From NCBI GenBank assembly GCA_000828975.1, contig AP014683.1, positions 2,065,700-2,129,699 of the forward strand: 64,000 nt of DNA. The letters run 5' to 3'. Below the pieces are notes generated by a model. It had not been told where the DNA came from, made no database searches, and was given only the letters and a program-made list of their open reading frames with translations. This document shows, in pieces, positions 1 through 64,000 of this stretch (its first letter is position 1; every line of letters starts with the position of its first letter). The position numbers were made by a program, and so were the translations under genes. Source of the DNA: Burkholderiales bacterium GJ-E10. Lineage in GTDB: Bacteria; Pseudomonadota; Gammaproteobacteria; Burkholderiales; Burkholderiaceae_F.

Positions 1-368
1 TGTTCATCGATGCCCGCAAGCTGGGACGCATGGCAACGCGCGTCAATCGCGTATTTGACGACGAGGACGTGGCGCGCATCGCCGGCACGGTGCATCGCTG
101 GCGCGCCGACGGCGAGGACGGGGCCGACGAGCCCTATGCCGACGTGCCCGGTTTTTGTCGTGCGGTCAAACTTGCCGAGATTGCTGAGCACGGCCATGTG
201 CTCACGCCGGGCCGATATGTCGGCGCGGAAGCGGCCGAAGACGACGACGAAGCGTTCAACGAAAAGATGGAGCGGTTGACCGCACAGCTCGCCGAGCAGA
301 TGGCCAAGGGGGCGGAGCTGGATGCGGTGATTCGGGAGAAGCTCGGGGGGTTGGGGTATGCGGTCTGA
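1..368 (+). CDS. hsdM: Type I restriction-modification methyltransferase subunit HsdM, C-terminal end (partial)
   Basis: The open frame enters from the window edge and reads [10 protein letters not shown] near its start, a stretch typical of the C-terminal part of HsdM N6-adenine methylases. It ends with a charged helical tail. The stop codon at 366-368 overlaps the first codons of hsdS, so the two are translationally coupled. HsdM transfers a methyl group from S-adenosylmethionine to adenine at the site chosen by HsdS and forms the M2S core of the complex. The catalytic NPPF region lies outside the window. Confidence 0.9.
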
Positions 369-1647
369 AATGCGCGCGCTCGGCGAGTTTGTCACTCTCG
401 TTTCCGGCAACACTCCGTCAAAAGACAATCCGGCTTATTGGGGCGGCGCAACGCCCTGGGTTTCCGCAAAGGACATGGCTGACTTCTGGATTGAGGACGC
501 AGAAGACCACCTGACCGAGGAGGGCGTAGCCGTCGCCTCCCGGCTGGTGCCGGCAGGAACTGTGCTGTTGTTGGCGCGAGGCATGACCTTGCACAAGCGA
601 GTGCCGATTTGTCGTTTGGCGAAGGCTTCGACATTCAATCAGGACGTGAAGGCGGTACTTCCCAAGATTGGACTTTCCCGTCGCTTCCTTCCCTATCTGT
701 TGGTCGGCAATCATGACCGATTACACGAGCGTGTCGATTCCGCGGGTCATGGAACAGGCCGACTGAACACCGATGCGCTTCTCTCGTTTCCCGTATTAGT
801 CCCTTCTGCGGCAGAGCAAGAGGAAATTGCCGACATTGGCGAGGCCATCGACGGTCGGCTACGTCTCCTCCGCCAAACCAACGCCACCCTCGAATTCATC
901 GCCCAAGCGCTGTTCAAGAGCTGGTTCATCGACTTCGACCCGGTGCGCGCCAAGGCCGAAGGCCGTGAACCGGAAGGCATGGACGCCGCAACGGCGGCGC
1001 TGTTCCCGAGCGAGTTCGAGGAGTCGAAGTTGGGGCCGATTCCGAAGGGGTGGCAACCGGAAAAGCTGGGTGCCATCTGTACAAACCCAAGGACTCAAGC
1101 CAAACCAAACCAGATTCCGGTTGACACGCCATACATTGGCCTCGAGCACATGCCACGCAAGAGCATCGCACTCGATAGTGCTGGTACGGCAGAGGGACTC
1201 GAAAGCGGTAAGTTCTGGTTTGAGCGAAATGATGTTCTGTTCGGAAAGTTGAGGCCGTACTTCCACAAGGTAGGGCTCGCACCGTACCGCGGGGTCTGCT
1301 CAACTGACATTTTGGTTCTGCGGCCGAAGACGGCGGAATGGCTTGGCTTCTTGGCAATGCATGCTTCTGCTGAGGCGCTTGTCTCCTACGCCGCACAACT
1401 GTCAAACGGGGCGCGAATGCCTCGAACGAGCTGGCACGACGTCAGCGGGTTCGACGTTATTCTTCCCTCGCAAGACTTGGCGGAGGCGTTCAACGCCATG
1501 GTAAGTTCGATGTTCGAGCGAATCTACGTGAACATCGGAGCGGCCCGTGTACTTGCCGATACGAGGGACACTCTCCTCCCCCGCCTCATCTCCGGAAAGC
1601 TCCGTCTGCCTGAAGCGCGAGAACGGATGGGGGCCGCCCTGGCATGA
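358..1647 (+). CDS. hsdS: Type I restriction-modification specificity subunit HsdS
   Basis: A 429-residue protein with the usual two target-recognition domains: one before about residue 165 and one after about residue 225. The central conserved helix contains [14 protein letters not shown], a hallmark of HsdS, followed by a GPIPKGW linker; a second conserved helix with [11 protein letters not shown] closes the protein. It sets the DNA sequence recognised by both the methylase and the HsdR nuclease. The start at 358 overlaps hsdM by 11 bases, and the end overlaps fic by an ATGA junction, placing all of them in one operon. Confidence 0.92.
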
Positions 1648-2729
1648 GCTTCGACCGCAATCGTCCATACAACGATCTGCCATTGTTGCCGCCGCAGGCC
1701 GAACTGGAAACCAAAGCCGTCCTCAAACAGGCCGTGGCGGCCCACCGTGCGCTGGCTGATCTGCGCGGCATGGCCGCGCGCATTCCCAACCAGGGCATCC
1801 TGATCAACGGCATCGTGCTGCAGGAAGCGCGGCTGTCGTCCGAAATCGAAAATATCGTCACTACGCAGGACGAACTGTTTCGCGCGGCTGCCGACGCGGA
1901 CGGAAAGGCCGATGCTGCGACGAAAGAGGTGCTTCGTTACCGCGAAGCGTTGTGGACCGGATTCGAGCAACTGAAGGGCCGGCCGCTGACGACGCGACTC
2001 TTCGTTGATCTGGCTCGCGTCATCAAGAACCTCGATCTTGACGTTCGCGCGGTGCCAGGAACCAAGCTCGCCAATCCCGCCACCGGCGAGGTCATCTATA
2101 CGCCGCCCGAAGGCCAGGCGCTGCTGCGCGACAAACTGGCGAACCTGGAGCGATTCCTCTACCCTGACCTGCCCGACGATCTGGATCCGTTGGTGCGCAT
2201 GGCGGTGATGCACTACCAATTCGAAGCGATTCACCCGTTCACCGACGGAAACGGACGAACCGGGCGCATCCTCAACATCCTTTGGTTGGTGGAACAGGGA
2301 TTGCTGGACATCCCCGTGCTGTACCTGTCGCGCTACATCCTGGTCAACAAGGCGGCGTACTACGCTGGCCTGCGTGGCGTGACGGAAAATGCGGATTGGG
2401 AACCCTGGATCTTGTACATGCTGGAAGGCATTGCGCAGACAGCGCGGGAAACGAGCGATCGCGTGCGGCGAATCCTGGAATTGATGGAAGATATGCGACA
2501 GGAAGTCCACGCGAAGGTGCCAAGGATTTACAGCAAGGATCTGATTGAACTGATCTTCAGGCACCCGTACTGCAAGATCCAGTTTCTGCTGGATGCCCAC
2601 TTGGCCAAGCGGCAAACCGCCTCGGAATATTTGCGGAATCTGGCTGAGCTTGGGCTGTTGAAGCCTTTGAAGATCGGCCGGGAGCTGTACTACGTCAACG
2701 AGCGGCTATTTGCCGAGTTGGTTCGGTGA
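1644..2729 (+). CDS. Fic-domain protein (AMPylase type) with C-terminal winged-helix
   Basis: This 361-residue protein contains the Fic core HPFTDGNGRTGR, matching HxFx(D/N)GNGRxxR, with the catalytic His. Near residue 55 SSEIEN matches the inhibitory (S/T)xxxE(G/N) helix, so this looks like a Fic with a built-in N-terminal inhibitory helix. The last third resembles a winged helix-turn-helix. Such proteins usually transfer AMP to a protein side chain; the target here is unknown. It overlaps hsdS by four bases and separates hsdS from hsdR. A palindrome begins three bases after its stop, which makes autoregulation through its own DNA-binding tail plausible (inference). Confidence 0.88.
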   Translation: MSFDRNRPYNDLPLLPPQAELETKAVLKQAVAAHRALADLRGMAARIPNQGILINGIVLQEARLSSEIENIVTTQDELFRAAADADGKADAATKEVLRYREALWTGFEQLKGRPLTTRLFVDLARVIKNLDLDVRAVPGTKLANPATGEVIYTPPEGQALLRDKLANLERFLYPDLPDDLDPLVRMAVMHYQFEAIHPFTDGNGRTGRILNILWLVEQGLLDIPVLYLSRYILVNKAAYYAGLRGVTENADWEPWILYMLEGIAQTARETSDRVRRILELMEDMRQEVHAKVPRIYSKDLIELIFRHPYCKIQFLLDAHLAKRQTASEYLRNLAELGLLKPLKIGRELYYVNERLFAELVR

Positions 2730-2731
2730 TA

Positions 2732-2820
2732 TGTCGACGCCATCGACACGACCAAGTGATATGGCGATTTTTTACCGTAATTTCGACATATTTAGGTGTC
2801 ATGTCGATTCCGTCGACATG
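2732..2820. promoter_or_regulatory. Twin palindromic operators TGTCGA-N5-TCGACA upstream of hsdR
   Basis: Two inverted repeats share the same arms and spacing: TGTCGA-cgcca-TCGACA at 2732-2748 and, extended to 8-bp arms, CATGTCGA-ttccg-TCGACATG at 2800-2820. A half site (TTCGACATA) lies between them near 2783. They occupy the fic-hsdR gap, and a TATAAT at 2929-2934 lies downstream as a likely -10 box for hsdR. Identical arms with the same 5-bp spacer are typical of a dimeric repressor. The regulator is unknown; the winged-helix tail of the neighbouring Fic protein is one candidate. Confidence 0.6.
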
Positions 2821-2984
2821 ATGGCGCTCCCTCGGCTGTGCCCGACCTCTGCCCGGCGCGCGATCTCCAGCGGTCGCCGGCATGAGGGCGCAAGTCCAGT
2901 GCGCGCGGATTTTTGTGGAAACCTCCTTTATAATCAACGCGATGACTATCTCGCCGCAAGCCGGACGGTGTCGTTTTTTCCCCG

Positions 2985-5900
2985 ATGAGCCACATCCTTT
3001 CCGAAGACGACCTGGAGACCGCTTGCCTGGACTGGCTGGCCAGCCTGGGCTGGTCCCTTGCCCACGGCCCCGACATCTCCCCGCCCGACGCCCGCAGCCC
3101 CGGCACGGAGCGCGACCGCTACCGCGACGTCACCCTCGTCCACCGGCTTCGTGACGCCATCGTCCGCCTGAACCCCGGAATTCCGCAGGGCGCGCGTGAC
3201 GACGCGCTGCGCCGCGTGCTCGACCCCAACGTTCCCGGCGCCGTCCAGGCCAATCGCCAACTGCACCGCTGGATGACCGAAGGCGTGCCGGTGGAATTTC
3301 AGAAGGACGGGGACACCCGCGGCGGCCGGGTCCGCCTGATCGACTTCGACGACGTCGCCGCCAACGACTGGCTGGCGGTCAACCAGTTCACCGTCCAGGG
3401 CCCCAAGCACACGCGCCGGCCCGACATGGTGCTCTTCGTCAACGGCCTGCCGCTCGTCGTCATCGAACTCAAGAACCCGGGCAACGAGGACGCCGACATC
3501 TGGGCGGCCTGGAACCAGTTGCAGACCTACCGCGAGGACATCCCGGATCTCTTCCTCGCCAACGCCCTGCTGGTGATCTCCGACGGCGTCACCGCGCGCA
3601 TGGGCTCGCTCACCGCCGACCGCGAACGCTTCCTCGCCTGGCGCACGATCGCAGGCCACGAAACCGATCCCTTGGGGCCGATGCGCGAACTGGAAACGCT
3701 GGTCCGCGGCGCCTTTCGCCGCGATTTCCTGCTCGACTACTTGCGCCACTTCATCCTCTTCGAGGACGACGGCAAGGAGATCGTCAAGAAGGTCGCCGCC
3801 TATCACCAGTTCCACGCCGTGCGCGCAGTCGTGGAACGCGTCCTCGCCGCCTCCCGGCCGGGAAGCCCCGCGGAAACGGCCGGCAAGGGCGGCGTGGTTT
3901 GGCACACCCAGGGCGCGGGCAAGAGCATCGAGATGACCTGCCTCGCCGGCAAGCTTATGGCCCATCCGCGGATGGGCAACCCGACCCTGGTGCTGGTGAC
4001 CGATCGCAACGACCTCGATAACCAGCTCTTCGGCGTGTTCGCCGGGGCTAGCGATCTGCTGCGCGAGACCCCCATCCGCGCCGACACCCGCCCCGAACTG
4101 CGCCGGCTGCTTGCCAACCGCCCCTCGGGCGGGATCCTTTTCACGACCATCCAGAAGTTCACGCCGGGGGCGGACGAGGACACCTTCCCGGTGCTCTCCG
4201 AGCGCCGCAACATCGTCGTGATCTGCGACGAGGCGCATCGCAGCCAGTACGGCTTCGAGGCGCGGCTGATTCCGCCGAAGAAGACCGGAGGCGATGCCGC
4301 CAACGACGCCACCGCGCTCCTGGCCGCGGATTCCGGCGTTTCGCCCCGAGCCGCCACCGAAACCCTGGTGCGCTACGGCTACGCGCAGCACCTGCGCACG
4401 GCGCTGCCCGCCGCGACCTTCGTCGCCTTCACCGGCACACCGGTATCGCTCGCGGACCGCGACACCCGCGCGGTGTTCGGCGACTACGTCCATATCTACG
4501 ACATCGAGCAGGCGGTGAAGGACGGCGCGACGGTGCCGATCTACTACGAAAGCCGGCTCGCCGATCTCGATCTCAAGGAAGAGGAGACCGAGCACATCGA
4601 CGCGGATTTCGAGGCGCTGACCGAAGACGACGAGGGCGACGCGGCCAAGCTCGCCCGCATGCGCCGCTGGGCCGCCCTGGAAAAGCTGGTGGGCGCCCCG
4701 GCCCGGATCCAGCAGGTGGCGGCCGATCTCGTCGCGCACTTCGAGAACCGTCTGACCGTATTGGACGGCAAGGCGATGATCGTGGCGATGAGCCGCGAGG
4801 TCTGCGTCCACCTCTATAACGCGATCGTGGCGCTGCGCCCGGAATGGCACGACCCCGACCCGGAGAACGGTGCGATCAAGGTCGTGATGACGGGCTCGGC
4901 CGCCGACAAGGCCCTGCTGCGTCCCCACCTCTACACGAAGGACGTGCGCAAGAACCTGGAACGGCGTTTCAAGAACCCCGCGGACCCTTTCCGGCTGGTG
5001 ATCGTGCGCGACATGTGGCTCACCGGGTTCGATGCGCCCTGCCTGCACACGATGTACGTCGACAAGCCCATGCGCGGCCACAACCTGATGCAGGCCATCG
5101 CGCGGGTGAACCGGGTGTTCCGCGACAAGCCTGGCGGGCTGGTGGTGGATTACATCGGGATCGCCAACGAACTCAAGGCCGCACTCGCCGACTACACCCA
5201 GGCCAAGGGCCGCGGCCGACCAGCGATCGACGCCCGCGAAGCGCTCGCCGTCCTGCAGGAAAAGATGAGTGTCCTGCACGACCTGTTGCACGGCGTCGAC
5301 TACCGGGAGTTCCGCAGCCGCGCCTGGCAACTGCTGTCCACCGTCGCCAACCACGTGCTCGGCCTGGAGGACGGCAAGAAGCGCTTTGCCGATACGGTAC
5401 TTGCCGCGACCCAGGCCTTCGCGCTGTGCTGCACCCTCGACGACGCCAAGGCATACCGCGACGAACTTGCCTTCCTGCAGGCGGTGAAGGCGGCGATCAC
5501 CAAGCACGGCGAGTCCGACAAGAAGCTTGCCGACGAGCATAGGGAACACGCGCTGCGCCAGATCATCAGCCGCGCGGTGGTGAGCGGCGAGATCGTCGAC
5601 ATCTTCGCCGCGGCGGGACTCAAGCGCCCCGACATCGGCGTGCTCTCCGACGAATTCCTCGACGACGTGCGGCACATGAAGGAGCGCAACCTCGCCGTGG
5701 AACTGCTGGAGCGCCTGCTCAAAGGCGAGATCCGCTCCCGCTTCAAGACCAACGTCGTGCAGAGCGCGAAGTTCTCGGAACTATTGCAGCAAAGCCTTGC
5801 CCGCTACCGCAGTCGCGGCATCGAAACCGCCCAGGTCATCGAAGAGCTGATCGCGATGGCGAAGAAGTTCCAGGAAGCCGCCCAACGCGGCGAGGAACTG

Positions 5901-6191
5901 GGCCTGAACCGCGACGAAATGGCGTTCTACGATGCCCTTGCGACCAACGAAGCGGCAGTGCGCGAACTCGGCGACGAAACGCTGAAGAAGATCGCCGTGG
6001 AACTGACGCAAAGCCTGCGTAACTCCGTCACCGTCGATTGGGCGACGCGGGATGCTGTGCGTGCGCGCCTACGGGTGATGGTGAAAACGCTGCTGCGCCG
6101 CTACAAGTATCCGCCGGACCAGCAGGAGGAGGCAACGGAAACGGTGCTGCGGCAGGCGGAATCGTTGTCGGCGGAGTGGGCAGGAGCATAA
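2985..6191 (+). CDS. hsdR: Type I restriction endonuclease subunit HsdR
   Basis: A 1068-residue translocase-nuclease. The PD-(D/E)xK nuclease is visible around residues 145-170, with RRPDMVLF followed by VIELK. The helicase motor follows: Walker A TQGAGKS near residue 307, DEAHRSQ near residue 415, and the TGTP motif near residue 485. It cuts DNA lacking the host methylation mark after ATP-driven translocation. The ATG at 2985 is the first start after an in-frame stop at 2943. It has its own likely promoter in the 255-base gap after fic and is not overlapped with the methylase genes, so its expression may be separately timed. Confidence 0.93.
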
Positions 6192-6320
6192 TCCCCGTCC
6201 GAATGCGTGGCCGAGTTGCTCAAAGAGGACGACTCGCCAAACCGGAATCTTCGGGATCTGATGCCATAAAATTTTAGCAACCGGATACGCTGCGGATGCT
6301 GGACCGGAGATGACCGACCC

Positions 6321-7088
6321 CTACCGCCCAAGATCACCATCCCTCGATCGCGCAACACGGATGGCTCGGGCGCTCGTACTATGCTCCAGCCCGGCAGGAC
6401 GCTCATGTTTGCCGCGTTCGATGTCGCGAAGTTGCTCATAGCCCCATGCGATTGCCTCACTCAACATTGGCTTGTTCGGTGCGCGAATGGAATCCCATGT
6501 GGCGGATGCTGTACGCGACGTTGCCATCGCATCCAGTGCGCTTCTGATTGCCGCCTTTTTCTCGGGCGTCAATAATTCATCCAACATCTTCGGCACGCCC
6601 AAAAAAGCCGGGTGCGTTGCCACCGCTCTCCAATCAAAGAGGTCCCGCGGCGTAAGCGCCCAGCCACGATAAAAGAGCTTCTTGGCCACAACCTCTTCAA
6701 TAGGTTCCAATGCGAACGGAACGGTGGAATCCTTCTCCGCTTCACGACGCAACAGAGACGGGCCGACGATAAAGTCGATCTCACCTTTATCCGTCTTGAG
6801 CTTCAAGGATGTGGACGTCTCGTCGTATCCGGAAAAACGGGATTCAAACCGGTCATTCAGGCGCGGCGTGAGGTACCCGATCCACTGTGCATCGCGAATG
6901 AAAAGATCGATGTCGTCGCTGATTCGATGGCCGATCGCGAGCATGATCCGCGTACCTCCGCCAAGTAGCGGATTCATCTTGTCGTTGGCGGAACGCTCCG
7001 CATCGGCGACCATCTCGCCGGCGAGGCGAGCGAGATCACGCCAGGCGCCGCGCTCCCGAAACTCCAGAACGTCGGCGACGCTCGTCAC
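6321..7088 (-). CDS. Nucleotidyltransferase, AbiEii/AbiGii toxin family (module 1)
   Basis: A protein of about 255 residues carries the nucleotidyltransferase signature GGGTRIMLAIGHRISDDIDLF (G-G-x, then the Asp-x-Asp metal site) near residues 45-65, and a later KGEIDFIV containing a third acidic residue. Family members act as toxins by adding nucleotides to target RNAs; here the target is not known. The GTG start at 7088 overlaps the stop of the upstream gene (GTGA). The sequence ends with RDGDLGR, resembling the tails of two other small products in this element. It lies downstream of trbE and convergent with hsdR. Confidence 0.8.
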   Translation of the reverse strand: MTSVADVLEFRERGAWRDLARLAGEMVADAERSANDKMNPLLGGGTRIMLAIGHRISDDIDLFIRDAQWIGYLTPRLNDRFESRFSGYDETSTSLKLKTDKGEIDFIVGPSLLRREAEKDSTVPFALEPIEEVVAKKLFYRGWALTPRDLFDWRAVATHPAFLGVPKMLDELLTPEKKAAIRSALDAMATSRTASATWDSIRAPNKPMLSEAIAWGYEQLRDIERGKHERPAGLEHSTSARAIRVARSRDGDLGR

Positions 7089-7411
7089 TGCCACGCCTCC
7101 ACAATCGACTCCCATGCGGGAACGTGCGGGAGTCCGTCAGCGAGCGACTGACGATAGAGCCGGTCCGCGCTGCGCCAGGTTCCGCCCGCTTCCCGCGCGC
7201 AGGAAAGGATCAGCGACGGCTCGGCCTCGACAAACATCGAAAGCAGTGCCGCCCGGAGAGTCTCGTCCTGGGAAACGTCATCGACCGCACCGCTGCGCAA
7301 TGCTTCCGCGACGTCGATTGGCGAAACGACGGGTCCCAACGGCGCATTCAGGTGACACGCCAACATCCCTGCCTGCTTTAACGGGTTCACGACACGCATG
7401 ATTCCCCTCAC
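7085..7411 (-). CDS. Small partner of the nucleotidyltransferase (putative antitoxin)
   Basis: A 108-residue helical, mildly acidic protein of no recognised family, directly upstream of and overlapping the nucleotidyltransferase by four bases. The tight coupling and size fit the antitoxin half of a two-gene toxin-antitoxin module. Near the C-terminus it has PAWESI, and the 108-residue partner of the other module at 25.3 kb has IPAWDEW, a weak resemblance. The GTG at 7411 overlaps the stop of a 39-codon ORF; an ATG at 7399 is an alternative start. The antitoxin role is inferred from position only. Confidence 0.6.
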   Translation of the reverse strand: MRGIMRVVNPLKQAGMLACHLNAPLGPVVSPIDVAEALRSGAVDDVSQDETLRAALLSMFVEAEPSLILSCAREAGGTWRSADRLYRQSLADGLPHVPAWESIVEAWQ

Positions 7412-7527
7412 CTACCGAAATCGTCATCCCATGACAGCCGCCGCGGTGGCAATCCACGATGCCGACCGGTCGTCTCGAGCTTGACGTCGTCCCCGGCCTG
7501 AACGGCATTCAAACCGGGAAGGGCCAT
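7408..7527 (-). CDS. 39-residue small ORF leading the nucleotidyltransferase module
   Basis: A short ATG-initiated frame whose stop overlaps the GTG of the partner gene in a GTGA junction, the same coupling used between partner and toxin. It encodes a product ending LSWDDDFGR. That tail resembles the ends of the DUF6036 protein at 24.7 kb (GDDFGR) and the toxin just downstream (GDLGR). A TAGAAT box lies a few bases upstream of the ATG. It could be a leader peptide or a third component. It is supported by coupling and the shared tail, not by a known family. Confidence 0.4.
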   Translation of the reverse strand: MALPGLNAVQAGDDVKLETTGRHRGLPPRRLSWDDDFGR

Positions 7528-7611
7528 CGATTCTACCGTCCACGATCCCAGGCAGGCACCCACACATAAGAATCTTGCGAATCCTCGCCTCCCGCCCCAA
7601 GATCGCTTCCA

Positions 7612-10059
7612 TCAAGCGTAGCCCTCCCACCGGGCGGCCGCAGCGGCGAGGCCCCGCTCCCGCAGCCAGGCCGCTGGCCAGGATTCGCCGAACTCGTCGA
7701 TCAACTGCCGGATCCGCATGATGTCCTCCTTGCCCGAGGATCCTACGAAGGCCAACTCCGTGGGAGACAACCCCAGCTCGAAGAGCCTTCGGCCGTCCGG
7801 GTGAATCATGTAGTACTGGCGCTTCGGGATCGCCGTCGAGAGGATCTCGATCTGCCGAGAATTGAGGCCGATTGCCTGGTACATCGGCCGAGACGTTTCC
7901 GTTCCCGCCTCGGGATTGGGAAGCAGGATCTTCGTCGGGCACGATTCGTGGACCACGTCGGCGATGCCGCTGCGCGCCATGTCGGAGAGGGACTGCGTGG
8001 CCAGCACGACCGCGACGTTGGCCTTGCGCAGGGTTTTGAGCCACTCGCGGAGCTTTTCCCGGAAAACCGGGTGTCCCAGCATCACCCACGCCTCATCGAG
8101 CACGAGAAGCGTGGGGCGGCCGTCGAAGCGCTGCGCGAGGCGGTGGAAGAGGTAGAGCAGCACGGGGAGCAGAACCTTCTCGCCCTTTTGCATCAGGTGC
8201 TCCATTTCGAACACCTGGAATCGATCCTCGGCGAGTGCATCGACCTCGGCATCGAGCAGCGACCCGGCCATGCCCTGCAGCGTATAGGCGCGCAGCGCGT
8301 CCCGCAGCGCCCCGTCCTGGATCGCGATCAGCAGGTTCGTGATCGTGCGCTCCCGCGCCTGGGCCGTCGATTTCCCAAGCTGACTGAGCGCCCGGAAAAT
8401 CTCCTGCCGGGCCGCAGGCGTCGCCATCATCCCCTGAAGCTCGGCCAGCCCCTCGACCCACTCCGCCCCCCAGACGAGCTCGTTGGGCTGATCGATCCGG
8501 CCGAGCGGGCAAAACGCGAGATCCATGCCGGGGCCGGCGATGTCGTAGTGCTGGCCGCCGGCCGCTTTCACCAGCGGAAACATCGAATAGCCCTTGTCGA
8601 ACACGAAAACCTGCGCCCTGGGGTAGCGGAATTGCTGCGCAACGAGCAGCGCCAGGAGCGTCGATTTCCCGGCGCCGGTCGGCCCCAGGATCTCGGTATG
8701 ACCAAGGTCACCCGAGTGCAGCGACAGCCGGAACGGGGTATTCCCCGAGGTCGTGGTCTGCATGAGGACCGGGGAGTCCTTCGGGTAGAAGGGGCATTCG
8801 CAGCGCGGCGGGCCCGCCCAGACCATCGTCATCGGCAGCAGGTGCCCGAGGTTCAGGGTGTGGATGATCGGACGCCGGACGTTGGCCGAGGTGTTCCCCG
8901 GCATGGTTCCCAGGTACGCCTCGACGGCGTTCAGATCCTCGATGCGGACCCCGAATCCGGCATTGTTGATCTCCTTCGCCACTTCCCGGGTCACCTCATC
9001 GAGCACCGCCAAGTCTTCGTGCGCCAGCAGCAGCGTGGAGGAGTAGTACCCGAACTGGACGTGGCCGCTCGAGGCCTCGCCGTAGGCGGCAATGGCGTCG
9101 TTTGTCATCCGGTCGGCGTCCGCGTCGACGTGCGTCGACTGTCCGCCGCCGTTTTCCCGGAGGAGATTGAGCAGGCTCTTGCGCTTCATCGCCCACTTGC
9201 CCCGGTACTTGTTGATGATCCCGCCCGCCTTGCCCGGATCCATGAAGATGAACCGGCTCGACCAGCGGTAGGACACGGGCATGCGGCCCACGAAGTCCAG
9301 GATTCCCGGCACCGAGTACCCGGGCAGGCCCACGAACGAGATCGCCGAAATGTGCTTCTTTCCGATCTTTGGCTGAAATCCCGTCGTCATGTCGTAGCAG
9401 CCCACGACCGAATCGAGGTACATCGGCACGGCGCTCATCCGGAACGGCCGCCAGTTGCCCATCGACACGCACTGATCGAGGTGCGCCAGCAGCTCGGATT
9501 CGACCGCGCCGGTCCGCTCGTCGACCCGGTCCATCAGGCGGCGGATTTTCACGAGCGAACTCAGCCGTCCCTCGATTTCCTGGATCGCGTCGCGAAACCG
9601 CTCGACCGCCCGCTCCGCGCCCGCCGTGATCCGTCCCTCCACGAACACGTCGGCCGCCCGGTTGGCCGAATCCGGCATCGGGAACCAGGTGAGGCACAGG
9701 ACGTGGCGGCTGGTATATCCGGCGCGGCTGCCCTCGTGGGCTGCGCGGCGAGCGTCGTCGATGAGCCGCGTCGTGCGATCGGGAAACGCGCCTGGCGGCG
9801 GATACCCCGGCGCAACGTCGCGCACCACGTCGCAATGGATCACCCAGCCGTCCCCCAGCTTCAGGGCGGAATTGAGCCGCTCGGCCATCGATCGCAGCTC
9901 CGACCGGGTCGACGAATCGAGATCCGGGCCCTGGAACTCGAATCCGGCCATCAGTCCGCCGGATTTCAGAAGGACGATTCCGTTGCCGAACAGGCCACCC
10001 CAAGGAAGCATGTCCGGCAGTCCGATCGCCTTGCGACGGAATTCGGTGAGATTCAGCAT
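7612..10059 (-). CDS. trbE: Type IV secretion ATPase TrbE (VirB4 family)
   Basis: An 815-residue protein with the two-part VirB4 layout: an N-terminal CagE/TrbE/VirB domain and a C-terminal ATPase. Walker A GPTGAGKS is near residue 460 and Walker B LLVLDEAWVMLG near residue 650. It powers pilus assembly and substrate transfer at the inner membrane. It is the last trb gene seen in this operon. The upstream neighbour trbD is separated from it by an inserted AbiE cassette, so its transcription must either pass through that cassette or start inside it. Confidence 0.93.
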   Translation of the reverse strand: MLNLTEFRRKAIGLPDMLPWGGLFGNGIVLLKSGGLMAGFEFQGPDLDSSTRSELRSMAERLNSALKLGDGWVIHCDVVRDVAPGYPPPGAFPDRTTRLIDDARRAAHEGSRAGYTSRHVLCLTWFPMPDSANRAADVFVEGRITAGAERAVERFRDAIQEIEGRLSSLVKIRRLMDRVDERTGAVESELLAHLDQCVSMGNWRPFRMSAVPMYLDSVVGCYDMTTGFQPKIGKKHISAISFVGLPGYSVPGILDFVGRMPVSYRWSSRFIFMDPGKAGGIINKYRGKWAMKRKSLLNLLRENGGGQSTHVDADADRMTNDAIAAYGEASSGHVQFGYYSSTLLLAHEDLAVLDEVTREVAKEINNAGFGVRIEDLNAVEAYLGTMPGNTSANVRRPIIHTLNLGHLLPMTMVWAGPPRCECPFYPKDSPVLMQTTTSGNTPFRLSLHSGDLGHTEILGPTGAGKSTLLALLVAQQFRYPRAQVFVFDKGYSMFPLVKAAGGQHYDIAGPGMDLAFCPLGRIDQPNELVWGAEWVEGLAELQGMMATPAARQEIFRALSQLGKSTAQARERTITNLLIAIQDGALRDALRAYTLQGMAGSLLDAEVDALAEDRFQVFEMEHLMQKGEKVLLPVLLYLFHRLAQRFDGRPTLLVLDEAWVMLGHPVFREKLREWLKTLRKANVAVVLATQSLSDMARSGIADVVHESCPTKILLPNPEAGTETSRPMYQAIGLNSRQIEILSTAIPKRQYYMIHPDGRRLFELGLSPTELAFVGSSGKEDIMRIRQLIDEFGESWPAAWLRERGLAAAAARWEGYA

Positions 10060-10120
10060 TCGGGCATCCTTGTGAAAAACGCCTAACTACGCCGACCGAT
10101 GCGCAACATTGGGCATCCGT

Positions 10121-11125
10121 TTACTGGCGTTCCATATCGTCCTTGTCACGCCCTCGTCGCGCGGCACGAAATCCCCGCGGCGGCGCAGCGCGACGATCTT
10201 GCGAACGATCGCCCGCCGAAACCGTGCCCAACAACCCGCGTGCCGGATCGATCAATAGCGACTCGCGCGCCTTCGGATCGAGGTACTCCGCCAGCCTATG
10301 TCCGGCGACGAATCTGCCGATCTGATTCGCGAACAGCGGCGATCGCACGATCTTGTCGATGCTTGCGATCGCCGTGTCGAGCCGTTTCACGTATTCGTCG
10401 CGCGACACCGAGTAGTCCTCGACCTTCTTGAATACCAATTCTGGATCGAGCCGGACTCCGGATCGCTGTAGCGCCGCCATGTCCCAAATATCGCGGTGCC
10501 GAATGCGTGCCGAGGCAAGATCGACTTCGCCAGTATCGAGAATCTTGAGCGACATCGGAAATGCCAGCGCCTTGTCCGCAAGAATCTCTTCCCGGGATTC
10601 GACCGGGACCAGCGGCGTCGTCTGCGGCTGGATGTGTTCGTAGTTAGCGCGAAGCGCGGCGATCATCCGCGTATAGGCCGGCACCGTCGCGATTTCGAGC
10701 TTGATCCGTTGCTGGGGATCCGCGACGTTGTCGGATGTCCGGATCGAAATGGACCACTTCCCGACAGCGACGCCCTCGGCGGAACCGTCTTCGAAGACGG
10801 AGAATTCCGGCTCTTTGACGCGCGCCTCGAGGTCATAGACTCGGAAGAGGTGCCCTTCCACGCACGCCTTGATCGCCCGCGCGTCTGTCTGCGCGAACCC
10901 TCTGCCGCCCGCAAAATCGATATCTTCGGACAGTCGATCCGATCCATAACACAGGCGCAACGCCGTACCGCCCTGGAACGTGATCTCGTTGAGCAGCCGC
11001 TTTTCCGCAAGCGCCCGGAAAATCTCGTAGTGCAGAACCTCCTTCTCGACCGCCGCGCGCAAAGCCAGGAACTCGGGATGTCGCTCCAGGATCCGGTCAA
11101 TGAGCGTCGTGAACGCCTTGCTCAT
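10121..11125 (-). CDS. abiEii: Type IV toxin AbiEii, nucleotidyltransferase (module 2)
   Basis: A protein of about 334 residues with the AbiEii signature: FQGGTALRLCYG, then RLSEDIDF, giving the GG(T)xLR and DxD metal-binding motifs around residues 50-75. A third acidic region and a Lys-containing segment (ADKALAF) follow. AbiEii proteins are nucleotidyltransferase toxins, some of which modify tRNA 3' ends and arrest growth or block phage. The ATG at 11125 overlaps the end of the AbiEi gene. The pair sits inside the trb operon, 61 bases before trbE. The C-terminal 40 residues are unusually Arg-rich. Confidence 0.88.
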   Translation of the reverse strand: MSKAFTTLIDRILERHPEFLALRAAVEKEVLHYEIFRALAEKRLLNEITFQGGTALRLCYGSDRLSEDIDFAGGRGFAQTDARAIKACVEGHLFRVYDLEARVKEPEFSVFEDGSAEGVAVGKWSISIRTSDNVADPQQRIKLEIATVPAYTRMIAALRANYEHIQPQTTPLVPVESREEILADKALAFPMSLKILDTGEVDLASARIRHRDIWDMAALQRSGVRLDPELVFKKVEDYSVSRDEYVKRLDTAIASIDKIVRSPLFANQIGRFVAGHRLAEYLDPKARESLLIDPARGLLGTVSAGDRSQDRRAAPPRGFRAARRGRDKDDMERQ

Positions 11126-11666
11126 CCTCAATTTCCTTCACTTGATCCCAATCGATCATGTTCACATTGCGGCCGACACGTCGAAGATCCGAAATCGCCG
11201 CCCACAACATTGCGCCGGGAAGCGGTCGATCGCCCATGCGACGGCACCGCTTCAGCACCTCCGCGGGGCTGCGCGCCGTATGCGTGAATTCGATCACCCC
11301 CCAAGGCGTGTGATATTCCCCGCTGGCTCCGGTCGTCATCACGGTCAGGCGCATCGGAATCTGGCTGATCACCCCATACTCCGACAGCATCGATTCCAAA
11401 CTGAGATAGTTCAGATCGCCCGGGCGCAAAGCCAAGGCCAGATATTCGGCCAGGTATCGGGTTTCGTAGGCGCGCGAATGCGGATTGAAGTAGATCCCGG
11501 GGGCAACGCGCTGCAGGATGCCGGAGTCCACCGCACGTTGGAGGGATTTTTCCAGCGTCACCGGCTTTTCCGGGAAAATCATCGCCAGCTCTGTGATCGA
11601 AAACAGGAAGCGCCGCTCCCGGATGGATAAATCGGACAGGGTTTGCATTAGCCGAGACATCTTCAT
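11097..11666 (-). CDS. abiEi: AbiEi-type antitoxin and transcriptional repressor
   Basis: A 189-residue protein with an N-terminal winged helix-turn-helix and the central GIYFNPHSRAYE stretch common to AbiEi proteins. AbiEi blocks AbiEii toxicity without direct contact (type IV) and represses its own promoter by binding inverted repeats. The chosen ATG at 11666 lies just downstream of such a repeat; an earlier ATG within the repeat is possible. It overlaps the toxin gene by about 29 bases. It is placed directly after trbD, which ends at 11715. Confidence 0.85.
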   Translation of the reverse strand: MKMSRLMQTLSDLSIRERRFLFSITELAMIFPEKPVTLEKSLQRAVDSGILQRVAPGIYFNPHSRAYETRYLAEYLALALRPGDLNYLSLESMLSEYGVISQIPMRLTVMTTGASGEYHTPWGVIEFTHTARSPAEVLKRCRRMGDRPLPGAMLWAAISDLRRVGRNVNMIDWDQVKEIEDEQGVHDAH

Positions 11667-11668
11667 AT

Positions 11669-11698
11669 TGTTTACCATAACTTTTTTTATGGTAAACA
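11669..11698. promoter_or_regulatory. AbiE operator: 12-bp inverted repeat
   Basis: TGTTTACCATAA at 11669-11680 and its exact complement TTATGGTAAACA at 11687-11698 flank a six-base pyrimidine-rich spacer. The repeat lies immediately upstream of the AbiEi start in an AT-rich pocket within GC-rich DNA. AbiEi proteins are known to bind promoter inverted repeats and repress, so this is read as the cassette's own operator. It also marks the upstream junction of the cassette with trbD. Confidence 0.7.
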
Positions 11699-11714
11699 GC
11701 AAGTTGCATGAAAT

Positions 11715-12035
11715 TCACTCAAGCACCTTCCTATCCCGCGCGAAAGGCGTCGCCTGCCCCGGATAGAAAACCTGGAACCGCAGGGCGCGGGCGCCGGTCT
11801 TGGAAAGCTGCGGGTCGTAGGCGCCGGCGCGCGCAAGCGCCCAGCTTCCCGTTGCCCACAGCACGACCGCGGCAACGATCGACCAGGCGTGATGTAGGGC
11901 GAGCGCGAAGATTCCGCAGATCAGCGCAAGCAGGAGCACGAGCTCGCGCTCTCCTCCCATCATGAGGATGGGCCGGTTCAGCGATTCGTGGATCACGACC
12001 GCCCCGGCCTCTTCAAGCTCGCGATCCTCGGCCAT
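11715..12035 (-). CDS. trbD: Conjugal transfer protein TrbD (VirB3-like)
   Basis: A 106-residue protein with an N-terminal soluble stretch (HESLNRPILMMGGERE is typical of TrbD) followed by two closely spaced membrane helices around residues 32-65. VirB3 proteins are inner-membrane partners of the VirB4 ATPase in pilus assembly. The ATG overlaps the trbC stop (ATGA). In IncP plasmids trbE follows at once; here the AbiE cassette intervenes. Confidence 0.85.
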   Translation of the reverse strand: MAEDRELEEAGAVVIHESLNRPILMMGGERELVLLLALICGIFALALHHAWSIVAAVVLWATGSWALARAGAYDPQLSKTGARALRFQVFYPGQATPFARDRKVLE

Positions 12036-12343
12036 CAGATCGTCGCTCCGGCCAGACCCAGCGCCGCAAGCAGGTTGTACCCCCCGACCATCGTCGCGAT
12101 CCCCGCCGTCGTGAAAAGCAACGTCTTCGCGAACCCCGAGAGTTCGTCGTTTCGGAAAATGAGCGCACCGCCCGCCCCTGCCAGGGCGCCCACCGAAACC
12201 GTGGACGCCACCGGCCCGGTCAGATCGTTCGTGAACGTCATCATCGGCCCATCCCAGGGCAACCCGCCCCCGGTTGCCGCGAATGCGGCAGTTCCCGCCG
12301 AAGCGAGCGCCAGACCAACCACCACCTTCAAGCCGTTTTTCAT
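12035..12343 (-). CDS. trbC: Conjugal transfer protein TrbC (VirB2 pilin-like)
   Basis: A 102-residue protein beginning with a signal peptide (about residues 1-22, ending near AFAATGG) followed by a short loop and two hydrophobic helices, the normal layout of VirB2/TrbC pilins. In IncP systems TrbC is processed and cyclised by the TraF peptidase, and a traF-like gene lies directly upstream here. The start at 12343 was chosen because it begins the signal peptide. A second VirB2-like gene occurs at 17.5 kb. Confidence 0.85.
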   Translation of the reverse strand: MKNGLKVVVGLALASAGTAAFAATGGGLPWDGPMMTFTNDLTGPVASTVSVGALAGAGGALIFRNDELSGFAKTLLFTTAGIATMVGGYNLLAALGLAGATI

Positions 12344-12392
12344 GTGAACCTCCGTTGAACGCATTCCGGACACCATGCCCGGAAAGAACACC

Positions 12393-12917
12393 TCACCGCC
12401 CCTCCCCGGCGCACCACACCGCGCGCGCGACTCCCCGCACGGACGCCGTACTCACGGGCCCGAAATACCGCGAATCGAAGCTTCTGCGAGCCCCCTCCTC
12501 GCTTGATCCCCGGCCCCAGAGCCAGATCTGCCCAGGCGGCAACCGCACCGCCTCCCGCAGCCTCGGAAGGTCTGACCGGACGATCGGTGCGCTGTCCGGC
12601 AGCATTCGCCCATTCACCCGCACCCCGGCGTCCGAGACCTGCACCCTGTCGCCCGCCACGGCCGCGACCGTCTTGAGAAACGGCATCGCGCCGCTCGGGC
12701 AACCACCTGCATGCAGAAAGCGAAACCGCTGCGGGCCCACGGGTGGACAGACCACGACGAGCGCGCCGCGCGGCGCTGCCGCTTGGGCAGGCGAAATGCG
12801 ATAGACGCCGATCGGCGCCGAGCTGGTGAGATTCAGCCGGTATCCGGCCTGATGCGCGAGGCCGGCAGCAGTCATGGACAACGCGGCCGCCGCGAGGATG
12901 GATGCCGCAGCCTGCAT
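12393..12917 (-). CDS. traF: TraF-like conjugal transfer signal peptidase (S26 family)
   Basis: A 174-residue membrane-anchored peptidase. The S26 pattern is visible: SAPIGVYR with the catalytic Ser near residue 33, and PFLKTVAAVAGD with the catalytic Lys near residue 82; a C-terminal SFDSRYFGPV matches the conserved SxDSRxFG box. In IncP plasmids TraF matures the TrbC pilin. The ATG overlaps the traG stop (ATGA), placing it between traG and trbC. Confidence 0.88.
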   Translation of the reverse strand: MQAAASILAAAALSMTAAGLAHQAGYRLNLTSSAPIGVYRISPAQAAAPRGALVVVCPPVGPQRFRFLHAGGCPSGAMPFLKTVAAVAGDRVQVSDAGVRVNGRMLPDSAPIVRSDLPRLREAVRLPPGQIWLWGRGSSEEGARRSFDSRYFGPVSTASVRGVARAVWCAGEGR

Positions 12918-14854
12918 CACGCGCCTCCCCCTGGCCGGCGCCCGGTATCGGGCGAGGGGCCGAACTTGATGCGCTCCGCCAGGGCGGGATCGGCGTAGTA
13001 CTTGACCTTCTGGCAATAGATCGGCGCGTGCCCGGCCACGAATACGAGTTCATCCTCGGGCGGAAGCCTCATGCACTCGTCGGGCGTGAGCAGGCTGCGC
13101 CGGCTCAACTGTTCCCGGTCGCTCGCGCCCAGGACGCTCACCTTCCGGGCTCCGGGGCTTTCCATGTGCGCCACGGTCATTTCGCCCGCCATCTTCGATA
13201 GCGCTTCGGCGGTCTCGACCTTGTTGGGCGCGTATGCGATCCGGATGTGGCAATTGCTCATGATCGCCTCGTCCTTGGAGTAGGCGGCATGCAACTGGCT
13301 CAGGTCCTGCGTGATGAGCAGCGCCTTCAAGCCGTAGCCGGCGATGAAGGCGAGCGCCTCCTGGAAGATGTCGAGCTTGCCCAGCGCGGGAAACTCATCG
13401 AGCAGGAGTAGTAGCGGGTGCGGAAACCGGCTCTTGCTCGATCCGCCCTTGTCGAACTCCATGCCTTCGGTGAGCCGCCTCGTCACCTGGTTGACGATCA
13501 ACCGGATCAAGGGTTTCAGCCGGTCCTTGTCCGAGGGAGGGACCACGATGTAGAGCGCCGTCTTCGCCGCGCAGGCCTCTCCGTCGACATCCCGGCCGCC
13601 CATCAGGCTCTCGATCGTGAAGTCCGAAACGCTCGTGTTCTCCGCGACGATCGGATCGCGATACAGCGTCAAAAACGAGAGTGCCGTCGACATGACGCCG
13701 GACGCTTCGTTGGGCGCCTTGTTCAAATACTCCTGCGCCGCTTCGGCCGCTGTCTTCCAGCCGATTCTCCGATGCGCGTCCTCGGACGAGGACTCCTGCA
13801 TTCCGAGCGCGTGATCGCGGATGTACATCATCACGGCCTGCACGCCCTCGATCTTGTCGCCGTGCCCGTCCGGGACGTCCGGGTCGATCGCCGCCTGTTC
13901 CGCAATCACCCGGATCGGCCCGCCGTTGCTCATGATCGACTGCACGGTGGCGAGGTTGCGCATGTGCTCGCCACCGCCGATCTTCGACCAGTCGTAGAGA
14001 ATCACGAAAAGCACGACCCCCGTCATCAGCGCGTGGCCGGTTTTCGCCCAATGGTCGTTCAGGCCCTTGCCGTCGGGGTCGACGATGATCGCCGTGATGT
14101 TCTGCACGTCCGGGACCAGGCGTTCATTGATCCGGATCTCCGCAAGCGGGTTGAATCGGGCCGAGTCCTTGGCGGTCGGATCGAACTTGATCGTGCGCTG
14201 TTTCAGCACGGCCCTCCGGAAGCCGCTCGTCAGGAACCAGTTCTCGCCCTTGATGTCATGCACCAGAACCGACTGATCCCAGGAGAGCAGCGTCGGGATG
14301 ACGATCCCCACCCCCTTGCCGCTTCGCGTGGGGGCGAAGACCAGCATGTGCTCGGGTCCCTTGTGGCGGAGATACCGCACGCGCCCCTTCTTGTCCCGGT
14401 AGGCGCCGAACACCACGCCGCCCTTGTTCTTGTCGTCCGGCAGAACGCCGGCCTGCTGGACCTCGTCATCCGTCGCGAAGTGCGCGGATCCGTGCAAATC
14501 GATGCGCCTGGACCGGCGGCGCAAAATGATCGCCGCCGCTGCGAGGAGCCCCAGGAGTGCTCCTCCGAATAGAAAAAAGTGCGCGGTTTCGAAAATCCGC
14601 ATCACCGGCTGGCCGTAGTCCGGACGGTCGAACCTCGCCATCCAGACGACGACTTTCCACGGTGCGTAGAGGTGCCCGGAAATCGACTCCCCCAACGACT
14701 GCGAATAATCGAACCGCGCAGCAACGTACTGCGTGGCCGCCGAGAGGGACCCCGCCGCGATCAGAAGAAACGCGGCGAAGGCCTTCCCCTCGAACCGAAC
14801 GATTCCGCCGGTACTACTCGGATCCGGCAGCTCGTAGATTTTCTTTGCGGCCAC
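12917..14854 (-). CDS. traG: Type IV coupling protein TraG (VirD4 family)
   Basis: A 645-residue coupling ATPase with two membrane helices near residues 25-45 and 80-105. Walker A is APTRSGKG near residue 175 and Walker B LLLLDEFPALGK near residue 485. It recruits the relaxase-DNA complex and delivers it to the secretion channel. Its presence with trbC, D, E, J and L supports a real transfer function. No relaxase gene was found in the window, so its usual DNA-bound partner must be elsewhere or absent. Confidence 0.93.
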   Translation of the reverse strand: MAAKKIYELPDPSSTGGIVRFEGKAFAAFLLIAAGSLSAATQYVAARFDYSQSLGESISGHLYAPWKVVVWMARFDRPDYGQPVMRIFETAHFFLFGGALLGLLAAAAIILRRRSRRIDLHGSAHFATDDEVQQAGVLPDDKNKGGVVFGAYRDKKGRVRYLRHKGPEHMLVFAPTRSGKGVGIVIPTLLSWDQSVLVHDIKGENWFLTSGFRRAVLKQRTIKFDPTAKDSARFNPLAEIRINERLVPDVQNITAIIVDPDGKGLNDHWAKTGHALMTGVVLFVILYDWSKIGGGEHMRNLATVQSIMSNGGPIRVIAEQAAIDPDVPDGHGDKIEGVQAVMMYIRDHALGMQESSSEDAHRRIGWKTAAEAAQEYLNKAPNEASGVMSTALSFLTLYRDPIVAENTSVSDFTIESLMGGRDVDGEACAAKTALYIVVPPSDKDRLKPLIRLIVNQVTRRLTEGMEFDKGGSSKSRFPHPLLLLLDEFPALGKLDIFQEALAFIAGYGLKALLITQDLSQLHAAYSKDEAIMSNCHIRIAYAPNKVETAEALSKMAGEMTVAHMESPGARKVSVLGASDREQLSRRSLLTPDECMRLPPEDELVFVAGHAPIYCQKVKYYADPALAERIKFGPSPDTGRRPGGGA

Positions 14855-14863
14855 TGGCGCCCC

Positions 14864-15289
14864 CTAGCGCTCGACGCCCTGGGACTGCGACGTACGCGGA
14901 GCGCCGACCTCGAAGGTGCGGGTCGGCCCGTCCTTCTCGAAGACCGACAACGACTTGGCCGCGACCTCGGTCGACTGCTTCACCTCCCCGTCCTGTTCGT
15001 ACGTCTTGACGCGGATCTCGCCCTTCACCAGCACGGACGAGCCCTTGCGCAACGACTTGGCTGCCTCTTCGGCCACCTTCCCGAACATCACGACCTGATG
15101 CCATTCGGGCTTGGCATTCGGATCGTTGCGATCGTTCACCGCCACGGAAAAGTTCACCACGGGCGTGCCCCGGGTCGTCTTCCGCACGGTCGGATCGCCT
15201 CCGAGATTGCCCATCACCTGGGCAAGCTTCTCCTCGGCTTCCGGCGCTTCGACGGGTTGGTTCTCCACTTCACTTTGACGACTTGCCAT
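14864..15289 (-). CDS. ssb: Single-stranded DNA-binding protein
   Basis: A 141-residue protein with an OB-fold core recognisable by GNLGGDPTVR, NFSVAVNDR and HQVVMFGKVAE. The C-terminal tail lacks the acidic DDDIPF end of chromosomal SSB, as is common for plasmid copies. It would coat the transferred strand and support replication. It is preceded by the ardC gene and followed 9 bases later by traG in the transfer operon. Confidence 0.9.
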   Translation of the reverse strand: MASRQSEVENQPVEAPEAEEKLAQVMGNLGGDPTVRKTTRGTPVVNFSVAVNDRNDPNAKPEWHQVVMFGKVAEEAAKSLRKGSSVLVKGEIRVKTYEQDGEVKQSTEVAAKSLSVFEKDGPTRTFEVGAPRTSQSQGVER

Positions 15290-15340
15290 GTTTTCACCTC
15301 ACAACGTTGAGCGTCCGCCTCAACAAACTCTTTCCCGCGA

Positions 15341-17134
15341 TTACAGGTCCATCCCGCGATCCATGCCGCGACTCCTGGTCGGCATGGCGCGGCGCGCGCG
15401 CGTGCTTGGCGCGTCGATGGCCGGATCCCGGTGCGCGCGTTCGATGTCCTTTTCCGGGACAAGGAAGGTATATGTCGCCATTTCGGTCAGAAGGCCCTCG
15501 TGACGGCCCATGAAGGTCTGATCCGACATCGACACGGGCCAACCGATCCCTTGTTTGTCGACCCAATCCTTGACGCAAGCGGCTTCACTCTGGCCAAGAC
15601 CACTCTCGTCCCGGTTCACGAGCGCACTCCCCCATGCCGCCGGAGCGTCGATCTCGATGGCTTTGCGCTTGCTTTGCTGCGGCATGGGTTCGGATGTCTT
15701 GTCCGATGCAGGCGTCTCGTCACGCCCGCGCACGGATTGGATGCCAAGGTGCGCTTCCGTCTTTGTGAGCCGCTCTTTCGCGGCCGAGTCCAGCAACCGT
15801 GCCGCTTTCTCGGGTGTCGCCCCGACCGTCCCCGGTACGGGAACTTCCTCCCATCCGTGCACAAGGACCAAGCCCTGCGGAGTAGACCGGGCGTTCAGGA
15901 TTCTTTCGATCTCGGAGCGGCCTCGCGTGAACTCGCCCCCCTTGTTCTTGTCCTTTTCCAGAATGAACATCTTTTCATAGGTCCTGGCTTGGGGTTGGAA
16001 CTTCCAACCCGCATCTTCGAGCGCTTGATGCAGCGTCTGCTCCGGTTTGGCGACATCCGCCGCCAACACAGAGGCCTTGGCCGAGGCCTCGCGCTCCAGC
16101 GCGACCTGCAGGCTCTGCTCTTTGGCCAGGACGTAGTCGACCGCCTTGCCGGCGTCTGCCGCCGCCCGGAAGATCTCGTTCTTGTCCTTTTTCAGCGCCT
16201 CGGACCACGATTGCACGTAGCTCTCGTGCTGGCTGCGGTCCCAGGGAATACCGGTCTCGGCGGCCATGAAGGCCGAGAAAATCTCCGCACGCAGTTCTTC
16301 CCGGGCGTACTTCTCGCGATCGGCCGGATCCACGGAGACGATTCCCTCGCGGCCAAGGCGCTGGGCCGCTCCGGTCGCATGCCCAATCTCGTGCAAAAGC
16401 GTGCCCGCATGCCCTTCTTGCGAGTGAAACGCCTCGACCGGGGGCAAGTACACCGTGTCCTTGCTGGGGAGGTAGTACGCCTGCTTGGGATCGATGCCGA
16501 ATTGCAACCCGTCGCGCTCCATTGCGGCCTGGATGGTTGCCACCCGCTCATGGGCCGCGGTTCCGTGATCGGCGGACGGCAACGGCTCGAGTTCCAGGCC
16601 CTCAGTTTGGGCGACGTTGAAGACGACGTGAACCTGGCTCACCCGCTGAGTCAAGGTCAATTCGGCCCCCTGCCACGAGAGCTTGTTGCCGCCGTGTTCC
16701 ACCCGCAGGCGCGCTTTTGCGACGGTGCGTCCGCCTGCCAGCTCCACCGATTCCGGAGTTGCGCCCGGGCCCTTGACCCGCACGGCGTTGACGCCATCCA
16801 GAACGGTTACGTCGCGGCGCTCCCAGAACGGCCGCTCGCGCCACAACTCGATGGGGATTCCGTGCTCCCCCTTCTTAACCATGCCGCCCGCCTGGCGGAT
16901 CTGGTTGAACGTCCCGAACCGCGGGTCACTCCAGCCCGAATCGAGCATCGCGAGGCTCAGGAAAAGCCGGTTTCCGCCGCTGTAGTTCCGATTTGAAAAA
17001 CCATTGCGCGGCGATCCGTGATGGATCGCGGTCCACGGCCGCTCCCAGGGGATCTTGCCGGCATCGAGCGCGGCAACGAACTTGTCGGTGAGCTCCTGCC
17101 GCAAATCGCGCTTGGTGTGCACGTCGTCGGCCAT
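15341..17134 (-). CDS. ardC: ArdC-like antirestriction / zincin protein
   Basis: A 597-residue protein. The N-terminal ArdC ssDNA-binding domain is shown by KIPWERPW and FSNRNYSGGN (residues 25-60). It is followed by a zinc-metalloprotease domain with HEIGH near residue 248 and the downstream acidic EELRAE. ArdC proteins protect entering single-stranded DNA from host restriction. The C-terminal 300 residues are charged and unassigned, with an MFILEKDKNKGGEFTRG segment. It lies between ssb and a small acidic gene in the transfer operon. Confidence 0.85.
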   Translation of the reverse strand: MADDVHTKRDLRQELTDKFVAALDAGKIPWERPWTAIHHGSPRNGFSNRNYSGGNRLFLSLAMLDSGWSDPRFGTFNQIRQAGGMVKKGEHGIPIELWRERPFWERRDVTVLDGVNAVRVKGPGATPESVELAGGRTVAKARLRVEHGGNKLSWQGAELTLTQRVSQVHVVFNVAQTEGLELEPLPSADHGTAAHERVATIQAAMERDGLQFGIDPKQAYYLPSKDTVYLPPVEAFHSQEGHAGTLLHEIGHATGAAQRLGREGIVSVDPADREKYAREELRAEIFSAFMAAETGIPWDRSQHESYVQSWSEALKKDKNEIFRAAADAGKAVDYVLAKEQSLQVALEREASAKASVLAADVAKPEQTLHQALEDAGWKFQPQARTYEKMFILEKDKNKGGEFTRGRSEIERILNARSTPQGLVLVHGWEEVPVPGTVGATPEKAARLLDSAAKERLTKTEAHLGIQSVRGRDETPASDKTSEPMPQQSKRKAIEIDAPAAWGSALVNRDESGLGQSEAACVKDWVDKQGIGWPVSMSDQTFMGRHEGLLTEMATYTFLVPEKDIERAHRDPAIDAPSTRARRAMPTRSRGMDRGMDL

Positions 17135-17135
17135 C

Positions 17136-17507
17136 TCAGAGCCCCCCGTTCATGCGCTCGATTGCCGCGTGATGCGCGTCTTCGAGGAGCTGGCCGCCTC
17201 GGGCGTTGACTGCCGCCACCGAATCGACGACTTCCTCCGTCCAACCGGCGTCCGGTTGTCCGTCCGCCGTTGCGGGCTCGAGGGCGCGCCCATCCGCTCC
17301 GAATTCCCGTGCGTACTGAAATCCCAAGACCATTCCATCCTCCTCGCCGTCAGCCGACGGCTTCTTTTCCGACTCCGCCTCAAGTTCCTTGCACACCTGC
17401 GCGATTTGCGCCCGCAGGCGCAACCGCTCTTCCCGCCCGACCCCGTCATGGAGCGCCGCCACGAGCAGCGCGCGGCGCGTTTCCAGCTCTTCGCGTTTCG
17501 TTCCCAT
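17136..17507 (-). CDS. Small acidic coiled-coil protein in the transfer operon
   Basis: A 123-residue protein of unknown family. The first 50 residues form a charged helix (RLRLRAQIAQVCKELE) likely to be a coiled coil, and the remainder is acidic with no Cys or membrane segment. It is sandwiched between ardC (one base gap) and a VirB2-like gene, so it is part of the operon. It could be an accessory or entry-exclusion factor, but nothing in the sequence shows this. Confidence 0.6.
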   Translation of the reverse strand: MGTKREELETRRALLVAALHDGVGREERLRLRAQIAQVCKELEAESEKKPSADGEEDGMVLGFQYAREFGADGRALEPATADGQPDAGWTEEVVDSVAAVNARGGQLLEDAHHAAIERMNGGL

Positions 17508-17510
17508 TGC

Positions 17511-17882
17511 TCACCACGGTGAAGAACAAAGAATTCCCAGCGCCACGAGAAAGGCGGCCGCTTGCGACGCAACGGCCGCCGCCATGACGACCTGCAGAAG
17601 CCGCCGGATCCATACCGAAAGGTCGTCGCCCGAAAACGCGAGCGCTCCGCCCGCCGCGATCAGCGCCCCCGTCACGAAAAGCCGCAGCACCGAGCCGCCC
17701 AGGGAGTTGCCGATCGCGCTCATGATCGAATCGGTTCCAAGCGGCACCGCGCCGAAGTTCACGCAACTTCCGGCATCAAGGCTTCCGGGTCCGTTGGTAA
17801 AGCCGTCGGCAAGCCCCGGAGCGAACTGCGCCAGCGCCGCAGCGGGTACCGAAAGCAATCCCAGGGGAGCAAGGCGGCGCAT
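17511..17882 (-). CDS. Second VirB2/TrbC-like pilin protein
   Basis: A 123-residue protein with a signal peptide ending near ALAQFAPG, a loop with a single Cys, and two hydrophobic helices separated by a short FSGDDLSVW turn. This is the VirB2 layout already seen in trbC at 12.0 kb. It lies directly downstream of trbL. Either the system uses two pilins or this one plays a minor structural role. The assignment rests on topology rather than on a recognisable motif. Confidence 0.6.
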   Translation of the reverse strand: MRRLAPLGLLSVPAAALAQFAPGLADGFTNGPGSLDAGSCVNFGAVPLGTDSIMSAIGNSLGGSVLRLFVTGALIAAGGALAFSGDDLSVWIRRLLQVVMAAAVASQAAAFLVALGILCSSPW

Positions 17883-17884
17883 GG

Positions 17885-19441
17885 CTATTCCCCGTGGTGG
17901 AACCGGATGGACACGGCCTGATGACCGTGATCGGCGACCCGCGCCGCTGCGCCTTGCGCCATTTGCGATGCCGCTTGCGCCGATTCCGACGCCGGCGATA
18001 TGGCAGCCGGCGCTCCTCCGGTTGCGGCGCCTCCGCCCGCGCCCCCGATCGAGTTCGTCGCTCCCGTGCCGCCCTGAATGGCCGAGCGCAGCTGCGACGC
18101 GCCGCGGCTCACCGCGCCGCCGCTCGCCGCGTCCGCGACCCCCAACGCTGCGCGGCCGCCCGCCGCGAGCGTGCCCTTGAGCATCGTGTCGCCAAGGGAT
18201 GCGAGCCGGTCCATGGGCCCCGCAGCCCGCGCCGGCGAAACCGCGGCGCTCGTTGCCCGGGCGATCCCGACCGCGCCCGATGCCGCACCGGAGACGCCGG
18301 CGATTCCGCCCGCCGCCGCCCCGCGCATCGCCATTCCCGCGGCGCCGATCGCGCCTGCGGCTCCCATCAGGGCGCCCGCGGCGCTACCCAGCGACATGGT
18401 CGGGTTTCCGGATAGCGCCGTGGACACGATCCCGGGCAGGTGCCAGGAGAGCAGAGAAATGATGAAGGCGACACTTGCCAACTGCTCGACGTCCTGCAGC
18501 AGCAAGCTCGTACCAGTCGGCGCGCTGTTCGTGACCGCCTTGATCGCCGCTTCGGCCTGCCCGGCTTGTCCGGCATTGGGCTGCGCCCCCGCGGTTCCCA
18601 CCGGCGTTTGCGCAGGAGGCAGCGCCGAGGTATCGGTCTGAATCGCGACCTGGTAGGCCTGCTGGAAATCGTTCGTTTGGGCCTGGATGAGCGACGATCC
18701 GATCCCCAGGACGAGGTACGCGACCATGAGCTTGATGCCCACGGTCACCGCGTAGGAGACGTACTTTTCTCCCCAGTTCGTCGTCCAGCTCGATCCGAGA
18801 AAGCCCAGCATCACGGCGCACGCGCCGATCACGATGTAGGCCTCGATCAAGGTCATCAAGAGCGTCACGGCCATGAGGCCGTAGGCGACGATGATGATGA
18901 TTCCGCAGAGCCCGCCCACGATCATCACGCCGAGGTTCTCCACGGCGGCCATGAAGCCGCCGCCCGGAACCGATACGGAAGCGATGATGTTGGCCGCAAG
19001 CGTCCAGCCAAAGCCGATCAGCCCGCTCGGCGTCAGTCCGTTGCCGTTCGCAACGAAGGATTGGCCGATTCCGGCAAGCGAATTGATGATCGTCGGCACC
19101 CAGGAGGGTGCCATCGTCAGCACGGTGTAGAAGAAGAGCAGCCCAACGAGCTTGAGCAGAAGCCCCGCCACGAAGTCGCCGATATCGTTTTTCTGCAGCA
19201 GCCACTTCAGTCCTGCATAGCCCAGTTCGAGCATGGCAAGCCCCCCGAAGACGTGCTTGGCCACGCTCTCGGTGTAGGACATCCAGCTTTGGTAGTGCGC
19301 CGCGAAATCGTTGTTCAAGGTGTCGAGCGCACCTTGGGCATTAGGAATTGGTCCGAACGCTTGGCCCTGCTGGGTGAGCTGCGCATACGCCGGCTCGAGC
19401 AGGAGCAGCAGCAATCCGAGGAAGGCGATGACTCGCAGCAT
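17885..19441 (-). CDS. trbL: Conjugal transfer membrane channel protein TrbL (VirB6 family)
   Basis: A 518-residue polytopic membrane protein with a signal peptide, five or more hydrophobic helices between about residues 50 and 350, and a long Ala/Gly/Ser-rich C-terminal tail. This is the TrbL layout. VirB6/TrbL proteins form part of the inner-membrane channel for DNA. It follows trbJ by 8 bases and precedes the second VirB2-like gene. Confidence 0.9.
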   Translation of the reverse strand: MLRVIAFLGLLLLLLEPAYAQLTQQGQAFGPIPNAQGALDTLNNDFAAHYQSWMSYTESVAKHVFGGLAMLELGYAGLKWLLQKNDIGDFVAGLLLKLVGLLFFYTVLTMAPSWVPTIINSLAGIGQSFVANGNGLTPSGLIGFGWTLAANIIASVSVPGGGFMAAVENLGVMIVGGLCGIIIIVAYGLMAVTLLMTLIEAYIVIGACAVMLGFLGSSWTTNWGEKYVSYAVTVGIKLMVAYLVLGIGSSLIQAQTNDFQQAYQVAIQTDTSALPPAQTPVGTAGAQPNAGQAGQAEAAIKAVTNSAPTGTSLLLQDVEQLASVAFIISLLSWHLPGIVSTALSGNPTMSLGSAAGALMGAAGAIGAAGMAMRGAAAGGIAGVSGAASGAVGIARATSAAVSPARAAGPMDRLASLGDTMLKGTLAAGGRAALGVADAASGGAVSRGASQLRSAIQGGTGATNSIGGAGGGAATGGAPAAISPASESAQAASQMAQGAAARVADHGHQAVSIRFHHGE

Positions 19442-19449
19442 GACGTCCC

Positions 19450-20169
19450 CTATTGCGTCGCGCGCTCGCGCACCGCTTCCCAGTACCGATCTGCCGGGTC
19501 GCCGCTATGCTGCTGGTCGCTCATCCGCGCCCGCTGCAGGGCAATCAATTCCTGATTGCTCGCGTTGAGGTCGTTGTGCATCATCTGCAGTTCCTGCAGG
19601 ATGAGTTCCAGAACACCGTAGCTGCCCGATAGGAGCTTTTGCTGTTCCGCAGGCGAGCCCATCGCCCCTTGGACCTCGCTGTCGATCGCCGCTTGCGCGG
19701 ACTGTTCGTTCTGAATCGCCTGGGCGGAAATGTTGTATCCGTTCATAACCGCGACGGTCTGCTGGTCCAGGTTGTCGTTCAACTGGCGCATCTGGTCGCT
19801 GTAGTTCGACAGGACCGTGTTCGTTCCGTACTGCGCCTGAATTCCTCCGAGCGTGTTCTGCCCTGCATAGGCGATCCCGCGGGCCTGCCCGTACAAACTT
19901 GCCACCTGGTTCACGTAGCCCGCGAGAATCATGACCGTGGCAGGCGATAGGCTCCGCGCGTTGTTCAGCATGTTCTGCATCATCTGCAGCTGGTACTGAA
20001 CCTGCGTCGCCTGGGCGGTGTATTGCTCCACCAGCGTGGATTCCTGAACGATCTGCTCCGGCAGATTCGAAGCAAGCGGATTCACGCCGCCACCGCCGGC
20101 GTGCGCGGGCAAGGGAGCCGCCATCGCCAAACCGATGAGGAAAATTTTTTCCAATGGCCTCGCCATCAT
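19450..20169 (-). CDS. trbJ: Conjugal transfer protein TrbJ (VirB5-like)
   Basis: A 239-residue secreted helical protein. It has a signal peptide (residues 1-24, ending LPAHAGGG) and long amphipathic helices rich in Gln and Asn, such as YTAQATQVQYQLQMMQNML. TrbJ/VirB5 proteins sit at the pilus tip and aid contact with recipients; in IncP the region is linked to entry exclusion. Its ATG overlaps the stop of the upstream Toprim gene (ATGA). Confidence 0.87.
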   Translation of the reverse strand: MMARPLEKIFLIGLAMAAPLPAHAGGGGVNPLASNLPEQIVQESTLVEQYTAQATQVQYQLQMMQNMLNNARSLSPATVMILAGYVNQVASLYGQARGIAYAGQNTLGGIQAQYGTNTVLSNYSDQMRQLNDNLDQQTVAVMNGYNISAQAIQNEQSAQAAIDSEVQGAMGSPAEQQKLLSGSYGVLELILQELQMMHNDLNASNQELIALQRARMSDQQHSGDPADRYWEAVRERATQ

Positions 20170-21200
20170 TGCGTCGCTCCTTTTTGCAGGTACGAGGTCT
20201 CGAAGTCATCCGCGGCGATCGCGGCATCGGCGGCCGCAGCAACCTCGTCGGCCCCTGCGTCGCGCAACAGGTCGCGTGCGTCGTACCCATCGTGTGGACC
20301 GTTGGCGATCGCGATACGCGCGCGGCCGCCGAGCACCCGGGCTGCTCCCAACGCGCAGGACTGTCCGATCCGTCCGCCTTTGTCGCCGTCGCGGTCGGCG
20401 AAGATCACGACATGGGCCGTCGAGCGGTCGCGCAGCGCCGTGGCCACGAAAACCAGGTTGGAAGCGGAAAGCCCGCAGATCACCGGCTTATCGGTGGCCT
20501 GAACGACCGCGAGGCCCGTCCCCACGCCCTCGACCAGAACGAGCTCATCGCCCTTCAGAATCCGCCATGCGGACGTGATGACGTCCTGAACGCTCGCGAT
20601 CGCCGGATGCGTCCAGCCGATCGGCAGAGGAACGAACCCGCCGCGAGGGTCGGTTCCGGCCACGAACCGCTTGGGCGCCCCTCCCGACCCGGGCAATCCG
20701 ATGCGCTGCGCTCCGGTAATCCGCAAAGCGCCGCCGGCATCGAAGGCGACTACCGGGGCGATCAAGTCGTCCTCGCACCGCTCGGCTTCCAGAACCGTTC
20801 GGCGAACTCGTCGCAGTCCGCACGGATGTAGATCCGGGTTGCGCAAGTAGCCGTGCGACTCCACCGGTAGGGACATCTTCCAGAGGGCGCAAGCCGTGCG
20901 GCGGGCCATTTCGCGCTGGCGCAGGAATTCCTCGGCGCGGCGATCCTGCAGCGCCCGTACCGCGGCCAGATCTACCTCCCGGGCACTCTTTGGGAAAAAG
21001 TCCTTGCGCTCCCCGTCGCCGCGCCAGTTCACCACCCAGCCCGAGCCGTCCGGGCGCAGGACGTAAGTCGCGTCTCCCTTTCCGTGGGAATCCTCACCCG
21101 CGTCGGCCCGCCGACGCTTTCCGTCGGCAAAGAGCCGCCTCGGGTCGATATGGACCCCGTGGGACATGGCGAATCGCAAAAATTCAGCGTCCATGCCCAT
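20166..21200 (-). CDS. Toprim-domain primase-like protein, first gene of the transfer operon
   Basis: A protein of about 344 residues. The C-terminal half carries a Toprim fold: LVLVEGVGTGLAVV supplies the conserved Glu and VIFADRDGDKGG the DxD pair. The N-terminal part has a DUF7146-like region found in plasmid and phage primases, but the usual CHC2 zinc finger is not evident. It probably acts in priming the transferred strand. The ATG at 21200 precedes FLRFAMSHGV; an upstream start at 21263 is possible. It heads the minus-strand operon controlled by the operator block at 21.28 kb. Confidence 0.75.
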   Translation of the reverse strand: MGMDAEFLRFAMSHGVHIDPRRLFADGKRRRADAGEDSHGKGDATYVLRPDGSGWVVNWRGDGERKDFFPKSAREVDLAAVRALQDRRAEEFLRQREMARRTACALWKMSLPVESHGYLRNPDLHPCGLRRVRRTVLEAERCEDDLIAPVVAFDAGGALRITGAQRIGLPGSGGAPKRFVAGTDPRGGFVPLPIGWTHPAIASVQDVITSAWRILKGDELVLVEGVGTGLAVVQATDKPVICGLSASNLVFVATALRDRSTAHVVIFADRDGDKGGRIGQSCALGAARVLGGRARIAIANGPHDGYDARDLLRDAGADEVAAAADAAIAADDFETSYLQKGATQ

Positions 21201-21281
21201 ACGTGGAATGACGGAAGGCACGGCGCAATCTCTGCCGGCCATGCCCCACCGTTTCCTGCTCAACGTTCGGCTCCATGCCGA

Positions 21282-21354
21282 CTACTTGGATCCGTGGGGG
21301 ATACCCGCGATCGCACCGCAAACGCTGCGCGGTATCCCCCAAGATCCCAAGCAT
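21282..21354. promoter_or_regulatory. Inverted operator pair at the transfer-operon promoter
   Basis: The left arm at 21282-21305 reads CTACTTGG-N6-GGGGGATACC and the right arm at 21331-21354 is its inverted partner, GGTATCCCCC-N6-CCAAGCAT. The arms are 25 bases apart. A matching pair with a 35-base gap lies at the pilus-operon promoter (37978-38060). The conserved block extends left to 21269, where 31 of 37 bases match the pilus promoter. The site lies between the Toprim gene and a plus-strand gene at 21.8 kb, and suits a regulator acting in both directions. Confidence 0.75.
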
Positions 21355-21411
21355 TCTGTACAGGCGCTCCGCGCCGGCCTGGACTCCCCAATGCATATGG
21401 CCTACGCCGGA

Positions 21412-21442
21412 TATCCGATAGCTATCGGATACCAATTTGGTA
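21412..21442. promoter_or_regulatory. 20-bp perfect palindrome with adjacent TTGGTA box
   Basis: TATCCGATAGCTATCGGATA at 21412-21431 is a perfect palindrome, followed after five bases by TTGGTA at 21437-21442 and then a CGTAGC box. The same arrangement occurs at 38065-38095 and 39244-39273. The site stands on the plus-strand side of the transfer-operon operator pair. It is interpreted as the binding site of an element-wide regulator, possibly the ribbon-helix-helix protein at 38.9 kb. Confidence 0.7.
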
Positions 21443-21780
21443 CCCGTAGCGATCCACGATCGGCTTGCAAAACTCCGTGCCTTCCGCGTTCCCGCGTATG
21501 CGATGCCGACAGGTCATCGCCGGCGTGGACCCCGGATGCGTGCTCGCTCATCGCCTTTGGCGCGACACCTGCCCCCCCCGGTTCGCCTCTTTCCGACGCA
21601 TCGCTCGGGTCGCGCCCCGCGCAAGGGGGTCCCCTTCGGGTTCGCCATCGCCCGGTTCCTCGCTGCGCTCGGACTGCGGCCTCGGTCTCACCCCTTGCGC
21701 GCGTCGCTCCGCCTTCGCCCGATATGCGTCGAGGCGACACCGAAGGGCAGGTTCAACAGCACCAAGACGAAAGGAATGCC
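21443..21780. other. Non-coding, hairpin-rich interval (candidate origin of transfer or replication)
   Basis: There is no convincing gene for about 340 bases. The interval contains a perfect 11-bp inverted repeat, CGCGCAAGGGG at 21618-21628 and CCCCTTGCGCG at 21691-21701, and a tight hairpin AAGGGG-gt-CCCCTT starting at 21623. Long GC-rich mirror-like stretches also occur. Position beside the first transfer gene and repeat structure would suit an oriT or oriV, but no known nick sequence was recognised. Confidence 0.35.
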
Positions 21781-22098
21781 ATGAGCAACGCATCCAACCA
21801 CGCCGGCAACCCCCAATTCCCCGCGGGGGGCGCCGCCCCCAATCCCCCGGAGGCTCTCCAAAGAGCAGGTGGGAAGGACGGCGCAGGGCTTGGGCCGACC
21901 GATCGCAACCGGATGTTTTTCGACCTGATGATGGATCAGGCCAGATGTGCCGCAGAACTCACGGAGTGGGCGATGGGGCCTGCGGGACGCGACGCGCCTC
22001 TGGCCGTTCGGTGCGCGGTGATGTCCGCTGTGATCACTTTCCGCGACCGCGCCGCGATGTACCTCGAATTCCTCGGTGGCACGGCTGCGGCCTGGTGA
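21781..22098 (+). CDS. Hypothetical small protein
   Basis: A 105-residue protein with a disordered Asn/Pro/Gly-rich N-terminus (residues 1-45) and a helical C-terminus beginning MFFDLMMDQARCAAELTEWA. No family was recognised. The ATG at 21781 is preceded by a plausible ribosome site (GAAAGG). It is the first plus-strand gene after the shared operator region and may be controlled divergently from the transfer operon. Confidence 0.6.
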   Translation: MSNASNHAGNPQFPAGGAAPNPPEALQRAGGKDGAGLGPTDRNRMFFDLMMDQARCAAELTEWAMGPAGRDAPLAVRCAVMSAVITFRDRAAMYLEFLGGTAAAW

Positions 22099-22149
22099 CC
22101 GCCGTACGACGCATAACGCTCGCCAAGGTCATTTCACGAGAGGGGAACC

Positions 22150-22536
22150 ATGATCGACAACAAGAAATTCCTGCTTGGATGCCTTGCCATTTCCTCCGCC
22201 GTCGTGCTTTCCGCCTGTGGAGGGGGCGGGGGCGGATCCGCTTCGCCCACCCCCGCGACGCCGCCAGGGCCGACCACCAGCACCGCCACGGCGCAGGGAA
22301 ATGTCGGAACCCTCCCCAGCCCGGAGTACGCAGCGGGAAGCAACGAACTCGCGGCGTTCCAACAGTTGAACCAGATGCGGCAGGAGTGCGGATTCCCGTC
22401 GCTTGCCGACAACTCTCTCCTCGACAAGGCGACGACCAACCATCTCAATTACATGATCGCCAACAACTCCTGGTCGCACTACGAGACGCAAGGAAACCCT
22501 GATTTCACGGGGTATGCGCCGTCCAATCGAGTGTAG
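22150..22536 (+). pseudogene. CAP-domain lipoprotein, N-terminal half, interrupted by IS630 element
   Basis: The frame starts with a lipoprotein signal (lipobox LSAC near residue 23) and a Gly/Ser/Pro linker, then the start of a CAP (SCP/PR1) domain: LNQMRQECGFPSLADN and a WSHYET stretch with the conserved His. It stops at 22534-22536, where the TA dinucleotide joins the insertion element. The rest of the domain continues after 23689. CAP proteins are secreted and of varied function. A defined role here cannot be given. Confidence 0.8.
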
Positions 22537-23688
22537 TGCTTCGTAATTTATAGAACGAAATGCGCGCTTGACGGTCTCAATGGACAATGCGTCCATTCGA
22601 GGCCGACGATGCGAATTGCAACTGCGATTGTTCTGGGCACTGACGAACGAAACGTGCTGACGAAACTCGCGCGATCGAACACGACCAGCGTGCGGCTGGC
22701 GCGCCGGGCGCAGATGGTGCTGCTTGCCGCCGACGGCCTGGACAACACACAGATCGCCGCGGAAGTTGGTGTGGGTCGCGTGCAGGTGGGTCGCTGGCGC
22801 GATCGGTACGCGCAACTGGGTCTGGCGGGGATCGAACGCGATGCGCCGCGAAGCGGTCGCAAGCCCAGTGTCGATGCGGCCGAAATCGTACGCCTGACCA
22901 CGCAAACCAAGCCGCAGGCTGCGACCCATTGGAGCACGCGCAAGTTGGCCGCCGAGGTCGGGGTCAGCGACACGACGATCCTGCGCATCTGGCGCGCCAA
23001 CGGACTCAAGCCGCACGTGGTCAAGGGATTCAAGGTCTCGCGCGATCCGAAGTTCGCCGAGAAGCTCGAGGACATCGTCGGCCTGTACATGAGTCCGCCC
23101 GAGCACGCGCTGGTGCTTTGTTGCGACGAGAAGAGCCAGGTTCAGGCGCTCGATCGCACCCAGCCAGGGTTGCCCTTGAAGAAGGGTCGCGCGCAAACCA
23201 TGACGCACGACTACAAGCGCCACGGGACCACGACCCTGTTCGCGGCCCTGAACGTTCTGGATGGTTCGGTCATCGGTTGCTGCCAGCCTCGCCACCGTCA
23301 CGAGGAGTGGATCAAGTTCCTGCGGCGCGTCGACCGCGAAACGCCCAAGGGCAAGGATCTTCACCTGATCTGCGACAACTACGCCACGCACAAACATCCC
23401 AACGTGACCGCCTGGCTCGACAAGCACCCGCGCTTCCACGTTCACTTCACGCCGACGTCGGCTTCCTGGCTCAACATGGTCGAGCGTTTCTTCCGCGACC
23501 TGACCACCGACCGATTGCGCCGCGGCGTGTTCCGCAGCGTCCCCGAACTTGTCTCGGCCATCAAAGACTATGTCGCCACTCATAACAACAACCCAAAGCC
23601 CTTCATCTGGACCGCCAAGGCCACGGACATCTTGCAGAAAGTCATCCGCGCAAATCAGCGGTTAAGTTCCAAACAGAATGAAGCACTA
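22534..23688 (+). mobile_element. IS630-family insertion sequence
   Basis: An element of about 1.15 kb with terminal inverted repeats GTGCTTC at 22536-22542 and GAAGCAC at 23680-23686. It is flanked by the TA dinucleotide (22534-22535 and 23687-23688), the target duplication expected for IS630/Tc1-mariner elements. It carries one transposase gene and splits a CAP-domain lipoprotein gene. The left repeat continues imperfectly (TTTATAGAAC versus TTTGGAAC on the right). Confidence 0.85.
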
Positions 23689-23934
23689 CACGAGGTACCA
23701 CGGTGGGATACCCTTGGGTCGAATACGGCGAGACGATTGGTGCTGGCGCAACAGGCGTCGCCGAGATCGTCGCTCTTGCTTCGACCCCGTACCATGCCTC
23801 CGTCTTGTTCTATGACTACGCGGAGGTTGGCATGGCGTACGGCACCATGCCAAGCGGGACGGATTTTGTCGTTTCCGATTTCGGAAACCAAACCGTATCG
23901 CCCGCCGCCCCGCTCTATTCCAATGCCCCATTGA
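22609..23934 (+). CDS. IS630-family transposase (frame reads past the element's end)
   Basis: The product has an N-terminal helix-turn-helix region ([20 protein letters not shown]) and a DDE catalytic domain: [18 protein letters not shown] and [10 protein letters not shown] supply Asp, Asp and Glu. The element's own coding part ends near 23686 (about 359 residues), with no stop before the right inverted repeat. The frame therefore runs on to 23934, adding about 80 residues from the host gene. Activity of the fused product is uncertain. Confidence 0.85.
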
Positions 23935-24299
23935 CCTACCCGTGCTCCGGGCTCACCGGCGTGCAGCGTGAGAATCTCATCGCCGAGGACATGCCGCCCT
24001 ACATCAACGGTTCTCCGGCGAAGAACGCGCCGGATTCCTGGGGAACGCCGATCGTGGTCGAGGCAAATGTTACGGATACCGTTCGTCTTACCTCGGTTTC
24101 CGTGACGGGGCCGAGTGGTGCCGTGGCCGTGAGTTTCTACGACTCGTCGGACGACCCGTACAGCTTTCTTATCCCATCCGAAGCGTTCGCCATTGCGAAC
24201 GCGCCGCTGGCAGCCACCACCACCTACAGCGTCGTCGCGAGCGGCACGATCAACGGCACGCCGTTCACTCGTTCTTTTTCGTTCACAACCGGCAATTGA
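23689..24299 (+). pseudogene. CAP-domain lipoprotein, C-terminal half after the IS630 insertion
   Basis: The frame resumes with [14 protein letters not shown], the conserved GE-containing segment of CAP domains, then [18 protein letters not shown] and a C-terminal immunoglobulin-like region (VTGPSGAVAVSF, TTTYSVVASG). Joining the two halves after removing the element and one TA copy leaves a one-base frame offset. So either the target had already drifted or a small indel accompanied insertion. The frame from 23703 is open to 24299. Confidence 0.75.
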
Positions 24300-24316
24300 T
24301 CCAAGGAGGAAGACGC

Positions 24317-24643
24317 ATGAAATACGCAAAACGTGGCCTGATCCTGTCCGTCGCGGTTCTGGTCGGCGCCTGCGCCAACGTGCCCGGCGGGCAGCTCGTG
24401 TCGGACGCCTGGTTGAAGTCGTCCGCCGGATTCGGCACACAGATTCCGTCCGCAGCACTCACGGTGTCGGACAAGCGGATTGGGCCGGATGGCGGAACGA
24501 TGTTCACGGCCGTGGACGGCCGATCGGGCGATGCGTACGAGTGCAGCGTCAACGTCGGCCTGGTCCTGCCCTACCTGCCGCCGCCCCCGGTGGATGATCA
24601 CCCGGCGAACTGCCATCTGATCAACGCCAAGTCGGCGCGTTGA
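24317..24643 (+). CDS. Small putative lipoprotein
   Basis: A 108-residue protein with a lipoprotein signal peptide (lipobox VGAC, Cys near residue 19) and a short mature domain ending in a Pro-rich segment (YLPPPPVDDHP). A strong ribosome site (AAGGAGG) precedes the ATG at 24317. It follows the CAP-protein gene by 17 bases and probably belonged to the same operon. Mature-domain cysteines may form a disulphide. No family was recognised. Confidence 0.65.
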   Translation: MKYAKRGLILSVAVLVGACANVPGGQLVSDAWLKSSAGFGTQIPSAALTVSDKRIGPDGGTMFTAVDGRSGDAYECSVNVGLVLPYLPPPPVDDHPANCHLINAKSAR

Positions 24644-24670
24644 TCGCCTGCAACGGCGATCGCTGCAAAG

Positions 24671-24687
24671 GGCCGCCCTTGGCGGCC
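24671..24687. terminator. Hairpin between convergent genes
   Basis: GGCCGCC-ctt-GGCGGCC forms a perfect 7-bp GC stem between the end of the plus-strand lipoprotein gene and the end of the minus-strand DUF6036 gene. There is no T-run on either side, so it may be a weak or factor-assisted terminator serving both directions. Confidence 0.45.
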
Positions 24688-24688
24688 A

Positions 24689-25339
24689 TCACCTTCCGAA
24701 ATCGTCGCCCTGGTTTCGCGTGCGCTGATTGATACGCTTTGCTGTAGGCGACAAAGCGCCGTCCTCGGCCTTGGACGAACGACCGGCATTCAATTCCGTT
24801 GTATCGTGAGCAAGTCGCGAAACGCGACCGAGTAATTGCTCGACGCCAAGACCGTACGGTTTTAGACGATCCTCCGGAATATCTCGAATGCGCGCACGCA
24901 GCGTATCGATGTTGACCAGTTTATGCTCGATCATCGCGGCGAGAAACGAACGGTCCTTTTCCCGCCATGCGACGATCTTTGAAGCCGCCAAATCTTCCGG
25001 GCTGATACAAAGCCCATCCGCAAATGACGCGGGCTCCGTGATCCGGTTTACGCGACGCTCCCATCCATTCGGGAGAACTGCGGTTTCCAGTCCAATCGCT
25101 TGCGCGTAGTACCCAAATGTTTTGTGAAAAGGCGACAGCTCGCCTATCGATCCATCGATGAGATCGCCAAGATCCGGGGCGTCCAGCGGACACAAATCCG
25201 CTTCCATGGACAAACCCAACTCACCGGGCGGGTCCGGCAATACCGCAACGATCGCCTGGGATCCAACAACCAGAAATCGATGTTGCTTCGTAATGCTGGC
25301 GGCAGCACGCAGTATGTGCTCAAGATCCGCGCGCTTCAC
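24689..25339 (-). CDS. DUF6036-type nucleotidyltransferase (module 3, putative toxin)
   Basis: A 216-residue protein with a nucleotidyltransferase-like core: FLVVGSQAIVA near residue 25, then SMEADLCPLD, giving the G-S and x-D metal-site region. A conserved CISPEDLAASKIVAWREKDRSFL follows. DUF6036 members resemble MNT-type toxins or antitoxins. The GTG start at 25339 overlaps the upstream 108-residue gene by about 20 bases. The tail ends GDDFGR, like the 39-residue ORF of module 1. Confidence 0.75.
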   Translation of the reverse strand: MKRADLEHILRAAASITKQHRFLVVGSQAIVAVLPDPPGELGLSMEADLCPLDAPDLGDLIDGSIGELSPFHKTFGYYAQAIGLETAVLPNGWERRVNRITEPASFADGLCISPEDLAASKIVAWREKDRSFLAAMIEHKLVNIDTLRARIRDIPEDRLKPYGLGVEQLLGRVSRLAHDTTELNAGRSSKAEDGALSPTAKRINQRTRNQGDDFGR

Positions 25340-25646
25340 GCGACACCTCTTCGAGCAGTTCCCACCGTCGCCGATTGGTAAGTACTCCGGCAAACGGGCT
25401 ACTTTGCCGCAGCCGCGTCGCGTCTTCGCCATCGTCTTCCAGAACCTCGATGATCCGTTGCGGGCCCGCGTCGAGAATCGCCAACCACTCGTCCCAGGCG
25501 GGGATGTTGTTCGCGTGCATCGCCTGCCAACGGATAACGGTCTCACGCACGCAGTCGACCAAAGCAGGGTCGGTGCGGAGCATTCGCGCCACGTCCCTGT
25601 GAAGCAGCAGGCTGAATCGATCCGCGCGGGCATGGGAAGTGTTCAT
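25320..25646 (-). CDS. Partner of the DUF6036 nucleotidyltransferase (putative antitoxin)
   Basis: A 108-residue helical protein that overlaps the nucleotidyltransferase gene, as in many toxin-antitoxin pairs. It contains RETVIRWQAM, IPAWDEWLAIL and the C-terminal RLRQSSPFAGVLTNRRRW. From memory, the last segment recurs in small proteins beside nucleotidyltransferase genes. The function is inferred from coupling and size. The ATG at 25646 is preceded by a GC hairpin that separates it from the pilus operon. Confidence 0.65.
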   Translation of the reverse strand: MNTSHARADRFSLLLHRDVARMLRTDPALVDCVRETVIRWQAMHANNIPAWDEWLAILDAGPQRIIEVLEDDGEDATRLRQSSPFAGVLTNRRRWELLEEVSREARGS

Positions 25647-25674
25647 TGTGTAATTCTACTGCCGCCATTGCCGA

Positions 25675-25699
25675 AAGGCCGCCGCGCAGGGGCGGCCTT
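25675..25699. terminator. Hairpin terminator between pilus operon and DUF6036 module
   Basis: AAGGCCGCC at 25675-25683 pairs with GGCGGCCTT at 25691-25699 around a 7-base loop. The plus strand follows with TCCGTTTTC. It lies downstream of the last minus-strand pilus-operon gene (ending at 25739) and upstream of the antitoxin-like gene, so it likely ends the pilus transcript. Confidence 0.5.
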
Positions 25700-25738
25700 C
25701 CGTTTTCAATATCGCCGACTCACCTCTACCGGTGGCAC

Positions 25739-26263
25739 CTACCGGCACTCGAGCCACGAACTGGCGGGGGGGCCATACTGGGTTTCAACCGAGTAACTAT
25801 CCCCTGGACCAACCGGAAAAGCCACTGGCCCAATGACGGAATTCCCGGAGTGCGCGTGTATACCATTGGTACTGGAGTACGAAATTGGGCTTGAGGCGAC
25901 CTCATGCCCGTTGACCTCCCCGATAATGTAGTTGCTCCCCTGCGTCACGGAGACGTAGATCATTCTCCCGGTGGTATTGGTGTAGGTAGGCCCAGAATAC
26001 GATGTGCATTGGCCGTATCTGAATACGCTGCACGATTGCAGTTGCCGACTCGCCGTCATGTTCTGCCACGTGCAGGCCGGGGGCGGGGGCGTCTGCTGCG
26101 TGGGCAGTACCGCGACACCCCCACAAGTCCCAGCCGCGACACAAGGACTTGCGCCGATGTTCTGGTGGTTCCAGCACTCCGATCCGCAATTCGGCATGAC
26201 GATTCCGGCGCTGGCCGCCATGGATGCCGCTACGAGGATTGCCCCCAAAATTCCCTTTTTCAT
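25739..26263 (-). CDS. Cys-containing secreted protein after pilV
   Basis: A 174-residue protein with a signal peptide (MKKGILGAILVAASMAASAG). Its mature part has several cysteines (CGSECW, CVAAGTCGG, CTWQN, CSVF, CTSY) and a C-terminal beta-rich region containing NGIHAHSGNSVIG. No family was recognised. As the last gene of the thin-pilus operon, 51 bases after pilV, it may be a minor or tip component or a PilV tail-like domain. That role is inferred only from position. Confidence 0.6.
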   Translation of the reverse strand: MKKGILGAILVAASMAASAGIVMPNCGSECWNHQNIGASPCVAAGTCGGVAVLPTQQTPPPPACTWQNMTASRQLQSCSVFRYGQCTSYSGPTYTNTTGRMIYVSVTQGSNYIIGEVNGHEVASSPISYSSTNGIHAHSGNSVIGPVAFPVGPGDSYSVETQYGPPASSWLECR

Positions 26264-26314
26264 GACATCTCCCATTCGAAAGCGCTTACGCGCGTCTTGC
26301 CGCCTCAAATTTGC

Positions 26315-27535
26315 CTACTCCCACTGGCAGTAGATCTGCACCGCAGCCCAAGCGGACGGCAACGGCACGCCATTTCCGTCCTTCATGTTGATGACGTAGC
26401 TCGGCCCACTCGCCGTCGCGGCGAACTGCCACGACAGCGCTGCCGTGGAATCCCATTCCGCCGGCACGACGACGGCATGCGATCCCATTCCGCCGCCGCA
26501 ATTCGGCGCTGGCACCGGCGATCCATCGCCCTGGACGTAGTACATGGCCACAAGCGAATAGGCGCCAAGCCGCGAATCCAGTGGAGCCCAGACGCCGTTC
26601 GTACAGACTTCCTGCACCCCTGCGGTCGTGACCCCGAGCGCCCCATTTGGTGAGCATGCGGCGCCGTTGGTGGCGACCTGCGTGCCGTCAGCCTGCCATT
26701 CGAGGCCGCTTGGCGTCTGCACGCACGAGTACAGCGCACCGGTACTCGGCACGCTGGAAATCGCACCGAGCGTGCCGCAGGGTGCGCCGGCCGCGGCCGT
26801 CTGGCCGGGCTGCACGTTCTGGGACGCCGTCACGGTGCTCGCGCCGACATTGTTCGCGCCTGCGATGTTGTGCGCCGTCCCGCCCTGATCCGTCATGCCG
26901 AGATCCGTCTGCATGGCGTTGAGCTCCGGATGGCCGGGAACGGCAACCCGATACAGAAAGTTGTTGTTCGTGTTGGCGTTCGAGAACGAGAGCAAGGCCG
27001 CGAAATGGCCGCTTCCGGGGTTCGCGTAGTTCGCCAGGCTCACCTGCCAGGCGCCGAACGCTCCCCGGGCGATCGCCGGCGACATCGTGGCGTCTCCGAG
27101 CTGCCCCGGCCACGGGACGAACCCTCCCTCGGCGCCGACCTCGGCCGCAACGGACACGAGCTGCTTGGGGTCCGTAATGGCGCGACCGCCCGACGACAGC
27201 AGGACTGCCTGCAATTGGTTGGCCGCGGGCTGGGTGACCTGGATCGACCAAGATTGTCCGAATGCGTTGGTCGGGCTGGTTCCAGCCGGCACGTACCCCT
27301 GGGAAATCAGCTGCGCGACCGTCACCGTGACCGGACTCGTCGCCGTCGCGGTTGCCGCGAGCGATGCCGCGTTGTCGGTAACGTATTGCTCGCCTCCATG
27401 CACCAGGACGTGCTCCTGGCTGGCAATCACGGCGTTTTGAACCGCATTCATCGCCTGTTTCTCCCAGACGACGAAGCTTCCGAAGCTCAACAGGCTCAGC
27501 GCCAATGCGCCGATGTAGCCGATTACCGAATCCAT
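26315..27535 (-). CDS. pilV: Type IVb pilus tip adhesin PilV (single, non-shuffling form)
   Basis: A 406-residue prepilin-like protein. It begins with a short leader and hydrophobic helix (IGYIGALALSLLSFGSFVVWEKQAM), followed by the bacterial-shufflon N-terminal domain. The C-terminal domain contains CGGGMGSHAVVVPAEWDS and ends IYCQWE. PilV forms the tip of the thin pilus and selects recipients in IncI systems. No recombinase gene or inverted sfx-type repeats were seen downstream, so a single C-terminus appears fixed. Confidence 0.82.
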   Translation of the reverse strand: MDSVIGYIGALALSLLSFGSFVVWEKQAMNAVQNAVIASQEHVLVHGGEQYVTDNAASLAATATATSPVTVTVAQLISQGYVPAGTSPTNAFGQSWSIQVTQPAANQLQAVLLSSGGRAITDPKQLVSVAAEVGAEGGFVPWPGQLGDATMSPAIARGAFGAWQVSLANYANPGSGHFAALLSFSNANTNNNFLYRVAVPGHPELNAMQTDLGMTDQGGTAHNIAGANNVGASTVTASQNVQPGQTAAAGAPCGTLGAISSVPSTGALYSCVQTPSGLEWQADGTQVATNGAACSPNGALGVTTAGVQEVCTNGVWAPLDSRLGAYSLVAMYYVQGDGSPVPAPNCGGGMGSHAVVVPAEWDSTAALSWQFAATASGPSYVINMKDGNGVPLPSAWAAVQIYCQWE

Positions 27536-27545
27536 GCGCGCGCCC

Positions 27546-28025
27546 CTACGGGTTCACCGTGATCCACTGGAAATTCCCGCCCCTCGCGACCACCGCCGCG
27601 ACGGCCCCCGGAATCGCCTGCGTCGCCCCGCTGGCCATGTTGACTACCTCGGCGCCATTGACGTCCCACCACGTCTCGCCCAGGCCGTCGCCAATCAGGT
27701 GTGTCGCTACGCCCGGCATATCGGGAACCACCGCGAACACGTCCCGGCCGCTACCGTTGGAGGATGCGATGCACGTCGCTCCGGCCGGCATCGCCACACC
27801 GGGCGGCAGCACGACGGGAAGATTCGATGACGTGGCACCAGGCGCCGCCGCGGCCGCGCTCGTGCAGGCGGCGGCAAATACCTCGTATTCGCCGGCAAGC
27901 ACGCCGGCTCGCTCGGCGATGACGTCGGTCGACGCCATTCCGGGTTCGCTTCCCGCGACGGTTCGCATTTCAATGTCGAGCGCGATCGTCAGGGCGACGA
28001 GCACGATCGTGAGCGTTGCGCCCAT
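27546..28025 (-). CDS. pilM: Thin-pilus protein PilM
   Basis: A 159-residue protein with an N-terminal hydrophobic helix (ATLTIVLVALTIAL) and a periplasmic domain, matching PilM of type IVb thin-pilus operons in size and layout. It lies between topB and pilV with short gaps, an order that differs from R64, where pilM follows pilL. The exact biochemical role of PilM is not known. Confidence 0.65.
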   Translation of the reverse strand: MGATLTIVLVALTIALDIEMRTVAGSEPGMASTDVIAERAGVLAGEYEVFAAACTSAAAAAPGATSSNLPVVLPPGVAMPAGATCIASSNGSGRDVFAVVPDMPGVATHLIGDGLGETWWDVNGAEVVNMASGATQAIPGAVAAVVARGGNFQWITVNP

Positions 28026-28028
28026 CGC

Positions 28029-30155
28029 TTAGTCCCACTTCTTCCCGAGCTTGGCGGGATCGTCGCGGTCCGGCCACCAGGCTGTACGGCACTTCGGGCA
28101 GCGGAAGTAGTCTTTCTCGGTCTTGGTCTTCGCGCGCACTGTCGCGACCTTGTCCTTCGGACACTTCGGGCCGTCGCCCCCGACGGTCGGCGCACCGCCT
28201 TCCTTGCGCTCTTCGAGCTTGGCTCCCACCTGGCCCTTTTCGCTACGAAACGCCGTCCCGCAAGCGCCGCACTTGAAGTACCCAAATCCCGATTTCGACT
28301 TGAGGGACGCCAGACGGTGCGCCTGGCAAGCGGGACAGGTTTCGAGCTTCGGGGCGTTTTCGCCTGCCAGGTTCGCGCGGAGCAGCGCCTTGCATACCTC
28401 GGACGCGAGCTCCCGCGCTTCCTTCTCGAACGCCGCCAGATTTCCTTTGCCGGCTTCTATGTCCGCGAGCGCGTCCTCCTGCAGCGCCGTATAGGCTGGC
28501 TCCGCCAGCCGCGGATACGCCGCCCGGACCATGCCGATGAGCTGGACGCCCATCGTCGAGGGATTGATCTCCTTGCCCTTGCGCTCCGCGTAGCCGCGCT
28601 CCACCAGCGTCTCGATGACCCCGGATTGGGTGGCTGGGGTTCCCAGGCCCGACGTTTCCTTGAGCCGCGCCTTGAGCGCCGGATCCTCGACCAGCCGGTA
28701 TACGTTCGACATCGCCCCGATGAGCGTCTTGTCGGTATAGGGCTTCGGCCTGGAGGTTTGCTTCGCCACGACCTCGGCGCGCTCGACGGCGCACTCCTGG
28801 CCTTCGCGAAGGAACGGCATCTTGCCCTCCTCGGCCGGCGCCTCGTCCTCCGCCGTTCCGAACTTCGTCCACCCCGGGGATAGAACCGATCGCGCGCTCG
28901 CATGGAACGCATACCCCTCGATGTCGAACGAGGCCTCGCGCTTTTCGAACTCTTCCGGGGGAAGAAAAAGCCGGATGTAGGATTCCCGGATCAACCCGTA
29001 GACCTTCATCGCCAGATCGCTCACGCCGGACAGCGTCTTGCCCGTGGGAATGATCGCGAAGTGGTCGCCGATCTTTTTGGAATTCCAGGCCGCATGCTTG
29101 CGGGTGGGATCGATTCCCGGAATCTCCGTTGCGCCGATCGCCTCCAGAATCCGCGGCGCGTCGCCGTGCTGCTCTTCGGGAAGGTGGACGTAGTCCGTCC
29201 GGGGATACGTCGTGATCTTTGCCTCGTAGAGCTCCTGCGCGGCTTCGAGCGTGGCCGCGGCCGTGAACCCATGCACGTCGTTGGCGCGCATCTGCAGCGC
29301 CGGCAACGAAAACGGCATCGGCGCCTCCCGGGATCCCCGGGTCGCCGCGAACTTCGTCACGAGGGCCGTCTTTCCGTCGACCTGCCGGGCGACTTCGTCG
29401 GCCTTCGCACGATCGAGGAGCCGCCCGTCCTCGTCGCACAGGTCCGGGTCAGGCTTCCACCGGGCGCTCACGCCGCCCGCGAGGTTCGCCATCACCACGA
29501 AAAAATCCTTCGGCTTGAAATTCCCGATCTCGCGCGCCCGGTCCACCAGAAGCGCCAGGGTCGGTGTCTGGACACGTCCCACCGACCACTTCCCGGTCAT
29601 GCCGAGGGAATTCAAGTTGCGCGAAATCGCGATCGCGCCGTTCAAGCTCACGAGCCAGTCCGCGCGCTGGCGCCCAAGGCCCGCCTCGAAGAGCGGACGC
29701 TTTTGGCCGTTGTCGCTCATCGCCGAGAGAGCCTTGCGGATCGAGGCCTCGTCCATCGCGGTCAGCCACAGCCGCGAGGTCTTTCCTCGCCAGCCCAGGT
29801 GGACGAGGACCTCGTCGACCAGCAGTTGGCCTTCCCGGCCGGCGTCGCCGGCATTGACGACCTCGGTGGCCTTCTTCAAGAATCCGGCGATGGTTTTCAA
29901 TTGCTTGGCGGCACTTCCGCTGCGCGGCGACAACTTCCAGTCCCGAGGAATCACGGGCAAATCCTCGACCCGCACATAGCCCCCTGCGACGTATTCCTCC
30001 GGCTTGGCGGTTTCGAGGAGGTGGCCGGCGCACCACGCGATGACCGTGTCGCCGGCGCATTCGATATACCCATCGCCCGCCTTTGCTCCGCCGATCGCGG
30101 CGGCGATCGCCTCGCCGAGGGATTTTTTCTCGGGAATGATGAGTCGCATGGCCAC
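28029..30155 (-). CDS. topB: DNA topoisomerase III
   Basis: A 708-residue type IA topoisomerase. The Toprim domain is at the N-terminus, and the active-site Tyr lies in TTYPRTDYVHLP near residue 320. Two Cys4 zinc ribbons at the C-terminus (CPACQ...CGACG and CPKDK...CPKC) complete it. TopB relaxes or decatenates DNA and is common on conjugative elements. Here it is embedded in the pilus operon between pilS and pilM, which couples its expression to pilus genes. Confidence 0.95.
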   Translation of the reverse strand: MAMRLIIPEKKSLGEAIAAAIGGAKAGDGYIECAGDTVIAWCAGHLLETAKPEEYVAGGYVRVEDLPVIPRDWKLSPRSGSAAKQLKTIAGFLKKATEVVNAGDAGREGQLLVDEVLVHLGWRGKTSRLWLTAMDEASIRKALSAMSDNGQKRPLFEAGLGRQRADWLVSLNGAIAISRNLNSLGMTGKWSVGRVQTPTLALLVDRAREIGNFKPKDFFVVMANLAGGVSARWKPDPDLCDEDGRLLDRAKADEVARQVDGKTALVTKFAATRGSREAPMPFSLPALQMRANDVHGFTAAATLEAAQELYEAKITTYPRTDYVHLPEEQHGDAPRILEAIGATEIPGIDPTRKHAAWNSKKIGDHFAIIPTGKTLSGVSDLAMKVYGLIRESYIRLFLPPEEFEKREASFDIEGYAFHASARSVLSPGWTKFGTAEDEAPAEEGKMPFLREGQECAVERAEVVAKQTSRPKPYTDKTLIGAMSNVYRLVEDPALKARLKETSGLGTPATQSGVIETLVERGYAERKGKEINPSTMGVQLIGMVRAAYPRLAEPAYTALQEDALADIEAGKGNLAAFEKEARELASEVCKALLRANLAGENAPKLETCPACQAHRLASLKSKSGFGYFKCGACGTAFRSEKGQVGAKLEERKEGGAPTVGGDGPKCPKDKVATVRAKTKTEKDYFRCPKCRTAWWPDRDDPAKLGKKWD

Positions 30156-30165
30156 CCCGGTGCGC

Positions 30166-30663
30166 CTACTGGAAGGTGAGCGCGAAAGCCGTCCCGCCGG
30201 AACAGCCTTGCGCCGCCGTCACGTGATCCGGCGGGTTGGCGGGCGTGAACGTCGATCCGCCAATGACGAGCGAGACGTAGCCCGAGAGCTGCGTCGCAAC
30301 GCCGACGCACTGATCCTGGGTGAGGCCGGCGCCGCCGAAGTTGAGCGTCACCTCGGAATTGTTCTGCGTCGGCCCGAAGGTCACCGCATTGCCCCAAGCG
30401 TCGACGATTCCGCCGTTTCGCACCATGTCGATCGGGAAGTCTCCGGCCTGGATCAGCGAACCAGCGTTGGCGCTGCTGTAGTTCGCGTATCCGTTGGCGC
30501 TTTGCGCGAACCCTTGCCGCGCGTTCGTGATGACCTGGGAGATGTCCTGCACGGTCTGCTCGACCTTGTGCGTACTGAACCCCTTCTCGATCGAAAGCAC
30601 AACGGCCACCAGCGCCAGCAGCACCAAAATCCCCGCACCCACCACACCAAGCACTCGATCCAT
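30166..30663 (-). CDS. pilS: Major thin-pilus prepilin PilS
   Basis: A 165-residue type IVb prepilin. A short leader is followed by the hydrophobic helix GILVLLALVAVVLSIEKGFS, and the C-terminal region has two Cys residues (QCVGVATQLSGY and CSGGTAF) likely to form the usual disulphide loop. It forms the pilus shaft. Processing needs a prepilin peptidase; no pilU-like gene is in the window, so a host enzyme may be used. Confidence 0.88.
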   Translation of the reverse strand: MDRVLGVVGAGILVLLALVAVVLSIEKGFSTHKVEQTVQDISQVITNARQGFAQSANGYANYSSANAGSLIQAGDFPIDMVRNGGIVDAWGNAVTFGPTQNNSEVTLNFGGAGLTQDQCVGVATQLSGYVSLVIGGSTFTPANPPDHVTAAQGCSGGTAFALTFQ

Positions 30664-30711
30664 GAACGACTCTCCTTTCAGCTTTCTCCAAGTACCGGCC
30701 CTGCCGGGCCC

Positions 30712-31752
30712 CTAAAACCTGCCGATCGTGTTCGAGAGCTGCGACGAAATGTCGTTGCTCCCGAGTTGCACGACCACGAAGGCCATGAACATCAAGAACG
30801 TGAACACCAACCCCAACCCGACCGACAACATCGTCAGTCGACGCTCGAGTTGTTCCGCGTACTGATCGGCGACGAGAACGATCTTCTTGTCGAAGTCTTT
30901 GAAGGCCGCGTACGCCGCGATTTCGTCGATCAGGTCCTGAGACGGAAACCGCGTGCCGGCGCGGCGCATCGCGGACCCGAGGTCCAAGCCGTTGCGGATG
31001 CCGTTATGGATTGCCGCCAGGCGATGTCCGAGCCAAGGGCTCGCTCCCCGGATCTGGTCTTCGAGGATGGCCGTATCCGGCACGCCGCTTGCCAGCAGCG
31101 CGGCAAAGCGCATCAGCCAGTCGTATCCGGCGATGTCGCGATAGATCGAGTACGGGAATAGCCAGCCGTCCAGGTTCGTCCGGAGCCTGCCGTTCCACCG
31201 CGGCAGCGACCAGACGGCAAGCGCGATGGCGATCGCAACCAGCAAGGCGACGGCGATCCCCGTCAAAGACACCGTCATCTCCGCCATGACGTACATCACC
31301 GACGCCCATCCGGCCCACTTCTGCGGCGGGATGACGGCGGCAAACACCGGAACCACCTTCAGGGCAATGATGAGGAGCGTTCCATAGAGGGTGGCGAAGT
31401 ACACGGCCGGAGAAGTGAAGGACGAGAGCAGCTTGCTGCGCACCCGGCCGATTCGCCCCTCGACCGTCACGATCATCCGCATGGCGTCGGGAAGGCTTCC
31501 GGACTTCTCGCCGGTATCGAGCATTCCGTATTCCATCCGCGGGATCTTCTTGCCGAAGGCCTCCGCGAGCGTGCGCCCGTCGCGCATCCGGGCGGCGATC
31601 GCCCGCCACTCGCCGGCGAGCCTCTTGCGCCCACGCTGCTCCAGTTGTCCGCGAAACTCCTCGAGCACCGCCGAGAGCGGCCGGCCGTTTTGCACCTGGG
31701 TGGCGGCCCGCTCGTAGAAGCGCTTGCGCACGGACCAGGGAATCGAGCTCAT
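30712..31752 (-). CDS. pilR: Thin-pilus inner-membrane platform protein PilR (GspF/PilC-like)
   Basis: A 346-residue protein with the GspF-type fold: repeated cytoplasmic helical regions separated by membrane helices near residues 155-175, 190-220 and 320-345. The signature MEYGMLDTGEKSGSLPDAM matches the conserved ExSG-like loop. It anchors the assembly ATPase. The ATG at 31752 overlaps the pilQ stop (ATGA). Confidence 0.88.
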   Translation of the reverse strand: MSSIPWSVRKRFYERAATQVQNGRPLSAVLEEFRGQLEQRGRKRLAGEWRAIAARMRDGRTLAEAFGKKIPRMEYGMLDTGEKSGSLPDAMRMIVTVEGRIGRVRSKLLSSFTSPAVYFATLYGTLLIIALKVVPVFAAVIPPQKWAGWASVMYVMAEMTVSLTGIAVALLVAIAIALAVWSLPRWNGRLRTNLDGWLFPYSIYRDIAGYDWLMRFAALLASGVPDTAILEDQIRGASPWLGHRLAAIHNGIRNGLDLGSAMRRAGTRFPSQDLIDEIAAYAAFKDFDKKIVLVADQYAEQLERRLTMLSVGLGLVFTFLMFMAFVVVQLGSNDISSQLSNTIGRF

Positions 31753-33407
31753 TCCCCCTCCCCCTTGGCCGCGATCGCGCCGAACTTGCGTTCCGCATCC
31801 CGCGGATCGACCAGACCGAGAAGCACGACGTCGATGCAGTTGGCGAGCATCGACTTGTCGGAGCCGGGCCTTGCGCGGTGCCGCACCCGCGCAGCACCCG
31901 TGCCGACGTTGACGAAGTCGGCCATGAGATCTTCGGTGGCCACCACCACTTCGGCAACCGCGCGGCGGCCGATGACGCCATCGCCGCGGCAGCGATCGCA
32001 CCCCGGCCCCTTGATCCGCACCGCGGCGCAATCCCCCCAGGTCTTGAGCGCATCGCCAAGCCGCCCATGCGACAGATTTTTGTCGGCGGTGATCGGCTGA
32101 CTGCACTCCGGGCACAGGACCGGCACCAAGCGCTGCCCCACGAAACCCCGGATCCGATTCGGGTCGCAGATCACCCGCCGCGACAATTCCACCCGGTCCA
32201 TCTCCTCGAGCCGGTCGATCACGAGGTACGGGTCGTTCGTATGGATCGTGCTCCAGACCATGTGGCCGGTGAGTGCTGCCGCAAGCGCCGTGCGCGCCGT
32301 TTCCACCCCGCGCAGCTCGCCCACCAGGATGATGTTGGGATTCATCCGCAGGATCGTCCGCAGGCTCTCGGCGAACTTCGCGTCGTTTGCATCGGTCACC
32401 GGCAACTGCACCGCCCAATCCATGGGGTACTCGACCGGATCCTCGATCGTGATTTGCCGCGCTCCGGGGAAGATGCGCGCCTGATGCGCCATCAGGTCGA
32501 AGAGCGTCGTGTTCTTGCCGGAGCCGGTGGGGCCGCTGATCAACACGATGCCGTCAGGCATGCTTGCGAGCGTCTCGAGCTTTTCGATCTGCAGCGGCGT
32601 GTACCCGCGCGCATCGAGCGCGAGCGCCCCCTCCGGGCGCTTGGGCGTGGTGAAAACGAGGTCCGTCTTGCCGTTTTCGTCCAGGCCATGCGTGCCCCCG
32701 TACTGCAAGCGGGCCACCATGAAGCCGCCGCCGCGCTCGATCGGGTAGGCCGGGCCCCGGATGATCCGCACGCTGGATAGCCCGCTACCCGGAAGGCTCC
32801 CGCCCTCGATCTGCGCGGACTGGAATTCGTAGGGCCGGTACATCGCGTCCTTCACCGATGCCAGGCCGACACAGGCAGCCCGAATCAAGGCTTCGCCCTC
32901 GGAGCGGTTCATGGTTCGGATCGAAGAAAGATCATCCTTGACCCGCAACTGCACTTCGGCAAACTTCTCCCGGATCAAGACGTGTACATCCGAAGCACGT
33001 ACCTTCGCCGCCTCGGTCAGAAGTTGCCGCGCGGCCCGCAGCGTTCCGAGGCTTGCGTCCTCGTGGGACTCGTTCGTGTTGGCGACAGCCTGGTCGCGAT
33101 GGCCCGCGAGCTCGCGCGCCGATACGGTGGTCACGGCCGGACGCCTGCCGGTGCCGGATTGACGCACCAGCAGCCACGACAGAAGCGCTGGATGCCACTG
33201 GTACCGGTCGTCGACGACCACTTCCTCCCCGCCGTTGACGAGAACGGCATGCGGCCGGATGGAAGCCGGCAGATCGATTTCGAATCCAGCCTGGCCGCTG
33301 CACCCCGGTACGCCAAGCGCGGGTTCGGCGCGCGTCGCCGGCATGGCCACCGCGAACGAATCCGGCGCCTTTCCCAGGACGCGCTTGAAGATTTGACCGA
33401 TCTGCAC
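31749..33407 (-). CDS. pilQ: Thin-pilus assembly ATPase PilQ (GspE/PilB family)
   Basis: A 552-residue secretion ATPase: Walker A SGPTGSGKN near residue 297, Asp box, Walker B ILVGELRGVETA, His box, and a zinc-binding Cys set (CPECSQPI and CDRCRGD). It drives pilin polymerisation. The GTG at 33407 follows the pilO stop directly; a longer upstream frame is out of place with pilO. It is the typical GspE homologue of type IVb operons. Confidence 0.9.
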   Translation of the reverse strand: MQIGQIFKRVLGKAPDSFAVAMPATRAEPALGVPGCSGQAGFEIDLPASIRPHAVLVNGGEEVVVDDRYQWHPALLSWLLVRQSGTGRRPAVTTVSARELAGHRDQAVANTNESHEDASLGTLRAARQLLTEAAKVRASDVHVLIREKFAEVQLRVKDDLSSIRTMNRSEGEALIRAACVGLASVKDAMYRPYEFQSAQIEGGSLPGSGLSSVRIIRGPAYPIERGGGFMVARLQYGGTHGLDENGKTDLVFTTPKRPEGALALDARGYTPLQIEKLETLASMPDGIVLISGPTGSGKNTTLFDLMAHQARIFPGARQITIEDPVEYPMDWAVQLPVTDANDAKFAESLRTILRMNPNIILVGELRGVETARTALAAALTGHMVWSTIHTNDPYLVIDRLEEMDRVELSRRVICDPNRIRGFVGQRLVPVLCPECSQPITADKNLSHGRLGDALKTWGDCAAVRIKGPGCDRCRGDGVIGRRAVAEVVVATEDLMADFVNVGTGAARVRHRARPGSDKSMLANCIDVVLLGLVDPRDAERKFGAIAAKGEGE

Positions 33408-33408
33408 G

Positions 33409-34554
33409 TCAATGCCCTTTCGTGAAGAGCGTTCCGTCGACGATCCACCGGCTCTTTGCGAGCTGCGTGTGAACCCCTTGCACCCGGAAGCCATCGACAT
33501 GGAATGCGCCGGCGCCGTAGAACCACGGCGCCATCGGCAGATCGATCTCGACCGGCGAGCGGTCTACGCCGGGCGCGGCGGTGGACTGCTTGCCAATCGC
33601 CGCGGCGACACCCCAGCGCTGGGCCGCGCTCCACATCGCGCGCCGCGCCTGCTCCGGGCCCGAGAGCGCGATCGCCGGAACCGGGGTAACGGCCGCGCCG
33701 TCCTCGGATGCGACCGAGTGCTCTCCATCGAGGGTTTTTCCGGGAGCGGCGAGCGCGAGGCCACCCGCCCGCCGCCAGGAGGTATCGATGCGCGCCCTGC
33801 CGGATCCGAACGAGCAATCCCAGGAGTCCAGAATCCATCCGTTGCGCACGAGGTCCTGCCGGTCGTTCCAGAGCGCCTCGCATCGCGCCAGGGCTTCGCC
33901 TGGCGGCGGCTGCGCAACCCACGGCTGCACGACGCGCCGCTTCGCGGCCTTCATCGCCGCGAGCGCGCGCATGCGCGCCTGCGCGTCTCGATGCGCCTGC
34001 ACGAGCTCATAGGCGGCGACACCGGCGACCACCGCACCCGCGACGGCAATCAGCGCAAGGGGACTTTTCAGGCGAAATCCGCCCGCTGCCGGCCGCACGG
34101 GGATCGCGGCCCCGTTGAGACCGGCAACCGCCGAGGCGAGATCGTCGATCGTTGCCTCGACTTCCCCGCTCCACGATTCGATCGCCGCGTGGCGATCCAT
34201 CGCCTCCCGAATCTCCCCGGATCCGCCGACGAGGTCGCCATCGGGAAGGATCAGGCCGTCCCGTCCGACCGCCAGGTACCACCACCGATCCGGTCCGATC
34301 CGGTACGTCCCCCGCCACGGCGCGGCGCGCTCGGTGGCAATCGCTGCCGCAAGCGACACCGGTCGCGACACCTTCCCCGGCAAGGGCTCGCCAAACCCGA
34401 CCTGGCCCGCGTCGGCCCGCACCGCGACCCAGTTCCCATAGCGGCGCGCAAGCTCGCGGATGCGGTCCCTGGGCGGTATCTCGCCCAGGGAAATCCACGT
34501 GAGGCCCGCGATGAAACCGCGCTTTTGGCCGGGGATGTCGACAACTGCCGTCAC
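33409..34554 (-). CDS. pilO: Thin-pilus protein PilO
   Basis: A 381-residue protein with a cytoplasmic N-terminal domain (RYGNWVAVRADAGQVGFGE), a single membrane helix near residues 180-200 (LALIAVAGAVVAGVAAYELV) and a periplasmic C-terminal domain with conserved Cys (ARCEALW, SWDCSF). This is the PilO2/PilO layout of IncI-type pili. Here it follows pilP, with which it overlaps by four bases; in R64 the order is pilO then pilP. Confidence 0.82.
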   Translation of the reverse strand: MTAVVDIPGQKRGFIAGLTWISLGEIPPRDRIRELARRYGNWVAVRADAGQVGFGEPLPGKVSRPVSLAAAIATERAAPWRGTYRIGPDRWWYLAVGRDGLILPDGDLVGGSGEIREAMDRHAAIESWSGEVEATIDDLASAVAGLNGAAIPVRPAAGGFRLKSPLALIAVAGAVVAGVAAYELVQAHRDAQARMRALAAMKAAKRRVVQPWVAQPPPGEALARCEALWNDRQDLVRNGWILDSWDCSFGSGRARIDTSWRRAGGLALAAPGKTLDGEHSVASEDGAAVTPVPAIALSGPEQARRAMWSAAQRWGVAAAIGKQSTAAPGVDRSPVEIDLPMAPWFYGAGAFHVDGFRVQGVHTQLAKSRWIVDGTLFTKGH

Positions 34555-34991
34555 ATCGGCCCCCGCAACACCCGCGTCCGGCGGCCGCGCTCGAGGAGCA
34601 CCCCCTGCGGAATGATCGAAACCACCCGCCAGCCATCGACCACTTCCCCCCGATGCACGACCGTGATGCGCTCGCCCACCTTCATGCGTGCGCTCACGTC
34701 ATCGCCATAGCCCATGATCGAAACGACCTCGGCGTTTTCGATTCCGTGGTGAATCTCGGCCGGAGCGACGGCGCCGGAAGACGGAGCGACCCCCGAGATC
34801 GGCGGAACCATCGTGCCGATCGGCCCTGACGCCGGTCCCTGCAGGTTGTTGAGCTCCCGCTTGAGCTTGGCCACCTCGATTTGCGCCTGCAGATCCGCAA
34901 AATCCTGCGCGGAGGGTGCAGCGCCATTCCCACCGTCGGCCGCCGCTGTCCGCAGAACCGCCAGCAGCAACACCACGAGAAGTTTCTTCAT
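34551..34991 (-). CDS. pilP: Thin-pilus protein PilP
   Basis: A 146-residue secreted protein with a signal peptide (residues 1-18) and a coiled helical stretch (FADLQAQIEVAKLKRELNN). It has a small beta domain containing VVSIMGYGDDVSARMKVGE, typical of PilP. It is thought to support the secretin. It lies between pilN and pilO. Confidence 0.8.
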   Translation of the reverse strand: MKKLLVVLLLAVLRTAAADGGNGAAPSAQDFADLQAQIEVAKLKRELNNLQGPASGPIGTMVPPISGVAPSSGAVAPAEIHHGIENAEVVSIMGYGDDVSARMKVGERITVVHRGEVVDGWRVVSIIPQGVLLERGRRTRVLRGPM

Positions 34992-35007
34992 GCCGCTTCC
35001 CCTTCGG

Positions 35008-36660
35008 TCACAGCGTCCGGGCGGTGATCACCACCGCCATCACGGTGTCGGCGGTTTGCGAATCCACGCCGCCACCGAGCGCCGGGTTGTAGGGGCTGCC
35101 CACCCCGTTGTTCGTGATTTGCGCCGAGCGCTCGCGGTACCCGGTCAGAACCAGGGTTTGGCCCGGCTTGAGGGACGCCGACTGGCTGAAGGTCACCTCC
35201 TGCGTGTCCGGAACCTCGATGCTCGATCCGTTCGAGCTCACCGTCCGGATGCCCAGCAGGTCCGCGATGTTCATTTCGAGGTCCAGCACGACGTGGCCGT
35301 CCGCCACCCGGGGCAGAAACGTTCCGGTAAACCCGACCTGCACCTGCCCGGGCTGAAGGCTGGTTCCGGCCGCGGCGATCCCGGTGGCGAAGGTCTGGCT
35401 GTATGCGAGATACGAGATCGTTTGTCCGCGCGAGAGCGCCAGGACCTGGCCGTTCATCGTCACGCCCGAATCGGAATACAACTGCGTGACCTTGCCCAAG
35501 GTCGTCAGGGCCTGCACCGCGGGCGCCGTGCCGCTGAACGGGCCCGACAAGATCGACGCGCCGAGCGACATCGGTGTGGACGAACTGAGCAGGGTCGGCA
35601 CGCTCGCCCCGGTCACCGAATACGAGTTCTGCCCCTTGTTCGTCAGGGAGAAGTTGAGCCCGTAGTTGTCCTCGCGCGAGATCTTGACGTTGTAGATGTG
35701 GACATCGATCGCGACCTGGCGCCCGAGCTGCGCGCGTGCCTCCCGAACCCAGGCCGCAACCGCCTCGACCTGCGGGGGCGTTCCGGTAACGGTGACCATC
35801 CCGAGAGACCCATCGACCACCACGCGGGCGGTCCCGGCAATGCCCTGGACCATCTTCTGGATTCCGGCCCAGTAGTTGATGTTCGCCTGGACACCCATCC
35901 CCACCATGCCGCCCGCCGTGCCGGATCCGCCCATCGTTGCGGAGGACATCGAGGGCGAGGCCGTCGTGGCGCCCATCATTCCGCTTCCCATGGTTCCGCC
36001 CATTCCCATCCCGCCACCCGATCCCGTCCCCATGCCGCCGGTGGAGATGGATCCGGTCAGATAGCGCGTCGCGGCAAGCGCCGGCAGCGTGAACGTTCGC
36101 GACTCCCAGCTGTAGAAGGTCACCTGGCCATCCCGATACCGCCACCAGACGCCGGCGCGGCTTGCCACGACGTCGAGCAGCCCCGAGAGCGGGCCGACGT
36201 ACGAGATTTCTCCGAGCTGCCGATCGCCGACTGGGAGCGCGAACGCCTGGGCCTGTCCCCCGGGAAGCGGCGGCACGCCAGACGCCAAGGGCGATCCGGC
36301 GCCTGGGGCTCCGACCCCACCGGTAAGCGCGATGACGTCCACACGAACCGGAACCCGTGCCTGCGTTGCGATCCAGGTCGCCAACTCCTGCAGCGACCCG
36401 GCCGACTGCGTCTCCAGCACGACTCGCCGCTTGAGAATCGCCGGTTGGTCCTTCTGTACCGGTACCGGATCTCCCGTGAGCCAGGCCTCGGGATGCGCCA
36501 CGACGGCGGACGCCGAATGGGGCTGATCGGCATACGCCTCGGATGCCGACTTGTGGATGGAAGCCGCATCCTGATTGGCCTGCTCGACCCCGGCGCAACC
36601 GGCAATCGCGGCCAGGACCGCCGTCGCCGAAAAAATCCTCAACATCGGTCGAATCCTCAT
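35008..36660 (-). CDS. pilN: Outer-membrane secretin lipoprotein PilN
   Basis: A 550-residue secretin. The lipoprotein signal has a lipobox with Cys near residue 22 (AIAGC). Periplasmic N-domains follow, then a Met/Gly-rich linker around residues 205-260, and the secretin core VGFTGTFLPRVADGHVVLDLEMN. It forms the outer-membrane gate for the thin pilus. The stop lies 17 bases before pilP. Confidence 0.9.
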   Translation of the reverse strand: MRIRPMLRIFSATAVLAAIAGCAGVEQANQDAASIHKSASEAYADQPHSASAVVAHPEAWLTGDPVPVQKDQPAILKRRVVLETQSAGSLQELATWIATQARVPVRVDVIALTGGVGAPGAGSPLASGVPPLPGGQAQAFALPVGDRQLGEISYVGPLSGLLDVVASRAGVWWRYRDGQVTFYSWESRTFTLPALAATRYLTGSISTGGMGTGSGGGMGMGGTMGSGMMGATTASPSMSSATMGGSGTAGGMVGMGVQANINYWAGIQKMVQGIAGTARVVVDGSLGMVTVTGTPPQVEAVAAWVREARAQLGRQVAIDVHIYNVKISREDNYGLNFSLTNKGQNSYSVTGASVPTLLSSSTPMSLGASILSGPFSGTAPAVQALTTLGKVTQLYSDSGVTMNGQVLALSRGQTISYLAYSQTFATGIAAAGTSLQPGQVQVGFTGTFLPRVADGHVVLDLEMNIADLLGIRTVSSNGSSIEVPDTQEVTFSQSASLKPGQTLVLTGYRERSAQITNNGVGSPYNPALGGGVDSQTADTVMAVVITARTL

Positions 36661-36663
36661 GGG

Positions 36664-37497
36664 TTACCTCGTCACGGCCGTCGGGTGGATCACCGCGACG
36701 TTGTTCTGGTAGAGATCGGCGTGGGCGTCGACGCCGGCCGAATCGAGCGCGAGCACCACGGCCCGGACCACTTCCGGCATGTGCCCCGCAAACCGGGTGT
36801 TCGCCGGAACGATCCAGTCGGACGGCAGATTCCAGAGCACCGTCCAGCCCTGTTCCTGCCCGAACCGGGCAAGTTGCGTCGAAAGCGACTCGCCCGCCAT
36901 CAGGTCCAGGTGCGGCAGCACGGGCGGTGCGATCGGCTTGGGGTGCCGGATCGATGAGGCGGACGAAGTCTCCCCAGCAACCTTCCCCGATCCACCCGGC
37001 CCCGTGCCTTGGGTTGCCGCAACCTGGTTCTTGCCCGCCGGCGCGGCGTTGCGCGCTGCAGGACGGGCGTGTTCTTGCTTTCCGGGGACTGGAGTTCGTG
37101 CCGCCGGATGAGATTGCGACTGCCCCGATTGCGCCACCATCACGATGGGCGGCGGGGTGTACGAATCGTTGACGACCACCGCAAGGGTGTCGCGGGCCCG
37201 GATGAGAATTCGCGGGTAGATCCCGTCGACCAGGAGATAATCGCCGTGGCGCACGACCGGCAACGGGCCCTGGTCGCTGGCAACTGCCGGCGTGTCGAGG
37301 TCCAGGTCCTCAAACTGCAGGTACGTCGTGCGGCCATCGTCAAACGCCCGAATCAGGCCCACCGCGTCGGCATCCGGCGCATAGTAGGTATGCGACGTAT
37401 CCGCCGTCACCTTTGCCACGGCCGGCGCCAACGGCACCTGCGCGCACGCGGCAAGCAGCAAGCCCGTCGCGAAAACTCCCAATCGCTTGAGTCCCAC
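36664..37497 (-). CDS. pilL: PilL lipoprotein with TcpQ-like C-terminal domain
   Basis: A 277-residue protein. The GTG at 37497 starts a lipoprotein signal (lipobox LAAC). The central part is Pro/Ala-rich, and the C-terminal domain (ESLSTQLARFGQEQGWTVLW, then RFAGHMPEVVRAVV) matches TcpQ/PilL domains that interact with the secretin. It precedes pilN by three bases. The longer frame upstream of 37497 overlaps the transglycosylase gene and was not used. Confidence 0.82.
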   Translation of the reverse strand: MGLKRLGVFATGLLLAACAQVPLAPAVAKVTADTSHTYYAPDADAVGLIRAFDDGRTTYLQFEDLDLDTPAVASDQGPLPVVRHGDYLLVDGIYPRILIRARDTLAVVVNDSYTPPPIVMVAQSGQSQSHPAARTPVPGKQEHARPAARNAAPAGKNQVAATQGTGPGGSGKVAGETSSASSIRHPKPIAPPVLPHLDLMAGESLSTQLARFGQEQGWTVLWNLPSDWIVPANTRFAGHMPEVVRAVVLALDSAGVDAHADLYQNNVAVIHPTAVTR

Positions 37498-37498
37498 C

Positions 37499-37972
37499 TC
37501 ACTCCCCCTTGGCCGCACGCGCGACCGCATTGACATATCCATTCCGAAAGCCCGACCACTCGTCGCCGGTGTTGTATGCAGAGAGGGCCGCATAGAGCGC
37601 TGCTTGTCCGGCGCCGCGTTTCGCGGCTGCCTGCGCGTAGGCGTCCCCGAGAAGGCGGCCGGCCGCTCGCAAGTTCGCGCAGGGGTCGAATGCCGAATCG
37701 GCATCGAGCCCAAGGCGGCGGAAGTTTGTGGAGTTGATTTGCGCGAGGCCTGCGTCGAAGCGATAGCCGTGGGCCAACAACCAGCGCGCCCAGGCTCGGG
37801 CCTCCGCCACGGTGCGCGGCTGGCGTTGCAGGCGCTCCGCCACACCGTCGGGACGCACCACGCGCACGCCGATCGCTTGCGCACGTCCGTGCGATTCGTG
37901 GCGCACGATCGCAGCCATCGTCGACGCAGCGACGTTCGGTGCGCAGGAATAAAGCGAAAGATCCGGTCCCAT
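37499..37972 (-). CDS. Lytic transglycosylase (VirB1/PilT type), first gene of the pilus operon
   Basis: A 157-residue SLT-domain protein. Catalytic Glu is in VRHESHG, followed by DAGLAQINSTNF and YNTGD, the conserved GLxQI and AYNxG motifs. It opens gaps in peptidoglycan for pilus or secretion assembly. The ATG at 37972 lies six bases from the inverted operator at 37978, as if the promoter lies within the operator block. No signal peptide is obvious at this start. Confidence 0.82.
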   Translation of the reverse strand: MGPDLSLYSCAPNVAASTMAAIVRHESHGRAQAIGVRVVRPDGVAERLQRQPRTVAEARAWARWLLAHGYRFDAGLAQINSTNFRRLGLDADSAFDPCANLRAAGRLLGDAYAQAAAKRGAGQAALYAALSAYNTGDEWSGFRNGYVNAVARAAKGE

Positions 37973-37977
37973 GCCCA

Positions 37978-38060
37978 CTACTTGGGACGGTGGGGGATAC
38001 CGCAAAGCGCGCGGGCGAAATGGCGATTGCGGACCGGGTATACCCCATGCCACCAAGTAG
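37978..38060. promoter_or_regulatory. Inverted operator pair at the pilus-operon promoter
   Basis: The left arm CTACTTGG-N6-GGGGGATACC at 37978-38001 and the right arm at 38037-38060, inverted (GGTATACCCC-N6-CCAAGTAG), are separated by 35 bases. The same pair with a 25-base gap sits at the transfer-operon promoter (21282-21354), a difference of one DNA turn. It lies between the pilus operon (leftward) and the partition operon (rightward) and could control both. Confidence 0.75.
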
Positions 38061-38064
38061 CGGG

Positions 38065-38219
38065 TATCCGATAGCTACCGGATACCCCCTTGGTACTCGG
38101 TGCTATCTGGTAGCTGCTTGGTATCCGTTTGGTACTGGTTGCTACTTGATAGCCGGTTGGTACCGGGTTGCTATCCGATATCCGTTGGTATCTGGTAGCC
38201 ACCCGATATCCGGTTGGTA
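38065..38219. repeat. Repeat array upstream of parA (parS-like centromere/operator)
   Basis: The array begins with the near-perfect palindrome TATCCGATAGCTACCGGATA (38065-38084). It continues with TTGGTA or TTGCTA boxes starting at 38090, 38118, 38129, 38139, 38157, 38168, 38185 and 38214, interleaved with GATATCC and GGTAGC elements. Spacings of 10-11, 17-18 and 28-29 bases fit helical phasing. Arrays of this kind upstream of parA plus a ribbon-helix-helix gene usually act as centromere and operator. Confidence 0.65.
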
Positions 38220-38243
38220 CCGATACCACTCGAAAGGAGATTC

Positions 38244-38930
38244 ATGCCCACCATCGTGTTCGTCAGCCCGAAGGGCGGGGTCGGGAAAACCACCGCCTCG
38301 CTCGCCATCGCGACCCAGCTCGCCAAGCGAACCGCCGTCACGATCATCGACGCAGACCCGAATCGACCGATCCGGCGCTGGGCGGATGCCGGCAACGCCC
38401 CGGCAGCCCTGAACGTCGTATCCGACGCGACCGAGGAAAACATCATCGAGCGCATCGAATCGGCCGCCGCGAAAACGCCGTTCGTGATCGTCGACATGGA
38501 GGGGACCGCCGCGAAGATCGTTCTTCTTGCCGCCAGCCAGGCCGACCTCGTCGTGATTCCGACCCGCGGCTCTCAGCTCGATGCCGAGCAGGCAAGTCGC
38601 GCCATCAAGGCCGTGAAGGACACCGAGAAGATGTTGCGTCGGCGGGTGCCGTTTGCGGTGCTTTTCAACTGCACGAACCCGATCATTCGGACCCGTACCG
38701 CCACCCACATCGGAAAGGCGTTCTCCGAGGCCGCCGTCCCCATCCTGGCGACCCACCTTCACGAACGGGAAGCTTTCCGGGCGATGTTTTCCTTTCGTCG
38801 GCCGCTCGAATCGCTTCCTGCCGACGAAGTTACGAATATCGACAAGGCGATTGCCAACGCCGAGGCGTTGACCGCCGAGATCGTTCAGATGCTGCGGCAG
38901 AACGCCGCAAAAGGGGGAGATTCTGAATGA
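38244..38930 (+). CDS. parA: ParA-family partition ATPase
   Basis: A 228-residue deviant Walker ATPase: [10 protein letters not shown] near residue 8, then DADPN and VIVDMEG. Its small size without an N-terminal helix-turn-helix fits type Ib ParA proteins, which pair with ribbon-helix-helix partners. The ATG at 38244 has a good ribosome site (AAAGGAGA). It overlaps the next gene by four bases. It positions the element when replicating or extrachromosomal. Confidence 0.9.
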
Positions 38931-39253
38931 GCACCGATCGCGTTAATCCGCTGGACGATCTCTCCGACTTCGGGGCGAAACCATCGCATCGCCGCCCGCC
39001 CACCGAGGCGTTGGACCGGATCGCACGGGACAATGGGTTCCCGACTCGCGAGCCGATTCACGCAATTGTCCCGCCGACGGACGGGCGACGCCGCCGGACC
39101 ACCGGCCGGAACCGTCAGATCAATATCAAGGCGACCGCCGAGACGATCGATCGCCTGTATCGCCTCGCCAACGCGTTGCAACTTCCCCTGGGGGAGGTGC
39201 TGGAGCGAGCCTTGCACGCCTTGGAACAAGGATCGGCAGAGGCTATCCGTTAG
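38927..39253 (+). CDS. Ribbon-helix-helix partition/regulatory protein (ParG/Omega-like)
   Basis: A 108-residue protein. The first 60 residues are charged and likely flexible; the C-terminal part has the beta-strand [20 protein letters not shown] and a helix pair ([15 protein letters not shown]), the ribbon-helix-helix pattern. It is coupled to parA by a four-base overlap. Such proteins bind centromere repeats and often repress several plasmid promoters. The stop codon lies inside a palindrome copy at 39244-39263, suggesting autoregulation or control of the next gene. Confidence 0.75.
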
Positions 39254-39273
39254 CTATCGGATATCCTTTGGTA
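39244..39273. promoter_or_regulatory. Palindrome plus TTGGTA site over the stop of the RHH gene
   Basis: TATCCGTTAGCTATCGGATA at 39244-39263 differs by one base from the perfect palindrome at 21.4 kb and is followed after four bases by TTGGTA, then GGCTA. The TAG stop of the ribbon-helix-helix gene falls within it. It would control the nuclease-like gene that starts at 39326. Confidence 0.65.
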
Positions 39274-39325
39274 TTTCATGGCTACTGGGAATTCATGCTG
39301 GACGATCGAATGCGAAAGGTGATTC

Positions 39326-39889
39326 GTGGCAATGGGAAGGAGAGCACTTTTTCACAAGCATCTCCTATCGGCGTGGGAGAAGACGATAACGCTGGCATAT
39401 GGCCGGCAGTTGATTAACTCCGAGCGCGGACTCCAGGTGTTTTTCTGCAAGTTCCTCCTGGACGCATTCGACGCTGACGGCGTGGCGCGCAATCGACGGT
39501 TATTCGTCGAGCCACGCCTGTCGCTACCGGGGCCTGCGCCAGAACCGCGCTATCCGGACATCATCGTATGCAATACGCAACGCATCGTCGGGGTAGTCGA
39601 AATCAAATACCAACCGCGAGGACGCCCCAATTTCCGGAAAGATATCGAGACGTTCGAGTGGATGCTCCGGCATGCTGCGGACCTCACCATTTCCAATGAT
39701 CGCTACCTCGGAGTGGCAGGGTCCGCGCGGGAATACCCCCTGGCCACCGATGCCGTCTTCTGTTGGGCCGGCGTATATCGAGGTCTAAAGGCGGTGGAGA
39801 TCAAGGCCCGGAATTTTCCGGACAATCGCTTTGTTGCGATGCATGCGGTTACAGTTGCCGGACACTCCCCGAGGATCGTGAGAGGGTAG
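39326..39889 (+). CDS. PD-(D/E)XK nuclease-like protein
   Basis: A 187-residue protein with RYPDIIVCNTQRIVGVVEIKYQPR near residues 73-96, giving the PD...ExK motif of restriction-type nucleases. The frame begins with GTG at 39326; an ATG at 39332 is an alternative. No specific family was recognised. It may protect or process element DNA or act in defence; the sequence does not decide. It lies downstream of the partition operon and its operator copy. Confidence 0.6.
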   Translation: MAMGRRALFHKHLLSAWEKTITLAYGRQLINSERGLQVFFCKFLLDAFDADGVARNRRLFVEPRLSLPGPAPEPRYPDIIVCNTQRIVGVVEIKYQPRGRPNFRKDIETFEWMLRHAADLTISNDRYLGVAGSAREYPLATDAVFCWAGVYRGLKAVEIKARNFPDNRFVAMHAVTVAGHSPRIVRG

Positions 39890-40096
39890 CCTACGCCATA
39901 ATGATCGCGCGACAGCTGCGGGTGCTGCACTGCGGGAGCAAGGGTCGACTAATCCTAAACCGGACCTACAGCGTCGGAGGCTGCCCAGGTAGAGTCGACG
40001 GCGGAACCCGGCCAGAGGCGGTACTCACATGCTTTCCGAAGCCATCTTTCGAGTGGCTGCTCACCCCTGGAACCTGCCGGAGAGCCTATGAGTGCT

Positions 40097-40165
40097 GATC
40101 GGCCTGAACGGACATGGGCGCCGACGGGGCTTTGGGGCGGCAATGCGGCGGCAAGCTGCCGCTGA
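40097..40165 (+). repeat. Left inverted repeat of the copper island
   Basis: This 69-base sequence matches the reverse complement of 51477-51544 at about 64 positions, with one single-base gap. The pair bounds an 11.4-kb segment containing copCD and cus genes. The repeats could be ends of one transposon or two inverted copies of an IS fragment. No target duplication was found outside them. Confidence 0.7.
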
Positions 40166-40282
40166 GGGGCCGGGTGATCATGGCCCGATCCGCTCGCGAT
40201 GTATCAGTGGTACCGCGTGCCAGATTCCTGATGCCCATTGCTGAGGCCAAAGGGCGATCGCGTACCGCCCGAGTTGTCGCCG

Positions 40283-40420
40283 GCTTTACCACGAGTTCCT
40301 GCTCCGCAGCGGCATCCGCTATGTGCGCGAGGCCGTCTTCGCCGCGCGCAGCTTTACCGACATCGACGATCTCAACGCCCAGGTGGGAGCGTTCATCCCA
40401 TTGCTTGCGGTTCATGGTGG
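40283..40420 (+). pseudogene. IS21-like transposase (istA) fragment
   Basis: One frame reads YHEFLLRSGIRYVREAVFAA then RSFTDIDDLNAQ, resembling the segment preceding the Mu-type C-terminal domain of IS21-family IstA proteins as I recall them. It has no start and is not followed by istB. It is a short degenerate remnant; the family call is tentative. Confidence 0.4.
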
Positions 40421-40693
40421 TGGGACGGCCCGCCAAAGCGAGCGACACGGCCAACGCGAGGGGCGCCGGTCAAACGACGAGCGGAATCCCGGTCCGGGCA
40501 CAGAGGCTGCGACAATTTGTCGCACCTCGCGCCCCAACCGTCCTCGATACCATTCGCGCATGGACGCCTCGGCTATCGACCGTTTGCGCGCTGCTGCACT
40601 GGTAGTCTCGCCGCGCTCCTGTCTCTTCCTGCCACGCAACCGCTGGTCGGTCCCAAGTCCGGCGTGGCAAGGCCCTTATAGGAAATTGAAGCC

Positions 40694-41056
40694 ATGCGTG
40701 ATCCGTTAGCGCTTGCCAGCCTGGCTCCGCTTTTATGCGCCGCGTCGGTCGCGCAGGCACACGCCATGTTGGACCACGCGAGTCCTCGCGTCGGCAGCAC
40801 GATTGCCGGTGCACCGGCAGAACTGTCGCTGTGGTTCACACAGGAGATCGAACCGGTTTTCAGCAGGATCGAGGTCCGCGATGCAAACGGCTCGCGTGTC
40901 GATGACGGCGATGTGCGCCCGGATGCTTCGGATCCGACGGAGCTGCACATCGCGTTGAAGCCGCTGCCGCGGGGTACCTACGAGGTCCGTTGGCAGGTTC
41001 TGTCCGTCGATACGCACACGACCGAGGGACGCTTCCGCTTCAGCGTGGACAAGTAG
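40694..41056 (+). CDS. copC: Copper-binding periplasmic protein CopC
   Basis: A 120-residue protein with a signal peptide ending at VAQAHA, so the mature protein starts with the conserved N-terminal His. Downstream HASP, a central Asp-rich loop and DTHTTEG supply the Cu(II) site residues. The Met-rich Cu(I) site of longer CopC proteins is not present, so this is the Cu(II)-only type. It precedes copD and works with it in copper handling. Confidence 0.92.
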   Translation: MRDPLALASLAPLLCAASVAQAHAMLDHASPRVGSTIAGAPAELSLWFTQEIEPVFSRIEVRDANGSRVDDGDVRPDASDPTELHIALKPLPRGTYEVRWQVLSVDTHTTEGRFRFSVDK

Positions 41057-41094
41057 CGCCGGGAACGGCTTGGAAGCGGAACGTGCCAGAGTCG

Positions 41095-42075
41095 ATGCTG
41101 AATTTCCCGCTGATCGGCGCGCGCGCCGTCCACTTCGCGTCGACGGTCTCGTTGGCGGGTATCGTCATTTTCTTGCTCTTCGTCGGCGAGCCTGCCCTTC
41201 GCCTCAGCTCCAACCGGGAGGCGCCGGGTGCCGCCGCGTTTCGCGGGCGTTTATCGCGAATTGCTTGGTTCAGCCTCGCCATCAGCGTCCTTTCCGGTGC
41301 GGCTTGGCTTTGGCTTTTGGCCGCCGAGATCACGGGATCCTCGCTGATCCGCGTGATCTCCGACGGCACCGTGGCGACCTTGCTGACTCGTACCCGGTTC
41401 GGACACGATTGGGAGGCGCGCCTGGTAATGGCCGGCTTTCTGGCTGCCGCGCTGACTCGGTTCAGGCGTGAAACGGGGTGGTCTTTGCCGCAAGCAGTGT
41501 TCGCAACGGCGCTGGCCGTACTTTTCCTGGGCTCGTTGGTGTGGTCTGGGCACGGCGGCGCGACACCGGGGGTGCGGGGCGACGTGCATATCGCCGCCGA
41601 CATGCTGCACCTCGTCTCCGCGGGGGCATGGGTCGGCGGGTTGCTGCCGCTCGCGCTTTTTTTCTCGGCGGCGCTGCGAACACCGGGCCAGGACTGGGCG
41701 ATTATTGCGCGCGATGCCACGATGCGATTTTCGACGCTCGGTGTCGCGTCCGTCGGCACGCTGGTCACCACCGGCCTATTCAACACCTGGGTTCTGGTCG
41801 GCACAATGCCGCGGCTTCTTGGCACCCTTTATGGACGACTGCTACTGCTCAAGGTGGCGGCGTTCCTGGTCATGCTCGCGCTCGCCGCATTCAACCGCAT
41901 GTACTTGACGCCACGCCTTATCGAGGCCAATCAGAGCGGGCAGCGCCGCGGCGTGGAAGCCCTGCGCCAGCTTAGGCGCCATAGTCTGATCGAGATGGGC
42001 CTGGGCCTCGCGGTCCTGGTCCTCGTCGGTGCGCTCGGAACCATATCCCCGATGCAGGTCATGGACAGCTCGTAG
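41095..42075 (+). CDS. copD: Copper-resistance inner-membrane protein CopD
   Basis: A 326-residue protein with about eight membrane helices and the CopD pattern, including HIAADMLHLVSAGAWVGGLL and the final segment GLGLAVLVLVGALGT. It is thought to move copper from CopC across the inner membrane. The ATG at 41095 lies 38 bases after copC. An alternative in-frame start upstream is present. The gene is followed by the convergent outer-membrane protein gene. Confidence 0.9.
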   Translation: MLNFPLIGARAVHFASTVSLAGIVIFLLFVGEPALRLSSNREAPGAAAFRGRLSRIAWFSLAISVLSGAAWLWLLAAEITGSSLIRVISDGTVATLLTRTRFGHDWEARLVMAGFLAAALTRFRRETGWSLPQAVFATALAVLFLGSLVWSGHGGATPGVRGDVHIAADMLHLVSAGAWVGGLLPLALFFSAALRTPGQDWAIIARDATMRFSTLGVASVGTLVTTGLFNTWVLVGTMPRLLGTLYGRLLLLKVAAFLVMLALAAFNRMYLTPRLIEANQSGQRRGVEALRQLRRHSLIEMGLGLAVLVLVGALGTISPMQVMDSS

Positions 42076-42157
42076 CGGCCTCCATTTGATACTGGATGGG
42101 TCGTGGCTGCCCTGCCTCGGAAAGGGAAGGACTCCGCGATGAAGGTACGAATCCTGG

Positions 42158-43087
42158 TCATTGCTGCCACCACTCGGAAATGGGCCGGCCGATACCGCCC
42201 GGGAACAGATCGTCGAGGTAGAAGTGAAGCTGCGCCACCCACCCCAACCCGTGTCCCGTCGCCCTGGTCGCTGGAACGACCGCTTCCATGCCGACCTGGA
42301 ACGTCTGGCCGCTCCAGATGATCCCGGGTTGAATCGTCCCGATCGCCTGGCTGCTCGGAACGCGATTGATCGGGGCCGTGTATGCAACCTCGACAAGCGG
42401 AATGATCTGGCTGAACGGTCGGCGCAATCCGACGTCCCTCACGCAGCATTCGAGATACGGCAGGCTGTACTCGAGGGCGAATCCGTAATTGACGCTGTCC
42501 GGGTTCGGCATGCCGGCGCTCTCGGCTCTGGTCGGGAAACTGAAGCCGAGGTTGCCCGTAACGGCAAACGGGCGCAGGTACCAGACGGAATCGGGCAGGT
42601 CGCCGAAGCCCTTCCCGAAGTCGAATACCGGGGACAGCGTCGTGAAATCGGGCGCTCCTAACGCTTGGACGCGACCGGTGTTCGCCCATGTCGCATTGAG
42701 GCCGACGAGACCGATGCTTTCCCGCGGTTCGTCGACGAAGAACTGGTATTGCACGCCCGTCTGCAGCGCGCCCCATCCCTTGGCGACCGCTCCGCCTTCG
42801 GGGAGCACGCGCTCCCACTGCTCGCCAATCGTCATGCCGAGATCGGGCGTGATCCGCTTCGACAAGTCGAAACCGAGGTCGGTTTCCCGCGACCCATCCG
42901 CGGCCGGGGGGTTGCCGGTAACCGTCGGCAACGACATTTCGTCGGCAACGAACGGGTCGTCGGTCAGGATCGTTGCCGGGAAAAAGCGTTGGCCGGCAAA
43001 TCCGTGCGCGAACGCCGGGAGTACCAGTACCGGGGAAACGACGGCGATCATGGCAAGCGCGCTTGCGCACCAACGGTTTTGCTTCAT
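42158..43087 (-). CDS. Predicted outer-membrane beta-barrel protein in the copper island
   Basis: A 309-residue protein with a signal peptide ending near AFAHGFAG and alternating hydrophobic beta-strands ending in a Trp residue (SEWWQQ). Two adjacent Cys (LECCVRD) occur mid-protein. It resembles uncharacterised secreted proteins found near copper genes. It may be an outer-membrane transporter or porin for metal export; this is unproven. It is convergent to copD and lies directly downstream of an IS4 remnant. Confidence 0.6.
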   Translation of the reverse strand: MKQNRWCASALAMIAVVSPVLVLPAFAHGFAGQRFFPATILTDDPFVADEMSLPTVTGNPPAADGSRETDLGFDLSKRITPDLGMTIGEQWERVLPEGGAVAKGWGALQTGVQYQFFVDEPRESIGLVGLNATWANTGRVQALGAPDFTTLSPVFDFGKGFGDLPDSVWYLRPFAVTGNLGFSFPTRAESAGMPNPDSVNYGFALEYSLPYLECCVRDVGLRRPFSQIIPLVEVAYTAPINRVPSSQAIGTIQPGIIWSGQTFQVGMEAVVPATRATGHGLGWVAQLHFYLDDLFPGGIGRPISEWWQQ

Positions 43088-43100
43088 GGTGGCATCCCAT

Positions 43101-43283
43101 TCAGCGGCGATGTCCCGCAGGCTCGCGGTAGGTCAACTGCGCGAAGGCCATGCAGAGGAACGGATCGATGCGGCGGAAGGTTCGGACGTTGGCATCGCCC
43201 TGGTATTTCTCGACCAACACGCCGAAGGTCTTCCACGGCGCGAATTCCATGATCTGGGCGAACACGAGTTTGCCGGCATACAT
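43101..43283 (-). pseudogene. IS4-family transposase remnant (N-terminal DUF4372 segment)
   Basis: A 60-residue frame reads GKLVFAQIMEFAPW and CMAFAQLTYRE, the start of IS4-type transposases carrying a DUF4372 domain, but it stops after REPAGHRR. The DDE domain is missing. It abuts the upstream side of the outer-membrane protein gene, so its outward promoter may drive that gene. Confidence 0.65.
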
Positions 43284-43513
43284 CGTCGGGCGCTCTGGAA
43301 CAAAACCCGGAAGCGTGCCGCCGAAGCAATTCGCCGTTCAAGTCGTGGACACCCCAAAATGCGTTTTTCTCTTTTCCGATCCACTGGTCACGATGTCTAT
43401 AACCGAAAACTTTCGGACAGCCCTGATTCGGGTTAAAAAAATTGCGGCGCAGCCCCCGGCGTTCTCCCATCGAGGCGGCAACGTTTTGCCGTCGGCTGCG
43501 ACAATTGTTCCGA

Positions 43514-43876
43514 TCATTCGGACGGGGCGATCCTGCTGATGACATAGTTCCCACTCGGTGCTTTCGCCAAGTCGAAATCCACCACGCCGCCCGCCTTGAA
43601 ACCCTTAAGCAGTGACTTATCCGCCACGCGGAAGCCCATGGTCATGCCGGGCCAGTGGAGGGCCTGGATGGGGCCGTGCGTGATATTGACCGTCCCCGCC
43701 TCGGCATCGATTCGGTTGATCTTGCCGTGGGCCATGAACGACTGGCCGGCGGGATCCCGATGCGCTTTACTGCCGGTCTCGTGGGCATCGCCCATGCCGG
43801 GCATGTTGTCCATGGCCGCATGGGCCGGCAGTGCCAGCGCACCGGCCAGGAGAATCGCGAGTTGCATGTGTTTCAT
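43514..43876 (-). CDS. cusF: Periplasmic copper chaperone CusF
   Basis: A 120-residue protein with a signal peptide (residues 1-19) and a small OB-fold. The copper site is recognisable: GKINRIDAEAGTVNITHGPI, then HWPGMTMGF supplying His, Trp and two Met. CusF passes Cu(I) or Ag(I) to the CusCBA pump. It lies downstream of cusC on the same strand, with a gap of about 330 bases. Confidence 0.92.
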   Translation of the reverse strand: MKHMQLAILLAGALALPAHAAMDNMPGMGDAHETGSKAHRDPAGQSFMAHGKINRIDAEAGTVNITHGPIQALHWPGMTMGFRVADKSLLKGFKAGGVVDFDLAKAPSGNYVISRIAPSE

Positions 43877-44207
43877 GAAAGTCCTTTCATCAAAATCAAC
43901 AAATTCCCGTGGCGCGGCAGCGCGACGCCACAACGCGTGGCGGGGCCAAACAACACTATTCCCTCCGATGGCGAGCCCCCTTTCTCGGCCGTGAGACCAT
44001 AGCTGCTCATCGCCAGCTTCTCCCCACTGGCTGCGCCATGCCTACGCCCGCCACATTTCGTTTGGGCGATGGGCAGTTTCTGCGCGCTGCATCCCAAGGC
44101 GTTCGATCCCGCTCTTCTTCTGCAGCAGTTTCCCACGCCGCACACCCTGGATACCGTGATCCATGCGGTACGGGCGCCGAGGTTTCGCGCAGACGATTCG
44201 CTCTGCG

Positions 44208-45575
44208 TCAAAGCCGTGCCGCGGTGAGCGCATCGACGTCGGCGGCGCGTCGGGCGGCGTCGAGGCGCAAGTCCAGGATCGTCTCCTGCGCCTGGATGTG
44301 CAGCCGTTCGATCCGTACCGGCTCGTCGCTCGGCGCCTCGTCCTGCGCAACGTCGGTGTGGGCGAAGGCGGCCATGCGCCGCAGACGGGGAAGCAGTTCG
44401 GTTTCATAGAGACCGATCCGGCGCATGTCGCCGTCGAGCAGCATCAGATCGGCGACGAGATCGGCGGCAATGCCGAGTCGCCGGCTGCGCAGTTGCGCCC
44501 GGGTCTGGCGCAGCCAGTCGCGGCTCTGGCGGATGGCTGCATCGATGCCCTGGTACGCCACGATCGGAAACATGATTCCGCCCCCCGGGTCCTGCGTGAC
44601 ACCGTCCAGGCTGGCGGCGAGGGAAAGGGTGAAGTCCGGGAGATAGTCCAGGCGGGCGCGCTCGATATCGAAACGGTCGGCGCGGATCTCGCGGCGCAAC
44701 GCGGCGAGATCCGGGTTGCGCCGCACCGCTTGCGCCAGGATCCGGTCCACGTCCCGCCGCCATGCCGGATGGCGCGGGAACCGATCGGGTACGCCCAGCG
44801 TCTGCCGTACGGGGCGGCCGAGAATCCGGTTGAGGTCCGCGCGGTCGGCGGGCAACCGGGCAGTCACGGAAACGATCCGGGCACGTAGTTCGGTTCGTTC
44901 ATCCTCGACCGACAGGGCGGTGGTCGCCGACGTCGCCCCCGTTTCGATGCGTGCCCGGGCGAAGGCGTCGAGTTCGTCGAGCAGGCGCTCGTCCTGGCGC
45001 AGGAGGCCAATCATCTCGGTGTCCGCGACCAGCTTGTACCAAGCGTCGAGCGTGTCCCGGCGCACGGCAAACTGCGCACGGCGGTAGTTCCAGCCTGCCG
45101 CATAGGCTCGTTGCAGAGCAGCGCGCGCCTGCGTGAGCGGTTTGATCGGCCACTCGATGGGTGCGCTGGACATGTTGGTGAGCTGGAGCATCGAGTTGGC
45201 GGCGCTCGTCGCGCCGTTCTGGAGGCCGATGGTCGCACCGAGCATCGGCACGGTCGGCTCGGTTCCCTGCTGCGGAATCTCCTCGATGGCGGCGCGCCAC
45301 TGCCAGTATGCCGCTTCGACATCGGGACTTTCGATCAGGGCCCGGGCGACCAGCTGCCGCGGTGTCGGTACGGCCGGCAGACGCGGAGGATGGCGCTGCT
45401 GCGGCGACGACGCGAACGGCCGGCCCGCTGCGTCGGCCTGCCGCCGCAGCGCCGCTTCTCCCTGCGGAGAGAACGTGCAGCCCGCCGTCGCGACGAGCGC
45501 GATCGCCGCGGCCGCCGCGGCAGGCACAAGCAGGCGGTGTCTGTCCTCGGTCCGGTTCAACGCTTTGGTCGTCAT
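44208..45575 (-). CDS. cusC: Outer-membrane efflux channel CusC (TolC family)
   Basis: A 455-residue outer-membrane factor. The lipoprotein signal has a lipobox with Cys near residue 33 (ATAGC), followed by the two-repeat helical barrel of TolC/OEP proteins. It forms the exit duct for the Cus pump. Its stop overlaps nothing; its start overlaps the cusA stop by four bases (ATGA). Confidence 0.88.
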   Translation of the reverse strand: MTTKALNRTEDRHRLLVPAAAAAAIALVATAGCTFSPQGEAALRRQADAAGRPFASSPQQRHPPRLPAVPTPRQLVARALIESPDVEAAYWQWRAAIEEIPQQGTEPTVPMLGATIGLQNGATSAANSMLQLTNMSSAPIEWPIKPLTQARAALQRAYAAGWNYRRAQFAVRRDTLDAWYKLVADTEMIGLLRQDERLLDELDAFARARIETGATSATTALSVEDERTELRARIVSVTARLPADRADLNRILGRPVRQTLGVPDRFPRHPAWRRDVDRILAQAVRRNPDLAALRREIRADRFDIERARLDYLPDFTLSLAASLDGVTQDPGGGIMFPIVAYQGIDAAIRQSRDWLRQTRAQLRSRRLGIAADLVADLMLLDGDMRRIGLYETELLPRLRRMAAFAHTDVAQDEAPSDEPVRIERLHIQAQETILDLRLDAARRAADVDALTAARL

Positions 45576-48500
45576 GCCTCATCTCCCGCGGCAACGTCCG
45601 GATTCACCCCGTCGGCAGCGGACGGCGCGAACCGGTTCCGCAGCGCGTAGCCCTTGACCATGTAGTAGAGCGTCGGCAGAACCAGCAACTCCAGCAGGAA
45701 ACTGGTGATCAGGCCGCAGATCATGGGTAGCGCGAGGTGGCGCATCACGTCCGCGCCCGAACCCTGCGCCCAGAGCAACGGCGCCAGGCCCATCAGTGCC
45801 GCGGAGACCGTCATGGTCTTCGGCCGGATGCGGCGGATGGTGCCGGTGTGCACCGCCTCCAGCAGGTCTGCGCGGCTATTCAGGCGGCCGCTCTCTTGCG
45901 CCTGCCGCAGGCTCACATCCAGATATACGAGCAGTATGAGACCCATCTCGGCACTGAGCCCCGCGACCGCGACGACGCCGACCCAGACCGCCACCGACAG
46001 CTCATAGTGCATGAACCACAGACCCCAGAAGGCGCCGACGAGTCCGAAGGGCACCGCCAACAGCACGCCCGCCGTGCTCACCGCGCTGCCCGTCGCCACA
46101 TACAGCAGCGCCACGATGCCCAGCAGTACCAGCGGCACCGCCACCGCAAGCCGGTGGTTGGCGGCGCGGATCTGCTCGAACTGGCCGATCCATTCATAGG
46201 TGTAGCCGGGCGGAAGCGCGACCGCCGTTGCGATCGCAGCGTCGGCGCGCCGCACGTAGCCGAGCAGGTCCGAAACCTGCGTCGTTACGTTGATGTAGTT
46301 GACCGTGCGGGTGTCGTAGCTGTCGATCTCGGGCGGACCGGCGTTGTAGCGGATGTCGGCGACCATGCCCAGCGGGATGCTTCCGCCGTTCGGCAGCATG
46401 AGTGGTACCTGGCGCAGTTCGTCGGGGTGGTCGCGCAGGTCGACCGGGTAGCGGAGGTTGATCGGGTAGCGTTCCACGCCGAGCACCATCGTGCTGATCC
46501 GGCTACCGCCGATGGCGGAGTCGATGACGCGCTGCACGTCGCCGACCGTCAGCCCATAGCGCGCCGCGACCTTGCGGTCCACCGTGATGTCCAGGTAGTA
46601 GCGGCCCAAGGCCTGGTTGGCGATGGCACTCAGGGTGCCGCGTACCGGCGTGATGGCGGCGGCGATGTCGTTGGAGAGCTTGCTCAGCACCGAAAGGCGC
46701 GGCCCGGTCACGCGGATTCCGATCAGCGTCTTGCTGCCGCTGTTGACCATGTTGGTCCGGTTGACGACCGGCGCGGTCCAGTAGACCGGCAGGCCGGGGA
46801 TGTTCAACGCTTCGCTCAAGCCCTCATGCCGGTTGCCGGAGGCGTCGCGATAGCCGTCTTCCAGTTCCTCGAGGCCGATGTGGCGTGTGTCCGGCCAGAA
46901 GGTGTCGCGGAACGGCCATTGCAACCACCGCGGCCAGCGCGCGTAAAAGCGCGGGATCGTGACGCTCGGCCATCGATCGCGCGGCTTCAGGTGCACGATG
47001 GTATCGAACATGCCGATGGGCGCGTCGTCCGTCGCGGTTTCCGCCCGCCCGGTCTGACCGAACACGCTCGCCACCTCGGGGAAGCGCTGGATGATCTTGT
47101 CGGTCTGCTGCAGGATCGTGCGGGCCTCGGTGATCCCCAACCCCGGGTAGGTCGTCGGCATGTACTCCAGGTCGCCCTCCCACAGCGGCGGGGTGAACTG
47201 CGTGCCGAGATGCGACAGCGGCCAGATGGTGGACAAGGCCAGTACCACGGCGACGGCAATCGTCGGCCAGGGGTGGGCGATGGCGAAACGGAATGCCAGG
47301 GCGAACACCGCCTGGAGCGCTCGATTGATTGGATTGCGCTCTTCCTGGACGATGCGCTGCGGAACGGCGAGCAGCAGCATCAGCACGGCGGTCATGATCG
47401 AGGCCGCCCCGCGATGCTGGGCCAGCAGCGCGGAGTGTCCGGCCAACACGAACACCGCAATGGCAGATGCCGTCGCCAGGACGGCAGCGAGCGAATAATG
47501 CACCCGGCGCGACCATTGCAAGGGGAACAGACTCGGGCTGATGAAGTTCATCATCAGCACCGGGATCAGCGTGATCGAAACCAGCGCCGCGGCGGCCATT
47601 GCGAAGGTGCTGGTCAGGGCGAGGGGGCTGAACATCTTCCCGCTTTCTCCTGGCAGCACGAAGACCGGCAGGAAGCTCACCGTAAGGATCAGCAGACTGA
47701 AGAAGAGGCTCGGCACCACTTCGGCGGCGGACTGCAGGATCAGGCTTGCGCGTTCCCGCGGGGCCTCGCCGCGTTGCACGCGCAGTTCGTCCGCGTTCAG
47801 ATACTGGTGGGCGTTTTCGACCGAGATGATGGCCGAATCGACCACCACTCCGATGGCGATGGCGATGCCGCTCAGGCTCATGATGTTGGCGCTCACGCCC
47901 ATCAGCTTGAGGATCGCGAGGCTGGCCAACATGCTCGTCGGGATCACGATGATGGCGATCAGGGCGCTGCGGCCGTGCAGCAGGAAGACGATGCAGACCA
48001 GCGCCACCACGATCATTTCTTCGGTTAACGTGTCGGAGAGCGTCGCAATCGCGCGGTCGATCAGCAGCGTGCGGTCGTATCCGGCCTCGACGAGCACGCC
48101 GGCCGGGAGGCTGGGTTCGATCTCGGCGATCTTTTTCTTGATGTTCCGGACGACTTGATAGGTGTTTCCCTGGAAGCGCACGACGGCGATGCCGCAGGCC
48201 GCCTCGCCCATGCCGCTCCACTCGCACAACCCCTGACGCTGCTCCCCGCCCAGCTGCAGCGTCGCCACGTCGCGCAGCAGGATCGGCGTTCCGTTCCGCT
48301 GTCGGCCGACCGGCACTTCGCCGATCTGGTGCAGGTTCTCGAAATACCCGCGGCTGCGCACGAGGTAGCTCAGTTCGCTGCGTTCGACGACCGAGCCGCC
48401 CACGTCGTTGTTCGAGTCGGCGATCGCCGCCCGGACCTGCCCGATCGACAGGCGATAGGCGCGAATCCGGTTCGGATCGACGATCACCTGGTATTCGCGC

Positions 48501-49213
48501 ACGAATCCTCCGAGGGGAGCGACCTCGGAGACTCCGGGTACGGACTCGAGTTCGAAGCGCACGAACCAGTCCTGCAGGCTGCGCAGCCCGCCGAGATCGA
48601 TGTCGGCCTTGGCCAGGGGTTTGCCGGTGAGCGGACACTTGCCGCCGCGCAAGAAGCCCCGCACCCGTACGAGTCGCGCGCGAACGGCGTCTTCCGTCGC
48701 GTTGGGCGAGGCGTACCATTTCCCGGTGGCGGGATCGTGCCAGATGCCACGCGGGTGATCGGGACAGTACCAGCCGGAAAGCAGAGCATATTGATATGCC
48801 CAGCCGACGCCGGTGGCGTCCGGGCCGAGTTGTGGCGTAACCCCGCGCGGCAACTGCGTGCTGGCGTAATTGAGATATTCGAGCACCCGGCTGCGTGCCC
48901 AGTACAGGTTCGTTCCCGGCTGGAAGGTCACGTGGATCAGCGAGAAATCGAACATGCTCTCGCCGCGGATCGATTGCACCTTCGGCACGTCCAGCAAGGC
49001 CGTTTCGAGCGGATAGGTCACCTGATCCTGTACCACGTCCGGCGGCTCGCCCATGTAGTTGGTCAGGACCAGCACCTGCGTGTCGGAGAGATCCGGCACG
49101 GCGTCGAGCTTGCTGTGGAACGTCAGCCACGCCGTCACGGCGATGATCGTCGCGGCAAGCATCAGAACCAGTCCGCGGTTCCTGATGGAAATCTCGATAA
49201 TTTTCCGGAGCAT
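45572..49213 (-). CDS. cusA: Heavy-metal RND efflux pump CusA with unusual insertions
   Basis: At 1213 residues it is longer than the usual 1040-1050. The HME-RND core is clear: FHSKLDAVPDLSDTQV near the start and GVVVDSAIISVENAHQY in the proton-relay helix. About 60 extra residues at 146-206 carry WYCPDHP and GGKCPLTGKPL, resembling the Cys motifs of heavy-metal-binding domains. A second extra stretch near residues 565-620 adds hydrophobic segments. It drives copper or silver out using proton motive force. Confidence 0.92.
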   Translation of the reverse strand: MLRKIIEISIRNRGLVLMLAATIIAVTAWLTFHSKLDAVPDLSDTQVLVLTNYMGEPPDVVQDQVTYPLETALLDVPKVQSIRGESMFDFSLIHVTFQPGTNLYWARSRVLEYLNYASTQLPRGVTPQLGPDATGVGWAYQYALLSGWYCPDHPRGIWHDPATGKWYASPNATEDAVRARLVRVRGFLRGGKCPLTGKPLAKADIDLGGLRSLQDWFVRFELESVPGVSEVAPLGGFVREYQVIVDPNRIRAYRLSIGQVRAAIADSNNDVGGSVVERSELSYLVRSRGYFENLHQIGEVPVGRQRNGTPILLRDVATLQLGGEQRQGLCEWSGMGEAACGIAVVRFQGNTYQVVRNIKKKIAEIEPSLPAGVLVEAGYDRTLLIDRAIATLSDTLTEEMIVVALVCIVFLLHGRSALIAIIVIPTSMLASLAILKLMGVSANIMSLSGIAIAIGVVVDSAIISVENAHQYLNADELRVQRGEAPRERASLILQSAAEVVPSLFFSLLILTVSFLPVFVLPGESGKMFSPLALTSTFAMAAAALVSITLIPVLMMNFISPSLFPLQWSRRVHYSLAAVLATASAIAVFVLAGHSALLAQHRGAASIMTAVLMLLLAVPQRIVQEERNPINRALQAVFALAFRFAIAHPWPTIAVAVVLALSTIWPLSHLGTQFTPPLWEGDLEYMPTTYPGLGITEARTILQQTDKIIQRFPEVASVFGQTGRAETATDDAPIGMFDTIVHLKPRDRWPSVTIPRFYARWPRWLQWPFRDTFWPDTRHIGLEELEDGYRDASGNRHEGLSEALNIPGLPVYWTAPVVNRTNMVNSGSKTLIGIRVTGPRLSVLSKLSNDIAAAITPVRGTLSAIANQALGRYYLDITVDRKVAARYGLTVGDVQRVIDSAIGGSRISTMVLGVERYPINLRYPVDLRDHPDELRQVPLMLPNGGSIPLGMVADIRYNAGPPEIDSYDTRTVNYINVTTQVSDLLGYVRRADAAIATAVALPPGYTYEWIGQFEQIRAANHRLAVAVPLVLLGIVALLYVATGSAVSTAGVLLAVPFGLVGAFWGLWFMHYELSVAVWVGVVAVAGLSAEMGLILLVYLDVSLRQAQESGRLNSRADLLEAVHTGTIRRIRPKTMTVSAALMGLAPLLWAQGSGADVMRHLALPMICGLITSFLLELLVLPTLYYMVKGYALRNRFAPSAADGVNPDVAAGDEA

Positions 49214-49234
49214 GGCAGTCTCGTGCGGCGCCGG

Positions 49235-50590
49235 TCAGTGGGCCGCCATCGGCGGCTTGGGCATTTTCATTCCCGCCATGGCACCGCCGGGCGCCTGCGC
49301 CCCGGCGGTGAACTTGGCGGCGACTTCGTTCATGTTCGACTCGACGTCGATCAGGAACTGGCCGCTGGTGACGACGCGATCCCCGGGCTGCAAGCCGGAG
49401 AGCACCTGAACCAGGTCGTCGCTGCCGGAGAGGCCCGTGCGCACCTCCCGGGGAGCGAATCGGCCCTTACCTTCGGCGAGCAGCGCCAGCTCGCCCGTGC
49501 CGGTATGGATGATCGCCGATGCCGGCGCCAGCAGGCTGCGCTCGAGCGGAGTGGTCAGGATGTCGACCAGCGCATACATTCCGGGGCGAAGAAATCCGTC
49601 GGAATTCTCTAGCCGGGCGCGTACCGTCACCGTGTGCGTCTGCGGATCTTCATCGGGGGCGATGAAGAAGATCCGGCCCTCCAGAACATGGCCCGGATCG
49701 GCCGCCAGATGCGCCTGCAGGACTTGGCCGAGGCGCAGCCAGCGCAGTTGATTGTCGTACACCTGGGCGTCCAGCCAGACATGGTTCAACTGATCGATCC
49801 GCATCACCGTTTCGCCGCCCTTGATGAACGACTGTTGCCGGACGCCGACGGCCGCCAGATATCCCGACACGGGGCTGAGAAAGGTCAGGTATTCCTGCGC
49901 CCTGCCGTCGGCGGCGATGCGGTCGAGCTGGCCGGTGCTCACACCGAGATGGACGAGGCGCATGCGGATGGACTGAAAGATCTGCCGCGCCTCGGCAAGC
50001 GCGTTCTCGTCGCGCGCCCGCGCGGCAAGCGCGACGTTGTGCGCCGCGGCAAGCATTTCCTCCTCTGCGGCGAGGAGCTGCGGGCTGTACAGGGTGAAGA
50101 GCGGATCGCCCTTCCGGATCGCCGTGCCGTCGGTGGTGGCATAGAGCGTCCCGATCCAGCCGCTCGCCCGCAGCGTCACCGCGGTCACGACCGGTGTCGC
50201 CTGCCGGACATAGCCGACCGTGTGCACGGTCTGGTGCAGGGTGCCGAAGCGAACGGTGCTCGTCTCGACCGCGAGGTTCTGTTCGATCGCCGGATCGATC
50301 GTCACGTCGCCCGGATTGCCGGCCGTGCTTCCCGCGGCGTACACCGGAACGAGTGCCATGCCCATGGCGCTGATTCCCGGTTTCGGCGAGATCGACGCCG
50401 GTCCCAACATCGGATCCCACCAGTAGAGAACCTTGCGTGTCGAGTCGACTGGGGGGGCGGCCATGGGAGCCTTTTGCGCTCCCATGCTTCGAATGGGATC
50501 TCTGCCGCCGTCGGCGTACCGTGCCCCGAGGACCGCGCCCAGGCCAGCGGCGAGGAGTACCAGGACGAATGTTCGGGTGATGCGCTTCAT
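49235..50590 (-). CDS. cusB: Membrane-fusion protein CusB
   Basis: A 451-residue periplasmic adaptor with an N-terminal membrane anchor. An early VLYWWDPMLGP and GMALVPVY match the heavy-metal-binding segment of CusB, and a hairpin-lipoyl-barrel arrangement follows. The C-terminus ends with Met and His (MAGMKMPKPPMAAH), useful for Cu(I). It links CusA to CusC and lies 21 bases before cusA. Confidence 0.9.
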   Translation of the reverse strand: MKRITRTFVLVLLAAGLGAVLGARYADGGRDPIRSMGAQKAPMAAPPVDSTRKVLYWWDPMLGPASISPKPGISAMGMALVPVYAAGSTAGNPGDVTIDPAIEQNLAVETSTVRFGTLHQTVHTVGYVRQATPVVTAVTLRASGWIGTLYATTDGTAIRKGDPLFTLYSPQLLAAEEEMLAAAHNVALAARARDENALAEARQIFQSIRMRLVHLGVSTGQLDRIAADGRAQEYLTFLSPVSGYLAAVGVRQQSFIKGGETVMRIDQLNHVWLDAQVYDNQLRWLRLGQVLQAHLAADPGHVLEGRIFFIAPDEDPQTHTVTVRARLENSDGFLRPGMYALVDILTTPLERSLLAPASAIIHTGTGELALLAEGKGRFAPREVRTGLSGSDDLVQVLSGLQPGDRVVTSGQFLIDVESNMNEVAAKFTAGAQAPGGAMAGMKMPKPPMAAH

Positions 50591-50728
50591 AGGAATCTCC
50601 GACCGGAATGCAATGAACTGCCGTCCGTTGGGCGCCCCCGATCAGTCCGGACGCCGGCGGCGGCGGATCACCGCGAGTGAATGCGCCGCTGCAGCGGCAG
50701 CGAGGATCCCACTCGCGAGGTCAGGAGA

Positions 50729-51157
50729 TCAAATGAGGAATACGCAGTGCAGGATGCTGTGGGGCGGAGGGATGGCTCGAATCGGCGGTGCGATGCCAGG
50801 CGAGACCGACCTCCGCGCAGCCGGCGTCTTCATGTCGGTCACGATATAGAGCAGCGCCGCGCCGGCGGCATGCGCCAGCGGGGGGTGCGAAGGCGCGCCC
50901 ACCGTCGTATGGCTCGCATCGTGTCCCGGGCAAACACAGGGAGCGCCCATGTCGCGCTTCAGGCAATGTGCACCCACCGCACCACGGGCCATCTGCGCAG
51001 CGGTCACGGACGCATTGCCGACGCCTGCGGCACAGGGGTTCGGCATGTTCGTGTGCACGCCCGTCCACACGCAGGCCGCCGCAGCCGATTGCGCATACAA
51101 CACGGCGACCATCGTGAGCAGTCCGATCATCTTGCGGAGCAGGCCTGAACGCTTCAT
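50729..51157 (-). CDS. Small secreted Cys-rich protein in the cus operon
   Basis: A 142-residue protein with a signal peptide ending near YAQSAAAA and a Cys-containing mature part (ACVWTG, NPCAAG, HCLKRD, PCVCPGHD). It is upstream of cusB on the same strand. The Cys and His content suggests metal binding. No family was recognised. Confidence 0.6.
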   Translation of the reverse strand: MKRSGLLRKMIGLLTMVAVLYAQSAAAACVWTGVHTNMPNPCAAGVGNASVTAAQMARGAVGAHCLKRDMGAPCVCPGHDASHTTVGAPSHPPLAHAAGAALLYIVTDMKTPAARRSVSPGIAPPIRAIPPPHSILHCVFLI

Positions 51158-51771
51158 GGCGGCGATTCTACCCCAGTGGTCGTTGGCGCTCCGTGACATG
51201 CCACAGATCCGGCGAGCTGGAGAACGGTCGCGGTCGTGCCCGTGGTTCGACCGCCCGGCGACAGGTTTGTCGGGGGACGCTGCGTTCCAACGGAATCGCT
51301 ACGCCGGCGGCAGCCTGCCCATCTGCTCCCGCAGCTTCTCCAAGGTCGCGCCGAAATCCGCCAGCCGGATGCCGTAGCAGTGCTCAACGGAGCCGAGGCG
51401 CTATGAGCGTTTGATGTGCCGAGGTGGGTTGGGGGCAACGGCAACAGACTGAAGCTGTGCGTGACCGCCAGATTCTTCGGCGGCGGCTTATCGCCGCATT
51501 GCCGCCCCAAAGCCCGTCGGCGCCCATGTCCGTTCAGGCCGATCTGCTGCCCCAGGGTGGCCGCGCCGGCCGACTGCTCCACCTCGCACACCCGCCGTTG
51601 AACCGACGCCGCACGGAGCGGCCGGACAGACAGGGTCGAGAGGTAACGTCGGCGGACCGGCGCTCCGACGTTCCGATCGTCCGCATCAGGGGTTTGATGC
51701 AACGCAGCAGATCCCCGCCACTATTACCGGAGCTGAAGGTAGCTGGTAGCTACCCGATACCAGCCACCGAG
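51158..51771. other. Gene-poor interval with the right inverted repeat of the copper island
   Basis: No intact gene is seen. The interval holds the right inverted repeat (51477-51544) and, on the minus strand, a short open stretch ending EKLREQMGRLPPA that looks like the tail of a larger lost protein. Near 51745-51754 the palindrome GGTAGCTACC with a following CGATACC resembles the element-wide operator. No cusR/copR-type regulator is present. Confidence 0.45.
51477..51544 (-). repeat. Right inverted repeat of the copper island
   Basis: This 68-base sequence is the inverted partner of 40097-40165, with four mismatches and one missing base. Together they enclose the copper genes. The near identity indicates a common origin and fairly recent arrival or gene conversion. 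Confidence 0.7.
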
Positions 51772-52074
51772 CTACTTCGCAGCGCGACGAGCAGCCACGC
51801 GCGGGTCCACGGCATCGCAGAAGCCGCGGCCGGCCTTGAATTTCGGGATCTTCCGGGCGGGGATCTTCACCGCCTCGCCAGTCGAGGGATTGCGGCCCTT
51901 GCGTGCGCCGCGGGATGCTTGCTTGAACGTGCCGAAGCCCACGATCGAAACCTCGCCGCCTTTCTTCACCGTCGCAACGATCGTTTCTGTCACGGTGGCC
52001 AAGATCCGCGCTGCCTGGGCGCGGGAAAGATCGTGTTCTTTTGCGATTTTTTCTGCGAGTTCGAGGCGATTCAT
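51772..52074 (-). CDS. HU-family DNA-binding protein
   Basis: A 100-residue HU/IHF protein with the diagnostic GFGTFKQASRGARKGRNPST loop and an Arg/Lys-rich arm. An extra C-terminal tail (GRGFCDAVDPRVAARRAAK) extends past the normal 90 residues. It bends DNA and may aid integration or replication. It follows repA on the same strand. Confidence 0.93.
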   Translation of the reverse strand: MNRLELAEKIAKEHDLSRAQAARILATVTETIVATVKKGGEVSIVGFGTFKQASRGARKGRNPSTGEAVKIPARKIPKFKAGRGFCDAVDPRVAARRAAK

Positions 52075-52151
52075 GATATTGCATTGCTCCTTGCTGGATA
52101 AGGGTGGGTGGCAGTGTAACGAGATCGGACCCGAAGATCCGCAACGCGTCG

Positions 52152-53090
52152 TCATGATCCGGAATACGGGACCGGAGGCGCCGATGGCAACAGCAGCAGG
52201 CCTCCGGTTACCGGGCGCACATCGGCTTGCGGGTACACGGACAATACCGCCTTCAGCGCCGGCAGAAATTCCTTCTTGAAATCCTTGTCCGGTGCCTTGC
52301 CCTGGTACTCCTGGGCGAATTGATCCCGAAGCGTCTTCCAGTACAACGTCACGGGCCGGCCGTTGATCCGGTGCAGGCGGTGCGCGAGCCAGGCATAGAT
52401 GTCCAACGCCAGCGCCGATCCTTTCAGCGCCTGGAGGGCGCGATTGTCGAGCGGCACGCCGTTTTCCACGAGTTGGTGGAAATAGCCTTCCGAGAGAACC
52501 ATCGATCCAGGCCACAGGACCGTTTGGTTCGTATCGCGATTTACCGACCACGCATCGAACTGCTCGACCGGCTGTCCGTTGAAGGTTCGCCCCTTGTAGC
52601 CGATCTGGAGGCGGCATGCGGCGAGCCCGTGCATTTGCTTGCGCAGCGTCCTGTACCGTGCCCCCTGGTCGTCCAGACCCATTATTCGAAGGAAATCCGC
52701 GGTGGTCCTTCCGATGGGAACTTCCCTGGTGTTGTTTCGCTTGGCGAAGGTGGAAACCCACGCCAGCGCCAGACGAGGCATTGCGCCGTACGGGATCGGC
52801 TGCAAGACCGGGCCGTGGCCTTCGTCGATCACGCCGGCCTGGATGTTGATCCAGGCCGCCCCGGACTGCCGGAGAAATTCCCGGCCTTCAACCTTGGAGC
52901 GGGGCAACCCAACCTGGCAAAAAACAGCGTGCGTGAACGCCATGTCGATGCCGGCGGGCGGTTCGGAAGAAATCTCGGTCGCCGCCTCGATCAGCCTCTC
53001 GGCGCGGCGGCTGCCACGGTTGATCGGAGCCACACCGGCCGGCCCATTGCTCCCCGGGGGGCGCTGTTCTTGTGCTATCCGCATACCCAT
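52152..53090 (-). CDS. repA: Plasmid replication initiator RepA
   Basis: A 312-residue protein with the RepA_C pattern: LPRSKVEGREFLRQSGAAW, PYGAMPRLALAWVST and IGRTTADFLRIMGL. RepA proteins open plasmid origins. Its presence indicates the element can replicate after excision or derives from a plasmid. No iterons were recognised nearby. The stop is 77 bases upstream of HU. Confidence 0.85.
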   Translation of the reverse strand: MGMRIAQEQRPPGSNGPAGVAPINRGSRRAERLIEAATEISSEPPAGIDMAFTHAVFCQVGLPRSKVEGREFLRQSGAAWINIQAGVIDEGHGPVLQPIPYGAMPRLALAWVSTFAKRNNTREVPIGRTTADFLRIMGLDDQGARYRTLRKQMHGLAACRLQIGYKGRTFNGQPVEQFDAWSVNRDTNQTVLWPGSMVLSEGYFHQLVENGVPLDNRALQALKGSALALDIYAWLAHRLHRINGRPVTLYWKTLRDQFAQEYQGKAPDKDFKKEFLPALKAVLSVYPQADVRPVTGGLLLLPSAPPVPYSGS

Positions 53091-53200
53091 GTCCCGGCAA
53101 AGTCAATGGGTTACGCGCAGGGGCAGTTTCTCCGGATAGCACGGAGGACGGGCGACAACGTCTCTCCGCGTAAGTCGATTTTGAAAAGGGTTGGGGAGGG

Positions 53201-53245
53201 CTACGAACCAGGGGGTCGTGGGTTCGAATCCTGCCGGGCGCACCA
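53201..53245 (+). other. tRNA-Arg-like 3' fragment (fossil attachment site)
   Basis: The 3' end of a tRNA is clear: a GTGGG-TTCGAAT-CCTGC T-arm followed by CGGGCG-CACCA. The preceding ctacgaac looks like an ACG anticodon loop, but its stem does not pair, so the gene is incomplete. The sequence closely resembles proteobacterial tRNA-Arg genes. It lies about 95 bases beyond the stop of an integrase remnant, the usual int-att arrangement. Confidence 0.65.
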
Positions 53246-53262
53246 AATATCGCTGCATAAAA

Positions 53263-53290
53263 AAGGGGTTGTCGGAAACGATGACCCCTT
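53263..53290. terminator. Bidirectional hairpin next to the tRNA fragment
   Basis: AAGGGGTTGTCG at 53263-53274 pairs with CGATGACCCCTT at 53279-53290 around a GAAA loop. A-rich sequence lies on the left and T-rich sequence on the right. It stands between the tRNA fragment and the integrase remnant and can end transcription from both sides. Confidence 0.6.
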
Positions 53291-53338
53291 GTTTCTTGGC
53301 GGTTGTGCTATAGAACGGTGCTTGTGCTATTGGCGACA

Positions 53339-53558
53339 TCATTCGATGCGCTCCGGACGCCGCCGATAGACCCGCTGGGTGATCGCCGCGTCGGCATGCC
53401 CGAGCAACTGACGAGCTCGCTCCAGACTCTCCGCATCGCTTGCCGTCCGCGCGAATTCGATGCTCGATCCCCATTGAACGAAATGCGCGGATCTGCGCCG
53501 CCGATCGCGTTTTTCCGGTCAGGTCGGCGAGTTCGTCGGAAGACAGAAACATGCTCAC
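53339..53558 (-). pseudogene. int: Decayed tyrosine-recombinase integrase with DUF4224 leader
   Basis: The minus strand starts with FLSSDELADLTGKTRSAAQI, the DUF4224 leader that precedes many integrases. A shifted frame ends ARQLLGHADAAITQRVYRRR then PERIE and a stop at 53339, containing the C-terminal LGH and catalytic Tyr of tyrosine recombinases. Everything between is deleted, so the gene is dead. It points toward the tRNA-Arg fragment. Confidence 0.75.
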
Positions 53559-54049
53559 CCCCCTACACTGGCGCCGACCTTCCTGGGATTCCGGAACAGC
53601 GCCGCGCCGTACCGTTTGATCGTCGCTTCGTCGGGTTGCGCCGGGTCGAAAATCTTCCGGAGAAGGTCCCTCCTGGCTTCAAGCAGCGCGTCGGCTGCGC
53701 GCAACGCTTCCCGGGCAACGATATTGTCCAGCGCGGACCCGACCGGATCCGGTTGGCTTTCCGCAGCCTGTTGCGCGTCCTCGTGGTTCGACGCGAACCG
53801 CATTGCGTCACGGGATGCGGCGTTGTGCGATTTCCGGATCCGCCCCCACAAGGTCGACATGATCCAAGCGCGGGCAGGACCGAACGCAGGGTCGTACTTG
53901 GATCGCCCGGATGCGATCTCATACGACATCAGCCGTGCCTCTTGCTCGATATCCTCCAGATCGACGCGGTATGCGGCCGCCACTTTACGCAGGTCGTCGC
54001 GATCGAGGCCGCCGAAGGTCTCTACCCAGCTTTGCATTTCCGCTTCCAT
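53555..54049 (-). CDS. Sigma-70 region 2-like protein
   Basis: A 164-residue protein. The stretch VDLEDIEQEARLMSYEI followed by KYDPAFGPARAWIMSTLWG resembles region 2 of small sigma factors, while the C-terminal part lacks a clear region 4 helix-turn-helix. The ATG at 54049 overlaps the upstream gene by 28 bases. A region 4-like protein is encoded separately at 55.1 kb. Function as a regulator is inferred. Confidence 0.5.
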   Translation of the reverse strand: MEAEMQSWVETFGGLDRDDLRKVAAAYRVDLEDIEQEARLMSYEIASGRSKYDPAFGPARAWIMSTLWGRIRKSHNAASRDAMRFASNHEDAQQAAESQPDPVGSALDNIVAREALRAADALLEARRDLLRKIFDPAQPDEATIKRYGAALFRNPRKVGASVGG

Positions 54050-54552
54050 GTACGAGTGTTTTGCCGCATCCTCTCGGTAACGTGCGAGTAGTACTTGTCG
54101 TCGATCGCGCAACCGATGCGCCGCCTGGCGGTGGATCGGTCGATTCCCGCGAGACGGGCGAGCTGCGCGTAGGTAAGCCCAACGAACCAGAGCCGAACGA
54201 GCAGGCAGGAAGCCGCCAGCCGCTGGCACCTACGCGATGCTTTCGGAGTAAGGGGTTGTGTGCACGATGATGCGGAGACAACCACCGCCGGATCAATCGC
54301 GCCGCTGCTGTAAAGGATCTGTTTCCTGGCGTGGGGTGGAAGTGCCGAAAACGCCTTCCAGCTCCCGACGTCGGCGATCGCACCGATTTCCACGAAGGCC
54401 CGGGCAACGGGATCCCGGACCACCATGAGAAGCCCGTCGACTTCCCCCGCCGACAACCTCAGCGTTCGCGCGATATCGCCGGCCGACCCACCCGCATCGC
54501 AAATCGCGGCGACGGCGTCCAGCGAAGAAACGAAGATATCGGAGGCACCCAC
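54022..54552 (-). CDS. Helix-turn-helix protein of unknown role
   Basis: A 176-residue protein with two helix-turn-helix-like regions: GGSAGDIARTLRLSAGEVDG near residue 22 and TYAQLARLAGIDRSTARRRI near residue 127. No family was recognised. It sits between the ParA-fusion gene and the sigma-like gene with overlaps or very short gaps, so all three are in one operon. It may regulate element genes. Confidence 0.55.
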   Translation of the reverse strand: MGASDIFVSSLDAVAAICDAGGSAGDIARTLRLSAGEVDGLLMVVRDPVARAFVEIGAIADVGSWKAFSALPPHARKQILYSSGAIDPAVVVSASSCTQPLTPKASRRCQRLAASCLLVRLWFVGLTYAQLARLAGIDRSTARRRIGCAIDDKYYSHVTERMRQNTRTWKRKCKAG

Positions 54553-54554
54553 GG

Positions 54555-55040
54555 CTATCGCCTCTCCGACGGGAATTGGGGCGCCTCACCGATCGCGCGC
54601 CAGGCCTGGTAGATCCGCTCGCGCATCGCGTAGGCCGGCAGCGGCACCCGCCCGGAATGCCGGCGGGCATCGACATCCCGGGGGCGCCTCAAGGTCAACT
54701 TGCGCCGGATCTTGAAAAGCTCGCTCATCAAGTAGGTCGATGCCCCATGCCGGATGAAGTACGTCTCGAGGGCCTTGGCTTCGTTGACCAGCGCGACCGC
54801 GCGCAGGCCGGCCTTGAGCGTCGCGCCATCGAAGGCGATTCCGATGGTGAGCGTGCGCATGGCGGCCAGGCAATTGAGATCGACGGCCGAGAGCTGTCTC
54901 AGGTGGAGCAACTGCTCGCCCTCGATCCCGGCGGCGTGCAGCTCGTCCGGCTGGGCTTCGGCCAGCAGCGCGCCGAGATTGGCCGTGAGCGTGGTCTTCC
55001 CGGCCCCGCCCTTGGTGCTGGTGATGGTGAACTTGATCAT
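54555..55040 (-). CDS. ParA N-terminus fused to a DUF2857-like domain
   Basis: A 161-residue protein begins with a ParA P-loop (STKGGAGKTTLTANLGALLA). After about 30 residues it switches to a different helical domain with LRQLSAVDLNCLAAMRTL and MSELFKIRRKLTLRRP, resembling DUF2857/FlhC-like activators of integrative elements. The other ParA motifs are absent, so an in-frame deletion probably joined two adjacent genes. ATPase activity is unlikely. Confidence 0.5.
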   Translation of the reverse strand: MIKFTITSTKGGAGKTTLTANLGALLAEAQPDELHAAGIEGEQLLHLRQLSAVDLNCLAAMRTLTIGIAFDGATLKAGLRAVALVNEAKALETYFIRHGASTYLMSELFKIRRKLTLRRPRDVDARRHSGRVPLPAYAMRERIYQAWRAIGEAPQFPSERR

Positions 55041-55101
55041 CGATTCCTTGCCGATTAAGGTCCCTGATCAGGCGTACGGAATCGATGGGAAAAGTGTCGG
55101 G

Positions 55102-55356
55102 TCACTCCTTCAAATAGTCGCCAATCCCATGATCGGCGAAGATCTTGCGGATGCGCTTGATTTCCTCGTAGAGTGTGCCGCGCGGGATTCGGAGCCGCTC
55201 GGCGGCCTCTTTGATGGAAAGTCCGTCCTCGCCCAGCATCGCGCACAATCTGCGCTGCGCCGGGGTCAGCTGCACGAGAACGCGCGCCAGATCGATGCGC
55301 GCGTGATGCCGATCGACGCCCTGGTGATCGCCGGCGCGCTTTTCTGCCACGATCAT
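55102..55356 (-). CDS. Sigma-70 region 4-like helix-turn-helix protein
   Basis: An 84-residue protein whose C-terminal 50 residues (LTPAQRRLCAMLGEDGLSIK, then EAAERLRIPRGTLYEEIKRI) match sigma region 4 or LuxR-like helix-turn-helix folds. The ATG at 55356 has GGAGG close upstream; longer forms start at TTG 55455. It is divergent from the AlpA-like gene and near the right end. Confidence 0.5.
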   Translation of the reverse strand: MIVAEKRAGDHQGVDRHHARIDLARVLVQLTPAQRRLCAMLGEDGLSIKEAAERLRIPRGTLYEEIKRIRKIFADHGIGDYLKE

Positions 55357-55440
55357 GACCTCCGCGGACTCGGCAGAAACCGTCGAAAGAGGTGCTCGGG
55401 ACACCAGGCCCGGGACCCCGGCAAGCAGACGCGCGACGCG

Positions 55441-55833
55441 GTGCGATCGCGCCAACCCGTAGGTGCGTTCGATGCCCGGGCCACACGTGAGATCACACAG
55501 GCGGCACCAACCGGCCCGAAGACGCCGCGACGCACCATCCGCCGCAGCGAGCTACGCCAGATCGTTCCGCTGGCGGACTCGACGATTTATGGGCTGGAAC
55601 GGCGTGGCGAGTTTCCGCAGCGATTTTTCCTCACCGCGCGCTGCGTGGTGTGGGACCTGGCCGAGGTCGAGGAATGGCTGCGGAGCCGGCGGCAGCCGGG
55701 CAGCAACGAGCTGGTAAAGAAGGCGCCGGTGCCGGATTTTCGGAAGCGTAAGAGCAAAACGCTCAGGGAGACAGGGTACCGAGTCGACGCGCGTCGCCCT
55801 GCCCCATTCCGACCTCTCCAGGCTCAAACCTGA
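55441..55833 (+). CDS. AlpA-like excisionase/regulator
   Basis: A product of about 130 residues with RRSELRQIVPLADSTIYGLE followed by FPQRFFLTARCVVWDLAEVEEWL, the AlpA/MerR-type winged helix of excisionases and prophage regulators. The GTG at 55441 is the best upstream start; the family is usually 70-90 residues, so the N-terminus is uncertain. It lies about 160 bases before the attachment site, where an excision factor would be expected. Confidence 0.75.
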   Translation: MRSRQPVGAFDARATREITQAAPTGPKTPRRTIRRSELRQIVPLADSTIYGLERRGEFPQRFFLTARCVVWDLAEVEEWLRSRRQPGSNELVKKAPVPDFRKRKSKTLRETGYRVDARRPAPFRPLQAQT

Positions 55834-55925
55834 ATTGGAAAAGACTGATCGACGGGGATAACCGGAATGGCGCATTGTGGCTTCACCGCAGAGCGCGAAG
55901 GCCGGTGCGATTCTAGCGGAGAAAA

Positions 55926-55959
55926 GGTGGTAAATTCGAAAAAGAAGGGTGGTAAATTC
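55926..55959. repeat. 12-bp direct repeats beside the attachment site
   Basis: GGTGGTAAATTC occurs at 55926-55937 and 55948-55959, a 22-base period in AT-rich DNA just left of the tRNA-Cys fragment. Two in-phase copies are suitable as arm-type sites for an integrase or an AlpA-like excision factor. This is an inference from position and spacing. Confidence 0.5.
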
Positions 55960-55989
55960 TGCAACACATTGATTTCATTTAATATGAGA

Positions 55990-56037
55990 CGGACTGCAAA
56001 TCCGTGTACGCCGGTTCGATTCCGACCCCCGCCTCCA
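55990..56037 (+). other. attR: 3' part of tRNA-Cys (GCA)
   Basis: The sequence contains the anticodon arm CGGACTGCAAATCCG, with GCA at 55996-55998, the T-arm around GGTTCGATTCC, the acceptor strand CCCCGCC, discriminator T and CCA. The D-arm and 5' acceptor half are missing. This is the classic 3' tRNA duplicate left by element integration. An intact tRNA-Cys should lie at the other element end. Confidence 0.85.
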
Positions 56038-56043
56038 TCGATG

Positions 56044-57021
56044 CTACGGAATCAATACACTCGAACCGGTCGTGCGCCGCCCCTCCAGATCCTCATGGGC
56101 GCGCGCCGCCTCGCTTAGCTTGTAGCGGTGCGCCACGTCGATCCGGACCTCGCCGGAGCGCACCATCTCGAACAATTCCTCCGCACCTTCCTCGAAACGG
56201 CTGCGCGGCGTGATGTGGGTCGCCAGCGTGGGTCTGGTCACGAAAAGCGACCCTTTCTGTGACAACACGCCAAGGTTCACATTGGCGAGCGGGCCCGACG
56301 CATTACCGAAGCTCACCATGAGCCCCCGTGGCTGCAAGCAGTCGAGCGACCGCTCCCAGGTTTCCTTTCCGACCCCGTCGTACACGACCGGCACTTTCGC
56401 GCCGCCGGTCAACTCCAGAACCCGCGCGACCACGTCTTCCTTCGTGTAATCGATCGTGGCCCAGGCACCGTTCTCCCGCGCCATGCGCGCCTTGGCTTCC
56501 GAACTCACCGTTCCAATCAGCTTCACACCCAGTGCGCGCGCCCACTGGCATGCGATCAGACCCACGCCGCCGGCCGCCGCATGAAACAGGATGGTTTCGC
56601 CACCCTGAAGACGATATGTCTGCCGAAACAGGTACTGGACCGTCAGGCCCTTGAGCATCATGGCGGCAGCCTGTTCATAGCCGATTGCAGGGGGCAACGT
56701 GATGGCGCTCTCCGCCTTGAGGAGGTACAGGCCGCAATACGCGCCGACCGGACCCATCGGGTATGCAACGCGATCGCCCGGCTTGAACGTACGAACGTCC
56801 GGACCGACCGCCTCGACCTCTCCCGCACCCTCGACCCCCAATCCGTGCGGCAGCGGCATGGGATAAAGGCCGTTGCGGTGATAAACGTCGATAAAATTCA
56901 CGCCCGCGGCAACCTGTCGAACCCGGATCTGCCCAGGCCCCGGATCCGGCACGTCGATCCGGGTCAAGCGAATGACTTCGGGGCCGCCGTGGCGGTCGAT
57001 CTGGATCGCGTCGGTATTCAT
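56044..57021 (-). CDS. NADPH:quinone oxidoreductase (Qor family)
   Basis: A 325-residue medium-chain dehydrogenase/reductase without the zinc ligands. It has GVEGAGEVEAVGPDV near residue 65 and the nucleotide-binding AAAGGVGLIACQWARALG near residue 150. It reduces quinones using NADPH and protects against redox stress. It is the first host gene; its stop lies six bases from the attachment site, convergent with the tRNA fragment. Confidence 0.9.
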   Translation of the reverse strand: MNTDAIQIDRHGGPEVIRLTRIDVPDPGPGQIRVRQVAAGVNFIDVYHRNGLYPMPLPHGLGVEGAGEVEAVGPDVRTFKPGDRVAYPMGPVGAYCGLYLLKAESAITLPPAIGYEQAAAMMLKGLTVQYLFRQTYRLQGGETILFHAAAGGVGLIACQWARALGVKLIGTVSSEAKARMARENGAWATIDYTKEDVVARVLELTGGAKVPVVYDGVGKETWERSLDCLQPRGLMVSFGNASGPLANVNLGVLSQKGSLFVTRPTLATHITPRSRFEEGAEELFEMVRSGEVRIDVAHRYKLSEAARAHEDLEGRRTTGSSVLIP

Positions 57022-57073
57022 GAAGCAACATTAACCGCTTTCGCTCCGGCATGCGAGCGTTCACGGATACGCA

Positions 57074-57805
57074 ATGGTGTGCACTCGTTTGATGAAATCG
57101 GATCGGCACTCGCGCTCGCAACGGCACGCGTCCCGATCCTCGCGCCCCGCGCTCGGTCGGCGGCGCGCATTGGGCATGCTGCTCGGACCCCTCACCGCCG
57201 CACTTCCCGGCTGCGCCATTGTGCCGGTGATCGGCAGCGCGGTGACGCAGCAGATCATCGATGCGATCGATGCGAAGCTCGAATCGTCCGTCGGTGATGC
57301 ACTGGCCGCATTGGGCGCGCCGGGCGGCTTCGAATCCGACCCGCTGGTCCACGTGCCGCTGCCCCTTCCGTTCCGGCTGGCGCAGCCCGCGCTGCAGGCC
57401 ATCGGCATGGCGCCCGAGCTCCAGGCGCTGGAACACCGCATCAACCAGGCCGAAACGGTGGTCGCATCGACGGCCATGCCGGCCTACCGCACCGTGATCC
57501 GCGCGCAGCAATGGCCCCAGGACGTCGACCACCTGAGGGCGCTACTGACCTCGCCGGCAACAGCGCTGCAGGCGCTCTCGGGGAAACGGCTCGACGCTGC
57601 CCTGAAACCGCTGATCCAGGATGCGGCCCACGCCACCGGGGTCGACCGCATGTTCGCCCGCATCCAGTCTGCCGCCGGCGCGACCGCCGACATCCGTGCC
57701 TACCGCGTGCGCGACCTCCATGCGTACCTGGCGCGGCGATTCATCGCCGCAGTCCAGAGCGTGGTAGCGCGCGGGGCGGTCCGTTCCGCGCCTGGCCTGC
57801 CCTGA
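57074..57805 (+). CDS. DUF4197-family putative lipoprotein
   Basis: A protein of up to 243 residues with a Tat-like Arg-rich N-terminus (GRRRALGMLLG) and a lipobox-like LPGC. It is followed by the DUF4197 pattern: LEHRINQAETVVASTAMPAY, then LDAALKPLIQDA. The start is uncertain (57074 or 57092). DUF4197 proteins are secreted and of unknown function. It is divergent from qor. Confidence 0.65.
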   Translation: MVCTRLMKSDRHSRSQRHASRSSRPALGRRRALGMLLGPLTAALPGCAIVPVIGSAVTQQIIDAIDAKLESSVGDALAALGAPGGFESDPLVHVPLPLPFRLAQPALQAIGMAPELQALEHRINQAETVVASTAMPAYRTVIRAQQWPQDVDHLRALLTSPATALQALSGKRLDAALKPLIQDAAHATGVDRMFARIQSAAGATADIRAYRVRDLHAYLARRFIAAVQSVVARGAVRSAPGLP

Positions 57806-57860
57806 CTCCGCCCTGGCAGGCCGTTGAAACACGTCGCGAGTAGGGCCGCGTCGCCCGCCG

Positions 57861-58829
57861 TCAGTGGGGGCGACGCGGCGCCCCGTCTTCGATCGTCCAG
57901 GCGACGCAGGGATCCATGGCGAGGATCCACTGCGCGGCACGCCGACGTGCCTGGTCTTCCCGATACTCCGGAGCCGCCCGATTGACCACGCCCTCCGTCG
58001 CCAACAGGCACCGATCGAGCATTCCGCCCGGATGAAAATTCCACTCCGTGGGGGCAACCACGACGTATCGTTCGACGACGTCGCCCACCAGTTCGACTTC
58101 GTGCATCAGCAGGCCGCGCGCCGTTTCCACCGTCGATCTGCCGACCCCTGGCGCCAGCGTCGCACCGCTCGCCCGCCCCAGGAGCGTCGGGCGTCCATCG
58201 AGGTGGCGCTCCAGTTCTTCCGCGCGCGCGAGCACCCGTGCGCGGACACCGTCGCCGGTCGCGCCGCCGGCCCGCGCGAAGGCACCGGTTTCGGCCGCTG
58301 CGCCGCGCCATAGCGGATATCGCGCAAACGCCGCATCCAGCCGCGACCAGGTCCGGGCCGACTCCTCCGCGTCGAGGACCGGCAGCAACCGGCGGCCCGG
58401 CACGTCCTCCTCCCGCCCCAGACCATCGATCCACGGCGGAATCGGCCACGCGCAGCGACGAGACGCCTGGATCGCACGGACTACGTTCGCAAACTGCGCC
58501 AGGTCCCGCCGCTCGCCGAGGCGCTCGGGCCAATCCAGGATCAGACGCCACGCGTGCTCCCGCGCCGCTTCCGCGGCCACTTCGCGATCGATGGCAACGG
58601 GCGTTCCGAAGCCGCGCGCTGCCGCGATCGCCAGGTCGGCGGCAAGACCCTGGGCCTTGCCGCACACCGCGAACATCGCAGGAATCAGGCTGCGGACCGT
58701 ATCGACGTCGCGATGCCGCAGAATCTTCGCCACCTCGGGACGGGCACAGGTCACGGCGAGGCGGAATTCCCCGCGCCCCTCGTCGCGCTGCAAGGTGGCG
58801 ACCACGCGCCCCGGATCGATGACGGTCAT
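57861..58829 (-). CDS. hoxV: Hydrogenase assembly protein HoxV/HupK
   Basis: A 322-residue relative of the [NiFe]-hydrogenase large subunit. The L1-like motif is AVCGKAQGLA and the L2-like motif DPCVAWTIED, so each CxxC pair keeps one Cys while the other is replaced. This fits HupK/HoxV scaffolds, which help insert the metal centre. It lies 34 bases after hoxN. In Ralstonia-type clusters hoxV lies elsewhere. Confidence 0.75.
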   Translation of the reverse strand: MTVIDPGRVVATLQRDEGRGEFRLAVTCARPEVAKILRHRDVDTVRSLIPAMFAVCGKAQGLAADLAIAAARGFGTPVAIDREVAAEAAREHAWRLILDWPERLGERRDLAQFANVVRAIQASRRCAWPIPPWIDGLGREEDVPGRRLLPVLDAEESARTWSRLDAAFARYPLWRGAAAETGAFARAGGATGDGVRARVLARAEELERHLDGRPTLLGRASGATLAPGVGRSTVETARGLLMHEVELVGDVVERYVVVAPTEWNFHPGGMLDRCLLATEGVVNRAAPEYREDQARRRAAQWILAMDPCVAWTIEDGAPRRPH

Positions 58830-58863
58830 CGGAAATGCAAGCGACTGGATCGATGCATGCGGA

Positions 58864-59709
58864 TCAGCGCGTTTCGCGCCCACCGGCAACGACGGCGATG
58901 CCCACCGGAGCCGGCGTCGCAAAGCGCCGCACGAGCAGGAAGCTGCCCGCGACGACGGCGATGACGAGCGCTCCGAACATCGTTTCCTTGTCCTGCGCCC
59001 ACGCCGCGACGCCCGGGGCGGTCAGGCATGCCACGCCATAGGCCGCCACGGCCAGGCTCAGGCTCGCGACCGTCAAGCCCATCGCCCGCGAAAGGACCCG
59101 GGCCGTCTGATCGGCGCGCCGCAACAAGGTCGAGATCCAGATCCCGTTCAAGCCGTCGGTTGCCAGCATGCCGACGATGAAGCATCCCGCCAGGGCGGCG
59201 GCCCGCCCCAAGCCACCGAAGCGCCCTGCGGCGGCGGTGAACAGCAGTGCCTGACTCACGGTGTCGAACGACAGCGCAAACAGCGCGCCGGTCAGGACGA
59301 TTCCCCAGCCGCCCGCGAATCGCCCCAACGGCGCCAGCAGGCGCGCGCGCAGGCCCACCGGCGCCACCACCTCGTGGGCCGGCGCAGAGAAGACCGCGTG
59401 CAGATTGGCAAGTCCGAGCGCGCCCAGGAAGCCGATCGAAATCCACGCACCGAAGGCATCCAGCCACCGCGGCGTCCCGGCGCCGGCCGCCAGGGCGCTG
59501 GAGCCGAGCGCGATGGCCAGCACCACGAACCCGTGCCCCAGCGAAAAGAACGCCCCACACAACCGTGCGAGAACCGGAGACCTGCGGCTGTGGAGGCGGG
59601 TGAACCCGTCGATCGTCGCGAGATGGTCGGCATCGAAGCCGTGGCGCAACCCCAGGACGAACACCAGCGCGCACAAGCCATCCCATTCTTGCGGAAGCGG
59701 AAATTGCAT
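58864..59709 (-). CDS. hoxN: High-affinity nickel permease HoxN/NixA (NiCoT family)
   Basis: A 281-residue membrane transporter with the NiCoT signature RHGFDADHLATIDG near residue 22 and the companion segments FFSLGHGFVVLA and LFALSFDTVSQALLF. It imports nickel for hydrogenase. It is shorter than HoxN of Ralstonia. It lies downstream of hoxJ after a gap of about 160 bases. Confidence 0.88.
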   Translation of the reverse strand: MQFPLPQEWDGLCALVFVLGLRHGFDADHLATIDGFTRLHSRRSPVLARLCGAFFSLGHGFVVLAIALGSSALAAGAGTPRWLDAFGAWISIGFLGALGLANLHAVFSAPAHEVVAPVGLRARLLAPLGRFAGGWGIVLTGALFALSFDTVSQALLFTAAAGRFGGLGRAAALAGCFIVGMLATDGLNGIWISTLLRRADQTARVLSRAMGLTVASLSLAVAAYGVACLTAPGVAAWAQDKETMFGALVIAVVAGSFLLVRRFATPAPVGIAVVAGGRETR

Positions 59710-59871
59710 GGTCCTCCCCTCGGCACGATTCGCGTCGGCCCGACGACCGGGGGCGCAATGCCGCCACGGGTCGCACCGGTCCTCCAGAAGAAAGCAAAAA
59801 ACGCGCCACCAGACCGCGCTCGATAAGCCGTTGAATTTTGGATGCGTCCACGCTCGAGCGCGGCAGCTTCC

Positions 59872-61284
59872 TTATCGCTTTCCGTCGTCCGCTGTCACCG
59901 TGCTTTGCACCGCACCTTGCACCACACCCGTGCCGGTCGGCCGCGGCATGCACACCGTGAACATCGCGCCGCCATCCGGCCGATTCGCCGCCGACAGCCG
60001 TCCGCCATGTCGTTCGACGATCCCGTAACTGATCGCCAGCCCCAGGCCGGTTCCCTTCCCCACCGGCTTGGTGGTGAAAAACGGATCGAAGATCCGATGA
60101 AGGTCCGCTGCCGGGATGCCGGGGCCGTGATCGCGGAATTCGATCGTGACCACGTCCGCGGAAGACCGACCCACGACCTCCAGCACCGCGTCCTCCCGGG
60201 GGGTCGTCGTCATCGCATCCACCGCGTTCTGCACCAGGTTCATGAACACCTGCTGCATCTGCCCGGCGGAACCCAGGGTGATGAGCTCCTCGGGCAGATC
60301 GATCGTCACGCGGAACGATTCGGGGGCCGACTTGCTCACCCAATGCACGGCACGCTCGATCACCGGAACGAGGTTGCACGGGCTTCGTTCGTCCGGATCG
60401 ACGGACGAAAACCGCTTGAGGGCATCGACGATGTCGCGCGTGCGCTCGGCGCCCTCCACCGTTCCTTCGATCAGGCTGGGAAGATCCTCGAGGATCCGGT
60501 CGATCCGCAACTCGGTGCGCAGGCGTTCGCGCTCCCCCGGGTCGACCTCGCCATGCACTGCGGCGCAGTACCGCTGGAGCCGTTCCGTGTACCGCTTCAA
60601 TGCGACGACGTTGCCGAGCACGAAGCTGATGGGATTGTTCAGTTCGTGGGCGACCCCGGCCACCAACCGGCCCAGCGAGGCGATCTTCTCCGAATGCAGC
60701 AGCTGCTGCTGGGTGCGCTTGAGGTCATCGTGGGCCTCGCGCAAGGAGGTGTATGCGCGACGCAACTCCCCCACCGGCCTGCCCGTGATCACCGAACCGA
60801 GCAGCCTGCCCGCCGCGTTGTAGCGCGGCGTGCAGTTCAGCGAAACCGGAATCGCCGTGCCGTCGGCACCGCGCAGGTTCATCTCGCAGTCGTGCAGGGG
60901 TTCCGCCGCCTCCCCGGTGAAATGCTGCTGGGCGCGCCGGCGCGACGCGTCGTCGGCGAAAAGATCGAAGACCGAGCTCCCCTTGAGCGCCCGCTCCTCC
61001 CTTCCCGTCAGCGCGACCAGGGAAGCATTGACGTCCTCGATGCTCCCCGCGCGATCGCAGACGATCAACACGTCCGAGATCGACGCCAGCACCGAAACGA
61101 TGAACTGCTGGGACTCCTCGAGCGCAGCGTTCTTCTGCTCCAGTTCGGTTTCATGGCCGAGCAGTTCCTGATAGACCTCGTCCATCTTGCGGATGACGTC
61201 CATCCAGATCCGGTCGCCGGCCTCCTCCTGGATCCGCGCAAGCGCGACCGGGGGGCGGGAAGCGGGGCGATCCTTGTCGGTCAT
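59872..61284 (-). CDS. hoxJ: Hydrogen-responsive sensor histidine kinase HoxJ/HupT
   Basis: A 470-residue soluble kinase. A coiled N-terminus and PAS domain (ASISDVLIVCDRAGSIEDVN) are followed by the phosphoacceptor AHELNNPISF and an ATPase domain with GKGTGLGLAIS. HoxJ is controlled by the HoxBC hydrogenase and phosphorylates or dephosphorylates HoxA. It starts 12 bases after hoxC. Confidence 0.9.
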   Translation of the reverse strand: MTDKDRPASRPPVALARIQEEAGDRIWMDVIRKMDEVYQELLGHETELEQKNAALEESQQFIVSVLASISDVLIVCDRAGSIEDVNASLVALTGREERALKGSSVFDLFADDASRRRAQQHFTGEAAEPLHDCEMNLRGADGTAIPVSLNCTPRYNAAGRLLGSVITGRPVGELRRAYTSLREAHDDLKRTQQQLLHSEKIASLGRLVAGVAHELNNPISFVLGNVVALKRYTERLQRYCAAVHGEVDPGERERLRTELRIDRILEDLPSLIEGTVEGAERTRDIVDALKRFSSVDPDERSPCNLVPVIERAVHWVSKSAPESFRVTIDLPEELITLGSAGQMQQVFMNLVQNAVDAMTTTPREDAVLEVVGRSSADVVTIEFRDHGPGIPAADLHRIFDPFFTTKPVGKGTGLGLAISYGIVERHGGRLSAANRPDGGAMFTVCMPRPTGTGVVQGAVQSTVTADDGKR

Positions 61285-61296
61285 GGAGTACCTCGC

Positions 61297-62760
61297 TCAG
61301 TGGACCGTGCACACCATGCACGGATCGAACGATCGCACCACGTGCTGGACCGCGACCTGCACGCCGTCCGACCCGGCATCGCCCTCCTCGATGGGGGTTC
61401 CGACCAATGCCCGCTCCACCGGCCCCGGAAGCCCGGTCTCGTCGATAGGCGAAAAATTCCAGGTCGTCGGCGCAACGATCTGGTAGTTGTGGATCCGTCC
61501 GCGCCGCACGCCGAGCCAGTGCCCGAGACTGCCGCGGGCCGCTTCGACCAGGCCGACCCCCTCGGCATCGCCGGGCAGATCGCCGAATGCGCAAAACGGG
61601 TCGTCCGGGACGAACCCGCGGACCCATGCTTCCATTTCCGGAATGACGCGCGCCACTTCGAGCAGCCGCGCCACCACCCGGCTGCGCACGTTGCCCCCGG
61701 CGCGCGCGACCAGATCCCGCGCAAGCGGGTGACCGGCGATCAGTTGCCGTGCCAGCGCCCCCGTCTCCGCCGGCGCACCGCCGATCCGCGGCGCCTTGCA
61801 CCAGGTATACGCGCCCGGCTTGTCCGGCAGCGGCACCGCGGCACCGCGGGCCGGCGGCTGCGGTGCCGCACTCTCCGCATACCAGGCATGGCGGACATCC
61901 TCCGCGATCGCGCCGACGTCCAGCGGCAACGTCGCCCCCGATTCCCAAAGACCTCCGGGGAACAGCGGCGCCCCGCCCTGCGCCGACTCGTACGCGCCGA
62001 AACTCAGGAACCGGTCGTAGGACCGCCCGAGTTCCTCCAGGCGCAGATCCTCCGCGATCGCCAGAAAACGGGGAAAGTCGGCCCCGCGGCCCTGCGCCCA
62101 GGCCGTCAGCTCGCCGTCGTCGGGCAGCCCCGCCACCGCCTCCAGCGCATCGCCGAACACGGTCTGTTCGAGGAACCCGCGAAATTCCCGCAACATCCGA
62201 TACAGGCGCCGCGCTTCCGTCGCCGAGACCGCCCGCGTGGTCCCACCAGGTTGAAAGGCGTGGCTGTGCGGCCACTTGCCCGCAAGCAGACCCATCGTAT
62301 GCAGCAAGGCGGCGCGTGCCGGCAGGAAATCGCGTGCCGCGCTGCCCTCGAGCGCCCGGAAGCGCTCGACCGCCATCGCATGCCACGGCCTGCCGGAATA
62401 CTGGGTCCGCGCGAAATCCGGCATGAAGAACAGATAGAAGTGGCTCAGGTGATCGGCCACGTTCTCCGCCGCCTGCATGCAGTGCATCGCGAGGCGCCCA
62501 TTGATCGGAGCCCGCAGCCCCATTGCATCCCCCAGCGCCGCCGCAGCGGCTGCCGATTGCGAAATCGAACAGATCCCGCAGATCCGCGGCGCGAACACCA
62601 GGGCATCGAACGGTTCCCGGCCCTGCAGGATCTGCTCGAAGCCGCGATAGAGTCCCGCGATCACCCGCGCCGACCGGACGCGGCCGCCATCGACCTCGAG
62701 TTGCACCTCGAGGTCGCCCTCGACGCGATTGAACGGACCGATGACGAGGCGTCGGGTCAT
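61297..62760 (-). CDS. hoxC: Regulatory [NiFe]-hydrogenase large subunit HoxC/HupV
   Basis: A 487-residue large subunit with L1 RICGICSISQS and L2 DPCMVCTVH, supplying the four Ni-Fe cysteines. The protein ends right after the L2 His, with no C-terminal extension, which is typical of sensory hydrogenases that need no endopeptidase. It overlaps hoxB by four bases. Confidence 0.93.
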   Translation of the reverse strand: MTRRLVIGPFNRVEGDLEVQLEVDGGRVRSARVIAGLYRGFEQILQGREPFDALVFAPRICGICSISQSAAAAAALGDAMGLRAPINGRLAMHCMQAAENVADHLSHFYLFFMPDFARTQYSGRPWHAMAVERFRALEGSAARDFLPARAALLHTMGLLAGKWPHSHAFQPGGTTRAVSATEARRLYRMLREFRGFLEQTVFGDALEAVAGLPDDGELTAWAQGRGADFPRFLAIAEDLRLEELGRSYDRFLSFGAYESAQGGAPLFPGGLWESGATLPLDVGAIAEDVRHAWYAESAAPQPPARGAAVPLPDKPGAYTWCKAPRIGGAPAETGALARQLIAGHPLARDLVARAGGNVRSRVVARLLEVARVIPEMEAWVRGFVPDDPFCAFGDLPGDAEGVGLVEAARGSLGHWLGVRRGRIHNYQIVAPTTWNFSPIDETGLPGPVERALVGTPIEEGDAGSDGVQVAVQHVVRSFDPCMVCTVH

Positions 62761-63755
62761 TTGCGCGAGTGCGGTCGCCCGGAACCGGGAACCGCGACGA
62801 TGTGGTCCGAATGCGCGTTCTCGCGTACGCGCGCCGGCGTCGCCGACTTCGACAACGCGGCCAAGGCGACGAACCAGGCCTTCGGCATGTCCACGGGAAG
62901 CCCGATGGGAATGCCGGCGACCTTCGGCGTCTGCGCGAAGGGATGTCCCGGATCCTCGAACCCCGGTTCGGTGCAGCGAATGCAGGCATAGCCGCCGCGC
63001 AGACAGGAGCCGCCGCCGTTCCATGCCCGCAGATTGCAATCCGCATGGGCCTGGGTTCCCTTGCACCCGAGGTTTTCCATCAGGCAGCCCTGGTCCGTCG
63101 GCCGCTCCGCACTCGCCTTGAATTCGTAGAACTCGTTGCGCGGGCAGCCGTGATGGACCAGGTGGTCGGCATAGAAGCGCGGCCGCCCGTACTCGTCGAG
63201 ATCCGATCCGCGCAAGGTTCCGCGCGCCAGCGCGATCAAGGTTTCGGTGACCCAGTCGGGATGCGTCGGGCAGCCCGCGACGTTGATCACCGGCAGACCG
63301 GCCGCGCCACGGTATTGCGCACCGAGCAGCCCGCCGCGCGCCACGCCGTCGTACTGGAGGCCGCAGGCATCGGTCGGGTTGGAGCCGGCCGAGGTTACAC
63401 CGCCGAAGGCCGCGCAGGATCCGACAGCAACCACGTGTCGCGCCCGCTCGGAAAGCCGGCGCACCCACTCGATCGCCGGGATGCCGGTTCCCGCAACGAC
63501 GTGGAACCGGCCGCTGCCGCGCGGCCCGCGCAGCATCGCCCCTTCGACGCAAAGCACATCGAAGCCTTGCACACCCCGGGCGCAGGCCTCGAGCACGTCG
63601 CGCGCCTGCGACCCGGTCTGCTCGGACAGGCTGGGATGCCAGAGCAGCCGTACGCCTTCATCGGCCAGCACCGCGGGAAGCGAACCTGGCTCGCTTCCGA
63701 GCCAGGACAGCGTGCACCCACCGCAACCGCCGCTTTGAAACCAGAGAACGTTCAT
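62757..63755 (-). CDS. hoxB: Regulatory [NiFe]-hydrogenase small subunit HoxB/HupU
   Basis: A 332-residue iron-sulphur subunit without a Tat signal, so cytoplasmic. Cluster ligands are visible in SGGCGGCTLSWLG, GSCAAFGGV, AGCPTHPDW, HHGCPRNEF and CIRC. With HoxC it forms the hydrogen sensor that acts on HoxJ. It overlaps hoxA by four bases. Confidence 0.93.
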   Translation of the reverse strand: MNVLWFQSGGCGGCTLSWLGSEPGSLPAVLADEGVRLLWHPSLSEQTGSQARDVLEACARGVQGFDVLCVEGAMLRGPRGSGRFHVVAGTGIPAIEWVRRLSERARHVVAVGSCAAFGGVTSAGSNPTDACGLQYDGVARGGLLGAQYRGAAGLPVINVAGCPTHPDWVTETLIALARGTLRGSDLDEYGRPRFYADHLVHHGCPRNEFYEFKASAERPTDQGCLMENLGCKGTQAHADCNLRAWNGGGSCLRGGYACIRCTEPGFEDPGHPFAQTPKVAGIPIGLPVDMPKAWFVALAALSKSATPARVRENAHSDHIVAVPGSGRPHSRK

Positions 63756-64000
63756 GGCGACTCCAATCCGTATCGAGACAGCTTCGACCGCAAGCCCACG
63801 CGCGACAGGCCGAGTTCGTCGGCGGCGCGCGTCTTGTTCCAGCGATGTCGCACCAGCGCTTCCTTGAGGACTCGCGCCTCCAACTGCTCCATGCGCTCCT
63901 TGAGTCCGCCGTCGAGCCCCGCCAGCAGCGAGAGTTCGCGCTCCTCGGCGGCCTCGCCGGCGGCCAGCACCACCCGCGGACTGAACAGATCGGCACCCAG
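63752..64000 (-). CDS. hoxA: NtrC-family response regulator HoxA/HupR, C-terminal end (partial)
   Basis: The frame enters from the right edge. It contains a coiled linker and the Fis-type helix-turn-helix ALVRHRWNKTRAADELGLSR, the DNA-binding end of NtrC-type activators. Identity as HoxA rests on linkage to hoxBCJ in the Ralstonia order. The AAA+ and receiver domains lie outside the window. Confidence 0.85.
   Translation of the reverse strand: MGADLFSPRVVLAAGEAAEERELSLLAGLDGGLKERMEQLEARVLKEALVRHRWNKTRAADELGLSRVGLRSKLSRYGLESP

Follow-up and report, generated by a model that had tools for sequence, protein, structure and literature searches.

The window analysed here, a 64,000-nucleotide stretch of the Burkholderiales bacterium GJ-E10 genome, carries a set of copper genes between two inverted repeats, with Pfam and NCBIfam matches confirming the copCD, cusF and cusCBA genes named in an earlier sequence-only reading. 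The features of the locus, in window coordinates, are as follows.

39999-40098, + strand: outer arm of the left repeat, X subtype, outside the duplicated unit; arm plus core 74-75% to the X-type repeats of loci L074 and L075 from other genomes
40094-40165, + strand: left inverted repeat, the core of a dispersed repeat; core starts with TCGGCC at 40099
40314-40381, + strand: IS21 istA scrap, 68 bp; 87-88% to six own-genome loci, the one inspected lying within a 553-aa istA-like ORF
40694-41056, + strand: copC (CopC, PF04234, E 2.4e-23)
41095-42075, + strand: copD (PF05425, E 3.1e-25; NF033808 over cut-off)
42158-43087, - strand: 309-aa ORF without a Pfam or NCBIfam match, intact in both copies of the unit and of the same length in copy B
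43101-43283, - strand: IS4-type transposase scrap (DUF4372 N-terminus, PF14294, E 1.9e-15)
43514-43876, - strand: cusF (PF11604, E 5.5e-25)
44208-45575, - strand: cusC-like outer-membrane factor (OEP, PF02321)
45572-49213, - strand: cusA RND pump (TIGR00914, 954 bits against a cut-off of 701)
49235-50590, - strand: cusB adaptor (PF16576, E 1.2e-55)
50729-51199, - strand: 156-aa ORF of no recognised family, its region also present, by sequence comparison, in chromosomal cus loci of the genus
51283-51370, - strand: valS 3' end, left over from the chromosomal tusA-cus-valS locus that supplied the cus half; 79-92% to this part of valS in the own genome and congeners
51477-51547, - strand: right inverted repeat; core starts with TCGGCC at 51542
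51543-51626, - strand: outer arm of the right repeat, Y subtype; arm plus core 82% over 150 bp to the left end of copy B
55408-55833, + strand: AlpA/excisionase-type gene, at the right-hand end of the ICE around the unit (PF05930, E 1e-12)
55990-56037, + strand: attR of the enclosing 152-kb ICE, repeating over 48 bp the 3' end of the intact tRNA-Cys

The inverted copies that the sequence-only reading had placed at 40097-40165 and 51477-51544 are real, with the left end (40094-40165) and the right end (51547-51477) aligning at 91.7% identity over 72 bp with one single-base gap, and no such inverted match expected in dinucleotide shuffles. The IS4- and IS21-like scraps of that reading were likewise recovered, and in agreement with it no regulator gene was found within the unit among the ORFs tested. 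Three further features were absent from that reading, namely a second copy of the unit, the dispersed repeat family and the surrounding ICE. Pfam and NCBIfam profiles revealed no transposase within the unit beyond these scraps. From the protein families we infer that CusCFBA exports periplasmic Cu(I) and that CopCD takes part in copper handling, as a set additional to the chromosomal cus locus.

From 44205 to ~51369 the unit is colinear, at 81-84% identity, with the chromosomal tusA-cusCBA-valS locus of the own genome and of the genomes G001 and G002, terminating in the last ~80 bp of valS. Since G001 (84%) resembles this cus half more than the chromosomal copy of the own genome does (81%), its source was probably another member of the genus.

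The own genome, searched as one 3.28-Mb contig (C1) with a 16S that on inspection is of Burkholderiales type, holds the whole 11.4-kb unit twice, with copy B at C1:195564-207018 being 98.8% identical to the window copy (copy A) and having the same repeat cores as ends. Genes called in the two copies have equal lengths, and the copper genes keep their left-right order; with the layout X-cop..cus-Y in A and Y-cop..cus-X in B, the cargo is thus opposite relative to the arms, which lends indirect support to the earlier suggestion that the unit inverts by recombination between its repeats. Between A and B, identity is 52% for the X arms and 68% for the Y arms, each taken without its core, against 89-98% for the cores (89% at the right end) and ~93-100% along the length of the cargo. 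The X arm of A is nearer the X arms of two MAGs, G005 of the same genus and G142 from elsewhere in the Burkholderiales (70-71%), than that of copy B (52%). Given the disparity between arms and cores, the arms look resident and old, and the core plus cargo shared and younger. Furthermore, the right core of B differs from that of A at 7 positions, some of which carry X-type core bases (CATCGGTGCCGGCGGGC), the kind of mixture that crossing over within it would produce.

Divergence between the two copies follows a U-shaped profile, with 33 differences per 500 bp (~7%) at the left end, none along a 4411-bp central stretch (45612-50022), and 18 per 500 bp to 5% at the right end. Synonymous divergence is 0.033 in copC and 0.026 in copD, with differences at 0 of 366 synonymous sites in cusC and 2 of 940 in cusA. 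We read this profile as suggesting an older duplication, the centre of which was lately homogenised by gene conversion; an assembly or polishing effect could be partly behind the identical 4.4-kb centre.

Copy A lies in a 152-kb island reaching from an intact tRNA-Cys (C1:1969603-1969676) to the 48-bp tRNA-end copy at the attR, with window positions 1-56037 forming its right part. A recombinase-like ORF (L137:3360-4565; integrase call by eye) follows the tRNA-Cys, and the island also encodes VirB4, a VirD4-type protein, VirB6 and AlpA, all four recognised by Pfam, together with a topoisomerase, RepA, HU and a ParA-type protein. It thus has the tRNA attL/attR, T4SS, coupling protein and integrase ORF (by eye) of an ICE. 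Multicopy matches had first pointed to a tRNA at 55781-55851, which proved wrong, the real att being the tRNA-Cys fragment at 55990. Elsewhere in the window, the ICE encodes a shufflon N-terminal domain protein (26315-27535), a T2SSE-type ATPase (31749-33500) and a secretin (35008-36660), and, judging by translations only, an IS630-like transposase ORF (22609-23934) appears to split a gene into pieces at 22150-22536 and 23703-24299.

Copy B sits between an acyltransferase gene and virB8 in another T4SS operon. A paralogue of this site at C1:1337355-1337377, carried by a paralogous ICE of the own genome, is empty, and the whole insertion that holds copy B measures ~12.0 kb (L025 ~5198-17206), arms included, exceeding the distance from core to core. 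A further paralogous site at C1:541907-550997 (L112:1908-10998) contains an unrelated 9.1-kb cusF-cusA-cusB-outer membrane factor cargo without these repeats, so that the repeats are not required for cargo at this T4SS site, and G002 has a ~0.8-kb insert there, which on inspection resembles a toxin-antitoxin pair. The T4SS intergenic site is an accessory-gene hotspot. No empty site was found for copy A. Neither A nor B shows a target duplication at its cores, and none is evident at the outer junctions of copy B; the cores are flanked by GATC/GATC in A, which is one palindrome, and by AAGTC/GACTT in B.

The ends of the unit belong to a dispersed repeat of ~200-220 bp, composed of an outer arm X or Y (~95 bp), an ~85-bp core with two predicted hairpins, and a tail. 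Five strong core copies occur in the own genome, a decayed one lying near C1:2031250. The sequence-only reading had named scattered host repeats unlinked to copper genes as the finding that would speak against it; this is not what the present genome shows, where four of the five strong copies are the ends of A and B, whilst the fifth, copy C, is a solo copy that matches the left end over its first ~219 bp and adjoins a mer operon within the same tRNA-Cys ICE as A. In the congener G005 the repeats are present elsewhere, around non-copper cargo, with ~10 copies, some of them 220-bp tandem units (L072), and G142 has three on a short contig. DNA searches found the repeat absent from 58 other relatives. 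When 399 genomes of the order, a sample in which G005 was not included, were scanned with a covariance model, strong matches came up in the own genome and G142 only, and weak ones, confined to short repeat pieces, in five other Burkholderiales genomes. An exact-pattern scan of 85k genomes confirmed only the G005 and G142 records, the remainder looking like chance. Rfam gave zero matches in three repeat-holding loci, comparison of a plasmid collection with the unit and repeats gave short RND matches and nothing more, and the viral contigs gave one exact match. Paired copies have arms outward, cores inward and cargo between, as at the loci below.

L074: pair Y..X; cargo, a diversity-generating retroelement (DGR)
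L072: inward-facing pair; cargo, an HI1420-type antitoxin with a Gp49-like partner
L073: inward-facing pair; cargo, an HI1420-type antitoxin
L075: inward-facing pair; cargo, a ParA gene
L100: right arm partial only; cargo, an Unstab antitoxin

Locus L102 (VapBC) has a single arm alone and breaks the pair rule. The DGR, at L074:1348-5050 (G005:C8:99347-103049), is complete within its inverted repeat pair, comprising a target gene (Lcl_C/PEP-CTERM), Avd, TR and RT, and is absent from the corresponding locus in G002 and G001. The target gene matches Lcl_C, the RT matches RVT_1 (E 2.5e-16) and the Avd matches bAvd (E 8e-9) with 36.4 bits, slightly under the 40-bit cut-off; 21 of the 22 differences between TR and VR, over 143 bp, fall at TR adenines. 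Outside the DGR cassette, L074:969-1216 is a separate ~245-bp palindrome-rich dispersed repeat with many copies, at ~82-87%, in the own genome and G001.

The unit is not a simple transposon, as argued by the missing transposase and target duplication, arms that differ where cores agree, the opposite orientation and the U-shaped divergence. The earlier view that it may be a transposon is upheld as far as mobility goes, the unit being duplicated with both ends at repeats, but not in the strict sense, there being no transposase or target duplication, and resident arms lying beyond the cores. The explanation we prefer, and to which we give about an even chance, is a transposase-less, repeat-bounded cargo cassette that is carried by ICEs and owes its spread and its flipping to recombination between inverted repeats already resident, a recombination step that we infer. 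Cargo would move between loci already holding an inverted repeat pair, with homologous recombination inside the cores bringing about cassette exchange; as the cores are mirror images, either cargo orientation could result, and the same recombination could invert the cargo in place. Gene conversion would then keep both long copies alike, and horizontal spread would come from the host ICEs rather than from the cassette. This is consistent with both 11.4-kb copies ending at cores, with the arms swapping sides relative to the cargo, and with the recurrence of inward-facing pairs around the DGR, the HI1420-type and Unstab antitoxins and the ParA gene. Against core exchange, a core of 66-72 bp offers little length for RecA to recombine efficiently, neither an intermediate between donor and recipient nor a variant with the cargo flipped in place was seen, and the empty site of copy B is without any repeat, indicating that at least the repeat pair of B came with or before the cargo.

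Alternatively, the unit may be a mobile insertion cassette in which the core serves as the terminal inverted repeat and a transposase from another locus acts on it in trans, although we consider this unlikely. TnXax1-type cassettes of Xanthomonas carry passengers including copper resistance, have ~92-bp inverted repeats and do not need an internal transposase (PMC5755412), a published precedent of 92-bp ends with a copper passenger operon that the present unit resembles in its long terminal inverted repeats, its passenger metal genes, its lack of an internal transposase and its two copies per genome. However, no target duplication accompanies the cores of A and B, the repeat arm again, rather than a random target, lies outside each end, the ends are a dispersed-repeat core with resident outer arms, and the right-end cores (89%) diverge more than the cargo. 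Furthermore, no related transposase, and no transposase-bearing element with the same ends, was found among the repeat loci examined in the own genome, G005 and G142, in a genus that is thinly sampled and has many draft assemblies. We take the cassette ends to be dissimilar to those of the Tn3 family.

The repeats may instead be att-, pdif- or attC-like sites for a putative recombinase, between which cargo modules shuffle and invert, an explanation that seems to us improbable. Such a system would fit the pairs that face inward around varied cargo in which toxin-antitoxin genes abound, the conserved core hairpins, the opposite orientations and the arm plus core layout, and would resemble the plasmid dif (pdif) modules of Acinetobacter, where metal resistance and toxin-antitoxin cargo lies between inverted 28-bp XerCD sites (PMC6449649). 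In contrast to those, the sites here combine an ~85-bp core with ~95-bp arms, greatly exceed the 28-bp dif in length and vary more, and no dif-like XerC/XerD motif is evident by eye in the core alignment. Similarity extends throughout the core, in which no short crossover site stands out, and no recombinase gene adjoins the pairs among those examined. The repeat pairs also differ, in being inverted, from the direct attC sites of an integron cassette array.

A plain segmental duplication through ICE-ICE recombination and IS activity, with the repeats as passive neighbours, would suit the position of A and B in ICE-like islands, the IS scraps inside the unit and the other cargo at paralogues of the copy B site, but is very improbable, given that homology ends at the repeat cores on both sides, that no other homology is reported between the flanks of A and B, and that the same repeats enclose other cargo elsewhere.

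Like ICE cargo at tRNA genes, the unit is enclosed in an island with tRNA-Cys attL/attR, a recombinase-like ORF and a T4SS; unlike ICE cargo regions, it is a unit inside the ICE and present in two different islands. The repeats are similar to REP/BIME-type intergenic repeats in being short, hairpin-bearing and partly tandem, but differ in numbering only five strong copies in the own genome, four of them paired around cargo. The unit works like TnXax1-type cassettes and dif modules, and by the features tested can be filed as neither. A bolder proposal, which we put forward as doubtful, is a new family of invertible, repeat-bounded Burkholderiales cassettes with long arm-core sites and a dedicated putative recombinase, shuttling metal resistance, toxin-antitoxin modules and a DGR between ICEs and chromosome.

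The locus points to a route by which copper resistance was lifted from a core chromosomal locus, the valS end being retained, to become a discrete unit in two mobile islands without a transposase of its own. Were the repeats genuine sites of exchange, toxin-antitoxin genes and a DGR would travel by this mechanism too, and cargo could flip or swap between ICEs.
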